Positions 1 to 64,000 of a stretch of 64,000 bases of DNA are shown here, in pieces; position 1 is the stretch's first letter, and each line of letters begins with the position of its first letter. Both the position numbers and the translations under genes were made by a program. This stretch comes from Watersipora subatra (lineage: Eukaryota > Bryozoa > Gymnolaemata > Cheilostomatida > Watersiporidae). The stretch spans positions 39,284,572 to 39,348,571 of the forward strand of contig NC_088714.1 of assembly GCF_963576615.1 (NCBI RefSeq), given 5' to 3'. Below the pieces are notes generated by a model. The model searched no databases. It was not told the origin of the DNA and saw only the letters and a program-made list of their open reading frames with translations.

Positions 1-600
1 ATACCTGACATATGTTAACAAGTTAACATTGTCAGCCTGGGTCTCACATACCTGACATTTGTTAACAAGTTAACATTGCCAGCCTGGGTCCCACATACCT
101 GACATATGTTAACAAATTAACATTGCCAGCCTGGGTCTCACATACCTGACATTTGTTAACAAGTTAACATTGCCAGCCTGGGTCTCACATACCTGACATT
201 TGTTAACAAGTTAACATTGCCAACCTGGGTCCCACATACCTGACATATGTTAACAAGTTAACATTGTCAGCCTGCGTCTCACATACCTGACATTTGCTAG
301 CAAGTTAACATTGCCAGCCTGAGTCCCACATACCTGACATATGTTAATAAGTTAACATTGTCAGCCTGTGTTTCACATACTTGATATATCTTAACAAGGT
401 TTCATGGCCAGCCCAAGGCCATGAAACATACCTGGCATATTTTAACAAATTAACATTGTCAGCCTGGGTCCAACATACCTGACATATTTTAACAAGTTAA
501 CATTGTCAGCCTGTGTTTCACATACCTGATATATCTTAACAAGGTTTCATGGCCAACCCAAGGCCATGAAACATACCTGGCATATATTAACAAATTAACC
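1..600. repeat. 47-bp minisatellite, degenerate toward the right
   Basis: The unit begins ATACCTGACATATGTTAACA and recurs every 47 bp from base 1, so the array probably continues left of the window. Each unit carries two GTTAAC sites. From about 380 the units are altered by blocks with a perfect 11-bp inverted repeat (GTTTCATGGCC / GGCCATGAAAC) at 399-427 and 544-572. No coding content is seen. Confidence 0.93.
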
Positions 601-734
601 ATGTAACAATTTGACAAAAAGATTTAATGTATTAACTTACATTAGGCTTCTGATCAATCGAAACTGTCGAAAGATGTCTAATATTATTTCCTATTCTTTT
701 GGAGAACAAATGAATGTCCTGCAAGAAATATTTA

Positions 735-1425
735 GACATATTCTATATTTTTATGCATATTCTACGTTTCTATGCATATTCTACGTTTTTATGCATATTC
801 TACGTTTTTATGCATATTCTACGTTTCTATGCATATTCTACGTTTTTATGCATATTCTATGTTTCTATGCATGTTCTATGTTTCTATGCATATTCTATGA
901 TTCTAAACATATTCTATGTTTCAATGCATATTCTATGTTTCTATGCATATTTTATGTTTCTATGCATATTCTATGTTTCTATGCATATTTTATATTTCTA
1001 TGCATATTTTATGTTTCTATGAATATTCTGTACTTCTATGCATATTCTATATTTCAATGCATATTCTACGTTTCTACATGTATGCATATTCTATATTTCT
1101 ATGCATATTCTATATTTCTATGCATATTTTATGTTTCTATGAATATTCTGTACTTCTTTGCATATTCTATATTTCAATGCATATTCTACGTTTCTACATG
1201 TATGCATATTCTATGTTTTTATGCATATTCTATGTTTCTATGCATGTTCTATGTTTCTATGCATATTCTATGATTCTAAACATATTCTATGTTTCAATGC
1301 ATATTCTATGTTTCTATGCGTATTTTATGTTTCTATGCATATTCTATGTTTCTATGCATATTCTGTGTTTTGTGCATATTCTATGTTTTATGCATATTCT
1401 ATGTTTTATGCATATTCTATGTCAT
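735..1425. repeat. 19-bp minisatellite
   Basis: The unit is close to TCTATGCATATTCTATGTT, repeated about 36 times with point variants. Because 19 is not a multiple of 3, the array reads in all three frames as a 19-residue cycle (…AYSMFLCIFYVSMHILCF…). The long ORFs here are therefore artefacts of the repeat and not genes. It lies just upstream of the first visible peroxidase exon. Confidence 0.93.
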
Positions 1426-1463
1426 ATACCAATGTTCATGTCTCCTCTCTATTACTTATTTAG

Positions 1464-4400
1464 ATTCTACTGGCTGAGCTTATACTAGTGGCCGTCATTT
1501 TACTGTCATGGTGTTGCTTGGCAATTGGGCAAACAACTCCCAGTCAACAATTTGAACCACTAAAGAGATCTGAGATGTTGAGGGCGCAGTCATTGCTTAG
1601 GTGGCTTATCAACAACCGCACAGAAAATAATACGAAGACGTTTAATGCTGGTTTCATTAGACTCGCATTCCACGACTGTGTAGGAGGGTGTGATGGCTGC
1701 CTTAACCTCCGCAATCCATCCAACGCAGGTACATGAGCGTTGAAAATAACAAAAGTGTGAACGCTTGTGATTTAAGTCAAGTCTTTGTCAATCCAATAAG
1801 TCAGAAGTTGTTTTCGAGTGAACCGAGCACATTTTTAACAAGATAAAATTTTTGTCAATGCCACTCAATTTTTTTTTAGAAATGTCGGGCATGTAATTAC
1901 AGGAGTGGGTATAAATGCACATGCCATGCCAGCTTTAAACATTTGTAACAAGGCTGTGTAGTGTCTCTTAAATAGGCAGAATAATCTCTGGTTAGGGACT
2001 ACAGGTTAATAGTCAAGGGTCAATGTTAAGGGTCAATGTTAATTGTTAAGTTAGGTTAGTCATAACGACTGGTATTGATTGAGGAGCTTGCGAAAGTGTA
2101 TAAGTGAATACAAACACATACATCATTAAAATATCCTTATTCGCTCATATGGATACGGAAGGGCTCAAGTAATTCATAATAGTACATCTTGACATGTTTT
2201 ATTTCTACTGCAGGATTGAGTTTTTATAAAGAGCCACTCGACCTTATGTACCGAGAGTTTATCTTTCCAAAGATGTCTAGAGCTGACTGGTACGCCCTCG
2301 CTGGTCTCACGGCTGTTGAGTATGCAGCAGCTCTCACCCGTAAGTTTCCTAGCTTAACTTGCTGTGACTAACTTGTGCTTGTATAACTATATACAAGCAC
2401 GAGTAAGTCTATATAACTGGATGATCGTGAGTCAATTGTTTCTATATATCTATAGAACTGGTTGGTTGTGAGTAGTTGTCTCGCTTTGCTATCGCGATAC
2501 ATGTATTTGATGGTTACTCGAAAAAGTTGGAATCCCATTAATTGACTTCCTGATCTGAAAATTGGGAGTCAGCTGGAGAAGGCACTTTCATTGCAAGGTG
2601 CCAGAGAAACATCGATTTGCGTACGGTCTTCCCTTCTCACTTCCTTCTTATTCTTCTCACCAAAGCTAATCAGTTAACAACAAATGATGGCCTCTCTCAT
2701 CCTGTCATCACTTTGAGTGGTATATCCTGATTATCATCAGCGCCCTCAAACGCTTGCTGGTCATAGTCTCAGTACGTGTTCATCGATTGTACGCTTTGCC
2801 TATGAATGCAGAATAGCATGCCCTTGAGACGCCTTCAACTAATGAAAGGTTTTTAATTTTGGTCTTACTAGAGAGGCTCCCCATGAGAGGGTGTGTCTTA
2901 AGAATATGCAAACCGTTATTAATTTTCTCTTATTTTTGTACCTAGCCTAGTTGCCGCTGGTTTAGTTTACAACGTACAATATAGCAAGGGTAGATAACTC
3001 AGGATAATAATCATGGTATAGTGCTAGCATTGAATCTGACAGCTCTATCTTTAACGGCAGTAAGATTGGGCAATTCTATTTCCTATAAGAACTTACACTC
3101 AGGAAATGGTGATCTTTGTATCACCTACATGTAGCTACATATGAATAAAGCTACGCGCTTTCCTGGCTGTCTGATAGCGGCTGCAGCGATAGCGGCAGCA
3201 GTGACCTTGGTCTAATCCTTCATTCTTTATTAAGGTAACTAACAGGCATTAGACGCAACTGGGCTGTATGACTGAAATGCTGATATAGAAAGTGATTTGA
3301 AAGAGATATAGACTGAGTGCTTTGCTAGCTAACTCACCTATGGGTGCTATATTAAAAACTATAACAAAGAAACTATAGGAGTACTGGCCCTTAAAGCGTA
3401 CAAGCGTGTGCATGTATTTTTAATATGAAAGTGGAATATTGAACTTCTGTAATGTAGGAGGTGAGAATAAGTGTTGCTCTGCCCTTTGTAAATACTCTAA
3501 TCCTATCTGTGGTTTTACAGACGCGCCTCAACCTATAATAAAGTTAACTCGTTACAATAGTGGCTTTATAAATGGCTTCATAAATCCAAGCCACCGTATG
3601 CCCAAATATATATTCATAGAAGAATACCCTGTATATAGCTTAATTCGCTTCAGAGCTTGAGAGTGATAAAAAATATTTAATTGCAAAATACTTGAAACAA
3701 ATTCGTTATAAAGTCTATACAAAAAATAAAATGCAAAAACTGATCTTTTAAGTAAAAACTAAATTAATACAGTAGTAACAAAAAAAAAGTTTTAATAGTT
3801 ACTTTACTTAGGAGACACACGAACAGAAGGGCGGACTCAACAATGCACAGATCAGGTGGTCGAGTGAGTGATAGAAATATGATAATTTATATATTTTATC
3901 ACTTTCATGTTTTATTGGCGAATTTTCCGCTAATTACTTATACTTACAAAACTGTAATGTTTTAGAAAGTTTTGGCCTCCCTACTTTAGAAGATAATTTA
4001 TAGTTTGAGACAATATCAGCTTACTTTAGTATGTAAGCTTAATATTCTAAAAGGGTATAAAGTTAGGATTTGACTGTATTTGTTGTAAGCGCTCCAACAA
4101 CAAGGGAAGCGTGAACAAAAAATGAATATGTACCAATTCAGAGACCAACCATTGAGGTCTACATAACTATGTACCTGTTCAAATACCACCCGGAGAGGTC
4201 TAAATAACTAGGTACCTGTTCAAAGACCACCCAGAGAGGTCTAAATAACTATGTAGGTACCTGTTCAAAGACCACCCACATAGGTCTACCTCATCAGGTA
4301 TCACATCTTGACTCATCCTTCTCCCATTCTTCTAAGATTAAACGCTAGCATTGACTTTGTTTTCACGCTTCATGATTTGCCTACCTAACTGGTAAGCCAT

Positions 4401-7400
4401 ATCCTGATAGATGAATTATTGCTGATAACAAAGTGCGGTTATCGTAAGCTGCTAGTTGCTGTGAAACACCTCTAAATTGTTTAGGATGAGGTATGTCAAA
4501 CTGTGTTAAACGCAGTCGCTCCCAGAGGCATTAAAGAATGAGTAAAACATAAGACAGTTATGTTTAATCACAAGTTTGCTTCATTTCTAGCTTGTACAGG
4601 CAGAATATGCATACCACCGATGACATTTAAATGGGGTCGCAGAGATTGTCTCAATGAGTCCCTTCTCTTCCGTCAATTTCCTGGTCCAAACAATGACCCT
4701 CGAGATACGATCAGACGCACATTTAGAATGAATCTGCTAGAAATAACAGCACTTATGGGTAAGTCAGCATTCTAGCAGAATGGCTAGATACCCTTCTGCT
4801 ACCTTGAGTTTTTAAGGCTAGACACCCTTCTGTTACCTTGAGTTTTAAGACTAGATACCCTTCTGTTACCTTGAGTTTTTAAGGCTAGACACCCTTCTGC
4901 TACCTTGAGTTTTTAAGGCTAGACACCCTTCTGTTACCTTGAGTTTTTAAGGCTAGATACCCTTCTGTTACCTTGAGTTTTCAAGGCTAGACACCCTTTT
5001 GTTGCCTTGAGTTTTTAAGGCTAGACACCCTTCTATTACCTTGAGTTTTCAAGGCTAGACCATTAACATATTAACTATACTTAATATCGTAGGTTAATAG
5101 GTCTATGGGCTAGACGTACTTCTGTTACTTTGAGATTTTAAATGTTGTTAAACTGCTTCAAAGAGATTTTTTGTCATTCAACCCTTTTATCACGCATGAT
5201 GACAAAATCTTGTATAATTATTATTTCTCTAAATTATTTGCCACGCGTCAGCGTAAAGTTAAAATTTTTTGCTTTTTGGATTAGCTTGTTAGTAACCCCA
5301 TCAAGCTAAATTATAGCTTTTACAATGCAGAAAAAGGCTTGTTTTTACCGTGTCTGTCAGTACTAGAAATCTTGATCCCAGTGAGATTATCTCTTCTACG
5401 ATGTATCTGACTCATTTCCTTTGTGATGCGCTTCTTTGTCAGCTTATGATGTTGAAACAATTTTTATCAACACCAACTATATGCTATCTACCATAGTCTA
5501 CAGTTACAAAAGTCTACAGTTACCATTGTCTACAGTTACCATAGTCTACAGTTACCATAGTCTACAGTTACCATAGTCTACAGCTAACATAGTCTAGAGT
5601 TACCTTTGTCTACAGTTATTACAATCTACAGTTACCATAGTCTACAGTTACCATAGTTGACAGCTAACGTAGTGTAGAGTTACCATTGTCAAAGTTACCA
5701 CAGTATACAGTGTAATTCTTATCAAGTATCCTTAGCGTAATCCTGTAATGTTATCCTAGTTTACAGATAACATAGTTTACAGTTAACATAATATACAGTT
5801 ACCACAGTCTCCAGTTAACATAGTCTACAGTTACCATAGTCTACAGTTAACATAGTCTAAAGTTACCATAGTTGAGAGCTAACATAGTCTAGAGTTACCA
5901 TTGTCGCGAGTTACCACAGTATACAGTTACCATAATCTACAGTTACCATAGTTGAGAGGTAACATAGTCTAGAGTTACCATTGTCAAGAGCTACCACAGT
6001 ATACCGTTACCATAATCTACAGTTACCATAGTTGAGAGCTAACATAGTCTAGAGTTACCATTGTCGAGAGTTACCCCAGTATACAGTTACCATAGTCTAC
6101 AGACACCATCGTCTACAGTTAACATAGTCTACAGTTACCACAGTTTCCAGTTAACATAGTTTACAGTTAACATAGTATACAGTCAACAGTCTACAGTCTA
6201 CAGTTATCATAGTATACAGTCACCATAGTCTACAGTTACCATTGCATACAGTCACCATAGTCTACAGTTAACATAGTCTACAGTTACCATAGTCTACAGT
6301 TACCATAGTCTCCAGTTAACATAGTCTCGAATTAACTGGGTATACAGTTAACATAGTCTACAGTTATCATAGTCTATAGTTACTATAGTCTACAGTTATC
6401 ATATTCTAGCCTGACTTGATTTGAATGAAAATTCTACTAGAGAACAGAGACATCAAGTGGCAATCGAACAGAACTTCAAATAATAGTACGGCTGGTCTTG
6501 TTCCTTTTTCCAGGCGCTCATACCTTAGGCAAGAACCATGGAACTGGAGCTACTTGGGTAAAAAATGAAACACGATTTGATAACCAGTATTACAAGGACA
6601 TGATAGATTCTTCTCTCCAATGGCGGAAAGGCGTGCGTCAAGGGTAGGTTTTTGCATATTCTTAAAATAACTCCTTCATTCGCAATTCTCCTTTTACGCC
6701 TTGCTTTGCCTGCTGAGGTTAATAACAAGTTGACCTCTAGAGAGCTATAATTGGAATCGGTGTCATGCGAAGAATGATGGATTGCATGACTGATCAGTTC
6801 AAATTCCTCAGCAGTTAGTAACAGAGGCGTAGGTTTGGCAGTGGTAATTGGTGTGACTGTATGCCATCTCACCAGGTTATGAGATGTACAAGTGGCGTAC
6901 TCTGTCCTCCGAGTGACTCAACGCGCTCCACGGAGTTGAAATTCTGAGATTCCTACATCGATCAATCCAAAGAAAGACCAGAAAAAGCTTTACACTAAAC
7001 TATGGATCGACTCTAACTCCCTCCTGTTACAATTAATTGGCATGATTTTGGTGGTTGAGGTAGCAGTAGTGTTTTTAAATCTGAATTCAATCACGATGAA
7101 AGCACAAAGGTAGTTAGGCAACAAGTTCTCCCTCAACCATATATGGAATATTTCTGTTGTTACTAATTGAAGGGATTACTGAACAGTTTGTTGTCATTAG
7201 GTTCCTTCTTTTGATCAAATCTACTCAGTAGCGCAAACATCATTCTTTAGACTTAGATTTCTAAAAGTAGAGAATCAGTGTAGCTGGAGACAACACAACA
7301 ACGCTTCAACAATGTCACCAAGCAGGCAGCATGCAGCTGCTAGATAAGTTGAACAGTACCAGTTTATTCAATCGCATACTTTATCACTAACACTTATCAT

Positions 7401-10400
7401 CCCACCTTTGCCTTATTGCCTATACCATAAGCGATACTTTTGTGCTCTAGTGGTTGTCTCCGCCTGTTTTAACCAGATCGTATCGTATTGCACGGTAATC
7501 TCAATCCTTAGTTGTACGAGATCTTCTCTTTTGAACTTTCAGATCAGCAAGCAACACTTGGTCTCATGGCACTACAGGAAATAATCTTATGTTGGACAGT
7601 GACTTCTTCATGGCTTTTGATGTCGGCACCAACTTTAGAGACTGCAACAATAACCCTATAGAGAGCTGTGTTAAGAGTGAAACATTTGCTTCGGTAAGTT
7701 GCTATTTCATATTCGCTGCAGGGGCGGATAACAAACAGAATTTTATTTGTTTCTTATGTAATATAGAAAGTATTTTAAACCTGTGTTCTATAGACAGCGT
7801 TTAAGCAGCATGCCTAACATGAATCGGGCAGTGCTAAAACCTGCTTCCCGCAGAAAAATGTACTTATGTCTGTCTTGGTAGTTCTCTATCACTAGCAAAA
7901 TTGAAGCAACCTTTCTTATTTTGTCAACTCATCACTCAAATGCTCCAATTGAAGAACTGATAGCTTCAGTTGTTTATAATGCAATGCGTGTTGTTGCTTG
8001 AAGGTGGAAAGAATGGCAGGAGACAACGATTACTGGTTGCGTCACTTTGGTACAGCTTTCACTGTTATGCTGAACAATGGTAACTTTGGCAAGTTAAAGG
8101 ATGTAGAGTGGGATACATTTGATGACACCTATAATGGAGACATATTTGCAAATAGAAGTGAGTGATCATGCAACACAGTTATAGCAGTACAGTGGAACCT
8201 CGGTTCTCGAACGCGCCGGTTCTCGATCAATTCAATTTTCGACCAAAAAAAATTGACATTTGTTCTTCTCGGAGCTCGAACATAAATTCGGTTCTCGATC
8301 ATACCGGAGCATGCGCATTAGACTTAAAGGTTCGAAACAGCTCCGAAAACAGCATAGAAACATTCATTAACAAAGGGAGAAGCAAATTAGGCTTCATAAA
8401 TTTTTTACAAAAAGGAAGGAACCATCTGGGACGACGTCTCCTCTACAGAAGAAACTTGCTAGGGTGACAACTCCTCTAATCGGGTTACCCAAAATAGTTT
8501 TGGAGAAAGATTCTCTTTCCAAGATGTGAAGTAACCGTGCCATCGCTGTTTACATTTCCTTTTTTACACGATTTTTGATGTAACTGATCTGTTGTATTTT
8601 TTGCTGTTTCGTTATCAATTTCCGCAATTTTTGGTATTGCATCTTAACATAGAATGTTTTCGATGTTTTAAGAGCAAACATGCGAAATATTGACTTTTGG
8701 TTTTCTGTTTCCCTAATCATTGATAAAAAAATATTTTATTAACAATAAACCCGATCTATATCTATCCGTTTTTATTTATAGTATGCAGTATACAGTACAG
8801 TTTATGGTGTAAAATGTTAAAAAAGTACTTTACAGAAGTTGTTTTCTTGGCTTGGAACAAATTATAATTTACATACATTAATTCTAATGGGAATGACTGT
8901 TTCGGATCTCGAACAACGTTTTTCGAACAACCTTCTGGCACGGATTAGGTTCGAGAACCGAGGTTCCACTGTATTCTAGCGCAGTTGTGTAGTGTGTCTT
9001 GAGAAGGTGCAGACTTCCAGGACAGCTATCTTGCTCCCTCTCTCCAACTTTAACCAATCGAGATGTGCGTGGCTGCCAGAGCAAGACAACTTTGTAGTCT
9101 GACTACCAAGCGGCAGTAATGTGCAGGAACTGTAAGAGTAGATGTAGTTTTCTGTCTATGCTGAAAAAGCTGGAGTTCTAGCATTAGCTTGAGGCCGGCA
9201 AGGTTTCCTTCCTCAAGCAATAGGAGCTCTCACTCACTATTGTGGTGTGATGACCTCTGTTGGAGACATTCTGCACTGATAGGCTTTGACCTATTGAACC
9301 TATCCACTGGATGCAGTAGGCCTATGTGTCCTTGCTTAGTGAAACGTCAATGTAGTTTGGTACTTATCTAAGTTTTTCAAAGAAACAACACATCAAAACA
9401 TGAAAGCTTTTGCACTTTTGAATATGTTACACATGATCAGTGTCCTTGAAATGCACACATGATCAGCGTTCTTGACATGTACACATGATTAGTTTCCTTG
9501 ACATGTACACATGATCAGTGTCCTTGACATGTACACATGATTAGTTTCCTTGACATGTACACATGATCAGTGTCCTTGACATGTACACATGATCAGTGTC
9601 CTTGACATGTACACATTATTAGTGTCCTTGACATGTACACATGGTTAGTGTCCTTGACATGTAGACATGGTCAGTGTCTTTGACATGTACACTGAAGTAT
9701 GACATAAATTCATCTTCATATTTTCCTAGTAATTTATTTTATAGATTTTTTCTAGCCCTGTTCTGAAATTTAAAAAAACAAAGTACTGTTCAACGCATGT
9801 TAGACATGACTTTTAGTAATGGAAACAAATACCAATAGTCTCTCCTATAGGATAGCCACAGTCAATCTTGTCTTTATAAGAGGGTTTGATTACCTCGTCA
9901 TTTGATATGACTTACACATAGGTTATTGAGGTCAGCCAATTGTCAACTTAGCATCATAGACTCTAGCTAAGCGTTGCTCTCTGTTGGAATTCTGTGTTCT
10001 TTATTGATATCATGTCGTATTCTGTAGATGCATCGGAAAGCACGACTGTAGCAGCTACCACTACACCAGCTACTTCTTCTAGAGTTACCACTACACCAGC
10101 TACTTCTCCTAGAGTCACCTCTACACCAGGTACTACTCCTAGAGTCACCTCTACACCAGGTACTACTCCTAGAGTCACCTCTACACCAGGTAATTCTCCT
10201 AAAGTTACCACTACACCATCTACTACTACAGGAGCTTCAGCACCAGCTACAGATACAGGTACCACCACCACACCAACGCGTACCACAATACCATCTACTG
10301 ATACCTTCACAGTGGAGGCTAGCAGCCCTCCCAAGATGTCGGTCAACACCTCATCTGTTTCTGCCTCAATTGTCACCACAACTAGCAACATAATAGCATC

Positions 10401-11004
10401 TTCCTTGATGTCAGCGAGTTCGGATTTATCCACACAACCATCAGCTAGTTCTGCTAGAGCGATAACTCCAATAATGAACAATGGTGCTAGTCCTGTAGCA
10501 GAACATAACAGAACAGATGTCGGTATAAGTACAAACAGTGCAGTAGCAGTAGAGATCTCAATGATGTCTACTCACCCCTCTGGCAATGATGTTTCTAACA
10601 ATAATCTGCCGAGTTCATTTTCCCATCTAACCACTACAAGAACATTGGAAAGTTTGCTTTCCAATATCCCTACGAACATCGATGTTACTAGTATTGTTCC
10701 ACTAACAACTGTTGCACAAAACATCACTGACCATTCAAATGCTACTCTCACTAGTCTAACTACATTGAACGAAAAGTCTGATTTGAGTATCGCCAACTCG
10801 GGCTCAATGTCAACCACAAAACAGTTGTTACAGGCATCATCTTTGGCTCCGCCTGCACCAGTTAGCACCATGGCCAATGGGAATACAGCTGATTCTAGGA
10901 TAGGATATCAATTTGAAAATGAAAGTTTTAATGCTGGCATGCGAGATCGCCTTCAAAATGCTCGACAAAGATTACGCTCTCGAACAAGTCGCAGCGGTCA
11001 CTGA
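1464..11004 (+). CDS. Secreted plant-type haem peroxidase with mucin-like C-terminal tail (5' end missing)
   Basis: Exons by phase-matched GT/AG borders: 1464-1728, 2214-2339, 3812-3863, 4604-4758, 6514-6643, 7543-7693, 8004-8157 and 10028-11004. They total 2010 nt, or 669 visible residues plus a stop. A hydrophobic leader (LILVAVILLSWCCLAIGQ) suggests secretion. The peroxidase domain (about residues 31-345) shows the distal site RLAFHDC with Arg66 and His70, a Ca-site-like GGCDG, the proximal GAHTLG with His202, and FDNQYY with Asp222. The His-His spacing of 132 is close to horseradish peroxidase. Family role: H2O2-dependent one-electron oxidation of substrates. The tail of about 325 residues is Thr/Ser/Pro-rich, contains 10-residue repeats, has no membrane segment and ends in a basic segment. 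The first visible exon begins at an acceptor (TTATTTAG), so the ATG lies in an unseen upstream exon; the only open extension starts at a GTG. The substrate is unknown. Confidence 0.88.
4132..4290. repeat. ~42-bp tandem repeat in peroxidase intron
   Basis: Roughly four units containing GGTACCTGTTCAAAGACCAC and AGAGGTCTAAATAACTA lie between the exons ending at 3863 and starting at 4604. No other content is seen in this intron. Confidence 0.8.
4777..5062. repeat. 34-bp minisatellite in peroxidase intron
   Basis: The unit GCTAGACACCCTTCTGTTAC plus CTTGAGTTTTTAAG is repeated about eight times, starting right after the donor at 4759. The rest of this intron is mostly the 16-bp array at 5488-6406. 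Confidence 0.9.
5488..6406. repeat. 16-bp minisatellite in peroxidase intron
   Basis: The unit CATAGTCTACAGTTAC is repeated more than 50 times with substitutions (AACATAG, TTGAGAG, ATACAG variants). It fills most of the intron between the exon carrying MNLLEITALMG and the exon carrying the proximal haem histidine. A longer block of mixed variants recurs at about 5860-6090, which suggests duplication of several units at once. Confidence 0.92.
6644..7542. other. Peroxidase intron without recognisable features
   Basis: A non-repetitive intron between the proximal-histidine exon and the LDSDFF exon. I see no coding, RNA or transposon signal in it. Confidence 0.6.
8190..8971. mobile_element. Non-autonomous TIR transposon (pogo/Tc1-like), 782 bp
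   Basis: A perfect 23-bp terminal inverted repeat begins CAGTGGAACCTCGGTTCTCG on the left, and its reverse complement ends the element on the right. TA flanks both ends (8188-8189 and 8972-8973). Inside are further TTCTCGA/TCGAGAA-like subterminal motifs. No transposase remnant is recognisable. The TA target and the CAGT ends fit pogo/Tigger-like members of the Tc1/mariner superfamily; that assignment is inference. It sits in the last peroxidase intron. Confidence 0.87.
9432..9692. repeat. 26-bp minisatellite in last peroxidase intron
   Basis: The unit is close to CATGTACACATGATCAGTGT plus CCTTGA, repeated about ten times. It contains the nested palindromes ACATGT and TGATCA. Confidence 0.92.
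10055..10230 (+). repeat. 30-bp coding repeats in peroxidase tail
   Basis: Six tandem units encode the 10-residue pattern TTPATSPRV(T/S) and its variants (STPGTTPRV, STPGNSPKV). They lie in frame in the last exon of the peroxidase gene. Such Thr/Ser/Pro repeats are typical of densely O-glycosylated mucin-like stalks. The repeat length is a multiple of three, so copy number could vary without breaking the frame. Confidence 0.85.
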
Positions 11005-11258
11005 ATTATGACTTCCTAGCTCCAAAAAATTCAGCAACTCGTTGTCATCTTGAGAAATGGCACAAGTATTAACAAATAAGTCACTCGCGTGGCAATATGA
11101 TCATGGTTATAGCAGTTGATGCTCATTCCTAACCATATGATGGTGTCCTTTGTCTCTTCCCAAATGACCTGTACAGATAATCTACTTATGTTTTATATTT
11201 ATTATAGTATTTATATGCAGAAATTATTGGTTGCTCATAAAAAGCTAAAATACATATA

Positions 11259-11925
11259 CCGTAAAGCTGTTATTTGAACGCCATGGTGCTCTAGTTTTCA
11301 ACCCTTTTCATATAGTGGCATTATTATAGGTGTCATTCAAGTAAAATGTATCGCTGTATTCTTCAAACACCTCGTCAGAATTTTTGCTTATCTTAGAATA
11401 GAATATATTAGAGAATGTCGCCTTCAATTTGCACTCACCTTCAAGCAGAGCGACATGCAAGAACTTACCTCCAGGTTGTCGTAGAACTCTAAATTAATAT
11501 ATGCATGAGGAAGCCGATACGTGCCTCTACCAGTGGATCACTTGCAACTAACCTTCGATGATCTTATAGCCTACATTACAATTGTTGGAGCTTTGAAGTT
11601 TTTACTTTATTCCAAAATTGAAGGCATATTTTCATTTTAAACAACATCTAACAAGTTTGCATAAAAGCTCATTGCAATTATCAGTTTGTCAAAACTAGCT
11701 TTTTATGCGCAATAGATGAAGAGTTATGAGCGTCGATCCACTGTAAGTCGAGTTTATATAACCGCAATGATGCTCTCAAATAATATGCTATAAATCTGCA
11801 AGCTTATTCGTTATATACATGTATTATTAACCTATCAAATGCTACAAGTATATATTCAAAAACAAATGACATAAACAAAACATATTTATAATATATTCAG
11901 AAACAAAAATTATCATTTAAAAAAA
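11259..11925 (+). mobile_element. Left part of a CCGTAAA-ended TIR element (truncated copy)
   Basis: Starts CCGTAAAGCTGTTATTTGAA after TA and aligns over more than 600 bp with the copy at 33677-34928. Shared anchors include CCATGGTGCTCTA, TTGCAAYTAACCTTCGATGAT, TTGCATAAAAGCTCAT, GCAATGATGCTMTC and CAGAAACAAAAATTA. The right inverted terminus is absent; similarity ends near 11925, where a minisatellite remnant begins. Confidence 0.78.
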
Positions 11926-11934
11926 AGAATATTA

Positions 11935-12015
11935 GCATCATGTATAGTCACACCATGTACTATACATAGTCTTACCATTTATCCTGTATAACCACATCCT
12001 ATACTATATATATGT
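11935..12015. repeat. Remnant of the 22-bp TAGTCA minisatellite
   Basis: ATGTATAGTCACACCATGTA and the following units match the array at 15530-16345. This short piece lies on the far side of the P-like and Copia insertions, so the two may once have been continuous. Confidence 0.7.
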
Positions 12016-13094
12016 TGATTGACCCTATGACATGATGCTTGCTTTGATATGAATGTACAAATTAATGTTCAAAATATGCATTTATTGTAACTTATCTCCG
12101 CAGAAGCCAAAACCAGAACAATGAAAAAAGCAAATGTTCATGTTGTGTATTCACTCACCACAACTTTACTCTCTCTGGCAGCAGGAAGAAGAATGCTTCC
12201 TTATACACCCTTCTCCATCTCTAGTCAGCTATTCCTTAGCTTTATCAATAAGCTGAGAAAGCTACATAATCCTGCAAGACTGTGTGAAAGGCTTTGCCTC
12301 CCAAAGCCTATCTGGCTCTCTTAGCCCAAGTTCCTGTAACATAGTCAGACGCACAAGAGACGCCTGCATACTCAACATACCCTTTTTTCTTTGAAGCCTG
12401 AACATAGGACCTTGCTAAAAACCCAGCTAAACTATAGGCAATAATTTTTTGTTAAATATCAGTTTTACAGCAAACCATAGATATAGTAAACCCTAGATTG
12501 GCCAATAGCTATTATTACAATGAAGCAAAAGTGAGGCATATAATTGGCTGTTGTTCTCACGGCGTTACGTCGCAGTGATGTACATCATTGCAACAGCGCC
12601 TTCAGCTGAGCAATGAGTTTAGTAGTGAAAGAATGCTTGTCATACTAGTTTGTAAGTCATAAACGTCACAATAAAACCAAATTCTTGGTGAAATGTCATC
12701 AGAGGAGACTACAAGACCCCAGGTATGTGAACCCACAATACAAATTTTAAATATTTGGTGAACCTAACCTTTGCCTGTGTACTGTACCATTGGTTCACGT
12801 TGTAAGAAACTACTGGAAACAAACTAACTACCAACTCAACTGAACTTACTTGTCTTATCATGGTCTCATAACAACGAACATAGCTTTCTATGATTATTCT
12901 GAATTGAAAGCGAAGTGAATGAATGCTTGGGACTATCATAAGAAAGAGTGTCTTGACTGGTTACAACAACGCATATTACAAACTTGTCTCTCAGCTGATA
13001 GGGTTGTAATTTAATAATAGGGTTGTAATTTAGCTTGGCGTGATTGATCAAATGCCTTTTTGTATCATTCCAAGTAATGTAATGATATTTATTC

Positions 13095-13096
<2 letters not shown>

Positions 13097-13189
<93 letters not shown>
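13097..13189. repeat. (TA)n microsatellite
   Basis: About 93 bp of nearly uninterrupted AT dinucleotides inside the P-like element, directly upstream of the THAP remnant. Confidence 0.97.
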
Positions 13190-13191
<2 letters not shown>

Positions 13192-13225
13192 CAATGTTTA
13201 GGCTAAGAAAAAGTCAAGCCCCAGC

Positions 13226-13780
13226 TGGTGCTGTGCCTAAGGATGTTCAAGCAATCCTGAGGAATGCCCAGATCTGGCGTTTCACTGCTTTCCAAACGAG
13301 AAACGAGCTGAAACCCGTAAGGCTTGGGTAAACGCGGTGCAAAGACAGGATTGGACTCCAACATCAAGCTTTGTATTATGCAGTCGACATTTTCAGAAAG
13401 ACTGCTACAAGGTTCCACCAGGTATTGGAAGAAAACAAATGCTAAAATCTGACGCAATACCTACAATATTTACAGCTTATCCAACCTACCTTCAGCCAAA
13501 AGCTGTGAAAAGACAGACACCAACCATAAAAACAGAAACCTACTGAATCATGGAAGAACATCTCAGACAGCAGCCAGCACCATAATGCCTGACCCTGAAA
13601 ATATTACACCTGGTGATACTGCTATCCATGATGAGCAACCTGCAGCTTCTAACAATCAGGACACACCTACAGCCTCGACAACGAGCTGCCAACGTGGTGG
13701 TAAACCTAAACAGCCTGCTGTCACACGTATCTCAATATTAAAAAAAAAGAATCAAAACTCTACAGCAGAGAGTTATTAGT
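13226..13780 (+). pseudogene. Broken THAP-domain (P-type transposase N-terminus)
   Basis: The reading frame gives WCCA-stop-GCSSNPEECPDL, then FHCFPNEK, KAWVNAVQR, FVLCSRHF and a C-terminal PTIF. This is the C2CH pattern of a THAP zinc finger (Cys…Cys, then Cys-x2-His in LCSRHF). THAP domains bind DNA and form the N-terminus of P-element transposases. A TAA at 13238-13240 interrupts the first zinc-ligand loop. The frame then stops at 13546 and resumes in other frames (PGDTAIHDEQ, then RISILKKK shifting to RIKTLQQRV across a poly-A run near 13740). The catalytic region is absent. An exon border at CTAAG|GA could avoid the stop, but the later frame breaks argue for decay. Confidence 0.8.
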
Positions 13781-14437
13781 TTAATTTCTATTTGGTCACT
13801 CTTTGTATTATCAATGATATGGAAGCTTCTAAATCATTGGTATTATCCGTTACCATGTGTCTAAGATTTTTGCCTTTCTTATCCAAAGTCAGTTTTATAT
13901 ATTATCAGTAAAATATGCAGTCTCACATGCATAAACTATGGAATAATTGTGCAGGTTTTAGTGCCAAGTCAATAGGAATTCATAGATCAGCTGATTCACT
14001 TTACACATCACCATGACGTTGCGTCATGCTAATTATAGGCCTCACTTGTTTCAATTATTCGCATATCTAGGGTTTACTATATCTATGCAGCAAACTAATT
14101 TTCACAGCTCTCTATGTCTATGAAGTTTAATCGTGAAAAAATCTAAACGCAGTGTTCAGTCCAGACAAATAAATATTCGTACATATTATTGGAAAACAGA
14201 AGTTTTCTACTCTTGTATGTACAAGAGAGGATAGCTCCAAAGTATATGTACACTAAGGATTTTTATTGATATCAACATGCAAATATGTTTGAAAAGATCA
14301 ACATGTAAAATGCAAAGATATTTGACAGCAGACATATGGCTTGATGTTGCAAGTAGCTTTATCAAACAGTCAGCAGTTAGCGTGTTGATGTAAGAGTATT
14401 TGATGTATTATAAAATGATGACGAATATCAATATGTT

Positions 14438-14662
14438 TCATACAACTGTGTGAAACAGGGTTGCCATTGCATGGCGATATAGCAGATAGGTTGGCGCAAT
14501 GACATTGATAGAGTTCTGCTTCATATCAAAAGACTTACAGAAGGAGTGAGGGTAGATCATTTCCTTGGTGGCATAAGAAATAGACATGTACTTGGCCTTG
14601 GTGAATGACAGTGCTGCTGTGCTTTGCTTGCTGGATTTCCAGCTGATTGGCGCACTGTTCAC
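14438..14662 (-). pseudogene. Copia RNase H fragment
   Basis: The translation contains ISWKSSKQSTAALSFTKAKY and MSISYATKEMIY, the well-known Copia RNase H signature (normally WkSkkQ…ST.aEyial). The family Ser-Thr-Glu-Ala-Glu has become FTKAK here, so the catalytic Glu is lost. It is a remnant with no complete protein around it. Confidence 0.85.
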
Positions 14663-14984
14663 ACGGAGTGTGAAGACGTAACCTGTTGTAGATCACCTGT
14701 CATCGTTGTAGAAGGTACATGTAGCGCCGAACTTATGAGTTGTTCTCATGTCGGGTTGTTGTCCACAGAATAAGTCACAGAATTTGTTGGTAACCGTGGT
14801 TGCGTAAGTAGGTTGCATACTTCACAGCACATAGCCACAGCATTTTCGAAAAACCTACTTTGGTAATGAGACATCGCCGCATTTTCATCGATGTTTTCCA
14901 TGATCGTTTGGCATTCCTATTTTGTTATGGGCTGTGAGGCGCAGTAGTTGTTTGTTTAATTCCTCTGTCCAGTAGTACTAGTCA

Positions 14985-15355
14985 GAAAGCTTGCCCAGTG
15001 TATTCGCCTCCATTGTCAGAGTGTATCTCTTTTACTTGACCAACCAGATCTACAGCACTCGGGAGCGCTTTTACCACGGCTGTTGCTTAGTCCTTGTGTT
15101 GCAGGCAGTAAGTGAACTGCATAGAAGAACATTCATCAACAAAATTGACCAGGTAGCAGTATCTTTCACGTGATGGGAAAAGAATCCAGCTTCATCATGT
15201 GAGTTGGCGGATCGTCTTCAGATTTAGGGCATCTCGGCATTTTGCTTTCTTTGCAGGTGACACATGTCGTGACTTGCTTGGTTGATTTGGCAACTTTCAT
15301 ACTCTTTGTGTCACCAGATAGTTTACAGCAAGCTAAATTCTACATTTCCATGTAT
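14985..15355 (-). pseudogene. Copia integrase fragment
   Basis: The minus strand reads CVTCKESKMPRCP, which resembles the Cys pair of the integrase zinc finger, then RYCYLVNFVDECSSMQFTY and LQHKD, then IHSDNGGEYTG with the second Asp of the DDE triad. Two in-frame stops and one frame shift lie between these pieces, so the integrase is dead. Confidence 0.8.
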
Positions 15356-15529
15356 AGCATTCAAGGGGTTCGTTCATAAAAAAAACTAAACAGAGTGTTT
15401 AATCCGCAAGGACAACTGAGCGTAAAACATATTATTACAAAACACGAATTGTTTACTCCTGTATGCATAAAAGAGATAACTCTAAAGTACAATATATACA
15501 CTCGGTTTTTTTATTGCTATCTACAATAT

Positions 15530-16345
15530 AGTCATATCATGTACAGTCACACCCTGTACCATAAATAGTCATGTTATGGATCATGTATAGTCACATACTG
15601 TACTATATATAGTCATACCATGTATTGTGCATAGTCACATGCTGTACCATATATAGTCATACGATGTATTGTGTTTAGTCACACTCTGTACCCATATATA
15701 GTCATACTATGTATCATGTATAGTCACATACTGTACCATATATAGTCATACGATGTATTGTGTTTGGTCACACTCTGTACCATATATAGTCATACTATGT
15801 ATCATGTATAGTCACATACTGTACCATATATAGACATACAATGTATTGTGTATATTCACACTCTGTACCATATATAGTCATACCATGTATTATGTATAGT
15901 CACATACTGTACCATATATAGTCATAATCAGTATCGTGTATAGTCACACTCTGTACCATATATAGTCATACTATGTATCATGTATAGTCACATACTGTAC
16001 CATATATAGTCATGTCATACAATGTATTGTGTATAGTCACACTCTGTACCATATATAGTCATACTATGTATTGTGTATAGTCACATACTGTACCATATAT
16101 AGTCATACGATGTATTGTGTTTAGTCACACTCTGTACCATACATAGTCATATTATGTGTCGTGTATAGTCACATACTGTACCATATACAGTCATACCATG
16201 TATTGTATATAGTCACACTCTGTACCATATATAGTCATACAATGTACTATGTATTGTGTATAGTCACATACTGTACCATATATAGTCATACCATGTATTA
16301 TGTATAGTCACACTTTGTACCATACATAGTCATACTATGTATTAA
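15530..16345. repeat. 22/44-bp minisatellite
   Basis: Alternating half-units TAGTCACACTCTGTACCATA and TATAGTCATACTATGTATTG make a 44-bp dimer repeated about 18 times. The motif TAGTCA occurs in every half-unit. Confidence 0.93.
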
Positions 16346-16817
16346 TGCCTCAGCCAAGAATTGCTGTTTGTCAACAAGGTTGGAAAACCATTGCTGTCTT
16401 ATCTTTCAAACTTGGGGTTTCTATAAAAAAGATTTTGAAAGTCCTATTTTTGCTCTGACAATGTTCTTAAATTAGAAAACACATATTAAGCATCTGCTCA
16501 ATAGTTAAGCAACGAATTTCTTCAATCTGTTAAAGAGAAAATAAAACTGCTCTAAATATTGAAATTAAGTTCATTTCTCACATTGTTTGTCAAATACTTT
16601 TTACCGCAATCACATCTGTTGCTCATTGTATGCACTCATATAAGTACACTGCATTACGGGCTTATACACTTTTTAACACTTGTTCTGTTATTTATATAGC
16701 AATTCTTTAGCACTTCTGTTACTGCTGTTTAATCATAAATAACAATAACTACATGTAGGTAAGCTTACTAATCATATGACTGACTAAGAAGCATCATGCT
16801 TTATATATACGGATAGC

Positions 16818-17031
16818 ATCAACTAACATGCCATTCCTTCCAGCATCAACTAACACGCCATTCCTTCCAACATCAACTAACACTCCATTCCTTCCAGCAT
16901 CAACTAACACGCCATTCCTTCCAACATCAACTAACACGCCATTCTTTCCAGCATCAACTAACACGTCATTCCTTCCAACATCAACTAACACTCCATTCCT
17001 TCCAGCATCAACTAACCCGCCATTCCTTTAA
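16818..17031. repeat. 27-bp minisatellite
   Basis: The unit CCATTCCTTCCAGCATCAAC plus TAACACG is repeated about eight times, alternating CAGCATC and CAACATC. Being a multiple of three it is open on both strands (PFLPASTNT / GVLVDVGRN). There is no sign that it is translated. Confidence 0.9.
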
Positions 17032-18310
17032 TTACTAAATTGTTTAGTATGCTTTAGATGTACCATACTATTTTCTATAAGCCTGTTTATTAAGTAGAAG
17101 TATATATACGCATTACATTCTTACGTATTTTATAAATACCATGGGTTTTGTCTTCAGGTGCTGTTCTACCACAGACTTTAGAGCTTTTAGATTACAAAAG
17201 CAACCATTATAAGCAGTTGTAAGAAATTGCAGCTGTGAAATGCAGAATTGATAATTAACTATTTTGAATCACCACTAAATTTAGTCAACTTGTTGAAAAC
17301 TAAAAAGTGTTCAAGTGTAGATTTTATCCTGATATGAGTCAACTATTTCCTCGTGCACTTTGGCACACTGAAGTAATCTTTCAGGAATTTATTAATGACA
17401 CACGAGCGATGTGCGTAACATCTATCGTCATTGAATGGATGATTGCTACACCTGAAGCTGACCACGCGGAACAAGTGAGAGTAGTATTATTTGCAGAGGC
17501 ACCAACAAACAAAGAAGCCAGCTAAAGCAGCTATAGGTAAGCACAGTTTTCACCTTCTTCATATTCACACTAGTTCTGAATTCTCGGGGCAAGTAGGATG
17601 GTAAACTAATCATCCTATATCAGCAAGCATTGATAAGCACTGAATAGTTTATTTACTTTGTATGTAGGTTTACAGAGAGTACGTAATATTCCTTTATACA
17701 ATCTATACTTACTGAGTAGTCAAATCTAGAAGAGCAGCGTTATTTATAATATGTATGTTATCAGGGTCAGGCTTTAGACCTAGCCGCCTTACAAAAACTC
17801 CAGTTTTGCGTGGAACTCCCAGATCACAGCATATTCTCTGTTTTGAGTTTGTTTTACTGATACTAGTTGCTATGCAGATACAACTTTAGAGTTTTCTTGC
17901 ATTCATATGAAGATATGTTATCCATTTTTTCAATTGTCAAAACTGAAAAAAGTTGATCAAAATGCTTGAATACAAAGAGAGCCTGCCAAGCCACTAAATG
18001 CTACATTGAATTTCAATATCACCTGACCAGACACTGCTCCACTTCATTGCTTCAGTGCTTTAATGGTACGAGTCAAAAAGCCTTTCCTTGCATCGATTAC
18101 GCCTTCAGCTATGAGAACTAGAAAAATAAACTGCTGAAATACTTACTGAGTTACTGAAGATCAGCAGCAGTGGTGCAGTAGCAAAATGTGTTGTTTTGCA
18201 ATAAGAATTTCCCAGTTAAAATAAATAGTGAGTGTTTATATTTGAATCATAACACACCACACTATTTCAATAACAAAACACATTTTTTGCTTAATAAACA
18301 CCTTCTTTGT
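17032..18310. other. Stretch without a supportable gene
   Basis: A 72-codon ORF at 17307-17525 has no recognisable motif, starts at a non-ATG codon and shows no clear splice context. Nothing else stands out. Confidence 0.5.
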
Positions 18311-18317
18311 AGACAAT

Positions 18318-18598
18318 GTTTCCTTATTGGGACAAACTGTCTCCTTATGAAGACAAAACATCTTCTTCTAGGACAAAAGGTCTATATATGGACAAACTGT
18401 CTCCTTATGGAGACAAAACGTCTTCTTCTAGGACAAAATGTCTATATATGGACAAACTATCTCCTTGTGGAGACAAAACGTCTTCTAGGACAAAATGTCT
18501 ATATATGGACAAAATCTCTTCTTATGGAGACAAAACGTTTTCTTCTAGGACAAAATGTCTCTATATGAACAAAATGTCTTCTTTTGGAACAAAGGAAA
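18318..18598. repeat. 60-bp minisatellite
   Basis: Four to five units contain GACAAACTGTCTCCTTATGG and CGTCTTCTTCTAGGACAAAA. Each unit is built from shorter GGACAAA…GTCT modules with inverted character (TGTCTCC / GGAGACA). The open frames through it follow from the period of 60. Confidence 0.88.
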
Positions 18599-19744
18599 CC
18601 AACGTTTCTGTCTAGTCTTAAATAAGCGGAGGCGCAAAACAGAGTTATATGGAAGTCAGTAACAAAGCGTGAAGCATAAGACAGTCGTTGTCGAAATGAT
18701 CAATTTTCAAGAGATAGAGAGACTCTTGCATAACCAACCTAAGGGGGGTGATGCTCATTTGACAAGCAGAATTCTACATAGTAGAACTATAATATAATTA
18801 TACTATCAATTTCATTTAATGGGACAGCTAATTTAAGTAAATTGGGAGTTGCAATCTCTTAAACTCTTGCATCGGGAATGACTGTCTGTAGGAATTGTTA
18901 TCGTGAAGACGTCTCTCCTGTCCTCACTATCAGTGTTGTTGGTTCTGCGAAATGTAGCAAAGTGCATCCAGGTTTCGAAGCAACAAGATTGGAGTTGGTG
19001 TGAATAACTATTGGGGGCTCAAAGTAGTTTATAGGCTTTACTAGAGTGTAAAACATTGTTTCCATTTTGAACTGCATCTACCAATCACGGCAATGATAAC
19101 TATGCCCCATTAACTGTGCCAATAATATTAGAAACATAGGCAGTGGTAGCCTTATTTTTCGCAGAAGAGTATTTTCTTCCGCGGTTTATAAATAGGTGCA
19201 GCATCTGACAACACCTAATTGCGTGTTGCTCAACTGTATATGAACTGAACAGCATTTGCACGTGATGGATAAATGTTCATGTCAGTTCAACTACTGATAT
19301 TCAAATACAAGGAGTTGTTTGCTCATTGGTACTATCAAAAAGATAAAGGCACAGTTATATGTTTCAAAGGTAGCAATGGACTATTGTTTAAAGCATGTTT
19401 GCAAACTATTCAAAAATATTTACTTAAAATTTAAAAGAAAACAATTATTGAGCATGTTGATAAACTATAACATGACAAATTGACTGTGTCATTCGTTTGT
19501 GGTTGGCTTAATAGAAGAGGCAACTTTGGTATTCTTTATATCAAAACTAAAAGTCTGATAAGACACATCAAAGTGCTAAGTTTTAGAGAAAGCTACCTTT
19601 TGATAGCAGTATCTCAAAATTCCTTGTGTCCCTCAATCAACAAATAAAACCTTTATTACATCATCTAATTGCATGATAAACGATACCTACTAGCTTGTGT
19701 CGCAATAGCCTGACAATAGCCTGTGTTTTAGTGCCAAGACAGTC

Positions 19745-20078
19745 ATGGAGCCAAACAAGGATGAAGAAACGAGTGTAGGTAAATGTTCCTTACCTTGTAA
19801 TATTGGAAGCTCATTTCGCAATTAACCTACCTCTATGGCTAGACACAAAATACAACTTACCAGTATATCAGCGTTTCCGGTCTACTTTGATGCTCTCTAG
19901 CCAATTCTATCAGATATGACAAAGATCAAAACTAATATTTACATCTCTACAACTATATCAGCATTTTGGCACTATTTTTGTCAATTACCAAGTCTGCTTT
20001 AGGAAGTTGAAAGCAAAAATGAGATGCTATTAATTCTTACTGTTAATTTAATGTGTCAGCAATGTGTCAGCAATGTGT

Positions 20079-20174
<96 letters not shown>

Positions 20175-22287
20175 TAGAGGAGAGAGAGAGAGGAGAGAGA
20201 GGAGAGAGAGAAGAGGAGAGAGAGAAGAGAAAGGAGAGGAGAGAGAGAAGAGAAAGGAGAGGAGAGAGAGGAGAGAGAGGAGCGAGAGGAGAGGAGAGAG
20301 AGGAGAGAGAGGAGAGAGAGGAGAGAGAGAGGAGAGAGAGAGAGGAGAGAGAGGAGAGAGCGAAGAGAGAGGAGAGAGAGAAGAGAGAGGAGAGAGAGGA
20401 GAGAGAGAGAGAGAGAGAGTCAGTGACTGTACACAAGTAATAAGTACACAAAGTGAGAGCATCAACTGTAAGTGGCTAGCTGTCTTCACATTTGAAAAAG
20501 GTATTCTTGCTGAATACCATAACATAGAGGAATTGGCTCATTTAAAATTAGTCACAGTGGAACTCCAAAGATGATCAGCTCAAAACCTTAAAGCTTTGCT
20601 AGACAAAATTTGGCCACTACAAACCAAACTAACAATATTTTCTTTAAGGGTTGGCGTGGTTGAATCCAAAAGCATATTTTTAAATAACGGCATGATTTTT
20701 TTAACTTCCTGTTTCTTTTGTGTCATGCATCTGCCATCTTCTCACAATTATTTAGAGAAGTTCATTCGCTGCACTTAGGTTCGGAGTTGTCACATCAGTT
20801 AGCCATGAGCTACAATGTAGTTTAAAATGAGATTTTCTCATAGCTACAGATATATGAACAGTCGGATATTTTTAGAGACAAGAATTGACCAGCCACCAGC
20901 GTATGAAAGCTTGAAACCATTACCTTCTGATACCGCAACCAGATACGTTACAGTATACAGCTATGTAGCTCCAGTGCAATCCAGAGCTGATGGTCACCAG
21001 GTCGAGGCAGCGTATGATGATCAGGAGTTAAAACCCGAGCCTGCCTATATTGGTCCTGACTATTTGGAACCTGATAGAAATGCTGCTTCAGTCCACCAAC
21101 CTATATCGAGAGAAAACAGATATGAGTCTATGAGGAGTCCTCATGAGAATGCCTATGAGTCATATGAGGTAGGAAGAACCATTTGTCTCGTGTGCAAACA
21201 AAAATACAGTCTACAGATTAGAGTGCTTTCAGATCTGTTATGTCTCACTATCTCAGGTTCATGCAAACTATCTCTTACCTATAAAGTTGGAGTTGTTTGC
21301 TCCTTTTTCAATGCGCAACCAGCCATACAGCAATTGTTTTAGTAAGTAGAGGAAGGCCTGTAACGCGCTTAAAACAACTTCAATTTTGGAAATTTCCAGT
21401 CACGTGTGTTACACGCCAAGCGGTCAATTGCATTAACTTACAAACTTTAAATACTGAACACAATCTATGGCCTATCTGATGATGTGTCACTGTTATGGTA
21501 TGATGTTCCCGTACGAACATGTATACCAATTATCACAACAAATACTATAATTCCTTGATGATTATATACAACATAATTTTGAAAGCCATAGACATAGCCC
21601 ACATAGGTAAAAGCTCTTACTATGATGGTGTACAAGACGGGGGCCTAAGGCTCGTGCTCTTCTTTATGTAAAGCTGTAATATTGCACACTAATTCCCCTC
21701 TTGTATACCACTAATACGCAATTCTGGTAAACGTTGAATTTTTAATCTTAGTTAAAAAATTAGTGTAGCTTGTATTTTTATTTTGTTACAGTGTCACTCG
21801 TATGACTACCCAGAAAATCCTAATAATGTAGATGCTATAATACCACCGACACTTCCATCTTCAGAGAACAGAAGACAACTCCCAACTGTTAGTCAGGTAT
21901 AGTCTATTTGTGAACGCTTTTTACCTTATCGTTCAAGCTTATTTGAATTTAAGGATTTTTATTTTTTGTTTTTATTTTCAGAGAGTTGCGGCTAATGCAG
22001 AAGCGACCCCTCAATCAACACAGCCTAAAACTTGGTTGGCGTGGAGTATAGTAACACTTGTGGTACTGTGCATACCACTAGGCATTCCAGCTACAATACT
22101 CTCCATTCTCTCAGCTCGAGACTATAAACAAGGAAAATATTCCTCTGCAAAGAAGAAGGCTACCGCTGCCTTTGTTCTTAATATTATTGGCACAGTTATT
22201 GGAGGCGTAGCTATCATTGCTGTGATCGGAGTTGCGGTCTTAGTCGCGGGGCTAGTGGCTTGTTGTTCAGCTGCTTCAAGTTCTTAG
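19745..22287 (+). CDS. CD225/dispanin-type membrane protein with PPAY motif
   Basis: Four phase-matched exons: 19745-19778 (ATG, MEPNKDEETSV), 20876-21168, 21792-21896 and 21982-22287 (stop TAG). Together they encode 245 residues. The N-terminal ~165 residues are cytosolic-looking, Tyr/Pro/Glu-rich and contain QPPAYES, a PPxY motif that in known proteins binds WW domains, plus repeated YES/YESY tyrosine motifs. The C-terminal exon carries a hydrophobic segment (WLAWSIVTLVVLCIPLGIPA), then a polar loop ARDYKQGKYSSAKKKA and a second hydrophobic segment. This is the CD225 arrangement of dispanins (IFITM/PRRT/SYNDIG relatives), whose members act at membranes and in vesicle trafficking or fusion control. 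The loop Gly and Ala/Lys pattern matches the family. The exact orthologue is not assignable. Confidence 0.85.
20083..20419. repeat. (GA)n-rich microsatellite in dispanin intron 1
   Basis: About 340 bp of GAGAGA with GGA and GCGA interruptions. It is a purine tract on the + strand. Long Arg/Glu and Ser/Leu ORFs on both strands here are artefacts. Confidence 0.97.
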
Positions 22288-22654
22288 TCACTTTAAAATA
22301 CATCATTATTGAAAGGAAAATATATTAAAATATATTATATAGTTTAGTAGCATTCGTTTCACTCGAGTAAAATGATGTTGTTCACAATGTAGAATTTACT
22401 CTCAGCTTCTATTCTCACTTGCCGGTAGACAAATGAAGCCAATTCCATTTGAGTTATCAAATAAGATGACATTCATAATTCTATGGAAAGCACTCATGTG
22501 TAAAAAAATGTTTCCTAATGTACGTGTGTGTTATATCAGATTTTTAATGACAATTCAATCTCATATGTAAGGCTCATATTTTGCATAAGTTTTTATGCTA
22601 ATATTTTCTTACAATTCACAGTTTTGTAATGTTTTTATAACTGTTAATTTAGTT

Positions 22655-22660
22655 AATAAA
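22655..22660 (+). promoter_or_regulatory. Candidate polyadenylation signal of the dispanin gene
   Basis: An AATAAA hexamer about 370 bp after the stop codon at 22287, in an AT-rich 3' region. It is the first clear AATAAA downstream. Confidence 0.5.
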
Positions 22661-22989
22661 TCATATACTTAAAATGCTATTTGAAACATCGCACGACTTG
22701 TCATTTTTATAAGTGCTTTGCAACTTCTTTGGCTAGCTAGTATATAACCAGAAGAGGGAGATTAAACGAACACCTCTGTTTATTGGTGATGGTTAGCGGG
22801 GCAAAGTCTAAAGAAGGGCAAGATAAGTTTTAGCATTTAATATCAAATTGTATGCCAAAGCTTTTGGTAAATTTAGGGTCGCTAATTTGCTCTGGTGTGC
22901 ACATCACAGACAGTCCTATTGAATCTAATATATTGTCAGAGAAAAGAGTAGGCTATAATAAACCATATACAGGTAGTACATATCTTCAA

Positions 22990-23245
22990 CCCTGTAACAC
23001 GGTTCACTCAATTTGACCTAAATAAAGAAAAAGCTCAATCTGTTTGACTTATATATAGAACAAAGCTCATTCTGTTTAACCTATATAAACAACAAAGCTA
23101 ACTATGTTTGACCTATATAAAGACCAAAGCTGAATTCGTTTGACTTTTATAAACAACATAGCTAACTTTATTTGACTTATATAAGGATCAAAGCTGAATC
23201 TGGTTAACTTATGTATACAACAAAACTTACTCTGTTTGACCTACA
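22990..23245. repeat. 32-bp minisatellite
   Basis: About eight units of GTTTGACCTATATAAAGAAC plus AAAGCTCAATCT with variation, just 3' of the dispanin gene. Confidence 0.87.
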
Positions 23246-25330
23246 TAGCTTAGTAATTAGCTACTATTTGATGGACAGTATCAAAGTTCTAATAAAAATC
23301 AACGAACATTAAAAAGCAGTTGAACTATTACCGCTCGTAGATGGCAACTAGTGGAAAAAACAATTTATAATTAATTGGCTTAAGATTAATGCAGAGCTTG
23401 CTGCCCATGGTATATACTGTAAATGAGTAGCATTTGTTCATATAAGATGTGACTAAACACACTCATAGGTTGTACTGCAAATTATGGTATACCGTTTGCT
23501 CGAGAAGCAATAAAAGATTACCTTTACTTCTCAACCTTTCTAATGAGCCTAAAACAGTTTTGAGAGGTTGAACTGTCGCCATTGTCAGAACGTTATGAAA
23601 CAGTGTCAAAAGTTCCCTTATGCTTTACACATTGGCAGCTGTCAATGTGTGATATTGAGAGTTCTCCTTTTAGGTAGAGAGTGGTTAGATTAATTTGTTT
23701 TCTACCATAAAAAACCTGCAATTGGTGTCGAAGAGTTGTCTACTCTGTGTAGAAATGAAGATCCTACCTTCCGTTCTAACAACTAAAACGCAATAGCCCA
23801 AATATAGTTTTAATAACTTTGCATTTTGCTGTGACAAGATGAATGATTTGTCATCCAGTTTGCTCATTTTATGGTCTCCCATGGATCGAGAAGCCAATTC
23901 AGTGCCCTCAACTGCTCCACACACCAATCATTAGACACAAGACAGACCTTGTCATTCTATGAAACATTAATACGTGTTATGAGCCAGCTCATCGTACTTA
24001 TCACTCAACTCAGACATGTCCAGCCAAGAACATGGAGCCATTGTTTGTGTAACATTGCTCTTAGAAACACCCACAGCCTCTGCTTCCAGTCAGCATACTT
24101 AATCTCTGAGGATTACTTACTCATACCTACCAGGAATTTACACTTGCTTGCAAGCGGAGGTTAGAAAGACAGTAAAACTTTGAAAGCTAAGCATAAGTTG
24201 CTGAGTGTCCTTTATAAATTGGTTGCACATTATAAATAACAGAAAGAAATTCTTTCGGTATTCTTTATCTTCCTTGCCTCCCACATTTTTCGGTGTTGAT
24301 ACAAGTTGGTACAAGATGATAAATATTAAACGGTGATAAAGTGATAAAAAAGTATATGTAAAGTAAAGCAATTTAAGCTTAGTATTTTCTATTGAGCATT
24401 TCTATTTCTATTCACAAAAGGGGAATATACGTTAACCAAGTCTCTGTTTATTTTTGAGTAGAGGGTTTGTAGTAAAATTAAAAATTGCGAGAAATACTCT
24501 AGCGGACAAACTTTAGAAAATGAATGATAGTTCTGAAAAGAGCCATGGAAGAGCAACTCCGCAAATTAGACCACTCTGGTTGGCATGCCTTGTGTCGCCT
24601 TGATTCCATTGGCAGGGCGAAATGTAGGGAGACATTCATTTATGATGACTGATGAAAAGACAAAGCAATCGAGTCATTGCATATAAACAAAAGACTTCTG
24701 GCACAGAGGTTGACCTAAAAAAGATTGTTGTATAATCGGATTAGTGGGCCACAGGCTGCCCTAATGTCTGAGATCTCTGCGGTTACAGGTAGTTACCAGA
24801 TGTTAAATGAGAAGTGACGTAGTAGAGAGAAGAGTATAAAGGCTAGTGGAGGAGAAGACCGGTTCCTCCTTTGCTTCAAATTCATGTATGTACATTTATT
24901 TACACAACAAAAATAACAGATGCTTTTTACTGAAATTTATAGAAAATTTTACGCACTCGACAATCCTTAACAAATTTATTCCAGCTGTTTGCATGTTAGT
25001 AAAAGTTATTTATGCTCATGGATTGCCTGTCAGAATAATCTAGGCATCTGTTCTAATTATGTACTAATTGTTAAAGTTCTTTTAAGTAATATGTTTCTAT
25101 ATTCGGTTTATACATTTTCTCAAGATAAGGTTCTGTAGTTAATATTTTTCATTCTCAGGCTGTCTTACTGTTTTTAAGAGTTGTGTTCTCTACCTATTAT
25201 TTTCACTTTTGTACGGGTTTTTTGTTGTTGTCTAGTTAGTTGAACTATAACGGCTAGTTGTAACTCGACAATTTTTTATTGTTTGTGAAAAACTTACTAA
25301 GTCGGCAGTCAGCAAAGCGATGTTATTGGT
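23246..25330. other. Intergenic stretch, nothing supportable
   Basis: Short ORFs only (for example 23871-24164). None has a recognisable motif or convincing splice signals. Confidence 0.5.
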
Positions 25331-25339
25331 CAGCCTGAC

Positions 25340-25425
25340 CAATAACTAGCCTAGTCTATTCTCCTGACCAATAACTAGCCTAGTCTATTCTCGACTAGAC
25401 CAATAACTAGCCTAGTCTATTCTAG
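25340..25425. repeat. Short ~29-bp tandem repeat
   Basis: Three units of GACCAATAACTAGCCTAGTC followed by TATTCTC. Confidence 0.85.
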
Positions 25426-25544
25426 TTTAGACTAAAATATCACGTCTAATTGTCATTAAATTACTAATAACAAGCTCGAACAACATTGCTAAAATAATTA
25501 GATAACTAAAGACTTATTGTTTTTACAAAGAGCTGAGCTCGTTC

Positions 25545-25945
25545 TTGTCGGTTTCACCAGGTTGTATTGTAGAAAACATTGGGTTCAGTGCACTCCGTTT
25601 GTTTCAATAGAGCACAAGTGAGCTGGTTTCAGCTCCCTACTGTTAGTTTTCAGCAGGTTATATTTTAGGAAGCAATTGGTTCAGCACACTCTGTTGGTTT
25701 TAGCAGAGCACAAGTGAGCTGGTTTCAACTTCCTACTGCTGGTTTTCAGCAGGTTGTATTTTGGGATTTGGTGGGTTCAGCCAATGATATGAACCACCTG
25801 GGATTGTATATCAATTGTTCAGCACACTCTGTTGGTTTCAGCAAAGCACAAATGGAGATGGTTCCAGCTCCTTCTTGTTGGATACAGCAGGTTGTATTGT
25901 ATTAAGCATTAGATTCAGCACACTCTGGTTGTCTCAGCTAAGCCT
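25545..25945. repeat. ~90-bp tandem repeat
   Basis: About four units contain CAGCAGGTTGTATT, TTCAGCACACTCTGTTGGTT and GAGCTGGTTTCA. Unit length varies through small insertions (for example at 25770-25805). Confidence 0.85.
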
Positions 25946-28415
25946 AGTGAGACAGTCTCGAGAACTTATCATAGATACACCAAACGTGAAAGTGGTCTCC
26001 ACCACTCCCTCCACGAGTTTTCTTTAGGTTATAGGAGAATTTTAGCAAGGGCAGGCAAGTCCTATTATGTGTCATTAGAATAATACCTAGTATTCGACAA
26101 TTAATTTTAGAAACTAATTTATGATTGTTTGAAAACATTTATTATTGTTATTGAAAATGTTCAAAACTTGACCACAGCGTAGCAATCCTCTTGCTCATGC
26201 ATAAGCAGGCGTTTGTTAGGCGTGAATTTTGGGAATCATTACATTACACAAAATTTACAGCACTTGTAATCGGCAATAATAATCTTCGACTATATATTTA
26301 TGAAAAAGCGTATATACGGATAATAAACACTAAAATCTATATCCAGGCGCGAAGTTCCCAAAACAAAGTTGTCTATCGCCGTTGTTATCGTTAGATAAAT
26401 GATACTGCGGTAAGCTTTATAGTTTTATATCAAATGAAGCATTTTACCCTAATAAGTAAAAGCTATATAGTAAAAAATAATTGAAGTAATGCTATACTAA
26501 GCTGGGCTACCCCAAGTTACGCAGATTTGGGAAAGATAAATTGATCAATTCAACGATTTCATTAAGAGGTAACGCAGTTCAAATAATAGTGGGGTAGAAG
26601 GCTCTAATCAACTTATTACAAATAAATGCATCATATTTGTTAAACTTGCTGAAACTTTTGGAGTCATGCTGGTCCTTATGGGTAATCGACAAATAGCAAT
26701 TTTTACTGAAGCGTAAATAGCTTTTTATACCTTCGGCAAGCTTGTGGCAATGAATATATTGCATTCAATCTGAAACTATTTCGGTAAAAAACGCATGTCT
26801 CCGATAGAATCTAGCTGCAAATGCTATTAGTAGAGATTTTACAAAGCTAGACGAGTTTAATTCAAAGACTCATAATTCTTATGAGTATACACTTGTTATA
26901 ATATTTTTATTTTATCTTGTTACAATTCATTTAATTTTTACTATTTTTATTGAGACCTTCATAATATATTTAATAGAATATTTGCAAGTACTAATTTTAC
27001 TCCTATTGACTATGATAGGCATAAACTACCTTAGCTATTATTTGTCGTTGCTAGTAGAATTAGATGGCTCGACAACATCTGCTAAACATGATGTTGGAAT
27101 CACTTTTTAGATCGAACTTGACCAAAAATATTGTCAAAAGGTTGGCTTAGAACTGCTGGGAACAATGGTTCTATCGCTCAGCTCTAAAAGCAGTTTGCAA
27201 CGCTAAGCTCCCTGGCATTATGGCTGATCAAAGAGTAAAACCTAGAGTAAGGAATGCTCTAAAAGATGTTTTTTGTTCAAATTCATTAAAGATCTTTTGG
27301 AGAAATCATACTTCATACATTCTTTGTCTCCAAAAAGACACAATGTAAGCTAAAAGAAAGCAAATAGACAAAATTTGTAAATCGATCAACATTTAAGGGT
27401 TATTTCTAATTTGCATAATGTAAAGACTATTTAGCAACTTTTCAGCACTGATAATTTTGCAAAGGGCACTTATAGACACTAAATATTCTCAGTCAAATTA
27501 GGTCACTTTAGAGGATCCCTGTACCCCTGCATTGTATAAGTAGTAGCAAGATGATTGTTATAAATTTACAACTGATGTATGATGCTCTTAACAAACCTTT
27601 ATGAGTGTTTAAAAGTGAACAATCCTTTATATTCGTTCAGTTCTTTGCTAGTGAACTGAATGGGGATTTATTAAGGTTGCATCTTAGGTCCGATTTGAAA
27701 TTCTGGGTGTTACTTGAAAAGATGTCCTTGAGTGATAAATCTGCCCTATAATTATTCTTGAAACTAATTACCACCCTACATTCACAAAAATGATAATATT
27801 CCAATAGTTACTGCACTAGTGATTATTGAAATTAGAAAAGACTCGTAATTCATGTGAGTATACACTTGTTATTTTTAACAAAACTCCTTATTGAAATAGA
27901 ATTCAAGAACTTGCACCAACTTGACGCTTTATGTTGTATGGATATAATATGAGAGATATATATATGTTATATTTAACGAATTGAAAACTTTATATAAATT
28001 TTTTACATTATTTGGAATTTATGTCATAGAAGGTATACGTTATAGAAATGTCTACTGTATTTGCCTTTTGTCTTGGCGATGAGTGCAAAGTTATCAACTG
28101 ATGCTGTTTTTTGACCAGGTCACTTTTTTTCGTAAGCTTTATGAATAATTGACAACTTTCAAATTTTATTGCCGTGGATGCCATAGGCAAAACTGCTTAC
28201 TAATGTGTGTCTTTCTAACAGCTCTAAACACATGCCTTTCCTCGGCACATTAGTATGAATGATTTAGTAGTTGTGATTACGCTGCAACTCGGAATCACAG
28301 TCCTAGATTCATGATCTCACGTATGCTTCGTGTGATGCACAAACAAATGTCTTCTTGCCATTCCATTGAACTTGTAAACCGCTTGAGCTTCAATCTAATC
28401 AAATCAGTATTATTA
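25946..28415. other. Intergenic stretch with one dispersed direct repeat
   Basis: A near-identical ~37-bp sequence ending GAGTATACACTTGTTAT occurs at 26863-26899 and 27836-27872. Otherwise no gene, RNA or transposon is recognisable. Confidence 0.5.
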
Positions 28416-29697
28416 AAGGTTGACTTGCAACAAAATTCACATTACAGTTATTTGGTATCAAAAGATTCACCATGTCTTACTCTGTTGTGTTGTAGGTGCA
28501 AAATATTTAGAAATGTGATTACAAGCTCTTAAAGCTAAAAAACGAACAGTTAATCGCCGCCATCATGAGACTGCCGTAGGTTGGAATCTCTTTCCAAAAC
28601 GGCTCAAATGGGACGCAGTTGTACAAGATGGCTTTTATTTACACTTTCACGCAACCTCATTCATCAAAATATTTTCACAAATTTACTTCATGCATTCAAT
28701 AAAACCGTGTTTATTGTTCTTACGTGTCCATTTTATCGTCATTGTAATGCTGTCACTTTCAGCACTGATATCTTATAACCTACCATGAAAATTCGTCTAA
28801 TATTTTAACCTTAGCTCGAAGGAGTACATATCATTGTCTGATAAACATGATGAGCCTGTTGGTCACCTATGATAATCGAAAAATGCTGCAGAAATTATTC
28901 GTGAAATATGGGTCACATGATCAGATTACGACTAGACGATTAGACCAAGCTGAAACAAAACTGTAAAGTAGCAAGCATCTATATTTGATACGGGGTCTTC
29001 GGTAAAACCCGCAGTGTTTGTCATAAACTAGGGCTACGAGAAGTTTTATATTGAGCCTTTTATTGGCCTTTCAATTCACGTGGGCACATCACGTGACAAA
29101 AAAATAACTAAATGTAATGACTACGTCAGAGAAATAAACTGATTCCAATTTACGGCGGCTTTTCGTTTTTAAGCTTTTTAAAGCTTGTAATCACATTTCT
29201 ACATATTTTGCACCTACAACACAGCAGAGTAAAAGTAGGGCCACACGAGACAAAATTCTCACGAAATCGGCAAAATTTGGACGAAACGATTCGTACGAAT
29301 TGACATTTGGACGAATTCGTCCATCGTTGGTTGCGAACGATGAACGAATCCTGAATTGGACGAAACGTGAGAAATTCTTACGAATCGTTGTTTGATTGGT
29401 CGGTTGAAAAGGTTAGTTGAATGTTGAAGGTCGTTTTCTTTTGCGCATGTTTGTACTGAAGCAAATGATTGAAACGGAATCGGCTTCAATTTATCACCGC
29501 GTTCTGATTGGCTAGTTGAAAGTTAGTTTCGTACGAATCCGTGGTGGGGAAACTCCGTGTGGCAGGTCAGAAATTTCGTATGAATGGAATTTCCCAGATT
29601 AGTTGAAGTTACACGATACGTGTGGCCTTACCTTAAGACATGGTGAATCTTTTGATACCAAATAACTGTAATGTGAATTTTGTTGCAAGTCAACCTT
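28416..29697. mobile_element. Long-inverted-repeat transposon, host of a nested insertion
   Basis: The left arm (28416 to about 28540) begins AAGGTTGACTTGCAACAAAA. Its reverse complement forms the right arm, split into 29165-29232 and 29637-29697 by the nested element. TA flanks both ends (28414-28415 and 29698-29699). The arms match for about 125 bp with few differences. The interior carries no recognisable transposase. The superfamily is uncertain; a TA target would suit Tc1/mariner-like elements. Confidence 0.83.
29233..29633. mobile_element. Nested 401-bp MITE with TAA target duplication (Harbinger-like)
   Basis: The termini AAGTAGGGCCACACG (left) and AGGTAAGGCCACACG (right, reverse complement) are inverted repeats. 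TAA at 29230-29232 and 29634-29636 flanks the element. The intact left arm of the host element reads GAGTAAGACATGG across the equivalent point, with a single TAA, so the pre-insertion site is directly visible. A 3-bp TWA duplication is typical of PIF/Harbinger. The interior is rich in TTCGTACGAA-type palindromes. Confidence 0.83.
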
Positions 29698-29963
29698 TAT
29701 TTTTATTGAATAACGTCATTATTATAATGCAGCTTTCAGTACTGAAAGGTAAATTTTAGTGCTGGTACTTACATTATAGCTGATGAAGACCACAGGAAAA
29801 GTTGCAAACATGTCTTTTTCCAGCTATTAAATATTTCGCAAATCATCTTTAATTTTGTCTGACCTTGCATCCTGCGCGCGAGAGATTAGTTAATATATAA
29901 ACCAGCTTAAAGCTCAAGGTATTTGAATTGAAATACATTTGTATTATGTCATGTTGATTTTAG

Positions 29964-32900
29964 ATGATGAATGATGACAGTGTTGATATTTATGGTGACC
30001 TGCTTGAGAATACTTCACCAGGTAATTTTTTATATTCTTACAGTTAGTTAGAGAGGATGCGGGTGTCTGTATGAAACAGTTAGCTAAAGACTACATTGCA
30101 AAGTTGTATCGCTATCGTTACAGGCACACAACCGGCTAACAGTGATCAAAATGGAAACGCTGCAGGATCAAAGGCCGAGTCACACAACAATGATACGAAT
30201 TCAAAGCTTGAAGCTGGTGACTTTTCACGCATTTCATCTTTGTGCAAGCCATCTTTCCGATCAATTCTTGAGACTATAAGCATAAAGGAAAGACAAAACA
30301 CAGAGGAGGAAAAGAGTGGGGGTAAATCAGAAGAGGTATCTTTCCTTGGTCCTTTTGAGGACCTACACAGAATGCAAGAGTTTGTTCAGTCTCCTTTCAT
30401 TCAAATTGATTGATCCTTTGATCCATCTCCTTCAAACAGAAGGAGATGGAGACAGAAGGCTGGCTACCTTTTTACAGGTTTTAGGAGCTTAATTTTGTCA
30501 CCATTCCCAGTCTTTTGATATCCTGTCAGCCTCTATTCGAACGCCACCTTCAATTGGCCCCCACTATAGAGGAAGGATTGGAAAATAGAGTGCCGTTGCG
30601 TTCAATTATATGTTTTACGGTAACTTGTGCGGCCAAAATCAATAGCTAGCAGTTTATCTGCATTACATAAACCGTAATTAACTTACATAGTTTGATTCTG
30701 AATGAAGTATTTTTGTGCTTATAACATCTAAAGATCCGTTTGTGCATCAATGTATCTCAATAGAATATTTTTATGTAGCCAAATTAGAATACATAATGAC
30801 TTTGTCTTTATTTAAAATAAGGAAACAAAGGAGAAATGGCTTGATCACCCCAATATCTTCAATTCTTAAGCAGTTCTCAATCACCTTTCCACTAAGATAA
30901 CGAACTTGCAGATTGTTTACTGTTTTCAAATGATTATTATTATGATTTTTGGCAGTAATATCGGTCATATGTTATATATAGTAGTATTATCATCAGTTAT
31001 ATATAGTACTAGTAATGTTAGTATATCTAAACCTGCATTCTAAAATAGTGTTTATAAATGTTTATTCTTACAACGACTGAAGTGTAACCATTTTATTGGA
31101 GTTTTTGTATTGTTATTTCAAGATCGGTCGCCAACCGTATATATCAAGGCTGGTCAAACTTTTGCTAGTGGGCCAAATTTTAGGAATCAAGCAGTGCTGT
31201 GGGCCAGAGGTTTTCTGCTTTTGTAACTACCCGGTATTTCACATGAAACAATAGTGACACAGCTAATAAACACATGAAACAATAGTGACACAGCTAATAA
31301 ACACATGAAACAATAGTGACACAGCTAATAAACACATAAAACAATTGTGATACAGCTAATAAACACATGAAACAATAGTGAAACAGCTAATAAACACATG
31401 AAACAATAGTGACACAGCTAATAAACACATGAAACAATAGTGACACAGCTAATAAACACAGGCAATAAACAATATTTATTCTACTGTCAAAAGTAATATA
31501 ACTTATTATAAATGATGCATTTACACTAAAATACATCAAAAGTATGTAATTATACATACACTAATGTAATGCACACAAAGTATGCACAGACTTACACCAA
31601 AATTCTAGTGACTAGGATGGAATGGGTTTTAGCACTCAAGATGTTTTCATTGTCTGGTTCCTTCTGGGAACCTGCTAATCTCATTGATTGAAGGTGGTCT
31701 TGTTTTGAGTACAGATCGTTGCTAGATTTTATCAGGTTCATCTTGGAAAATGCCGGCTAGCATAAGCATGTTGGTGAGAATATTGTACACAGCCCAAGTG
31801 CTAGATGAGTCATGTTAGGACACAATGCCTTTGTTGCAGCTTTGGTCCAACACTATGGGGTAAAGCCATTGCATGTAGCTCGCAGATCACGTAGTTCCAT
31901 CTGCATAGCAGCCACTGACAAGTCAATAGGAAGTTCACTTATAGCCAATGCCCAATCGCCATCTATTCTAGCGATAAAATTATGCGATGGAAGTCTAGCA
32001 GTTTTGGCTGACTTGTTTTCAATTGCACCAACGATCCCTGCTTCTTGCCAGTCTGCTGATGCCCCATCAGTGGTAACAGAAACACAATTCGTAACAGTCT
32101 TGCTTCTCTTAGTTTCTCCAAGGTAGCTGTATGAGTGTATGTGTTGTAGATCCTGTTCTGTCTCCTTTAATGCCAACCAGATTTAGCAGCTCGTCTACAA
32201 ATTTTTCTCCAGAAAAGTATCTACAAACAAGGGCTTTGCAAATATTAGAAGCAAAAACAGCATATTACATACAGCCAAAATATGATACAGCTGTGTGCGT
32301 TCGATGCATTTTTATACTTTGTGTTTCACAACCAATACCGTAAACGTTACGGCAAAATTGTGTTTTTGAGTAAAAGATCATGAGAACAGAAATATAGTTG
32401 CTTAGTAAATACGGCTGGTTGTGCCACATCCCAAATATCTGATGGCTCATCTAGGGCTAACAAATACCATTAAGCATAAGCACTTCTGCATGTAGTTGCC
32501 TTACTCGGTCATTAGCTAATTCATCTGTGCGCCTTGCACATGTTTCCTGAGATAACGGGACTGATTGCAGCTTGTCAACAATGTCTTGTCTTCCCAGGGT
32601 TGGCATAGTATTTCCCATGGCGATTATTACCGCCCCAGGAAAAACTCATTTTGGTCCAAAAGTGGGAAAAACTAAAAAGCTTATTTTTTGACAAGTTGAC
32701 TAATGCTTAAACAAAGAATTACAATACACTTATACCATTAGCTGCTATAGAGCTTCTTTATGGCTCTTTAACAGTACACAGGCTAAGAAAGCGCACAACC
32801 TTTATAATTGGTTTATTTACTAAATATTGAATGGGAAGACCTGACTACAAGATAATATTTGTTTATTTAATATATAAACATATATTAAATAAACATATTA

Positions 32901-35900
32901 TATAACATATATTAATTATTAGTATTGTATAAAAATCAAAAGTAATATGTGTGAAACATGACAGTAAACACAATACAACAATTAAAAATAATTAAAAAAT
33001 GAAAACACATGAAGATAATACCAAGTAGTCGAGACCGGTGAACTGAACAAACGGATTAGAGTATTGAGAATTGGTTGTCTAAGAAAAGTTAATCCTCATA
33101 TTCGGCCGAATCTTACCTTAAAGAAATTGTTTTTAGGTTTTGGTATCAAGCTACCAGTTTGGACGCTTTCTCCACTCCAAGCCCGTTGCGCAGCTTGGTC
33201 TGCACTAAGGAAAAACTTTTAAACACTACTTTAATTCCATTGCTATTGATTGATATAAATATGGAGTCACGCAACTAATTGCTTAGTCCAATTTTCCATT
33301 TTTATTAAATTTCATTGTTTTCAAAATATTTGGATAAAAAATTCTGGAGTTATAATATTTCCCAGTTTTTACCAGTTGTTCCCGGTTTTTACCAGTTTTT
33401 CCCGGTTTTTACCAGTTGTTCCCGTTGCCCTAGGAAAAACAGTTTTTCCCGGGAAAAATGCCAACCCTGTGTCTTTCTGTAAGGACACGCTGTCTTTGCA
33501 ATTTACAACATGCAAGACTTTACTAGATCAACATGACTATGGTGTCACAGCTTCTGCAATTTTGACAAACACCAGGAAGCCTCTGTAGCTCTCTTCTCCA
33601 GTGATGTGATGTTTTTGCAACATCGCAGTCTCTGACATATTGCCATTCTCAAGCTTTCAACTATAACGTCTATATACCGTAAAACCTCTGATTGAACACC
33701 ATGGTGCTCTATTTTTCAATCCTTTCTTTTTAGTGGCGGTCAATTGGAGGCAGCATTCAAATAGAGGCTGGTGTTGTATTTTTCAAATGGCAAATAAATT
33801 AGCCCTTTTACGGGCAAAGCGGATGTCGCCTATATTTTGCCCTCTCTTTCCGGTGGAGCGATATTAACTTTTTGATGCAGTAAATCTGCCAACTTGTCAA
33901 AAATCTCTTAATAAATATGCATTGAGAAATCGAGAAATATCTCTACCAGCCGATATCTACTGCTTGCAATTAACCTTCGATGATATATTCTGTGTCCTCC
34001 TTTGCAATTTGTTGGTGCTTTCAATTTTTATTTCATTTTAAATTTGAAGACATGTTTATTTTATATCTATATTTAACATTGTTGCATAAAAGCTCATGGC
34101 TCTCACTTGATATGTTTACTACAGTTTTTAGCCAAAACTAGCATTTTATGTGCAATAGAGAAGGATCAATTGTAAGATCAGATTGCTGCAATGATGCTAT
34201 CCGATAATATGCTACAAATTTATAAGTTGTATAATTATAATCTATCATATGCTACAAATATATATTCAAGAACAAGTGGCATAAATTAACCATACTTATG
34301 TTACATGCAGAAACAAAAATTAACATTTTTAAAACAAATATTTGCATTGTTTGCTCGGCCAGCTGGGTTCTGGTTGTTGCTTTCGATGGGACAAAAGGAT
34401 GGATCTTCACCTTCCACAATGTTTTCTGACCTCTACTCTTCTACTGAACTTCTGAAACAGTCGATATTCGCATCCAAACAATTTTTTGTCAAAGTAAAAC
34501 TTTCACGTTTGACATGTAGCTCAAGTGCAACGCGTAAAAGTTTTGCTCGCTAAATGCAACCTTTAACCTTTAACCTAAAACTAGTCATTCATCTATTGTC
34601 GTTAATGTAAACTGTTTTATATATACACATCAAAATATCAAGACTGTGTAAAACAAGGAAACACTATTAGCCTGAGACCGTTATTAATTATTTCTATGAC
34701 GTTGCTTTCAAAGGTTTAACGGAGAAAAAACTAAAACTTGGGATTTGGACAATGAGAGAATTAATTGTTTGTTATTTATGTAAACAGTTCATTATTAATG
34801 TGATTTTGTGGACACTTTTCTACTGATCACTTGATATTATTGTTCGTAAAGATCAGAGATTGTTAAAGTTGCTGTCAAAAGAAAGTGGTGTTCAAGTAGA
34901 GGGTGGCGTTCAAATAGAGGTTTTACGGTATACGTGTATAACTGTAGATTTGGTCAAAACATCATGCTGTGTGATGCAGAATGTTTGGGATGCTTACAAT
35001 GATTATGCAACACATACGTTATGCAGCATATACATGCAGGTTATACAGCATATACATGTACATTATGCAGCATATACATGTATGTTATGCAGCATATACA
35101 TGTAGGTTATGCAGCATACACATGTAGGTTATGCAGCATATACATGTGCGTTATGCAGCATATACATGTAGGTTATGCAGCATATACATGTAGGTTATGT
35201 AGCATATACATGTACGTTATGCAGCATATACATGTAGGTTATGCAGCATATACATGTAGGTTATGCAGCATATACATGTAGGTTATGCAGCATATACATG
35301 TACGTTATGCAGCATATACATGTACGTTATGCAACATACACATGTACGTTATGCAGCATATACATGTACGTTATGCAGCATATACATGTACGATATGCAG
35401 CATATACATGTACTTTATGCAGCATATACATGTATGTTATGCAGCATATACATGTACATTATGCAGCATATACATGTACGTTATGCAGCATATACATGTA
35501 CGTTATGCAGCATATACATGTACGTTATGCAGCATATACATGTACGTTATGCAGAACAAATCCAGTGAGCTTCACTAACTGTTTGACACGCTAAAATTAG
35601 CACAAGCGGGTGCCCGCTCCAAATAGGCAACTGGGCCACATTTGGCCCACCGACCATAGTTTGGCCACCCTTTGTATATATGCTAGTGACCAACTGTTGT
35701 ATTGTCAAATTGCAAATTCATAAAAAGGTGCTCTAGATTGTAAGTTACGGCACTTTAATGCAGACATGTGTGTGCGATTATATCAAGGAGTTGTATTCTC
35801 TTTGTGATAGTCTTGATTTAGCTCCTGCTTGCAGCTGGAAACAGTGGATTTGATGAATGATGTGTACTCGCTTCACACAGAGAAGGATATAGAGCACTGC

Positions 35901-38900
35901 AAGGAGTTAAACCGGAAGCAGATTGAGATCAATGACCTACACGCAAAACTTACCAAGATTACTGCAGAAAACAAGCAGCTGCGTCACAGCATGGCACTTT
36001 TATTGGTCAGTTGCAGACGCATGCACTTTTGTTGCTTTTTCACTAGTGTATTTAGTTTTTTCTTTTTTCACAAGCGTTTTTATTGGTCGGTCACTAATAT
36101 GTGCAGTTCCATTGTTCCTATGCTGCTGTATGCAGTTTCATTGGTTTATCACTAGCATATACATTTCTATTTGCCCCATCTGGTATATGTACCCTCTGCT
36201 CTGCCACTCTCTTCTACGTCACTCATTACTTGCTACTTTCATTCAGTTGCGATTATCAGTTAGTGAAATTTAACTTTACTTTAAGGCATATTTTGGGATT
36301 GTGTTTTCTTGATGAGCAGCCGTATTACAAAAGTTAGCCTTCCACGGTCTTATTGATTATTGTCTTTGCTTATATATCAAAACTTTTAGGCCACGGCAAA
36401 GAAAGAAATTGCTAGTCAAAAAAATTTGATTTTGACTTTAAGGAAGCAACTTGTCTCCACAGAAACATCAATGCACTCTACAAGGTTTGCCCCTCATTTA
36501 CTCATCAACATGCTGTCTTTTCTAAATCTTTAGCCTGTTCTTGAGTGTTCTACAGCCATAATTCTTTTTTGCAGATATCATCAGCAATCATTTACTGCTC
36601 AGAAGTCTAGCGTGAGCATTGAGGCATCCTCATCATCACGCTGTGCTGACAGTCATTTCCTGAGCACACATGACCAGTCGAGCCTTCGCAAAGAAGAGCC
36701 AGTCAGGCCTGCATTGACATCTCCAACTACAGATCGTCTTTTTCAAAAACCTATCGGCAAGTCGAAATCATCCTGCATCACTGCTGGAGATGAAAAGGCT
36801 ACAAATATTTCTTACCGTCGTCTTGCATCCCGGAAGCTTCCTATAAGACCACTAGAAACGCATCACAGAGAATCCAATGATTTGAAACACGAAGCTCATC
36901 GTTATTCCAGAACTTTTTCTAAAAACTCTAAGAATACCTCTGATATTCGGAACAGGATATCTTCCCAGACTAGTCTCGATAAAGCAAAAGAACATCTGAG
37001 ACGGCGGCAGCAATGTGAAGTAAACACTATAGACGAAGATTATCTAAAAAAATATGGAAAGGAACGATTTGATAGGCTAATGTACCGGTCGGGTTGCCAA
37101 CGCGGCTATGACAAAAGGATGGGACGTTTAAAAAATGAGTCAAAAGTTGACAAAACTAGAATCATAGCCGCTGCAACACACCCATCCTTGGGCATTCACC
37201 AAAGTCACCGAGAACTATATGGTAATAAAGCGCCACGCAAACATAGTGAACATAAGGTTACTTCCAAAGGTTGTCATGCAGTGAAGCATACATCGGCTTC
37301 AGTAAGTCATACGGGAGATGGAAACCTTAACAAGCTCTTGCAGTTGAGAGAATCTTTACTCGATGCGCTTCGAGATGACTCTAACTCGAGTGTTGAAGTA
37401 GATACTGCTACTGCCTCCAGTAACACAAGTACGCGCTATAGCAACTTGCCTAACAAGAGTGAGAGCAGTGTTAGTTTTAAAAGCACCGACAGTCTACCAG
37501 AGATGGTATTATGTGAGAAAGTTTCATCAAAAGGGGCCGTGATTGACACTCCTATGACTAGGTTTGCATCAAAAAAGCAAGAAACATGCGCTAGTACATC
37601 AGACAAAGATAGTATGTGTGTAAAAGATAATAGTAGTAACACACCAAGGGCTGCATCAAGTTCTCCCCGATCAGGCGATGACAAAAAACCTCCGACAGTA
37701 GCAGAAATCCAACAAGCTAATGCGACAATTTCATCTGCGGAGTCTGATGAGAATTGTCAAAATCTACTTGGGGAGACGACCAGTGCCCAGTTCTTTTCTT
37801 TGAGTGACTCTGTGATTCCCTTGAATAATAAAGATCAAACCACCAAAAGTTAGTAGACGCTCTAGTATTTTATACACTTTTACTACTCTGCTCTGTCATC
37901 ATTCGTATTTATAAATTTCTACTCTACACTTTGGGTTAGTGTTTTATAATCTAATAACCGGTACATGATCTCTAGAGTTAATATTTTATGGTCTAATAAC
38001 TGGTAATTAATCTCTAGAGTTAATATTTTATAGTCTAATAACTGGTACTTGATCTCTAGAGTTAATATTTTATAGTCAAATAATTGGTACTTGATCTCTA
38101 TAGTTAATATTTTATAGTCTAATAACTGGTACTTGATCTCTAGAGTTAATATTTTATAGTCTAATAACTGGTACTTGATCTCTAGAATTAATATTTTATA
38201 GTCTAATTAATAACTGGTACTTGATCTCTAGAGTTAATATTTTATAGTCTAATAACTGGTACTTGATCTCAAGAGTTAATATTTTATAGTCTAATAACTG
38301 GTACTTAATCTCTAAGGTTAATATTTCATAGTCTAATAACTGGTACTTGATCTCTAGAATTAATATTTTATAGTCTAATAACCGGTACTTGATCTCTAGA
38401 ATTAATATTTTATAGTCTAATTAATAACTGGTACTTGATCTCTAGAGTTAATATTTTATAGTCTAATAACTGGTACTTGATCTCAAGAGTTAATATTTTA
38501 TAGTCTAATAACTGGTACTTGATCTCTAAGGTTAATATTTCATAGTCTAATAACTGGTACTTGATCTCTAGAATTAATATTTTATAGTCTAATAACCGGT
38601 ACTTGATCTCCAGAATTAATATTTTATAGTCTAATTAATAACTGGTACTTGATCTCTAGAGTTAATATTTTATAGTCTAATAACTGGTACTTGATCTCAA
38701 GAGTTAATATTTTATAGTCTAATAACTGGTACTTGATCTCTAAGGTTAATATTTCATAGTCTAATAACTGGTAGTTGATCTCTAGAATTAATATTTTATA
38801 GTCTAATAACCGGTACTTGATCTCTAGAATTAATATTTTATAGTCTAATAGCTGGTACTTGATCTCTAGAGTTAATATCTTATAGTCTAATTACTGGTAC

Positions 38901-41900
38901 TTGATCTCTAGAGTTAATATTTTATAGTCTAATAGCTGGTACTTGATCTCTAGAGTTAAAATCTTATAGTCTAATTACTGGTACTTGATCTCTAGAGTTA
39001 ATATTTTATAGTCTAATAACTGGTACTTGATCTTTAGAGTTAATATTTTATAGTCTAATAACTGGTACTTGATCTCTAAGGTTAATATTTTATAGTCTAA
39101 TAATTGGTACTTGATCTTTAAGGTTAATATTTTATAGTCTAATAATTGGTACTTGATCTCTAGAGTTAATATTTTATAGTCTAATTACTGGTACTTGATC
39201 TGTAGAGTTAATATTTTATAGTCTAATAACCGGTACTTGATCTCAAGAGTTAATATTTTATAGTCTAATAACTGGTACTTGGTCTCTAAGGTTAATATTT
39301 TATAGTCTAATAACTGGTACTTGATCTCTAGAGTTAATATTTTATAGTCTAATAACTGGTACTTGATCTCTAGAGTTAATATTTTATAGTCTAATAACTG
39401 GTACTTGATCTCTAAGGTTAATATTTTATAGTCTAATAATTGGTACTTGATCTTTAAGGTTAATATTTTATAGTCTAATAATTGGTACTTGATCTCTAGA
39501 GTTAATATTTTATAGTCTAATTACTGGTACTTGATCTCTAGAGTTAATATTTTATAGTCTAATAACCGGTACTTGATCTCAAGAGTTAATATTTTATAGT
39601 CTAATAACTGGTACTTGGTCTCTAAGGTTAATATTTTATAGTCTAATAACTGGTACTTGATCTCTAGAGTTAATATTTTATAGTCTAATAACTGGTACTT
39701 GATCTCTAGAGTTAATATTCTATTGTCTAATAACTGGTACTTGATCTCAAGAGTTAATATTTCATAGTCTAATAATTGGTACTTGATCTCTAGAGTTAAT
39801 ATTTTATAGTCTAATTGCTGGTACTTTATCTCTAGAGTTAATATTTTATAGTCTAATAACTGGTACTTGATCTCTAAGGTTAATATTTTATAGTCTAATA
39901 ACTGGTACTTGATCTCTAGGGTTAATATTTTATAATCTAATAACTGGTACTTGATCTATAGGGTTAATATTTTATAGTCTAATAACCGGTACTTGATCTC
40001 TAGAGTTAATATTTTATAGTCTAATAACCGGTACTTGATCTCTAGAATTAATATTTTATAGTCTAATAACTAGTACTTGATCTCTAGGGTTAGTGTTTTA
40101 TAGTCTAATAACTGGTACTTGATCTCTAGAGTTAATATGTTATAGTCTAATAACTGGTACTTGATCTCTAGGGTTAATTTTTTATAGTCTAAAAACTAGT
40201 TGGTTTCTAACAAGCAAAATATTTCCAGTCAAAGTCTTTTTGTGTAAGATAACGCTGTTAGTTTGAGCACGCTAATGTAGTATCAATGATATTACACTAA
40301 TGGTAGAGTAAATCTATAAGTGGCTTACATACTTTATAGGAGATGGTATAATTCTTCAAAAGTTGCATCAGTTGTGAAGTGTAATCTTCACAGCCTTCTA
40401 ACATTCTTTAAATATACAAATAATTAACACGCCTAATTTCTAGATCTGTACTAGCGCATTAAGATGGTTGTACATTTGAACTTACGAAAATATGATTTTC
40501 AAAGTGGGGTTTTTTGAAGACATTGCTACGAACATCGGCAGACAACTCACTTACATATCTGATTTGTTTACATACATTTTGCATCAGCCCAGTTCTAATG
40601 TCAGCTGCCAGACCTCGGCAAAACTATCGCTCAATTTGTGTTCCAAAAGTGCCGCATTTATCATTAAGATCAGCATCATTATAATGCATCATTAATCTAT
40701 TGTGCATACTCCTAAGAATCTTCACGTTTATCGTCAAAATGGCTGCTTTTCCACAGCAAACCAAAGTTGTTTCGTGTGTTTTTTATGTCGGCCACAAAAC
40801 ACCAGTAAGCAGTTCCACACAGCAAGTGTTGCTGACCTTCACTCACTTTTATAGTGTATCACAGTGTTTTGAAAAAGACTTTCTGCGCTGCTACTTACAA
40901 AACTTTGAACAGTGCTCAACTCTTGCCTTAATTGTCGACGGCTCTAGGCATGACTCAGGTCGTAGGTTTCTGTTTCGTTGCCAGTAGTCTGACGAGCTTG
41001 TTGCCGCCGCTTGGGGCCCGACTTTAACTTTCAAATTCAATATGGAACACTCCATGGTAATGCAGAATAATGTTAAGCTTTTTATTTTTTTCTAATCTAC
41101 TTGTAAGCACATGTCTTTTGAGCTAAAATGGTCATTGAGTTACAATAATGAATACATGAAAAAGGTGTAACCACAGTGAAATATGTCAATGAACCTCAAC
41201 TATACGGCAACCCAAATCACTTATACTCTGCAGATAGGTTACCGATTGTTAGCGGTGCAACTCACAATTTACTGCTCGTCTATAAAACTTTCATAGCAAA
41301 CAGTTTGTAAAATCATTTTCAAAGTCGCATAATATAAGCACCTGCCCTATCACTAATGCAAGCTGTTAATTTTTTATTTTCTATAGCAGACAATTCATCT
41401 CAGCCACAAAGTTCATTTCACAAAGATATTCAGGCCAATAAGAATGAAAGAATAATAAAATATTCACAAGCCGATACTACAATGAGGAAGATAGACGATG
41501 TCACTGAGATACCTTTAGAAGTTGTCGACCTTAACATTATAGACCCTAGGAGTCATCGGAGCACTTTCAGTAGCAGTGTAGTTGATTTGCTTGTGTTAGT
41601 TTGGACTGAAGAGTTAGTTGATGACAGCACAGCTATGCCAAAGTCTAACTCTTTAGAGAAGCCGGCTTTAGTTACAGATTCCACAGTGTTAAACATGGTT
41701 AGGAGGTCTCGGAACTCAATGTCATCAAATCAGCATCAATCAATCGCTCAAGAAGAAGGTAATAATACTGCCGCATCAACTGCATGTGAAAAAGTCATCT
41801 GTGAGACGAGGACAAAGGTATCCACAAGTAATAACAGCAACAGTGTTGATGGTAACATTATGAAAGAAGAGGCTGATACCAACTGTTTCCAGGCAGTTGC

Positions 41901-44900
41901 TATCAGCCTCTGCAGCTCATCTGCTTTATCTCGGAAAGGTGACTGCGCATTCACAAGAAGCTGTCCTGCCTTGAAACCGATGCAAGAGGATGAGATAATT
42001 AAGGAAGTGGTTGAAAACATCGTTCAAAATGTTCTTCAGGAAACCATTAAACTAAGCGGTGTTGAGTCCAAATCGGATACAGTTGATGCTTTCGCTAACG
42101 GTTCATTTGTCCGTCATATTCCAATCAGCAAGAAGTATAGAATACCGAAGAAAAGTTCAGCCACAATGTCATCAGATGAAGATCAAATGACACGACAGCA
42201 AAGGACAGCTGCTTCCTCACAAATACAGACAAATCCTTATGATAGTCAGCCCAATAGAACATCAAGGTTGTCAATACACCATCAGGTTGCCAACAAATGT
42301 GCATCTACCTCTAAAGATCCTGTTGAACATGATCTTAAAGGCTTTCCTAAACCTCTGCGTAACAGCTATGAGGTTGGAAAGCAGACCACACAGACTATCT
42401 GCAATGCAGACATAAGCCTTGGACCACACATGATAAATAACAGTAAGCCAGGAGTCAAAGTTTTGCTGGCTTCAACAGCGATCAGTAAGCTTGCCTCCAG
42501 CTCTGAATGTCATCTGGTTGAGAATTTTCAGTCCCACGCAGATGAGATAGCGTGTGATTCCAATAGCTGCAACGAATTGATGAGCAATCCAGACCTGCCA
42601 GCTGTTTCATTCTTTTCTTCTAATAAAGGTAAAATCTTTGTGAGACCATATTAGTCTAGCTGCTGAACAACACAGTTACCACGATTATCCCATGCATATC
42701 AGTCGTAATTCTTGCATGCTGCCCCATTATTCTGCAACATTAGTGTGACTTCCTTGTTGTTTATGTGAAAGCCAACTATAGTTTTGTATGCGCTTGCGAT
42801 CTGACTGCTCTGTTGACCCATGAGAGTCAGTGGTAGCTTTTGGTACTTCTGTCGACACCTATTTCCTTTGACTCTACTAACTGTAGCTTGGGAGGTCACT
42901 CCTATATGCTGCTCTTCAGTCCCTAGTGATTATAAGTATATTATATAGTGTTTTTGTAAACATACATATTTTGATGATTTTACCATGCTGTATGCCTTTA
43001 AAATGTCCTGGTTGTTAGCTCTATGTTTTGCTCAAACATGTAGTTGGTTTGTTTGCTATACTAAAAACCAATTCAAGGTAGAATCGGAGACCTATTTGAA
43101 GAAGCATATATTTGTGACCGTCAGTTCTGATAGTGGTAATGGCAGCTGTAATTTAACTAGTTTTACTCCATCTGATGGTAAATTTGTAGATACAAACATG
43201 GCTTTACAGTCTGTAATGTCCTCACTCTATGGTTAATTATGTTTTCATACCTGTATAAGCTGCATGTTTCAAAAACAACCATTGTAGAACTTGAGGAATC
43301 AACCAAAGAGCATGGAAATCATTTGACCACCAAACCGCACATTCATTCAGAAAAAGAATTTTCAGAGAACAAAGGAAAGGACTATAGTAACTTACCCAGT
43401 GTGTCAGTGAGTAGTTTAGTTTCTAGTAAAAATCGAACTGCATCAGCGTATGAAGTGCTCACAGATGAATTGCTAGATCCCCAAAACTCAACGAGCGATT
43501 TCTCATTGGGATCAGCAGAGGAGCTCACAGAGAGTCCGCCTTTTAGCCCAGAACATACTGTCATATCATATGATAGGAAAAGATCAGCAGCTACGCAGGT
43601 AATTGCTAGTGGAAACATAGAGCAACAAAAGTTTTGTCACGAAAAGGTTAAAAATTGTTCACCCACTGAAGGAAAGTTGAACCACAACCTTCCTCAAAAA
43701 AATAGGACAGAACCCAGCTCACCAGACACAAAAAAGTGTCAACAGAGATCATGTCATAGTAGAAAGCCAAAAAAGCACCAATCAGTTCAAGGGAGAGGTC
43801 TAATAGATGGCATATCGAGTGATGTTAAACAACCTTTTCAAACTACCCCAAAGGGCCAGTCATATGATAAATGTTCTTCAGCAGAACATTTGTTGTGTCA
43901 TACCAAAAAGCGATCTCAAAGCAAAGACAAGCATATTGAAAACGAGTCACAGCATAGGAGCGTGTCCAAAGAGAGTCAATCATCACGAGGAAGTTTAGTA
44001 CAATACCGATCACACAAGACCAGAAAGTCTTCGGAGCACCATTCATCTGAAGAAAAGAAATATATTAAAAATGATTCACTAGTTAGCAGAGAAAAGTTGG
44101 TAGAGCATCGCTCGCATGGTAAGACATCAGCAATAAACCAGTTACGTGATTATAGAAACTGTAAAAAGCAGACATCTGAAAGATTTTTCTTAGGAAGTAA
44201 AGCATCTTCATCACGCCTGTCTCATGATAGCATCAAGTCTCAAAAAAGTTTGTTGCTTAGCAGAAGGAAGACTGTAGATCAGCGATCACCAAATGAATCT
44301 ATTTATCATGAGAGCTGGTCACAAAATAAATGGTTAGACGTCAAGAGGAAATCTCATGATGAGAGGAAGTTTGACAGAGGTCATTCACGCAGTAGCAGGT
44401 CATTCTTAAAGGATCGGTATAAAACACCTGCTAAACAGCAATCACTCAGTAGGCTGCAGCATTTCGAGAATCAAGCATTCGCCACGAGGAAGTCTCCAGG
44501 AGGAGAGTCGTACATGATGGAAAATCAACCAAGAGATAAGGCCTTTGTTGAGGACATAACAGAGGGCAGCCGTTCTTCGTTGAAAAAGTTTCACCGGAGT
44601 AGGGAATCACAAGAAAGTGAACTGTTTCATAATGGCCATTCATATGAGGGAGAACGGTCTTCTAAGAGCGAGGCACGTGATAAAGGACAGTCTCTCAAGA
44701 GTCATTTAAGAGAGATTGGTCATAAGGATCGACCGCAAAAAGAAGGCACAACTGTGCAAGGGCAATCACAAGATGGCAGGACGTCTTTGGGTCACCCATC
44801 ATTTGACTCTTGTTTGATTTCTGACCACCATGCTCGAACGAAAATATCTAGGCACCAATCTGAAGGCTATGGAGAAAAGGTTTCAGCAATGGACGATGCT

Positions 44901-45206
44901 AGCAAGACTAGAAATAAACTTTATGAAAAGCATAGATATCCTTCTCACCTCAAAGAGAAGTTGTTGCGCCGTGAGGGTGTATACTCTGAGAAGAAGGAAG
45001 ACCATGGACGACTCAAAAACTGTTCTGACCATCTTCTGAAGGAGAGGAGAGGAAAAAGAAAGCTATTTGATAGTGGTTCAGATGATGGCACCAAAGGTGT
45101 ATTAAAACGTTGCAGAAGGGCTAATCCTAGTCATGACAAGCTATTGCAAGAAGATTTACAGTCAAGTAGAAGGCGAGTATTTTATGATCCTGCCCAGAAA
45201 TTTTAA
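29964..45206 (+). CDS. CASP8AP2-like: FLASH/CASP8AP2-like protein
   Basis: Phase-matched exons: 29964-30021, 30124-30335, 35835-36005, 36390-36484, 36575-37848, 41387-42628 and 43288-45206 (stop TAA). They encode 1656 residues, plus 32 if the cassette exon at 43082-43177 is used; human FLASH is about 1980. The N-terminus has SVDIYGDLL, like the conserved LDLY/LDIY motif of FLASH. The coiled coil (LETVDLMNDVY, ENKQLRHSMALLL, then TAKKEIASQKN) aligns with human FLASH ENQSL…ISALIKTARVEI. The rest is Ser/Lys/Arg/His-rich and poorly conserved. Family role: with Lsm11 of U7 snRNP, FLASH recruits the cleavage complex to replication-dependent histone pre-mRNAs in the nucleus. The identification rests on the N-terminal ~180 residues. 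Donors at 30336, 36006 and 37849 are acceptable but not ideal. The large introns are packed with transposons and minisatellites. Confidence 0.72.
30528..30620 (-). mobile_element. End fragment of the CCGTAAA-ended TIR family
   Basis: The reverse complement begins CCGTAAAACATATAATTGAA and continues through CCAATCCTTCCTCTATAGTG to a CGAATAGAGG end. It matches the first ~95 bp of the element at 33677 in opposite orientation. It lies in the second intron of the FLASH-like gene. Confidence 0.72.
31241..31460. repeat. 31-bp minisatellite inside the hAT element
   Basis: Seven units of ACATGAAACAATAGTGACAC plus AGCTAATAAAC, with only a few substitutions. Confidence 0.94.
31853..33600 (-). pseudogene. 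Decayed hAT transposase interrupted by a transposon
   Basis: Reading from 33600 down to 32460, the minus strand gives KLQRQRVLTG, then (across the nested element) RQDIVDKLQSVPLSQETCAR and RRTDELANDRVRQLHAEV. From 32240 it gives RYFSGEKFVDELLNLVGIKG, then NCVSVTTDGASADWQEAG. The order LS-x2-T-x2-RR, then F-x-DELL, then TDGA is that of hAT transposases of the ZBED/SCAND3 type (TDGA carries a catalytic Asp). Several stops and frame shifts, plus the loss of a recognisable C-terminal dimerisation region, show it is dead. The insertion point between LTG and RQD is bridged in frame when the 875-bp element and one target copy are left out. Confidence 0.78.
32595..33469. mobile_element. Nested hAT-type MITE, 875 bp
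   Basis: Inverted termini CAGGGTTGGCATAGTATTTC (left) and CAGGGTTGGCATTTTTCCCG (right, reverse complement) are flanked by TGTCTTCC (32587-32594) and TGTCTTTC (33470-33477), a 7/8 match to an 8-bp duplication. Near the right end, TTTTTACCAGTTGTTCCCGG repeats three times. There is no coding capacity. It splits the hAT transposase remnant. Confidence 0.85.
33677..34928. mobile_element. CCGTAAA-ended TIR element, best copy (1.25 kb)
   Basis: The left end CCGTAAAACCTCTGATTGAA and the right end (reverse complement CCGTAAAACCTCTATTTGAA) are inverted repeats with TA on both sides. Each end holds a second internal copy of the TTCAAATAGAGG motif. Similarity to 11259-11925 runs through most of its length. 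The 82-codon ORF at 34305-34553 has no recognisable motif. It is nested in the hAT element. Confidence 0.83.
35015..35555. repeat. 22-bp minisatellite
   Basis: The unit TATGCAGCATATACATGTAC plus GT is repeated about 24 times with very little variation. As 22 mod 3 is 1, the same peptide cycle (MQHIHVGYAAYTCTLCSIYM-like) appears in all three frames. It is internal to the hAT element, close to its right terminus. Confidence 0.95.
37925..40195. repeat. 42-bp minisatellite with higher-order structure
   Basis: The unit TCTAGAGTTAATATTTTATA followed by GTCTAATAACTGGTACTTGA and TC occurs about 54 times in the intron between the exons ending at 37848 and starting at 41387. A five-unit block marked by an extra AATT (CTAATTAATAACTGG) recurs near 38205, 38418 and 38632, about 214 bp apart. 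A second block repeats at about 39030-39300 and 39370-39640. Confidence 0.95.
40196..41386. other. Remainder of FLASH-like intron; one unassigned small ORF
   Basis: At 40739 an ATG in good context (GTCAAAATGG) opens a frame to 40987 (MAAFPQQTKVVSCVFYVGHK…). I recognise no family. It could be a small exon, a transposon remnant or chance. Confidence 0.3.
43082..43177 (+). CDS. Possible cassette exon of the FLASH-like gene
   Basis: Bounded by GGTAG| at 43078-43081 and |GTAAAT at 43178. It is 96 nt long, begins and ends in the same phase as the surrounding exon junction, and encodes ESETYLKKHIFVTV…TPSD with no stop. It could be included or skipped without changing the frame. The acceptor lacks a good pyrimidine tract, so inclusion is uncertain. 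Confidence 0.45.
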
Positions 45207-45567
45207 ACATTTTTGTCCTTTTGCCATGGCACACACCAACACTTAGTCGTTTGGTAGATGCAAAGTATTAACTCAATGTAACTGCCTATGACTTGAAAGC
45301 AAGCAGTGTTTGGCTCTCGAATTTAACTCATTCATGTGCTTTCTTTCTTTAGGTGTAAAACACTAGCTAGTTTTCTTGTGAAGACTGCAAGTGTCAGCAG
45401 TCTAATTTCAATTTTGTTAAGCTGGTGTCTGACTACTAGTAATAGTGTCTGTGATAATGTTCGAGACAGGAACGGGCGAGTTCCGTCTTTATCTAGGATC
45501 TAGCCTACAGTACTATAATCTGACTGTTTCTGCTCTTTGTAAATTAATGCATGTGTTTCGTGTTTAG

Positions 45568-48500
45568 GATTTCAAAGGAGTGTCGGAGAGACTATGTGAC
45601 TGCTCCAGAGGTTTGTTTTACCCACCGAACTTGGCCTATTCTTTATGATTATTGCTGATAAACAGCTGTTTGAGCTTACTGCTGTGTTGTGAGCTCCATC
45701 TTTTCACAATTTGTCAGTCCAGAGGTACGAACATTTGCTATATTTACAGCAATCAAATATGAAAAGACCAGTAGTAGATAGCTTCGCTGGAAGAACTGAA
45801 AGCAACATCTCTGGCTGCCAACAACTTGGTGAGCCATTGTTATTGCTTCAAGTAAATTTGCTAAAAGTTTGTTGCACTCATGCTAGCAACTTCATAGCAA
45901 TTGTATAGTTTCAACTAACATCAAGGTTCAGTGTTTGCCCTCCTTTAGTTTGTTTGTTGTGTTAAAGGATCTACTTAAGCATTGTTATTTAGCAAAAAGT
46001 TACTCTCAACTGGTCTAAAAGGCTTCAAATTTGTGGATTTTTCAGCTATTTGACCCTTGAGTACTATTAATTGTCTTGTATCTGATGAAGCACCTGGGTA
46101 ATGGGTGCGTCACATTATACAAGTGTTTGCTTGGAATGCATTTCCTTGCAGAATCGATTGAAGAATTTGAGAAATCAACTGCAACATCTACGGTAGAAGG
46201 TGGTTTGGTGCTAGAAGAGGGCGAACTTGTATCATCTGATGAGGAAAGATCAAAGACACCATCAGAAAAATCATTTCAAAGGTCTAAATCAAGAGGCCCT
46301 CACTCTAAATCTCCACGATCACAGTCTAACTCAGACAAGTCAAAATCAACTGTTGTCAGGTATGACAAGATGGCTGTCTGTTCTCATTGAAAAGGGAATA
46401 CTAAAAGTTCTCTAGAGTTTTGAGCGCATTTCCACTAGCATTGGGGCATTTTTTTAAACAGAGTGGATGTCATATTTTCAAAGTGAACACATTAAAAGCT
46501 ACGAACACCTTGAACACATTCATGAACACGTTAAAAGTTACGAACGCATTAATTCGTTAAAACCTCTATGAACACATTAAAAACTCAAGGAATCTCTGTA
46601 GGTGCATAATTGTTACGAATATGGTGTATCAAGCCAATTCGATACACCTGCAATAAATAAAATTAGATGCAGGTATCTACTGGTTCATGAATTGTCATAG
46701 ATCGTATCTATTGTGCTACTAGATTTTCATACATTATAATCCTTATAATCTATATATGTAATTGTTATATCCTTCTTGCCAAGCTTTGTTCTATTATTCC
46801 TTTAACAGCGTCTGTAAGAGATGATTCTTCGCTTTCTAATATCCGCTACATTGTGTAGCATTCCACTATTACAACAACGCATCTTTCTCTCATATATTGG
46901 GAGTTGTCCTATAGTAAGGACAACTCCTATTATCATTAGTTTTATGCAAAAATATTCTAAACCAAATTATATAAGATTTCTGATAATTGTAAGTGTAAAC
47001 AAAGTGCTGCGAGTTCGACTAGACACCTGCCTGCACTTGTATGTAGATGTTAAAAATGTCTAGCAGCTCAAGTTTGAATTCTCAGCTACTCTTCAATTGT
47101 ACAATTATTTGGCTGTGTAACCCATGACAGTTGTCTGATTTAGACCTTGTTTTAAGGAGTTGTCCTCTCGACTATCTTTTCATCAACAGAATTTGTTTTA
47201 ACGTGCAACCAAAATAGTTTCTATAAAATTATCAGAACTCAGAATTTTTGTCTACAGTTCATCTACATGAAACTCTAAATTGGCTTATAATTTGGCAATA
47301 ACTATGAGTATATATAATTATGCAAACAACTTAGTACTCTCTGCCTCTTTTATGTACATATAACTTGGTACTCTCTGCTCTTATATGCACATATAACTTG
47401 GTACTCTCTGCCTCTCTTATGTATATATAACTCAGTACTCTCTGCCTCTTATATGTATATATAACTTGGTACTCTCTGCCTCTTATATGTATATATAACT
47501 TGGTACTCTCTGCCTCTTATATGTACATATAACTTGGTACTCTCTGCCTCTTATATGTATATATAACTTGGTACTCTCTACCTTTTATATGTATATATAA
47601 CTTGGTACTCTCTGCCTCTTATATGTATATATAACTTGGTACTCTCTGCCTCTTATATGTACATATAACTTGGTACTATCTGCCACTTATATGTACATAT
47701 AACTTGATACTCTCTGCCTCTTCTATGTACATATAACTTGGTACTCTCTGCCTCTTTTATGTATATATAACTCTGTACTCTCTGCCTCTTATATGCACAT
47801 ATAACTTGGTACTCTCTGCCTCTTATATGTATATATAACTTGGTACTCTCTGCCTCTTATATGTACATATAACTTTGTACTCTCTGCCTCTTATATGTAT
47901 ATATAACTTGGTACTCTCTGCCTTTTATATGTACATATAACTTTGTATTCTTTGCCTCTTATATGTACATATAACTTTGTACTCTTTGCCAGTTATAGGT
48001 AGATATAACTTTGCACGCACTTTCTATTAACTTTGTAGTCTTTGCTTCTTATATACATGTGTAATATTGTACATTTTGATAACTACAACTTCTTAAATCG
48101 CCTGCTCATTTGTAGTACAATACTTTGGAGTTATGACTCCTTGACTTGTTATGGAGCATAATTCTTAATCATATTTTGTTCAGTTTTATTTGGTTCGCAA
48201 TTGTCATGAGGTTTGTTTTTCGTTCATTACAAATAGCATAGTTTTCCAAGATTTTGTTCTAAACATGATGAGTAGTCATCAGAAACATGAGAAATTTTAC
48301 ACAAAGACTAAAGAAACCGTGCTTATGGACGGCATATGAGAGATAAATATGGCAACACTGGGATATAATGGATATATCGAGAATGAAAGAGCATCTCGGC
48401 TTCAGCAAAATTGTCATATCACCAAACAACTTTCATAGGCCAATTAATACAGTATTATCACTGCTAGAAACAGAGCATTCATCATGAATGCTCAATAGAT

Positions 48501-48887
48501 ATGCATAGAGAAAACCTCTTCAGTCTCTGGGTGCGTCAAAATTGTCTGTGAAAATGTTATTAGCCCCCATCTTTAACTTCTTTTTAGCACTCAGAATTCT
48601 TAATGGAACTCAAACCAGTATGAAAGTTTTAAGGTGAAGGAAACTCGCATTTAGCCGATCCTCATGTATATTTACATATATGTTTGCAGTGCTTCCTATG
48701 TACAAACTGTTCAAAACTCGCTCTCTAATCTGGCTGTACACGTAACAGAGGTGACTTACATACTACATTTATAGACTTGATAAGATGGTGTTAGTAGAGA
48801 CAATCCATTCTTTTCAATAAATTTATGATATTTTTGCATTGCTTAAGGTCTAAGTATCGGACAGAAGAAAGCAGACGGAGACCGTGA
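45568..48887 (+). CDS. Probable downstream (alternative 3') exons of the FLASH-like gene
   Basis: Four mutually phase-compatible exons: 45568-45610 (ISKECRRDYVTAPE), 45750-45828 (QSNMKRPVVDSFAG…), 46152-46359 (ESIEEFEKST…EEGELVSSDEERSK…, then Ser/Lys/Arg-rich) and 48848-48887 (SKYRTEESRRRP, stop TGA). All internal borders are good GT/AG sites. Composition (acidic EEGELVSSDEE followed by an SR-like run) matches the body of the upstream gene. The joining donor in the exon ending at 45206 is unclear; a weak one at TTACA|GTCAAG (about 45161) would keep phase. Alternatives: a separate gene whose 5' exons I missed, or an isoform replacing the 45206 stop. Confidence 0.5.
46900..46927. repeat. Perfect 10-bp stem hairpin in the intron
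   Basis: GGAGTTGTCC at 46900-46909 and GGACAACTCC at 46918-46927, with an 8-base loop. The same GGAGTTGTCC recurs alone at about 47157. No function is assignable. Confidence 0.7.
47335..48010. repeat. 34-bp minisatellite
   Basis: The unit ACTTGGTACTCTCTGCCTCT plus TATATGTATATATA is repeated about 20 times and decays at the right end. It lies in the intron before the last candidate exon at 48848. Confidence 0.93.
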
Positions 48888-48932
48888 AGGCGTCGGAACC
48901 ACTCAAACCACCCAGACCGTTACTCGAAATGC

Positions 48933-51460
48933 AGGTATTGAGTTTTTAAGTTACTATTGTAGGTCACCTCTTTAAAGCAGCCCCATCTGATCGTAAAAGA
49001 TTTGTTTATAGGTCAAGTTATGATTGTAAGTCAGGCCCATCATGGTGCATAGACCTAGCAGTGTGTATCTATTCAACTTTGATACTCGCTGGTCATAGAC
49101 TTCAACATCTGTTCCTGCGTTATCTTGACCGACTCGCTCTAGACTTGATAGCTTACTCATAGCTTGGTAAGGGCCATCTACTAACAATCTTGTGCTCACG
49201 CTTATTAAGCTTTGGATGGTGAAAGCCCTAAGTTTTGACTCGTATCACATGGCTATACACATTCTACAGCAGTAAATATTTACTACTTTGCTGAAATTTT
49301 AAAAATGTGTAAAAGTTGAACAATCTATATATAAATCTAAGTGCTTGTCTGTCGTCATTCATATGTCTAGTTTATAGCGGTTGGTTAAAATACTTATGCT
49401 TGTAGCTGTTGAACTACTAGAAGCCTGCTTGAACTACTAAAAGAAAAATATGTGCCCATTCTTTCCCAAAAATAACGCTTGCAGTTCGATTCGCCGTGAG
49501 AGGTCATCATGCGTAGCGATTATAAGTACAATTATTCCGAACCATGGAAAAGTGGCTGCATGTTTAGGAGGTAGTGCGCTTAGCTCAACATCCGTGCATC
49601 TGAATGTACGAGGTACGATCTTTTTTTTTAATGCCCGGACGGAAGGACGGACACTGCTCTTATTATAGTCAAGATTTAGACTAGCTTAAGTTACTCAAAT
49701 TCATCGGATAAAGAAACTTAGCCAATAGCAACTACACTATCTGCCATGGTTTACAAGCTGTTTTAAATCTTGAGCGAATGTGTTTAGCATAAAAAAAACA
49801 AATGTTTTTCAACAATCTGTTCTAGCAATACCTCGAACTTTCAAATATTTGAATTATGCATTGGCTGGCCACACAGAAATAAACAAACACCTTCATTTAA
49901 AAGTTATAATAGTAGATGTTGTATATGTTGATTAAAAATTTATTTTTTGTGCAAAAATCTTTTTATTACTTGTGCAATGCCACGCATTCGGTTAGTTAAA
50001 CCATAAAGACATTCGAGTGTGGCAAATAACTAACTACTCTATCACTGTATTCTCAAAGTCCTACCATTCGTTATTGCGTATTTGTTATATATAATTAGTT
50101 ATTTATTGTGCTCTTAATTACTTTGATATAACAAATGTTTCATCGCAATCTCTTCTCCGGCTAGTCATCTAACATCGCCAGCTGGCTCAACCACTCATTA
50201 GGAGTTGTGTCCTCAGCCACATGCGCGCCGTAGCATCTCTTGCAGCGGTGTAGTTATAATACACACACCCAACAATTGTTCTAACTACTCTATTGTGAGC
50301 ATCGCTGACTCATAGACACAGTCAGCTCGGTGCAGTTCTATTGACAATCAAGCAGTAAATAGGCAGCTCGTATCTATGAACACCCCTCCCTCTCCTCTCG
50401 TCCGCATCAGCCCACTCCTTTTCTCTTTCTCTCACTCATCTCGGGTAAAAGCCTCTAGCAATGGTGCAGATTATCTGAGATAATCTTGCGTGTTAATCTT
50501 TTGCATGATTAATGCTGATGTCATTCTGCATTCGTAGCACGAGGTCCTGACTCTTTTAACCACAGAATCCAAGCTCGGCCTCTGGCCGGATCTATATGGT
50601 GAGAAAGTTGCGAGCAGGTGTCAGGCAAAGTCATAATTCTTCCTCCAGCAGTCTACATTCATACTCATATGCTATGTTGATATATTGCTTTTTAATATGT
50701 ATATCATAATATTATCTATGTTGTAATAAACATGATGGTTATATGAGCATAGTTTCCATGTCTCCGTTCTCAATTCCATCTGATTCTCAAAGTATCTCAT
50801 CAAAAAAGGATGTTGTGTAGCTAACATTCATCGTCTTCTGACGTGTAACACTCTGTTATTGCCACTCCAAGCCCCGGAAGTCTTTCATATGGAGTATTTT
50901 ATCATTCTTTACTTAGCCCCGCGATGGAGGCACCTAGATACACTAAAGTAAACACTATGCAGAATGTATCTGTTTGTAAAACCTGCTGCCAGTTGGTGTT
51001 TGTTGTAAACAACATTCATGCTCGACTAGTAAAATGTAATGTCTCCACAGCTATGCTGCCTTGATTGTGTTTTCTCTCCGTTAGATTATCATCAAGAACG
51101 ACTTTGCAGAACTAAAATAGTTTTATTACGTATTAATGTGGGGCATTAGTTCGAGCGAGGGGCTCATTCAGTCATGTAATGGAGCCCTTATGGCCTTTGC
51201 TGCCTTTTCAGCGGAACGATGTTATAACCTTTATTTTTTATCAGCACTCCTGCTGACAGACGCTACTGAGCACTGCTGTCTGCCCGAGTACATACACCCT
51301 CTACGGGGCAACGTATATGCTTGTCTCTAAAGTTTTATTTCTCCGCTGACCTTGCTCAGGGTGTGGCGCTTTAGGAGTATACCTAAATTGTTAAGTGATG
51401 AAGAGACACTACAAAGAAACAATAAGGGCTTTGGGTAAAATAGAGCTCGTTGCTATATAA
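48933..51460. other. Intergenic stretch, no supportable gene
   Basis: Apart from the candidate MITE at 49318-49680, only short unremarkable ORFs are present. Confidence 0.5.
49318..49680. mobile_element. Candidate MITE with weak inverted ends
   Basis: The left end AATCTATATATAAATCTAAG…GTCTGTC and the right end (reverse complement AATCTTGACTATAATAAGAG…GTCCGTCC) are imperfect inverted repeats. No clear target duplication can be read. Confidence 0.4.
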
Positions 51461-51809
51461 AACCTGGTTCCCATATATGTCGCAAAGCACCGGCGACAGC
51501 ACCTCAGGCTGTTAACGGTGAAATGGGAACCTACGCGCCGGGGACCGCCGGTAGTTGCCGGCGGCATCGCAATAGTTTAGCGCTGTTCAAATTTCACAAA
51601 AGGCCGCTGGCAAAACCTTCCCGAAATGCACTGTACGGGTGAAGGTCACCATTATAACAACGGCATGGCTAGCGAACATTTTATTTGATCACTCGATTAT
51701 GTTTAGCGATGCAGCTTATATGTGAACATATGCCGCCGAGCCTAATGTCGCAAACGTTTTGCCGCGCAAGTTACCGCTGGAGTATCGCAATCGATATGGG
51801 AACCAGGCT
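51461..51809. mobile_element. GC-rich 349-bp MITE (Harbinger-like)
   Basis: Inverted termini AACCTGGTTCCCATAT (left) and AGCCTGGTTCCCATAT (right, reverse complement) with TAA at 51458-51460 and 51810-51812. The interior is much more GC-rich than its surroundings (GCGCCGGGGACCGCCGG region). It has subterminal repeats around TGCCGGCGGCATCGCAATAG and CCGCTGGAGTATCGCAATCG. Confidence 0.8.
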
Positions 51810-51812
51810 TAA

Positions 51813-54800
51813 GAGATCCGTAGGATCATTTCTTACATGCGCTGCCACAACGGCAGGAAGGCATTCACCGCTCTACTTGTCCTTGACATACCTCAGTCTT
51901 CAAATTATAGGCTTATAATTTGCTGCTGACTACTGGTGCTTCTCACTTTATATGAAGCCAGTCGCCGCGGCTTTTCAACTGCGACTCAAAGTGACGAATC
52001 TATTAATAGAATAGAAACATTATTATACCATAATATAAACATAATATAAACATCACTTGACTGTTTTGTCACCAGCTCACTCGATAGCTCCTGATGTCTT
52101 TTCATTGTTTGGCATGTGGCGCTATACTTGACTTTGCTGCTGACTACTAATGCCAATCAAATATCTACATACAAGCATTTTGTGTCTGAGTATTTTAGCA
52201 CAATAATAGACATTTAGCAGGCACAAATATCTGTTAAATATCTAGTTGTGTTTAGAGCAACAGCAACCCGTTTCTCACTCCCATCATCTATAAATGAACA
52301 AATATCCTTCTTATATCATTATCGCTGCTCAAGCCCCTGTCATAGACATTTATTGTAGGACTAACTATATCATCAGTTCTCCGGATATGACCTCATTGAA
52401 AATGGCTCATCTCTCGTGGAGCAATCGGATAGATTGCTGTGGTCAGCACACAATAAGAAGGTAAATAGAATAGTAGTTGCAACTGGCACTGGTACACCTA
52501 ATGTATATCTGCAGAATGTCAAAATACATCTACAGTTAGTCGCTTAAATCCTTGAGATTTTTTCCATGAAATCAAAATTAAATTGAGCTTTTGTGATAAC
52601 TCGGGTTTTTGATAGAGTACGAGGCGGTAACAGTGAAAAGAAAAAAACTCGGCATTTATTGTCTTAACAACAGCACAAATGTGTGCAATTTCCATGACGG
52701 TTAGACAATTGGTCATGCACCCACTATTTCCATTAGTTTATGCAGTTCTAGTATGACATCAATGTTAAATTAAGCTTTTTGTTTTTGTCTTTTCTTTTGA
52801 TACTTCGTTCCTAATAAAAAAGTGTGCCAAGAATACGGGAACTTGACTGCTGGCAGCAGGTCAAATGGCAAGAAGTTCTTTCAGTTTATCGACTCAATTT
52901 ATATCTGTTATTTGTTTCACAAAAAACTTTTTTTTTAAATGTTTGAAACAAATTATACTTTGAATATTATACATATAATTAAATATAGTTTCAGTTCTAG
53001 CTAAGTAAAAAGAAAACTAACTAACAGATAATTGTAAATGCACTGAATTATACTCAACATCCAATAATTTTGGCATGTTAACTCCCTTCTATGCTGGCTA
53101 TTTCATTTCATACTTTTATTTCTACATCAGTGATAAACCTAGTGTTAAATAGTGATAAAATGGAATATTTTTATTTTTTCGACTCAAATGTTATCTGACA
53201 AGATGAGGTCTCACTCATAATTCATGCAACCGCAGAAGTAATTAGTAAGAGATAAGCTTGTATAACACAAACAAATGTAAGGATAACCTTGGCTAATCTA
53301 TGTGACTTTTCTTAAGATTGCAGAGATCTTTAAAGTAGTATTACATCCGGAGATTTCTAGCTGATTTCTAGATTTCTTGCTTGTTCCTCGCCAACGGGTT
53401 AGTTTTAATAACTCCGATCAGTCTCCTCGTAAATTTGAGATGTCACTGCAGCTCGCTTGAAACGTGATCAAAATGCTTCAGTGAGTAAAATCGCAGAGGA
53501 GGTAAAGATTTTAACTGCTTTGCTGCATTTTGTACCACTACATAGAAATACGGAGCTATCTAGCCTGTGACCTTTTATTTAAGTACATTTGAAAATTGAA
53601 TTTATCGTCGAAGTGGTAGATTGTCTTTGTTACATCACATAATCTCTAGTATTCGTTGAGAGATATCGATCACACTTCTTGTTAAATTACCAACTTTGGC
53701 TATAGTTGTAGTTATGCAATGCTTACATAGACGTTGAGCTATATATTTTGTTGAGAGCGGACGAGTTGCTTATAGGAGTCAGAAGCTCTAAAAAGTCTGA
53801 CATTAGATGTTCCTCCAGATGGAATAGAAGGGCTTTCATTTAGGCTTGAATATCTTTACTAAGTATTGGACAGAGCTAGAATTTTTATTCTAGGACGCTT
53901 GAAAAGGAACGAGTAAGCTGAAATGCACTCAACAAGGAGAACATTCCATTAGCTTGACAATTAGAATAATCCTGAATAACTCCTTGGAAGGTACTAATGA
54001 AAATTGCTCCAGAAAATTAGAACAAAGTTTTTCTGTAGTAATTCTCCCTATTCTGCTCGGTCGTTAATGATAATTCGCTAAACAATGGGATGTCCGGACA
54101 TGACACAGGCAAGCAGGTGCTTCTTCATGAAACAAACAGGAGCGAACAACAACAAGAAATGAGAAGCTTATTTAGTTCGTAAATGACTCGAGGTTGTGTC
54201 AACAGAGCCCTGATTGCCTAACAAGTTCGCTCGCAACAAGCAGTTTTGAATATTGATCAGTCTTACCTGACCTCTAGTCTCCAACGTCCCATCTACTTTT
54301 CACCTTGATGAATTGTTAATATTTGCATGTCGTCTCTTCGTGTCGGAAATATTCCAATTGTTATCTGTAGTCTACTCAGCCTTGTATCTATTGAGGCAAT
54401 TTAAATTTAGTAATTTTCTCATAAAAATCGCGGAGCCATCACTTTACAAACAAGAGTGGTAAGTACTGTCTCCCGCTGATGACCATGAGCAAAAGATTTG
54501 GCTAGATGACCCGCTCATAAAGATGTGTGGTTGTTTGTTGGCACGACAACATGTAAGGAAACATGTTTTAGATGGAAGCACTAGCTGTGAAAAAAGGCTG
54601 CTTGGCCCAGAAGTCCTCAATGTCACTTTATTATGAGCTCAGTGGCTTATGACCTGAGGAAAGTTGTTTTAAATTAAATTGAGTTAATTTAATTTTCTCA
54701 GTTCTGATCATCTATGAGCCGGGCATGGACATCGACTAGAATAGTCTGCAGGCAATTTTACAGAGCAGAAATTTCAAGTGATTAGCCATTGAAGAAAGTT

Positions 54801-55660
54801 TATAGAATACTCGAATGGAGGTAATTAGCGTAGCCGGTGAGCCATTAGTGAAATCTTTAGACAAGATCTATCCTGCACTTTAACAACAAAACAATTTGAA
54901 GATTCAGCAAAAGAAATTAACTACGTAATTCTACTGATTAAATGTGAAATTAGTTAGCAGGTGGATTACCTGTCTTGCCTGGCTAATTAATAGATGCCGT
55001 TGTAGTTGGGTGCAGCGCATCTACTGAGGCTGACTACTTGACTCGGTTGGCCCGATGTACCAGTTGCTAGAGATGATCAGCTCCAACTCATCACTGCATG
55101 CAACTGCTTTCGTAACTTATCATCTTATGAGTTGTCCATTTTATTTTGCTCATGCTGTTTAAGCAATGGTATGCTGAAACATCGTAAATGAGTCCTGAGA
55201 AGAGAGTGTAAGAGTGAGACAGCCGGACTGCATTATATATCCTCAATAACTGATGGAACTACAAGGAGACAACCAACTCAAGCCACACAGTTTTCAACTC
55301 AGTATTCAAATTGAAAAACTTTATTTGAAGATCACTTTTACATTCATTTTTATTTAAATAAAGCAAAATATTTCCATCTCAACTAATCCGGTAGTTTCTG
55401 TATATTAGAAAGTCGTGTGTAGTTTTCCAGACAGACGCTCAAAGTTTGTCAAATGCTAAAAACAACCATTTGACATGACCCTAAGTCATACATAATTTGG
55501 TCATATATAATCATATTGAAATACTTGGTGATAATTTATAATCACTGTAATAATCATTTCTTCAAATGATAAGCATAATTTTTAGAATTTTAATATTACA
55601 GACTGCTATATGTAATAATTGGAAACAAAAATGTTAACACAACTGCAGCTCATATTCAAG
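51813..55660. other. Unique intergenic sequence, nothing recognised
   Basis: The longest stretch here without minisatellites or recognisable transposons, and without credible exons. A lack of repeats in such a repeat-rich window could reflect constrained non-coding DNA, but that cannot be judged from one sequence. Confidence 0.45.
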
Positions 55661-55664
55661 TACT

Positions 55665-55830
55665 ATTCATAGTTGGGTACAGTTGATAGTCGGGTACAGT
55701 TGATAGTCGGGTACAGTTCATAGTCGAGTACAGTCCATAGTCGGGTACAGTTCATAGTCTATAGTCATAGTCTATAGTCGGGTACAGTTCATTGTCGAGT
55801 ACAGTTCATGTTCGGGTACAGTTCAAAATG
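55665..55830. repeat. 17-bp minisatellite
   Basis: The unit GGGTACAGTTCATAGTC is repeated about nine times with a small internal rearrangement near 55760. Confidence 0.9.
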
Positions 55831-56429
55831 GAAAGTCCATTTTCAGAAGGAAATTTCTTGTACTAGCTTTTAAAGAACTCTACTCCACTTTATTCTTGTT
55901 TTCAATAATTTAAAGTCTTCCATATCAGCTCGACCACGTTATACTAGTGTATAACTGCAGGATAATACTGCATTCGGCTGTTTTCATTGTAAACTACGCC
56001 CATGCACCATCTGGGCATTGTGTTGCCTTAGTCCATTATTGGTCGAATTAGAACGACTTGTATGGTTTATAAAAATGCCTTGTGTGTGCCTTTCCCAAGG
56101 GATTACGTCTCTTCTCTTTGTTAACAATAGGTCTATTTTTTAACTGACACACTGAATCTCTCGGACACGTTGATGGAGTTCATCTTGTTTAGAGCAAACA
56201 GGCTGTTCCCTCGAATCGTGTCTAAAACTTACACAGCCTTCTTTCGCTATACCTCTTAGCTGATAGCTATTTTATTTAGAAAATGCTCATATAGTATGCT
56301 CGCGCATAGAGGCCTGCTAAGATAGTGCATGCCATAGAGCACTGTATCGCAAAGGTTGTATGCAGCTCATGGGCCTAATTATACAAATAGGATTTAAGTA
56401 TTGCATTCTTGGGCACCTTCTGAGTGATG

Positions 56430-56880
56430 TCACCTTCTTGGGCACCTTCCCAGCCTGGCAACCTCTCTCTCGTCTTTCTCTGTTGGCTTCTTTCGCACTC
56501 TTTCTCTGGAAACCTCTCTCTCTCTCTTTTCTGTGTTGGTTTCTTTCTCTTTCTCTGGGCAACCAATCTTCTCTTGTTGTAGTCAACTCTCGACCATCTA
56601 TGTCCACCTCTCTTCTTCTCTGACAAGGAAATCCCTACTTCTCTGGCAATCTTTTTCTTCATCTTTAACGGCTTTCACCCCTTTATGTTGACAATTCTCT
56701 TCCTCTTTTGGAGACCATTCGCTTGCTTCCGCGGTGAGCTCTCCCTCTCTACCCGCTGTGGCAATTTTTCTGTCTCGTCTGTGGCAGGTTCTCCCTCTCT
56801 TTTTGGCAACCTCTCTTCTCATTCCACCAATGTCCTTTCTCATAAAAACTTCTTCCAAGTACTTCATTGCATCCATTCTG
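56430..56880. repeat. CT-rich degenerate repeat region
   Basis: Pyrimidine-rich DNA with recurring CAACCTCTCT, CTCTCTTCT and TTTCTCTGG motifs at irregular spacing. The ORFs on both strands here are compositional. Confidence 0.6.
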
Positions 56881-56910
56881 GCTCTCTAAACAATTATATT
56901 TCCTTCATGC

Positions 56911-57366
56911 AACTGACCCCTCAACTGACCCCTCAACTGACCCCCCAACTGACCCCTCAACTGACCCCTCAACTGACCCCTCAACTGACCCCCCAACTGA
57001 CCCCTCAACTGACCCCTCAACTGACCCCTCAACTGACCCCTCAACTGACCCCTCAACTGACCCCTCAACTGACCCCTCAACTGACCCCTCAACTGACCCC
57101 TCAACTGACCCCTCAACTGACCCCTCAACTGACCCCTCAACTGACCCCTCAACTGACCCCTCAACTGACCCCTCAACTGACCCCTCAACTGACCCCTCAA
57201 CTGACCCCTCAACTGACCCCTCAACTGACCCCTCAACTGACCCCTCAACTGACCCCTCAACTGACCCCTCAACTGACCCCTCAACTGACCCCTCAACTGA
57301 CCCCTCAACTGACCCCTCAACTGACCCCTCAACTGACCCCTCAACTGACCCCTCAACTGACCCCTC
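56911..57366. repeat. Highly uniform 12-bp minisatellite (38 copies)
   Basis: AACTGACCCCTC is repeated 38 times over 456 bp. Apart from two units near the left end with CCCCCC in place of CCCCTC, the copies are identical. Four of the six frames are open (LTPQ, STDP, EGSV and GQLR cycles). Near-perfect identity points to recent expansion. Confidence 0.98.
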
Positions 57367-57369
57367 GAG

Positions 57370-58970
57370 CATAAGCTTTAAGCACATGCTATATTTTGCT
57401 AGAGCCTTTTAACATTAAAATTATAACTTTTTCTTCTTTGGCTATCCAGTCTTCAGTCTATGCCAAATTAAAGGCTTTCAAAGTTGTTCTACCAACTTCT
57501 TTCAGTGCCAATGCAGAAAAAATTGCCTTGACGGTTTGATGTCAATGTCGCGTACAACGAATGGTTGTTTGGCGTTAGGTTGACAACACGCTGCCAGTTG
57601 CTGGTTTGTTTGTTTTTGAACGATATCACCTGTCAATCAAACCACTTGAATGCATTGATTAGTTCTTTATCTGATACTATTCCCACCCTTGTCAGAAAAT
57701 ATCTTTTGAATAAATATAAAACTAATTGGCTCCTCCATTGATCTTGTATTGAATTTTACAGTCTAGCTGACTTTCTGACAAAGTGCTGACAATGCCAACT
57801 GTATTACCCTCAAGCTTTTGTAGCCTGACAATTGGACATGATTCACTTATTGAGCTCTAGAAATGTGAGATTTTTTGTTTAATAATACCATTACATAAAC
57901 TTTGCGTGCTGTTTTGAAACTGGTTTAAAGCTTTTAAACATGATAAAGAAATTTTTGTCAACAAAACAAATGTTGGCTGTTGTATCCTGGTGGAGCGTGC
58001 AAGCACCATCCTGGTGGAGCGTGCAAGCGCCTCCCATGATGTGATTAATCATCATTCTGTTTAAATATCTCTCGTCTCAAATTATAAGGAAAAGGTTTCT
58101 TGAGAGGGAAACTGAATAAAAGAGAGACCTTGATACAAATGCAAAATGTTCTAGACGTTTTCAAGCAGCTACAAGACCAAAGGCTACAAGACTGAGAGCT
58201 ATTAATGCTTTTAATAGCGACTTTTTGATGATGACATGAGTGTGGTAGAATTGTCTTCTCATCGTCTCGTGTCGAAGACGTAAATTTACACAGAAAGTAT
58301 TTTCTAGCACTCACTAAGTCATGCGTGAAAACATTTGGTAAAAAGCACCTGCTTGTGGCAGATGTAACTGTATTGAAGATATCCCGTATAGATAGTTTGC
58401 TCGCGGTAACAATGCATTCACGCAATTGTTTTAGCCTCATAAAGGTTCAGCTCTTTTTTAACTGTGTATTATCACAAGTAATGGTAATTAGTCAATTGAA
58501 ATAGATACAAAGGAACGGCATAGACAAAATAGCTGTATGCATCACTGAGCTCCTAATAGAAATCGTTCATTCTCCATCTATGTGTACCTACGAAATGACC
58601 GATGAAGCGAGCTGTCATTGGATCGCAGTCATTATAGCAAAAGAAACAAAAGATTTGAGGCCTGATTATGCGCTGGCCCTTTATACTACGAGATATTCTT
58701 GAATGAGAACATTATGCAAACAGAGACCATCGATTATATAAGTCAGTAATGAGGCAGAATTATAGCAATTAGCTAATTGTTTCCATCCAGAACTATATGT
58801 CGTCTCTCATCCAGCACTAATCCCAAAATCTCTCTGTTGAGCGGCTTTCTCGAGGTCTTCAATTAGCTCTATTTAGACCAAGCTCGAAAATAAAATTGTT
58901 AAAATTTCAGTTTTCATTTTACTAGATGTTATCAACTTTTGCTTATAGTAAAGGGTTTATTGTTTCTATC
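57370..58970. other. Stretch without a supportable gene
   Basis: A 24-bp direct duplication (ATCCTGGTGGAGCGTGCAAG…) lies at about 57988-58035. A 131-codon minus-strand ORF at 58045-58440 has no recognisable motif. Confidence 0.5.
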
Positions 58971-58979
58971 ATCATCGTC

Positions 58980-59262
58980 CTGCATCATATACCATGTGCT
59001 GCCATTTAGATGTACTTCCTGTAGCATATACCATATGCTGCCGTTGAGATGTACTTCCTGTATCACACACCATGCGTTGCCATTGAAATGTACTTCCTGT
59101 ATCATACACCATGCGTTGCCGTTGAGATGTACTTCCTGTAGCATACGCCGTGCATTGCCGTTGAGATGTACTTCCTGTATCATATACCATGTACTGTCAT
59201 TGAGATGTACTTCCTGTATCCTATACCATGTGCTGCTGTTCAGATGTACTTCATACACGGTA
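58980..59262. repeat. 39-bp minisatellite
   Basis: About seven units of CATATACCATGTGCTGCCGT plus TGAGATGTACTTCCTGTAT. The period of 13 codons keeps it open on both strands (CTSCIIYHVLPLR / QEVHLNGNAWCMI cycles). Confidence 0.92.
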
Positions 59263-59446
59263 TGCCATGTACTGGCGATGCAAGCCTCATCACAACTGGA
59301 CCCTCAGAATCAACTTGTTTAATTTCTTTTTAGGTTTTAGAAACATGATAGCGCAAGCTTTGGCAACCAAATTAGACTTTTTTCATAACATAATCTACTT
59401 TGTTGCTTTTAGAGTCATTTGAGGTGTGATACTAAGGCTCCTGGTA

Positions 59447-59836
59447 GCAATGCCCTAACAAGCAATGTACTAACAAGCAATGCACTAACAAGCAATGTTC
59501 TAACAAGCAATGCCCTAATAAGCAATGCCCTAATAAGCAATGCACTAACAAGCAATGCCCTAACAAGCAATGCATTAACAAGCAATGTTCTAACAAGCAA
59601 TGCACCAACAAGCAATGCCCTAACAAGTAATGTTCTAACAAGCAATGCGCTAACAAGCAATGCACTAACAAGCAATGCACTAACAAGCAATGCACTAACA
59701 AGCAATGTACTAACAAGCAATGTTCTAACAAGCAATGCACTAACAAGCAATGTCCTAACAAGCAATGCTCTAACAAGCAATGCACTAACAAGCAATGTAC
59801 TAACAAGCAATGCGCTTACAAGCAATGCGCAAGCCA
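59447..59836. repeat. 15-bp minisatellite
   Basis: The unit AACAAGCAATGCACT is repeated about 26 times with changes mostly in the last four bases. Open frames on both strands (SNALT / VSALL) are artefacts of the period. Confidence 0.95.
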
Positions 59837-60187
59837 GTCATGCAGCGTGGAAATATTTTGTAAATGTGTAGGCGAAGGCTGATCATTTATGTTACGGTCA
59901 GCACTTTGACAGCGCTTGGACAGCACTTGGTCAGCGCTTCACACTATGACTACGAGGTTATTCTAAATCTACATTGTATATTCAGCCTATATTATATATT
60001 TGCTGACATTAGACTCCTATCAACATTAATGAAAATAAAGATTTTAATTAAGGAAGGTTAACAAAAATATTATATTTCATTTCCTTAAAAAGAAATTTCC
60101 TAGATACAAAACTTGAAGGCTCTGGTACTGCATTTTATAAGTTGATATCATGTACTGGCTCATAGGGAGTTAAGGATGGAGTCCAAC

Positions 60188-60975
60188 TGATTGTTTGGTT
60201 AATAATAGTTTATTGAATCATAAACCATAAACCATTGAACCGTGAAAACTGTAAACAAATACATGGAGATTAATAACATAATAAACATAAAAGTGTTTAG
60301 CAAGAAAAACTATTAATGTCCTATATAGAATTGATTAAAATGACGATAAGCCGCAATACAATTAAAACATAAAATGCATTCATAAATCCGTAAAATCTAT
60401 CAGGCAAACAATAAAATGAGACATGAATGATATAATATATTATAAAAAAAACATACCTCTTTGGCCTATTCCCAATTGAGTCAGTAATCCTGATATGATT
60501 GCAGAAGATTATATATTGTAATAAGATGACGTGTTGCGTGTGAGTAAATAATTGAAGTTAAAATGTACGCAAATAGTCTATAGTGTAGTCAAAATTGACT
60601 ACATGATTCGGTGAGGTGTCTGGCAGAGTTACTGGACAATAAATGAATTTGCTGGTTCCTACGATTGATTTTATACAAAACTAACAAAACATGTTTTTAT
60701 GTTGAAATGTTATTACAAAAGTATGAATCTCTGGTTTACACCTCAGATCAATAAAAAAGGTATTATTTAAGGATAAATACACATTATGAATCATTGCTGC
60801 AAAGTTTCACAAAGTGTTTATCCTTGTTTACTGGTTAATTGCACTACGCTATAATATGGCTTTATAATAGATATGCTGCTAAACTACTGTGGTCAGTGCA
60901 ACAGGAACTGGCTTCATTTATATAAGGTGAACCATGATGACCCAGGATAGAGGCAATAAATTGGGGGTCACTACA
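60188..60975 (-). mobile_element. Probable 3' LTR of the BEL/Pao element
   Basis: On the minus strand it would begin TGTAGTGACCCCCAATTTAT directly after a purine run and end …AACAATCA, giving TG…CA ends. It contains a TATATAAAT box (about 60919-60928) and an AATAAA on the minus strand near 60203-60208. The 5' LTR lies outside the window, so the left border is inferred. Confidence 0.6.
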
Positions 60976-60983
60976 CTCCCACC
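60976..60983 (-). other. Candidate polypurine tract
   Basis: The minus strand reads GGTGGGAG immediately before the inferred LTR start, the usual position for plus-strand priming. Confidence 0.55.
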
Positions 60984-61024
60984 TAAAATTTAATAATTTT
61001 ACTCTATTTTTCACTAATTCGTAT

Positions 61025-64000
61025 TTACAGTTTGTTCTCAACCAGAACCACAATCTTTGTTACTGGTCTATCTAGGTGTTGCCGTTTGTTCATGCCTTTA
61101 CGGTAGTCAGGATTGGCAATCAGCAACCTAGCAGATCTAACTAGACCATCTTTAGACTTGTTACACTGTACAACTTTGGCTAGTTTCCAGTCGTTTCTAA
61201 CAGCATCACTGTCATTTACCACTACAATGTCTCCTACTTTAATATTTTTTGTTGGTTTATTCCATTTTTGCCTTTGTTGCAGTGTGCTTAAATAGTCAGT
61301 ACGCCACCGCTTCCAAAATTCATTGGCAATGTACTGAACTTGCTTCCAGCGTTTTCGGGAGTAAACATCAGGTTCAGAAAACTGACCAGGTGGAGGTAAC
61401 ACTACATCGGATTTCATGGTCAAAAGTAAATTTGGGGTAAGAGGAACCTGTTCATCTGTGATGGGACCAAGAGGTCGAGAATTGACTATTGCCATTACTT
61501 CAAAAAGAATAGTGCGCAATGTTGCACTATCAAACCTCCCACCATGCTTAAGAAGTAAACCTTTCAAAACACTTCTTACTGTACGAATTTGCCTCTCCCA
61601 AACTCCACCCATGTGAGATGTATGTGGCGGGTTGAATACAAACTCAATATTCATAAACTGGTTTGGTAGTTGCTTCTGCAACTCCTTTGTTAATTCCGAC
61701 ATGGCGCCTACAAAATTCGTACCTTGGTCGCACCTGATTTGTCTTACTGATCCTCTTATGGCTATAAAGGACCGTAGAGCGTTAATGAAAGAATCTGTGG
61801 ACATGTCATTTAAAAGCTCTAAATGAACTGCTCTTGAACTCATGCATGTGAATATAAGTCCATATCTTTTGACTTCCTTTCGAGCTTCCTTGGCTAAAAA
61901 GGGACCAAAGCAGTCACAACCACAGAAAGAGAATGGAGGTGACTCATCAGTTCTATCTGTTGGCAGAGGTGCCATTTGTTGCACCTGAGGTTTTCCTCTT
62001 GTTCTGCGACAACTCACACAGTGGTATATGTATGAAGCTACAAGCCGGGCAGCACCAAAGATCCAGTAGCCTGCAGACCTAAGTTTAGCAAGTGTCATGT
62101 TTTTTCCTTGATGGGCAGTTAGCTCATGGTGATGCCCTATAAGAAGTTGTGTTACATGACTTGTTTTGGGAAGCAGTAGCGGGTGCTTTTCTTCAAAGCT
62201 TTGGGTGTTGCACTGTCCCAGTCTCCCTCCTACTCTAAGTAAACCTTCTTTGTCTATGAAAGGATTTAGCCTGAACAGTGGACTGCCCTTGGCTACTGCA
62301 GACTGATTGTTCAGGCTTTTGATTTCTTCAGCAAAATGCTCACGCTGGCATGTCAGAATAATTGCACTCTCTGCAATTTTAAAAGCTGCCACAGAATCAG
62401 GCTTACGCTTTTTGATGCTAGGCGCAATGGATTGCACCTTAGCTATCAATTTGACTGCTTTTCTCCACGTGGAGAACTTTGCGACCCACTGTGACATATC
62501 ACTTTTATTTTGAATAGTGTTATGACTAACACTAATCTTGACTTCAGGATCATCATCAGTGACAGGAAATGTGTCAGTTTGTGTAAGTGTCAGTGGAGTC
62601 TGCCACAAAAAATCTGGTCCACTGAACCATGTTGACTCCCATAACTTGTTTGGAGTTAAACCTCTTGATGCATAGTCTGCTGAATTTTCAGCAGAGGGAA
62701 CATAATTCCACTGGCTTGGAGACGAGGCATCATGAATTTTTTGAACTCGATTTGAGACAAAAACGTGAAAGCGTCGTTCAGTGTTTGCTATGTACCCCAA
62801 AACCACTTTGGAATCGGTCCAGTAGTGATGTTGCACATCGTCAAATAGCAATTGTTTGTGGATGAACTGACTTATTTCCGCTGAGAGACAAGCAGCTTGC
62901 AGTTCAAGACGAGGTATGCTGGTTGCTGACGCAGGGGCTACTCTGGCTTTAGCTATTACTAGTGAAACATGAATATTACCCTTGTCGTTTACAAGGCGTA
63001 GGTAGGTGCATTGGCCATAGGCATATGAGCTGGCATCAGAGAAATGATGCAATTCTGCTTTGGTGACTGATCCAAATCCTTCAGGTTTGTAACACCGTTT
63101 TATTGTAACTGTGTTGAGCATACTTAGATTGTCTTTCCACTCATTCCAACTTTCCTGGAGTTCTGGCCCTATGGGATCATCCCAGTCTTTCTTTGATTTA
63201 CAGATAGATTTGAGAATGAGTTTTCCTTGCAAGGTAAAAGGAGCAATGAACCCTAGAGGATCGTAAAGAGAAGCTACAGTGGATAGGATACCTCTTCTGG
63301 TATTCACACTAGCTATCTCACCAACCTTAAATTGGAAACAATCATTTTCAACATCCCATTGTATGCCAAGGGCTCGCTCTGTAGGAAGAGCTTCTTTCCC
63401 TAAATCAATGTCTACGACGCTAGATGCTCGTTTCTGTTGAGCAATAGATTTCATGAAGTCTTTGTCATTTGACATAAATTTGTGCAAGAGGATGTTGCCA
63501 CTTTCACACAGTTTTGTTGTGTGTTTGATGAGAAGTCTGGCTTCTTCTGTAGTACTGACACTAGTCAGTCCATCATCAACATAGAAATTATCTTTTACAA
63601 AAGAGACAGCTTCTGTAGCAGCTGGTTCTCCATTACGATATTGATCCGCAAGATATCGAAGACCATATGTAGCACAAGCAGGTGAAGACCGGGCTCCAAA
63701 TAGATGAACCTTCATACGATATGGAACTATATTACCGAGATCGTCAAACCACAAAAACCTCAGGTAATTTTGAAAGGGTGGTAACACCCGAAACTGATGG
63801 AACATGCGTTCTATGTCACACATGATCGCAACATAATCCCGGCGAAATCGCATCAGGATGCCTATCAGACTATTGATATGATCAGGGCCTTGTAGCAGAT
63901 AGTCATTAAGACTACAGTTATCTACTTTGGAGCTGCCATCAAAAACTACCCGAATTTTATCGGGTTTCTTTGGATGGTACACTCCAAAATGTGGTATGTA
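61025..64000 (-). CDS. pol: BEL/Pao retrotransposon pol (RT, RNase H, integrase), 5' part beyond window
   Basis: The frame is open from the right window edge to a stop at 61025; residues are numbered from 63982. Reverse transcriptase: KIRVVFDGS, CDIERMFHQF (Asp56) and FYVDD (134-137). RNase H: FSDAS (Asp315), LELQAA (Glu360), WTDSK (Asp390) and NSADYASRG (Asp436). Integrase: a zinc finger with His617/His624 and Cys655/Cys658, then a DDE core at Asp690 (CGCDCFGPF), Asp752 (CDQGTNF) and Glu796 (GGVWERQ), and a C-terminal GDIVVV segment. This domain set and the YVDD motif are typical of BEL/Pao LTR retrotransposons of animals. Protease and gag would lie to the right, outside the window. All catalytic residues are present and no stop interrupts the frame, which suggests a young copy. 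Confidence 0.95.
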   Translation of the reverse strand, partial: YIPHFGVYHPKKPDKIRVVFDGSSKVDNCSLNDYLLQGPDHINSLIGILMRFRRDYVAIMCDIERMFHQFRVLPPFQNYLRFLWFDDLGNIVPYRMKVHLFGARSSPACATYGLRYLADQYRNGEPAATEAVSFVKDNFYVDDGLTSVSTTEEARLLIKHTTKLCESGNILLHKFMSNDKDFMKSIAQQKRASSVVDIDLGKEALPTERALGIQWDVENDCFQFKVGEIASVNTRRGILSTVASLYDPLGFIAPFTLQGKLILKSICKSKKDWDDPIGPELQESWNEWKDNLSMLNTVTIKRCYKPEGFGSVTKAELHHFSDASSYAYGQCTYLRLVNDKGNIHVSLVIAKARVAPASATSIPRLELQAACLSAEISQFIHKQLLFDDVQHHYWTDSKVVLGYIANTERRFHVFVSNRVQKIHDASSPSQWNYVPSAENSADYASRGLTPNKLWESTWFSGPDFLWQTPLTLTQTDTFPVTDDDPEVKISVSHNTIQNKSDMSQWVAKFSTWRKAVKLIAKVQSIAPSIKKRKPDSVAAFKIAESAIILTCQREHFAEEIKSLNNQSAVAKGSPLFRLNPFIDKEGLLRVGGRLGQCNTQSFEEKHPLLLPKTSHVTQLLIGHHHELTAHQGKNMTLAKLRSAGYWIFGAARLVASYIYHCVSCRRTRGKPQVQQMAPLPTDRTDESPPFSFCGCDCFGPFLAKEARKEVKRYGLIFTCMSSRAVHLELLNDMSTDSFINALRSFIAIRGSVRQIRCDQGTNFVGAMSELTKELQKQLPNQFMNIEFVFNPPHTSHMGGVWERQIRTVRSVLKGLLLKHGGRFDSATLRTILFEVMAIVNSRPLGPITDEQVPLTPNLLLTMKSDVVLPPPGQFSEPDVYSRKRWKQVQYIANEFWKRWRTDYLSTLQQRQKWNKPTKNIKVGDIVVVNDSDAVRNDWKLAKVVQCNKSKDGLVRSARLLIANPDYRKGMNKRQHLDRPVTKIVVLVENKL

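Follow-up and report, generated by a model that had tools for sequence, protein, structure and literature searches.

The window, a 64,000-nucleotide stretch of the Watersipora subatra genome, carries on its plus strand a gene at 1464-11004, in which seven in-phase exons encode a PF00141 peroxidase domain followed by a Ser/Thr/Pro-rich tail. The preliminary description had reported this combination of peroxidase and tail, and sequence analysis confirmed it as a predicted gene. The exon coordinates were correct as well, since frames, phases and the GT...AG ends of the six introns between the window exons all agree. The features are listed below, with exons numbered according to the complete eight-exon model.

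1464..1728, plus strand: exon 2, end of the signal peptide ILLAELILVAVILLSWCCLAIGQ, N-terminus and distal haem pocket FIRLAFHDCVGGCDGCLNL
2214..2339, plus strand: exon 3, peroxidase domain, MSRADWYALAGLTAVEYAAALT; a break close by is also found in paralogues
4591..4758, plus strand: exon 4, CTGRICIPPMTFKWGRRDC...LLEITALM
6514..6643, plus strand: exon 5, proximal His in GAHTLGK and proximal Trp at the position of CcP Trp191, ATWVKNETRFDNQYY
7543..7693, plus strand: exon 6, buried Asp (NLMLDSDFF) and a Cys pair
8004..8157, plus strand: exon 7, final helices of the domain, VERMAGDNDYWLRHFGTAFTVMLNNGN...FANR
8188..8973, no strand assigned: mobile-element-like stretch of 0.79 kb within the last intron, bearing perfect terminal inverted repeats of 25 bp, TACAGTGGAACC...
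10028..11004, plus strand: exon 8, mucin-like tail of 325 aa with a basic C-terminal end MRDRLQNARQRLRSRTSRSGH and the stop at 11002-11004
10057..10224, plus strand: 30-nt (10-aa) tandem repeat of VTSTPGTTPR, 5.6 copies

Joined together, the seven window exons form an open frame of 656 codons up to the stop. The first coding exon (ATG...AGG, followed by the donor gtgagt) was located 0.74 kb upstream of the window at G000:C7:39283808-39283831, and the complete model, with splicing predicted from splice signals, frame and homology, comprises 664 aa, 8 exons and 7 junctions. Because this exon falls outside the window, six junctions lie within it and seven in the whole gene; the gene is rich in introns, as had been described; the earlier count of eight junctions was wrong. 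The upstream exon and the start of exon 2 read MYFMKSSR followed by ILLAELILVAVILLSWCCLAIGQ, a signal peptide as judged by eye and by hydropathy.

With the seven window exons joined, the PF00141 profile matched at 72.9 bits against a curated cut-off of 27 (E 4.5e-20), and the score reached 75.3 bits when the first exon was included. Both the proximal and the distal His are present, and the profile search thus bore out the claim of a plant-type haem peroxidase in an animal genome. The catalytic set, with positions counted from the initial Met of the eight-exon model, consists of Arg74/His78 on the distal side, His197 on the proximal side and the buried Asp258. All of these residues had been claimed before, and all were found: the distal Arg/Phe/His, the proximal His and the buried Asp align with HRP, APX, LiP and CcP, His78 and His197 included. 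When the window protein was aligned with four paralogues, the catalytic residues proved invariant. Trp209, seven residues before FDN, represents the proximal Trp at the spacing seen in CcP and APX.

The class assignments rest on the roles generally ascribed to the distal Trp and to Arg172, and by these the protein departs from class I ascorbate peroxidases in having a distal Phe (RLAFH) instead of Trp and no counterpart of Arg172, which we take to be the ascorbate-binding residue of APX; in the alignment with APX no residue matched it, and the loop is four residues shorter. Yeast CcP was the best-scoring solved structure for the domain, with a common proximal Trp at Trp191 spacing, an ALMGAHTLGK-type segment and the buried Asp. 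However, CcP is a mitochondrial enzyme with a distal Trp, whereas the window protein has a distal Phe, an HDC...C loop and a signal peptide-like N-terminus; because of this Phe and this N-terminus, it was not filed as a CcP. With HRP C1A (class III), the protein has in common the distal Arg/Phe/His, the HDC...C..D segment, predicted secretion and 8 Cys in the mature domain, the number we assume for HRP. It differs from class III in having the proximal Trp in place of Phe, and only the HDC...C pair was seen to match the disulfide columns. The surface Trp of class II LiP, presumably Trp171, is an Ala in the window protein (EITALMGAHT versus ELVWMLSAHS). Judged from these alignments, the active site is a mosaic with a class II/III-like distal side, a class I-like proximal Trp and no ascorbate-site Arg.

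The tail of 325 aa contains 57 Ser, 65 Thr and 25 Pro (45% Ser/Thr/Pro) and no Cys, and the Ser/Thr/Pro share reaches 61-67% over its first 108 residues. This composition and the 10-aa repeat uphold the earlier description of a long Thr/Ser/Pro tail of about 325 residues and agree with a secreted mucin-like domain, i.e., a Ser/Thr/Pro-rich stretch with tandem repeats, for which heavy O-glycosylation would be expected. The tail exon sits within a 345-codon open frame, and none of 1000 dinucleotide shuffles of 8158-12000 attained 325 codons (maximum 219). Along the 325-aa tail, hydropathy revealed no transmembrane segment, membrane anchor or hydrophobic C-terminal end; the proposed "tether" consequently stands as a linker but not as an anchor. 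A MAM domain was absent from the window protein in the Pfam search.

With regard to the rest of the genome (784 Mb), a protein search returned 46 exon matches, six of them from the window gene itself. The distal-His exon was covered at 25 places including the window (17 at E<=0.05, 8 weaker), which leaves 16 further loci at E<=0.05, spread over several contigs, and exon breaks lie at common positions in the paralogues where these were followed. The PF00141 profile search of the same genome gave nothing at E<=0.001, individual exons probably being too short for a genome of this size. A tree was calculated from 19 rows, namely 15 from this genome plus HRP, LiP, APX and CcP. The 15 own-genome rows separated from the four references with a support of 95/90, and the window gene clustered with the paralogues A, A2 and B on contig C7 at moderate support (80/91), B being a long row. 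Paralogue C, also a long row, was unplaced and lay outside this group.

The paralogues differ in what follows the domain. In the duplicates A and A2, the exon that encodes the last helix also holds the start of a Thr/Pro linker, which makes a junction unnecessary for the extension. Beyond the linker, phase-compatible predicted splicing leads to a MAM domain (PF00629), which scored 29.9 and 29.3 bits (cut-off 26.4) where the third tail exon is joined in phase to the acceptor before the fourth. This putative MAM call depends on the tail-exon ends: Pfam found no MAM match with the first two tail exons only, the score was 24.3 bits and thus under the cut-off when the third exon was cut off at its donor (7/9), and 26.8 bits were reached when it continued without a donor. 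Longer joins scoring 32.7, 32.8 and 35.6 bits were set aside, as a good GT donor is missing from the end used for their third tail exon, and a weak Tudor match in the A and A2 tails stayed below its Pfam cut-off each time. Paralogue B carries an in-phase basic exon as its C-terminal extension. A Thr/Ser-rich frame 3' of B (offset 8061-8789 of C7:41644824) was not counted as its tail, because it is out of phase with the last domain exon and the basic exon, and no bridging exon above thresholds was found between B's exons and this frame. Paralogue C has an in-phase tail rich in Pro/Ala and Arg. Four other paralogues, one at C1:7.584 and three on C11, probably carry nothing beyond the domain, although GGTATG at the domain end of two of the three C11 genes could be a donor, making their end uncertain. 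A further C7 frame at 10.18 Mb ends at the domain.

An animal clade of "putative ascorbate peroxidases", most of them secretable, is described in earlier studies (PMC4232752, PMC4420034, PMC5571214). According to excerpts of Zamocky et al. 2014 (PMC4232752), it includes a Hydra viridis enzyme, AqAPx of Porifera and CaroAPx1 of Ecdysozoa, and most, not all, members are predicted to be secretable. The window gene, an animal gene with a signal peptide as judged above, matches this clade in its PF00141 domain, its predicted secretion and its position outside classical plant APX. Since the clade has already been published, the presence of a peroxidase in an animal, correctly noted in the preliminary description, is by itself neither new nor surprising. 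However, the excerpts of PMC4232752 mention no tail, whereas the window gene has a 325-residue mucin-like one and differently tailed relatives. Hydra offers an adhesive-secretory counterpart: transcripts specific to its basal disc (adhesive disc) include two PF00141 putative ascorbate peroxidases of 305 and 365 aa (PMC5080974, in excerpt), which, judged by length alone, are too short for a tail of such size. Members of the superfamily mostly consist of a single peroxidase domain, with the exception of Hybrid B (PMC5571214, in excerpt). Like the window protein, Hybrid B enzymes with WSC or starch-binding domains add a sugar-related C-terminal module; in the excerpted text these are reported in fungi only and with other modules, while here mucin-like, MAM or Arg-rich modules occur in an animal. 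Among the literature matches listed, judged by title and opening lines of the abstract, there was no mucin- or MAM-fused PF00141 animal protein. From the predicted sequences, the modular C-terminus (mucin-like, Thr/Pro plus MAM, Pro/Ala plus Arg-rich, or basic) looks new.

We assign a probability of about 0.62 to the reading that the gene product is a secreted haem peroxidase within the animal clade of the peroxidase-catalase superfamily, kept by its tail in mucus, adhesive secretions or the extracellular matrix, there to cross-link or harden the gel or to produce antimicrobial oxidants. The signal peptide would direct the protein into the secretory path, haem b would be bound via His197, H-bonded to the buried Asp258, and H2O2 would be split by Arg74/His78, upon which small phenolic or protein-surface donors could be oxidised one electron at a time. 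The Cys-rich distal loop would fit an extracellular enzyme. The tail, expected to be heavily O-glycosylated, may act as a stiff spacer projecting from the domain, and its cationic end may help to retain the enzyme in these surroundings. Most likely, the enzyme would carry out one-electron oxidation of phenolic or tyrosine substrates in such secretions or matrix. The varied tails added within the family suggest enzymes fitted to act within mucus, glue or matrix. We infer the role in mucus or adhesion, for which the Hydra basal disc offers a published lead (PMC5080974, in excerpt).

The same protein could instead remove H2O2 as an ascorbate-peroxidase-like antioxidant, or supply antimicrobial oxidants without cross-linking. 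Its relatives bear the name putative ascorbate peroxidases, and some have been proposed to act against marine microbes in sponges and against host defences in sea lice (excerpts of PMC4232752). We consider this use unlikely, though by no means negligible, given the unmatched Arg172, the shortened loop and a mucin-like tail that argues for a fixed place in the matrix. In the gene model, phase, splice signals and position are what join the tail exon to the domain exons. The competing view, a short secreted peroxidase with the frame at 10028 as a separate gene or alternative last exon and the fusion as an artefact, draws on the 1.87-kb last intron with its mobile element and on the four paralogues that seem to lack anything beyond the domain. 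Read-through of the donor after 8157 meets a stop after two codons, so that a form without the tail could be made. This view nevertheless appears improbable: the donor and acceptor phases at 8157/10028 are compatible, no separate signal peptide was seen by eye upstream of the tail frame, and extensions also occur in four C7 paralogues, in A and A2 within the last-helix exon itself.

There is only a slight chance that the gene is a degenerate, inactive copy serving as a structural or binding protein; some paralogues have no distal Arg (3 of the 15 own-genome rows show Gln instead) or no proximal Trp (2 of 14 rows covering the position), but the window gene retains its catalytic residues and the 656-codon open frame. 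Contamination with a gene from a plant, alga or fungus, or a lone recent horizontal transfer, as might be suspected in a superfamily long regarded as non-animal and with Hydra HvAPX1 proposed to be algal in origin (PMC12194522, in excerpt), was rejected as very unlikely and the least probable of all, because the gene belongs to a multigene family in its own genome (the 16 further loci, with common breaks where followed), lies on a 66-Mb contig beside THAP and CD225 frames, matches its surroundings in GC content and has no close relative in bacterial/archaeal contigs (26 pattern-matched stretches, 0 confirmed) or viral contigs (1 stretch, 0 confirmed), each covered by one scan that reaches close relatives only.

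For the C7 group at 39.3-41.7 Mb, of which the retained, gel-bound enzyme of the window would be one member within the expanded family, the catalytic domain appears constant and the C-terminal modules varied. Tentatively, and at slightly less than even odds, we propose that this group diversified via added C-terminal targeting modules, namely an O-glycosylated mucin tail, a Thr/Pro linker plus MAM and cationic Arg-rich tails, that would place one enzyme in different extracellular gels or surfaces, as an independent animal counterpart of the fungal Hybrid B fusions. Plant-type peroxidases are classic hardeners of extracellular polymers, the usual view being that animals do this with an unrelated peroxidase superfamily. 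An extensive family within a single animal, equipped with mucin, MAM or cationic tails, would provide named candidates for the curing of mucus, glue or cuticle, and the tail variants a natural set for testing how gels hold secreted enzymes. It would also parallel, in an animal, peroxidase fusions that have been reported as fungal only.

As a minor observation, the element at 8188..8973, which we take to be pogo/Tigger-like, is intronic and lies outside the protein.

Seven predicted exons on the + strand make up the gene between window positions 1464 and 11004; every intervening intron is GT...AG with consistent phases, and the joined exons give 656 codons with a stop at 11002-11004. Because an in-frame TAG lies immediately 5′ of 1464, an additional first exon is required. 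A scan of 10 kb upstream for ATG-bearing exons that end in phase 0 and whose donor scores 7 of 9 or better returned six rows with four donors. The chosen exon of 24 nt, located 0.74 kb upstream of the window (donor 8 of 9), forms with exon 2 a full classical signal peptide, MYFMKSSR-ILLAELILVAVILLSWCCLAIGQ. The predicted full protein comprises 664 aa from 8 exons and hence 7 junctions, not the eight of the preliminary description. Reading through the last donor at 8157-8166 gives ...NRSE and then a stop, so a retained intron would yield a tail-less enzyme.

At E ≤ 0.001, PF00141, the plant-type peroxidase family, was the sole Pfam match (4.5e-20, or 8.1e-21 including the first exon). With this profile match, the aligned catalytic residues and a 325-aa tail, the previously described combination of peroxidase and Thr/Ser/Pro tail was confirmed. 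Yeast CcP chains were the top-scoring solved relatives of both the single window protein (2.2e-12) and a profile built from five family members (1.2e-31). In an alignment with HRP, APX, LiP and CcP, the distal Arg, Phe and His fall in RLAFH, the proximal His in GAHTLG and the buried Asp in LDSDFF, in agreement with the distal Arg/His, proximal His and buried Asp noted earlier, and a Trp lies 7 residues ahead of FDN, as in CcP and APX. Across the window domain and four aligned paralogues, R37, F40, H41, H160, W172 and D221 (first-row numbering; Arg74, Phe77, His78, His197, Trp209 and Asp258 of the 664 aa) are invariant. By its sequence the pocket is mixed, since the distal Phe and HDC...C..D match class II/III, whereas the proximal Trp, spaced as in CcP and APX, is class I-like. 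For the ascorbate-site Arg of APX, the reference alignment gave no aligned residue in the window protein, and the corresponding loop is four residues shorter than in APX.

Searching the own genome with the peroxidase domain resulted in 46 exon matches, including six exons of the window gene. The distal-His exon was covered at 25 places, window included (17 at E ≤ 0.05, 8 weaker at 0.08-1.8), some of which may be fragments, as they are known from this exon alone. In most loci available at length, a home-made profile found further exons, in order. Fifteen of the 25 places had enough sequence for a tree, which together with the four references HRP (class III), LiP (class II), APX and CcP (class I) contained 19 rows. 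The own-genome rows separated from the references (95/90); the window gene clustered with the paralogues A, A2 and B at C7:41.581, 41.597 and 41.646 Mb (80/91), and the gene at C1:7.584 with three C11 genes (86/88), while paralogue C (C7:41.663 Mb) was unplaced. These groupings are to be read with the long rows (LiP, HRP, C, B), the meeting of HRP and LiP, the odd composition of APX and two rows less than half filled in mind. Intron positions are partly shared across the family. Loci covering both sides repeatedly show breaks near profile positions 56 and 154; the break near 100 is absent from the two genes at C7:4.9 Mb. The window gene, A, A2 and B have the break near 256, but C1:7.584 and the three C11 genes lack it, a single frame spanning the position there. 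The proximal Trp is found in 12 of the 14 own-genome rows covering it (Tyr in C, Phe in C1:66.825). In three of 15 rows the distal Arg is replaced by Gln (VQxxFHxC), which may alter or abolish activity:
C9:38.345 Mb, Gln for distal Arg
C7:4.879 Mb, Gln for distal Arg
C7:4.890 Mb, Gln for distal Arg

The tail of the window gene (S57, T65, P25, zero Cys) carries six N-glycosylation sequons, a 10-residue repeat in 5.6 copies and a basic C-terminal end (+4 over residues 271-324). As transmembrane hydropathy was not reached anywhere in it (maximum 1.09), the tail is read as a secreted spacer and not an anchor; the earlier term tether fits it as a linker only. The 345-codon open frame around it exceeds the longest (219) in 1000 dinucleotide shuffles of 8158-12000. 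Four of the window's 52 frames of at least 100 aa surpass its Ser/Thr/Pro share and are simple-repeat-like, so composition by itself is weak evidence; the stronger argument is the predicted 977-nt exon, open, largely non-repetitive and in phase with the peroxidase domain.

All five genes found at C7:39.3-41.7 Mb, window gene included, carry C-terminal extensions, of four kinds. The near-identical A and A2 were counted as a single event; their last domain exon continues directly into PGTLPTFAPTTTTPTTTTPKP, followed by three in-phase tail exons and a fourth joinable in phase. Against a MAM cut-off of 26.4 bits, the four tail exons joined by this predicted splicing score 29.9 and 29.3 and the three-exon tail 24.3, which makes a MAM domain probable in both, not certain. 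Higher MAM scores were set aside, as the join used had no good donor. In C, the following in-phase exon is EIPPPPRSSAAPPATAAPAPRLVPAGRRLAGRRNRGRDRRRRRQRGG... up to the stop, and B has a basic in-phase exon, INRRKVTKAERQRRKAARRANRQ. A Thr/Ser-rich frame 4 kb further on, to which no in-phase join was found, could be B's tail or a separate mucin-like gene:
C7:41652884-41653612 (offset 8061-8789 of C7:41644824), open frame, 52% Ser/Thr/Pro

The C1/C11 genes probably form a subgroup without extension: in C1:7.584 the domain is followed at once by a stop (LKDVSS*), and the stop of the three C11 genes lies at this position too, where two of them may have a donor. On C7, the frame at C7:10.18 Mb ends with the domain, which counts against a simple C7 rule.

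According to Zamocky and co-workers, Metazoa have a clade of putative ascorbate peroxidases, most of them secretable (PMC4232752; PMC4420034), and the window peroxidase most likely belongs to this known animal clade. Elsewhere, a possible algal transfer was proposed for green Hydra HvAPX1 (PMC12194522), and one genome study reports CcP-like genes of non-plant species that are hard to place, with contamination possible (PMC7730656). The contig that carries the window is 66.3 Mb long, and the assembly totals 784 Mb in 239 contigs. What looks new, beside the known clade, is the mucin-like tail together with the variety of tails in the paralogues. Zamocky and co-workers also state that peroxidases fused to C-terminal modules, the Hybrid B type, are known so far from fungi only, and the vast majority of other members are single-domain (PMC5571214). 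Among the matches listed, literature titles and abstract openings, no mucin- or MAM-fused animal PF00141 peroxidase was found. The basal-disc specific set in Hydra contains two transcripts with PF00141, coding for 305 and 365 aa; the study discusses peroxidase action in adhesive curing or as an antioxidant (PMC5080974). For the window enzyme, we infer that it would most likely cross-link phenolic or tyrosine substrates within mucus, adhesive or matrix.

A Pfam scan of nine surrounding frames besides the tail frame matched two, THAP (13241, 2.5e-15) and CD225 (21841, 3.3e-14). Four long frames at 36534-46390, Ser- and charged-residue-rich and without Pfam match, are perhaps exons of a single large gene. 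A 0.79-kb element resembling the pogo/Tigger-type non-autonomous kind lies within the last intron, and five long tandem-repeat arrays are each intronic in the 8-exon model:
8188-8973, the 0.79-kb element; its terminal inverted repeats (TACAGTGGAACCTCGGTTCTCGAAC) are perfect over 25 bp
1-543, tandem-repeat array, period 47
737-1422, tandem-repeat array, period 19
4782-5060, tandem-repeat array, period 34
5489-6408, tandem-repeat array, period 16
9428-9692, tandem-repeat array, period 26

A long 12-nt repeat at 56900-57400, whose open frames read (TDPS)n or (TPQL)n, is probably a simple repeat and not a gene.
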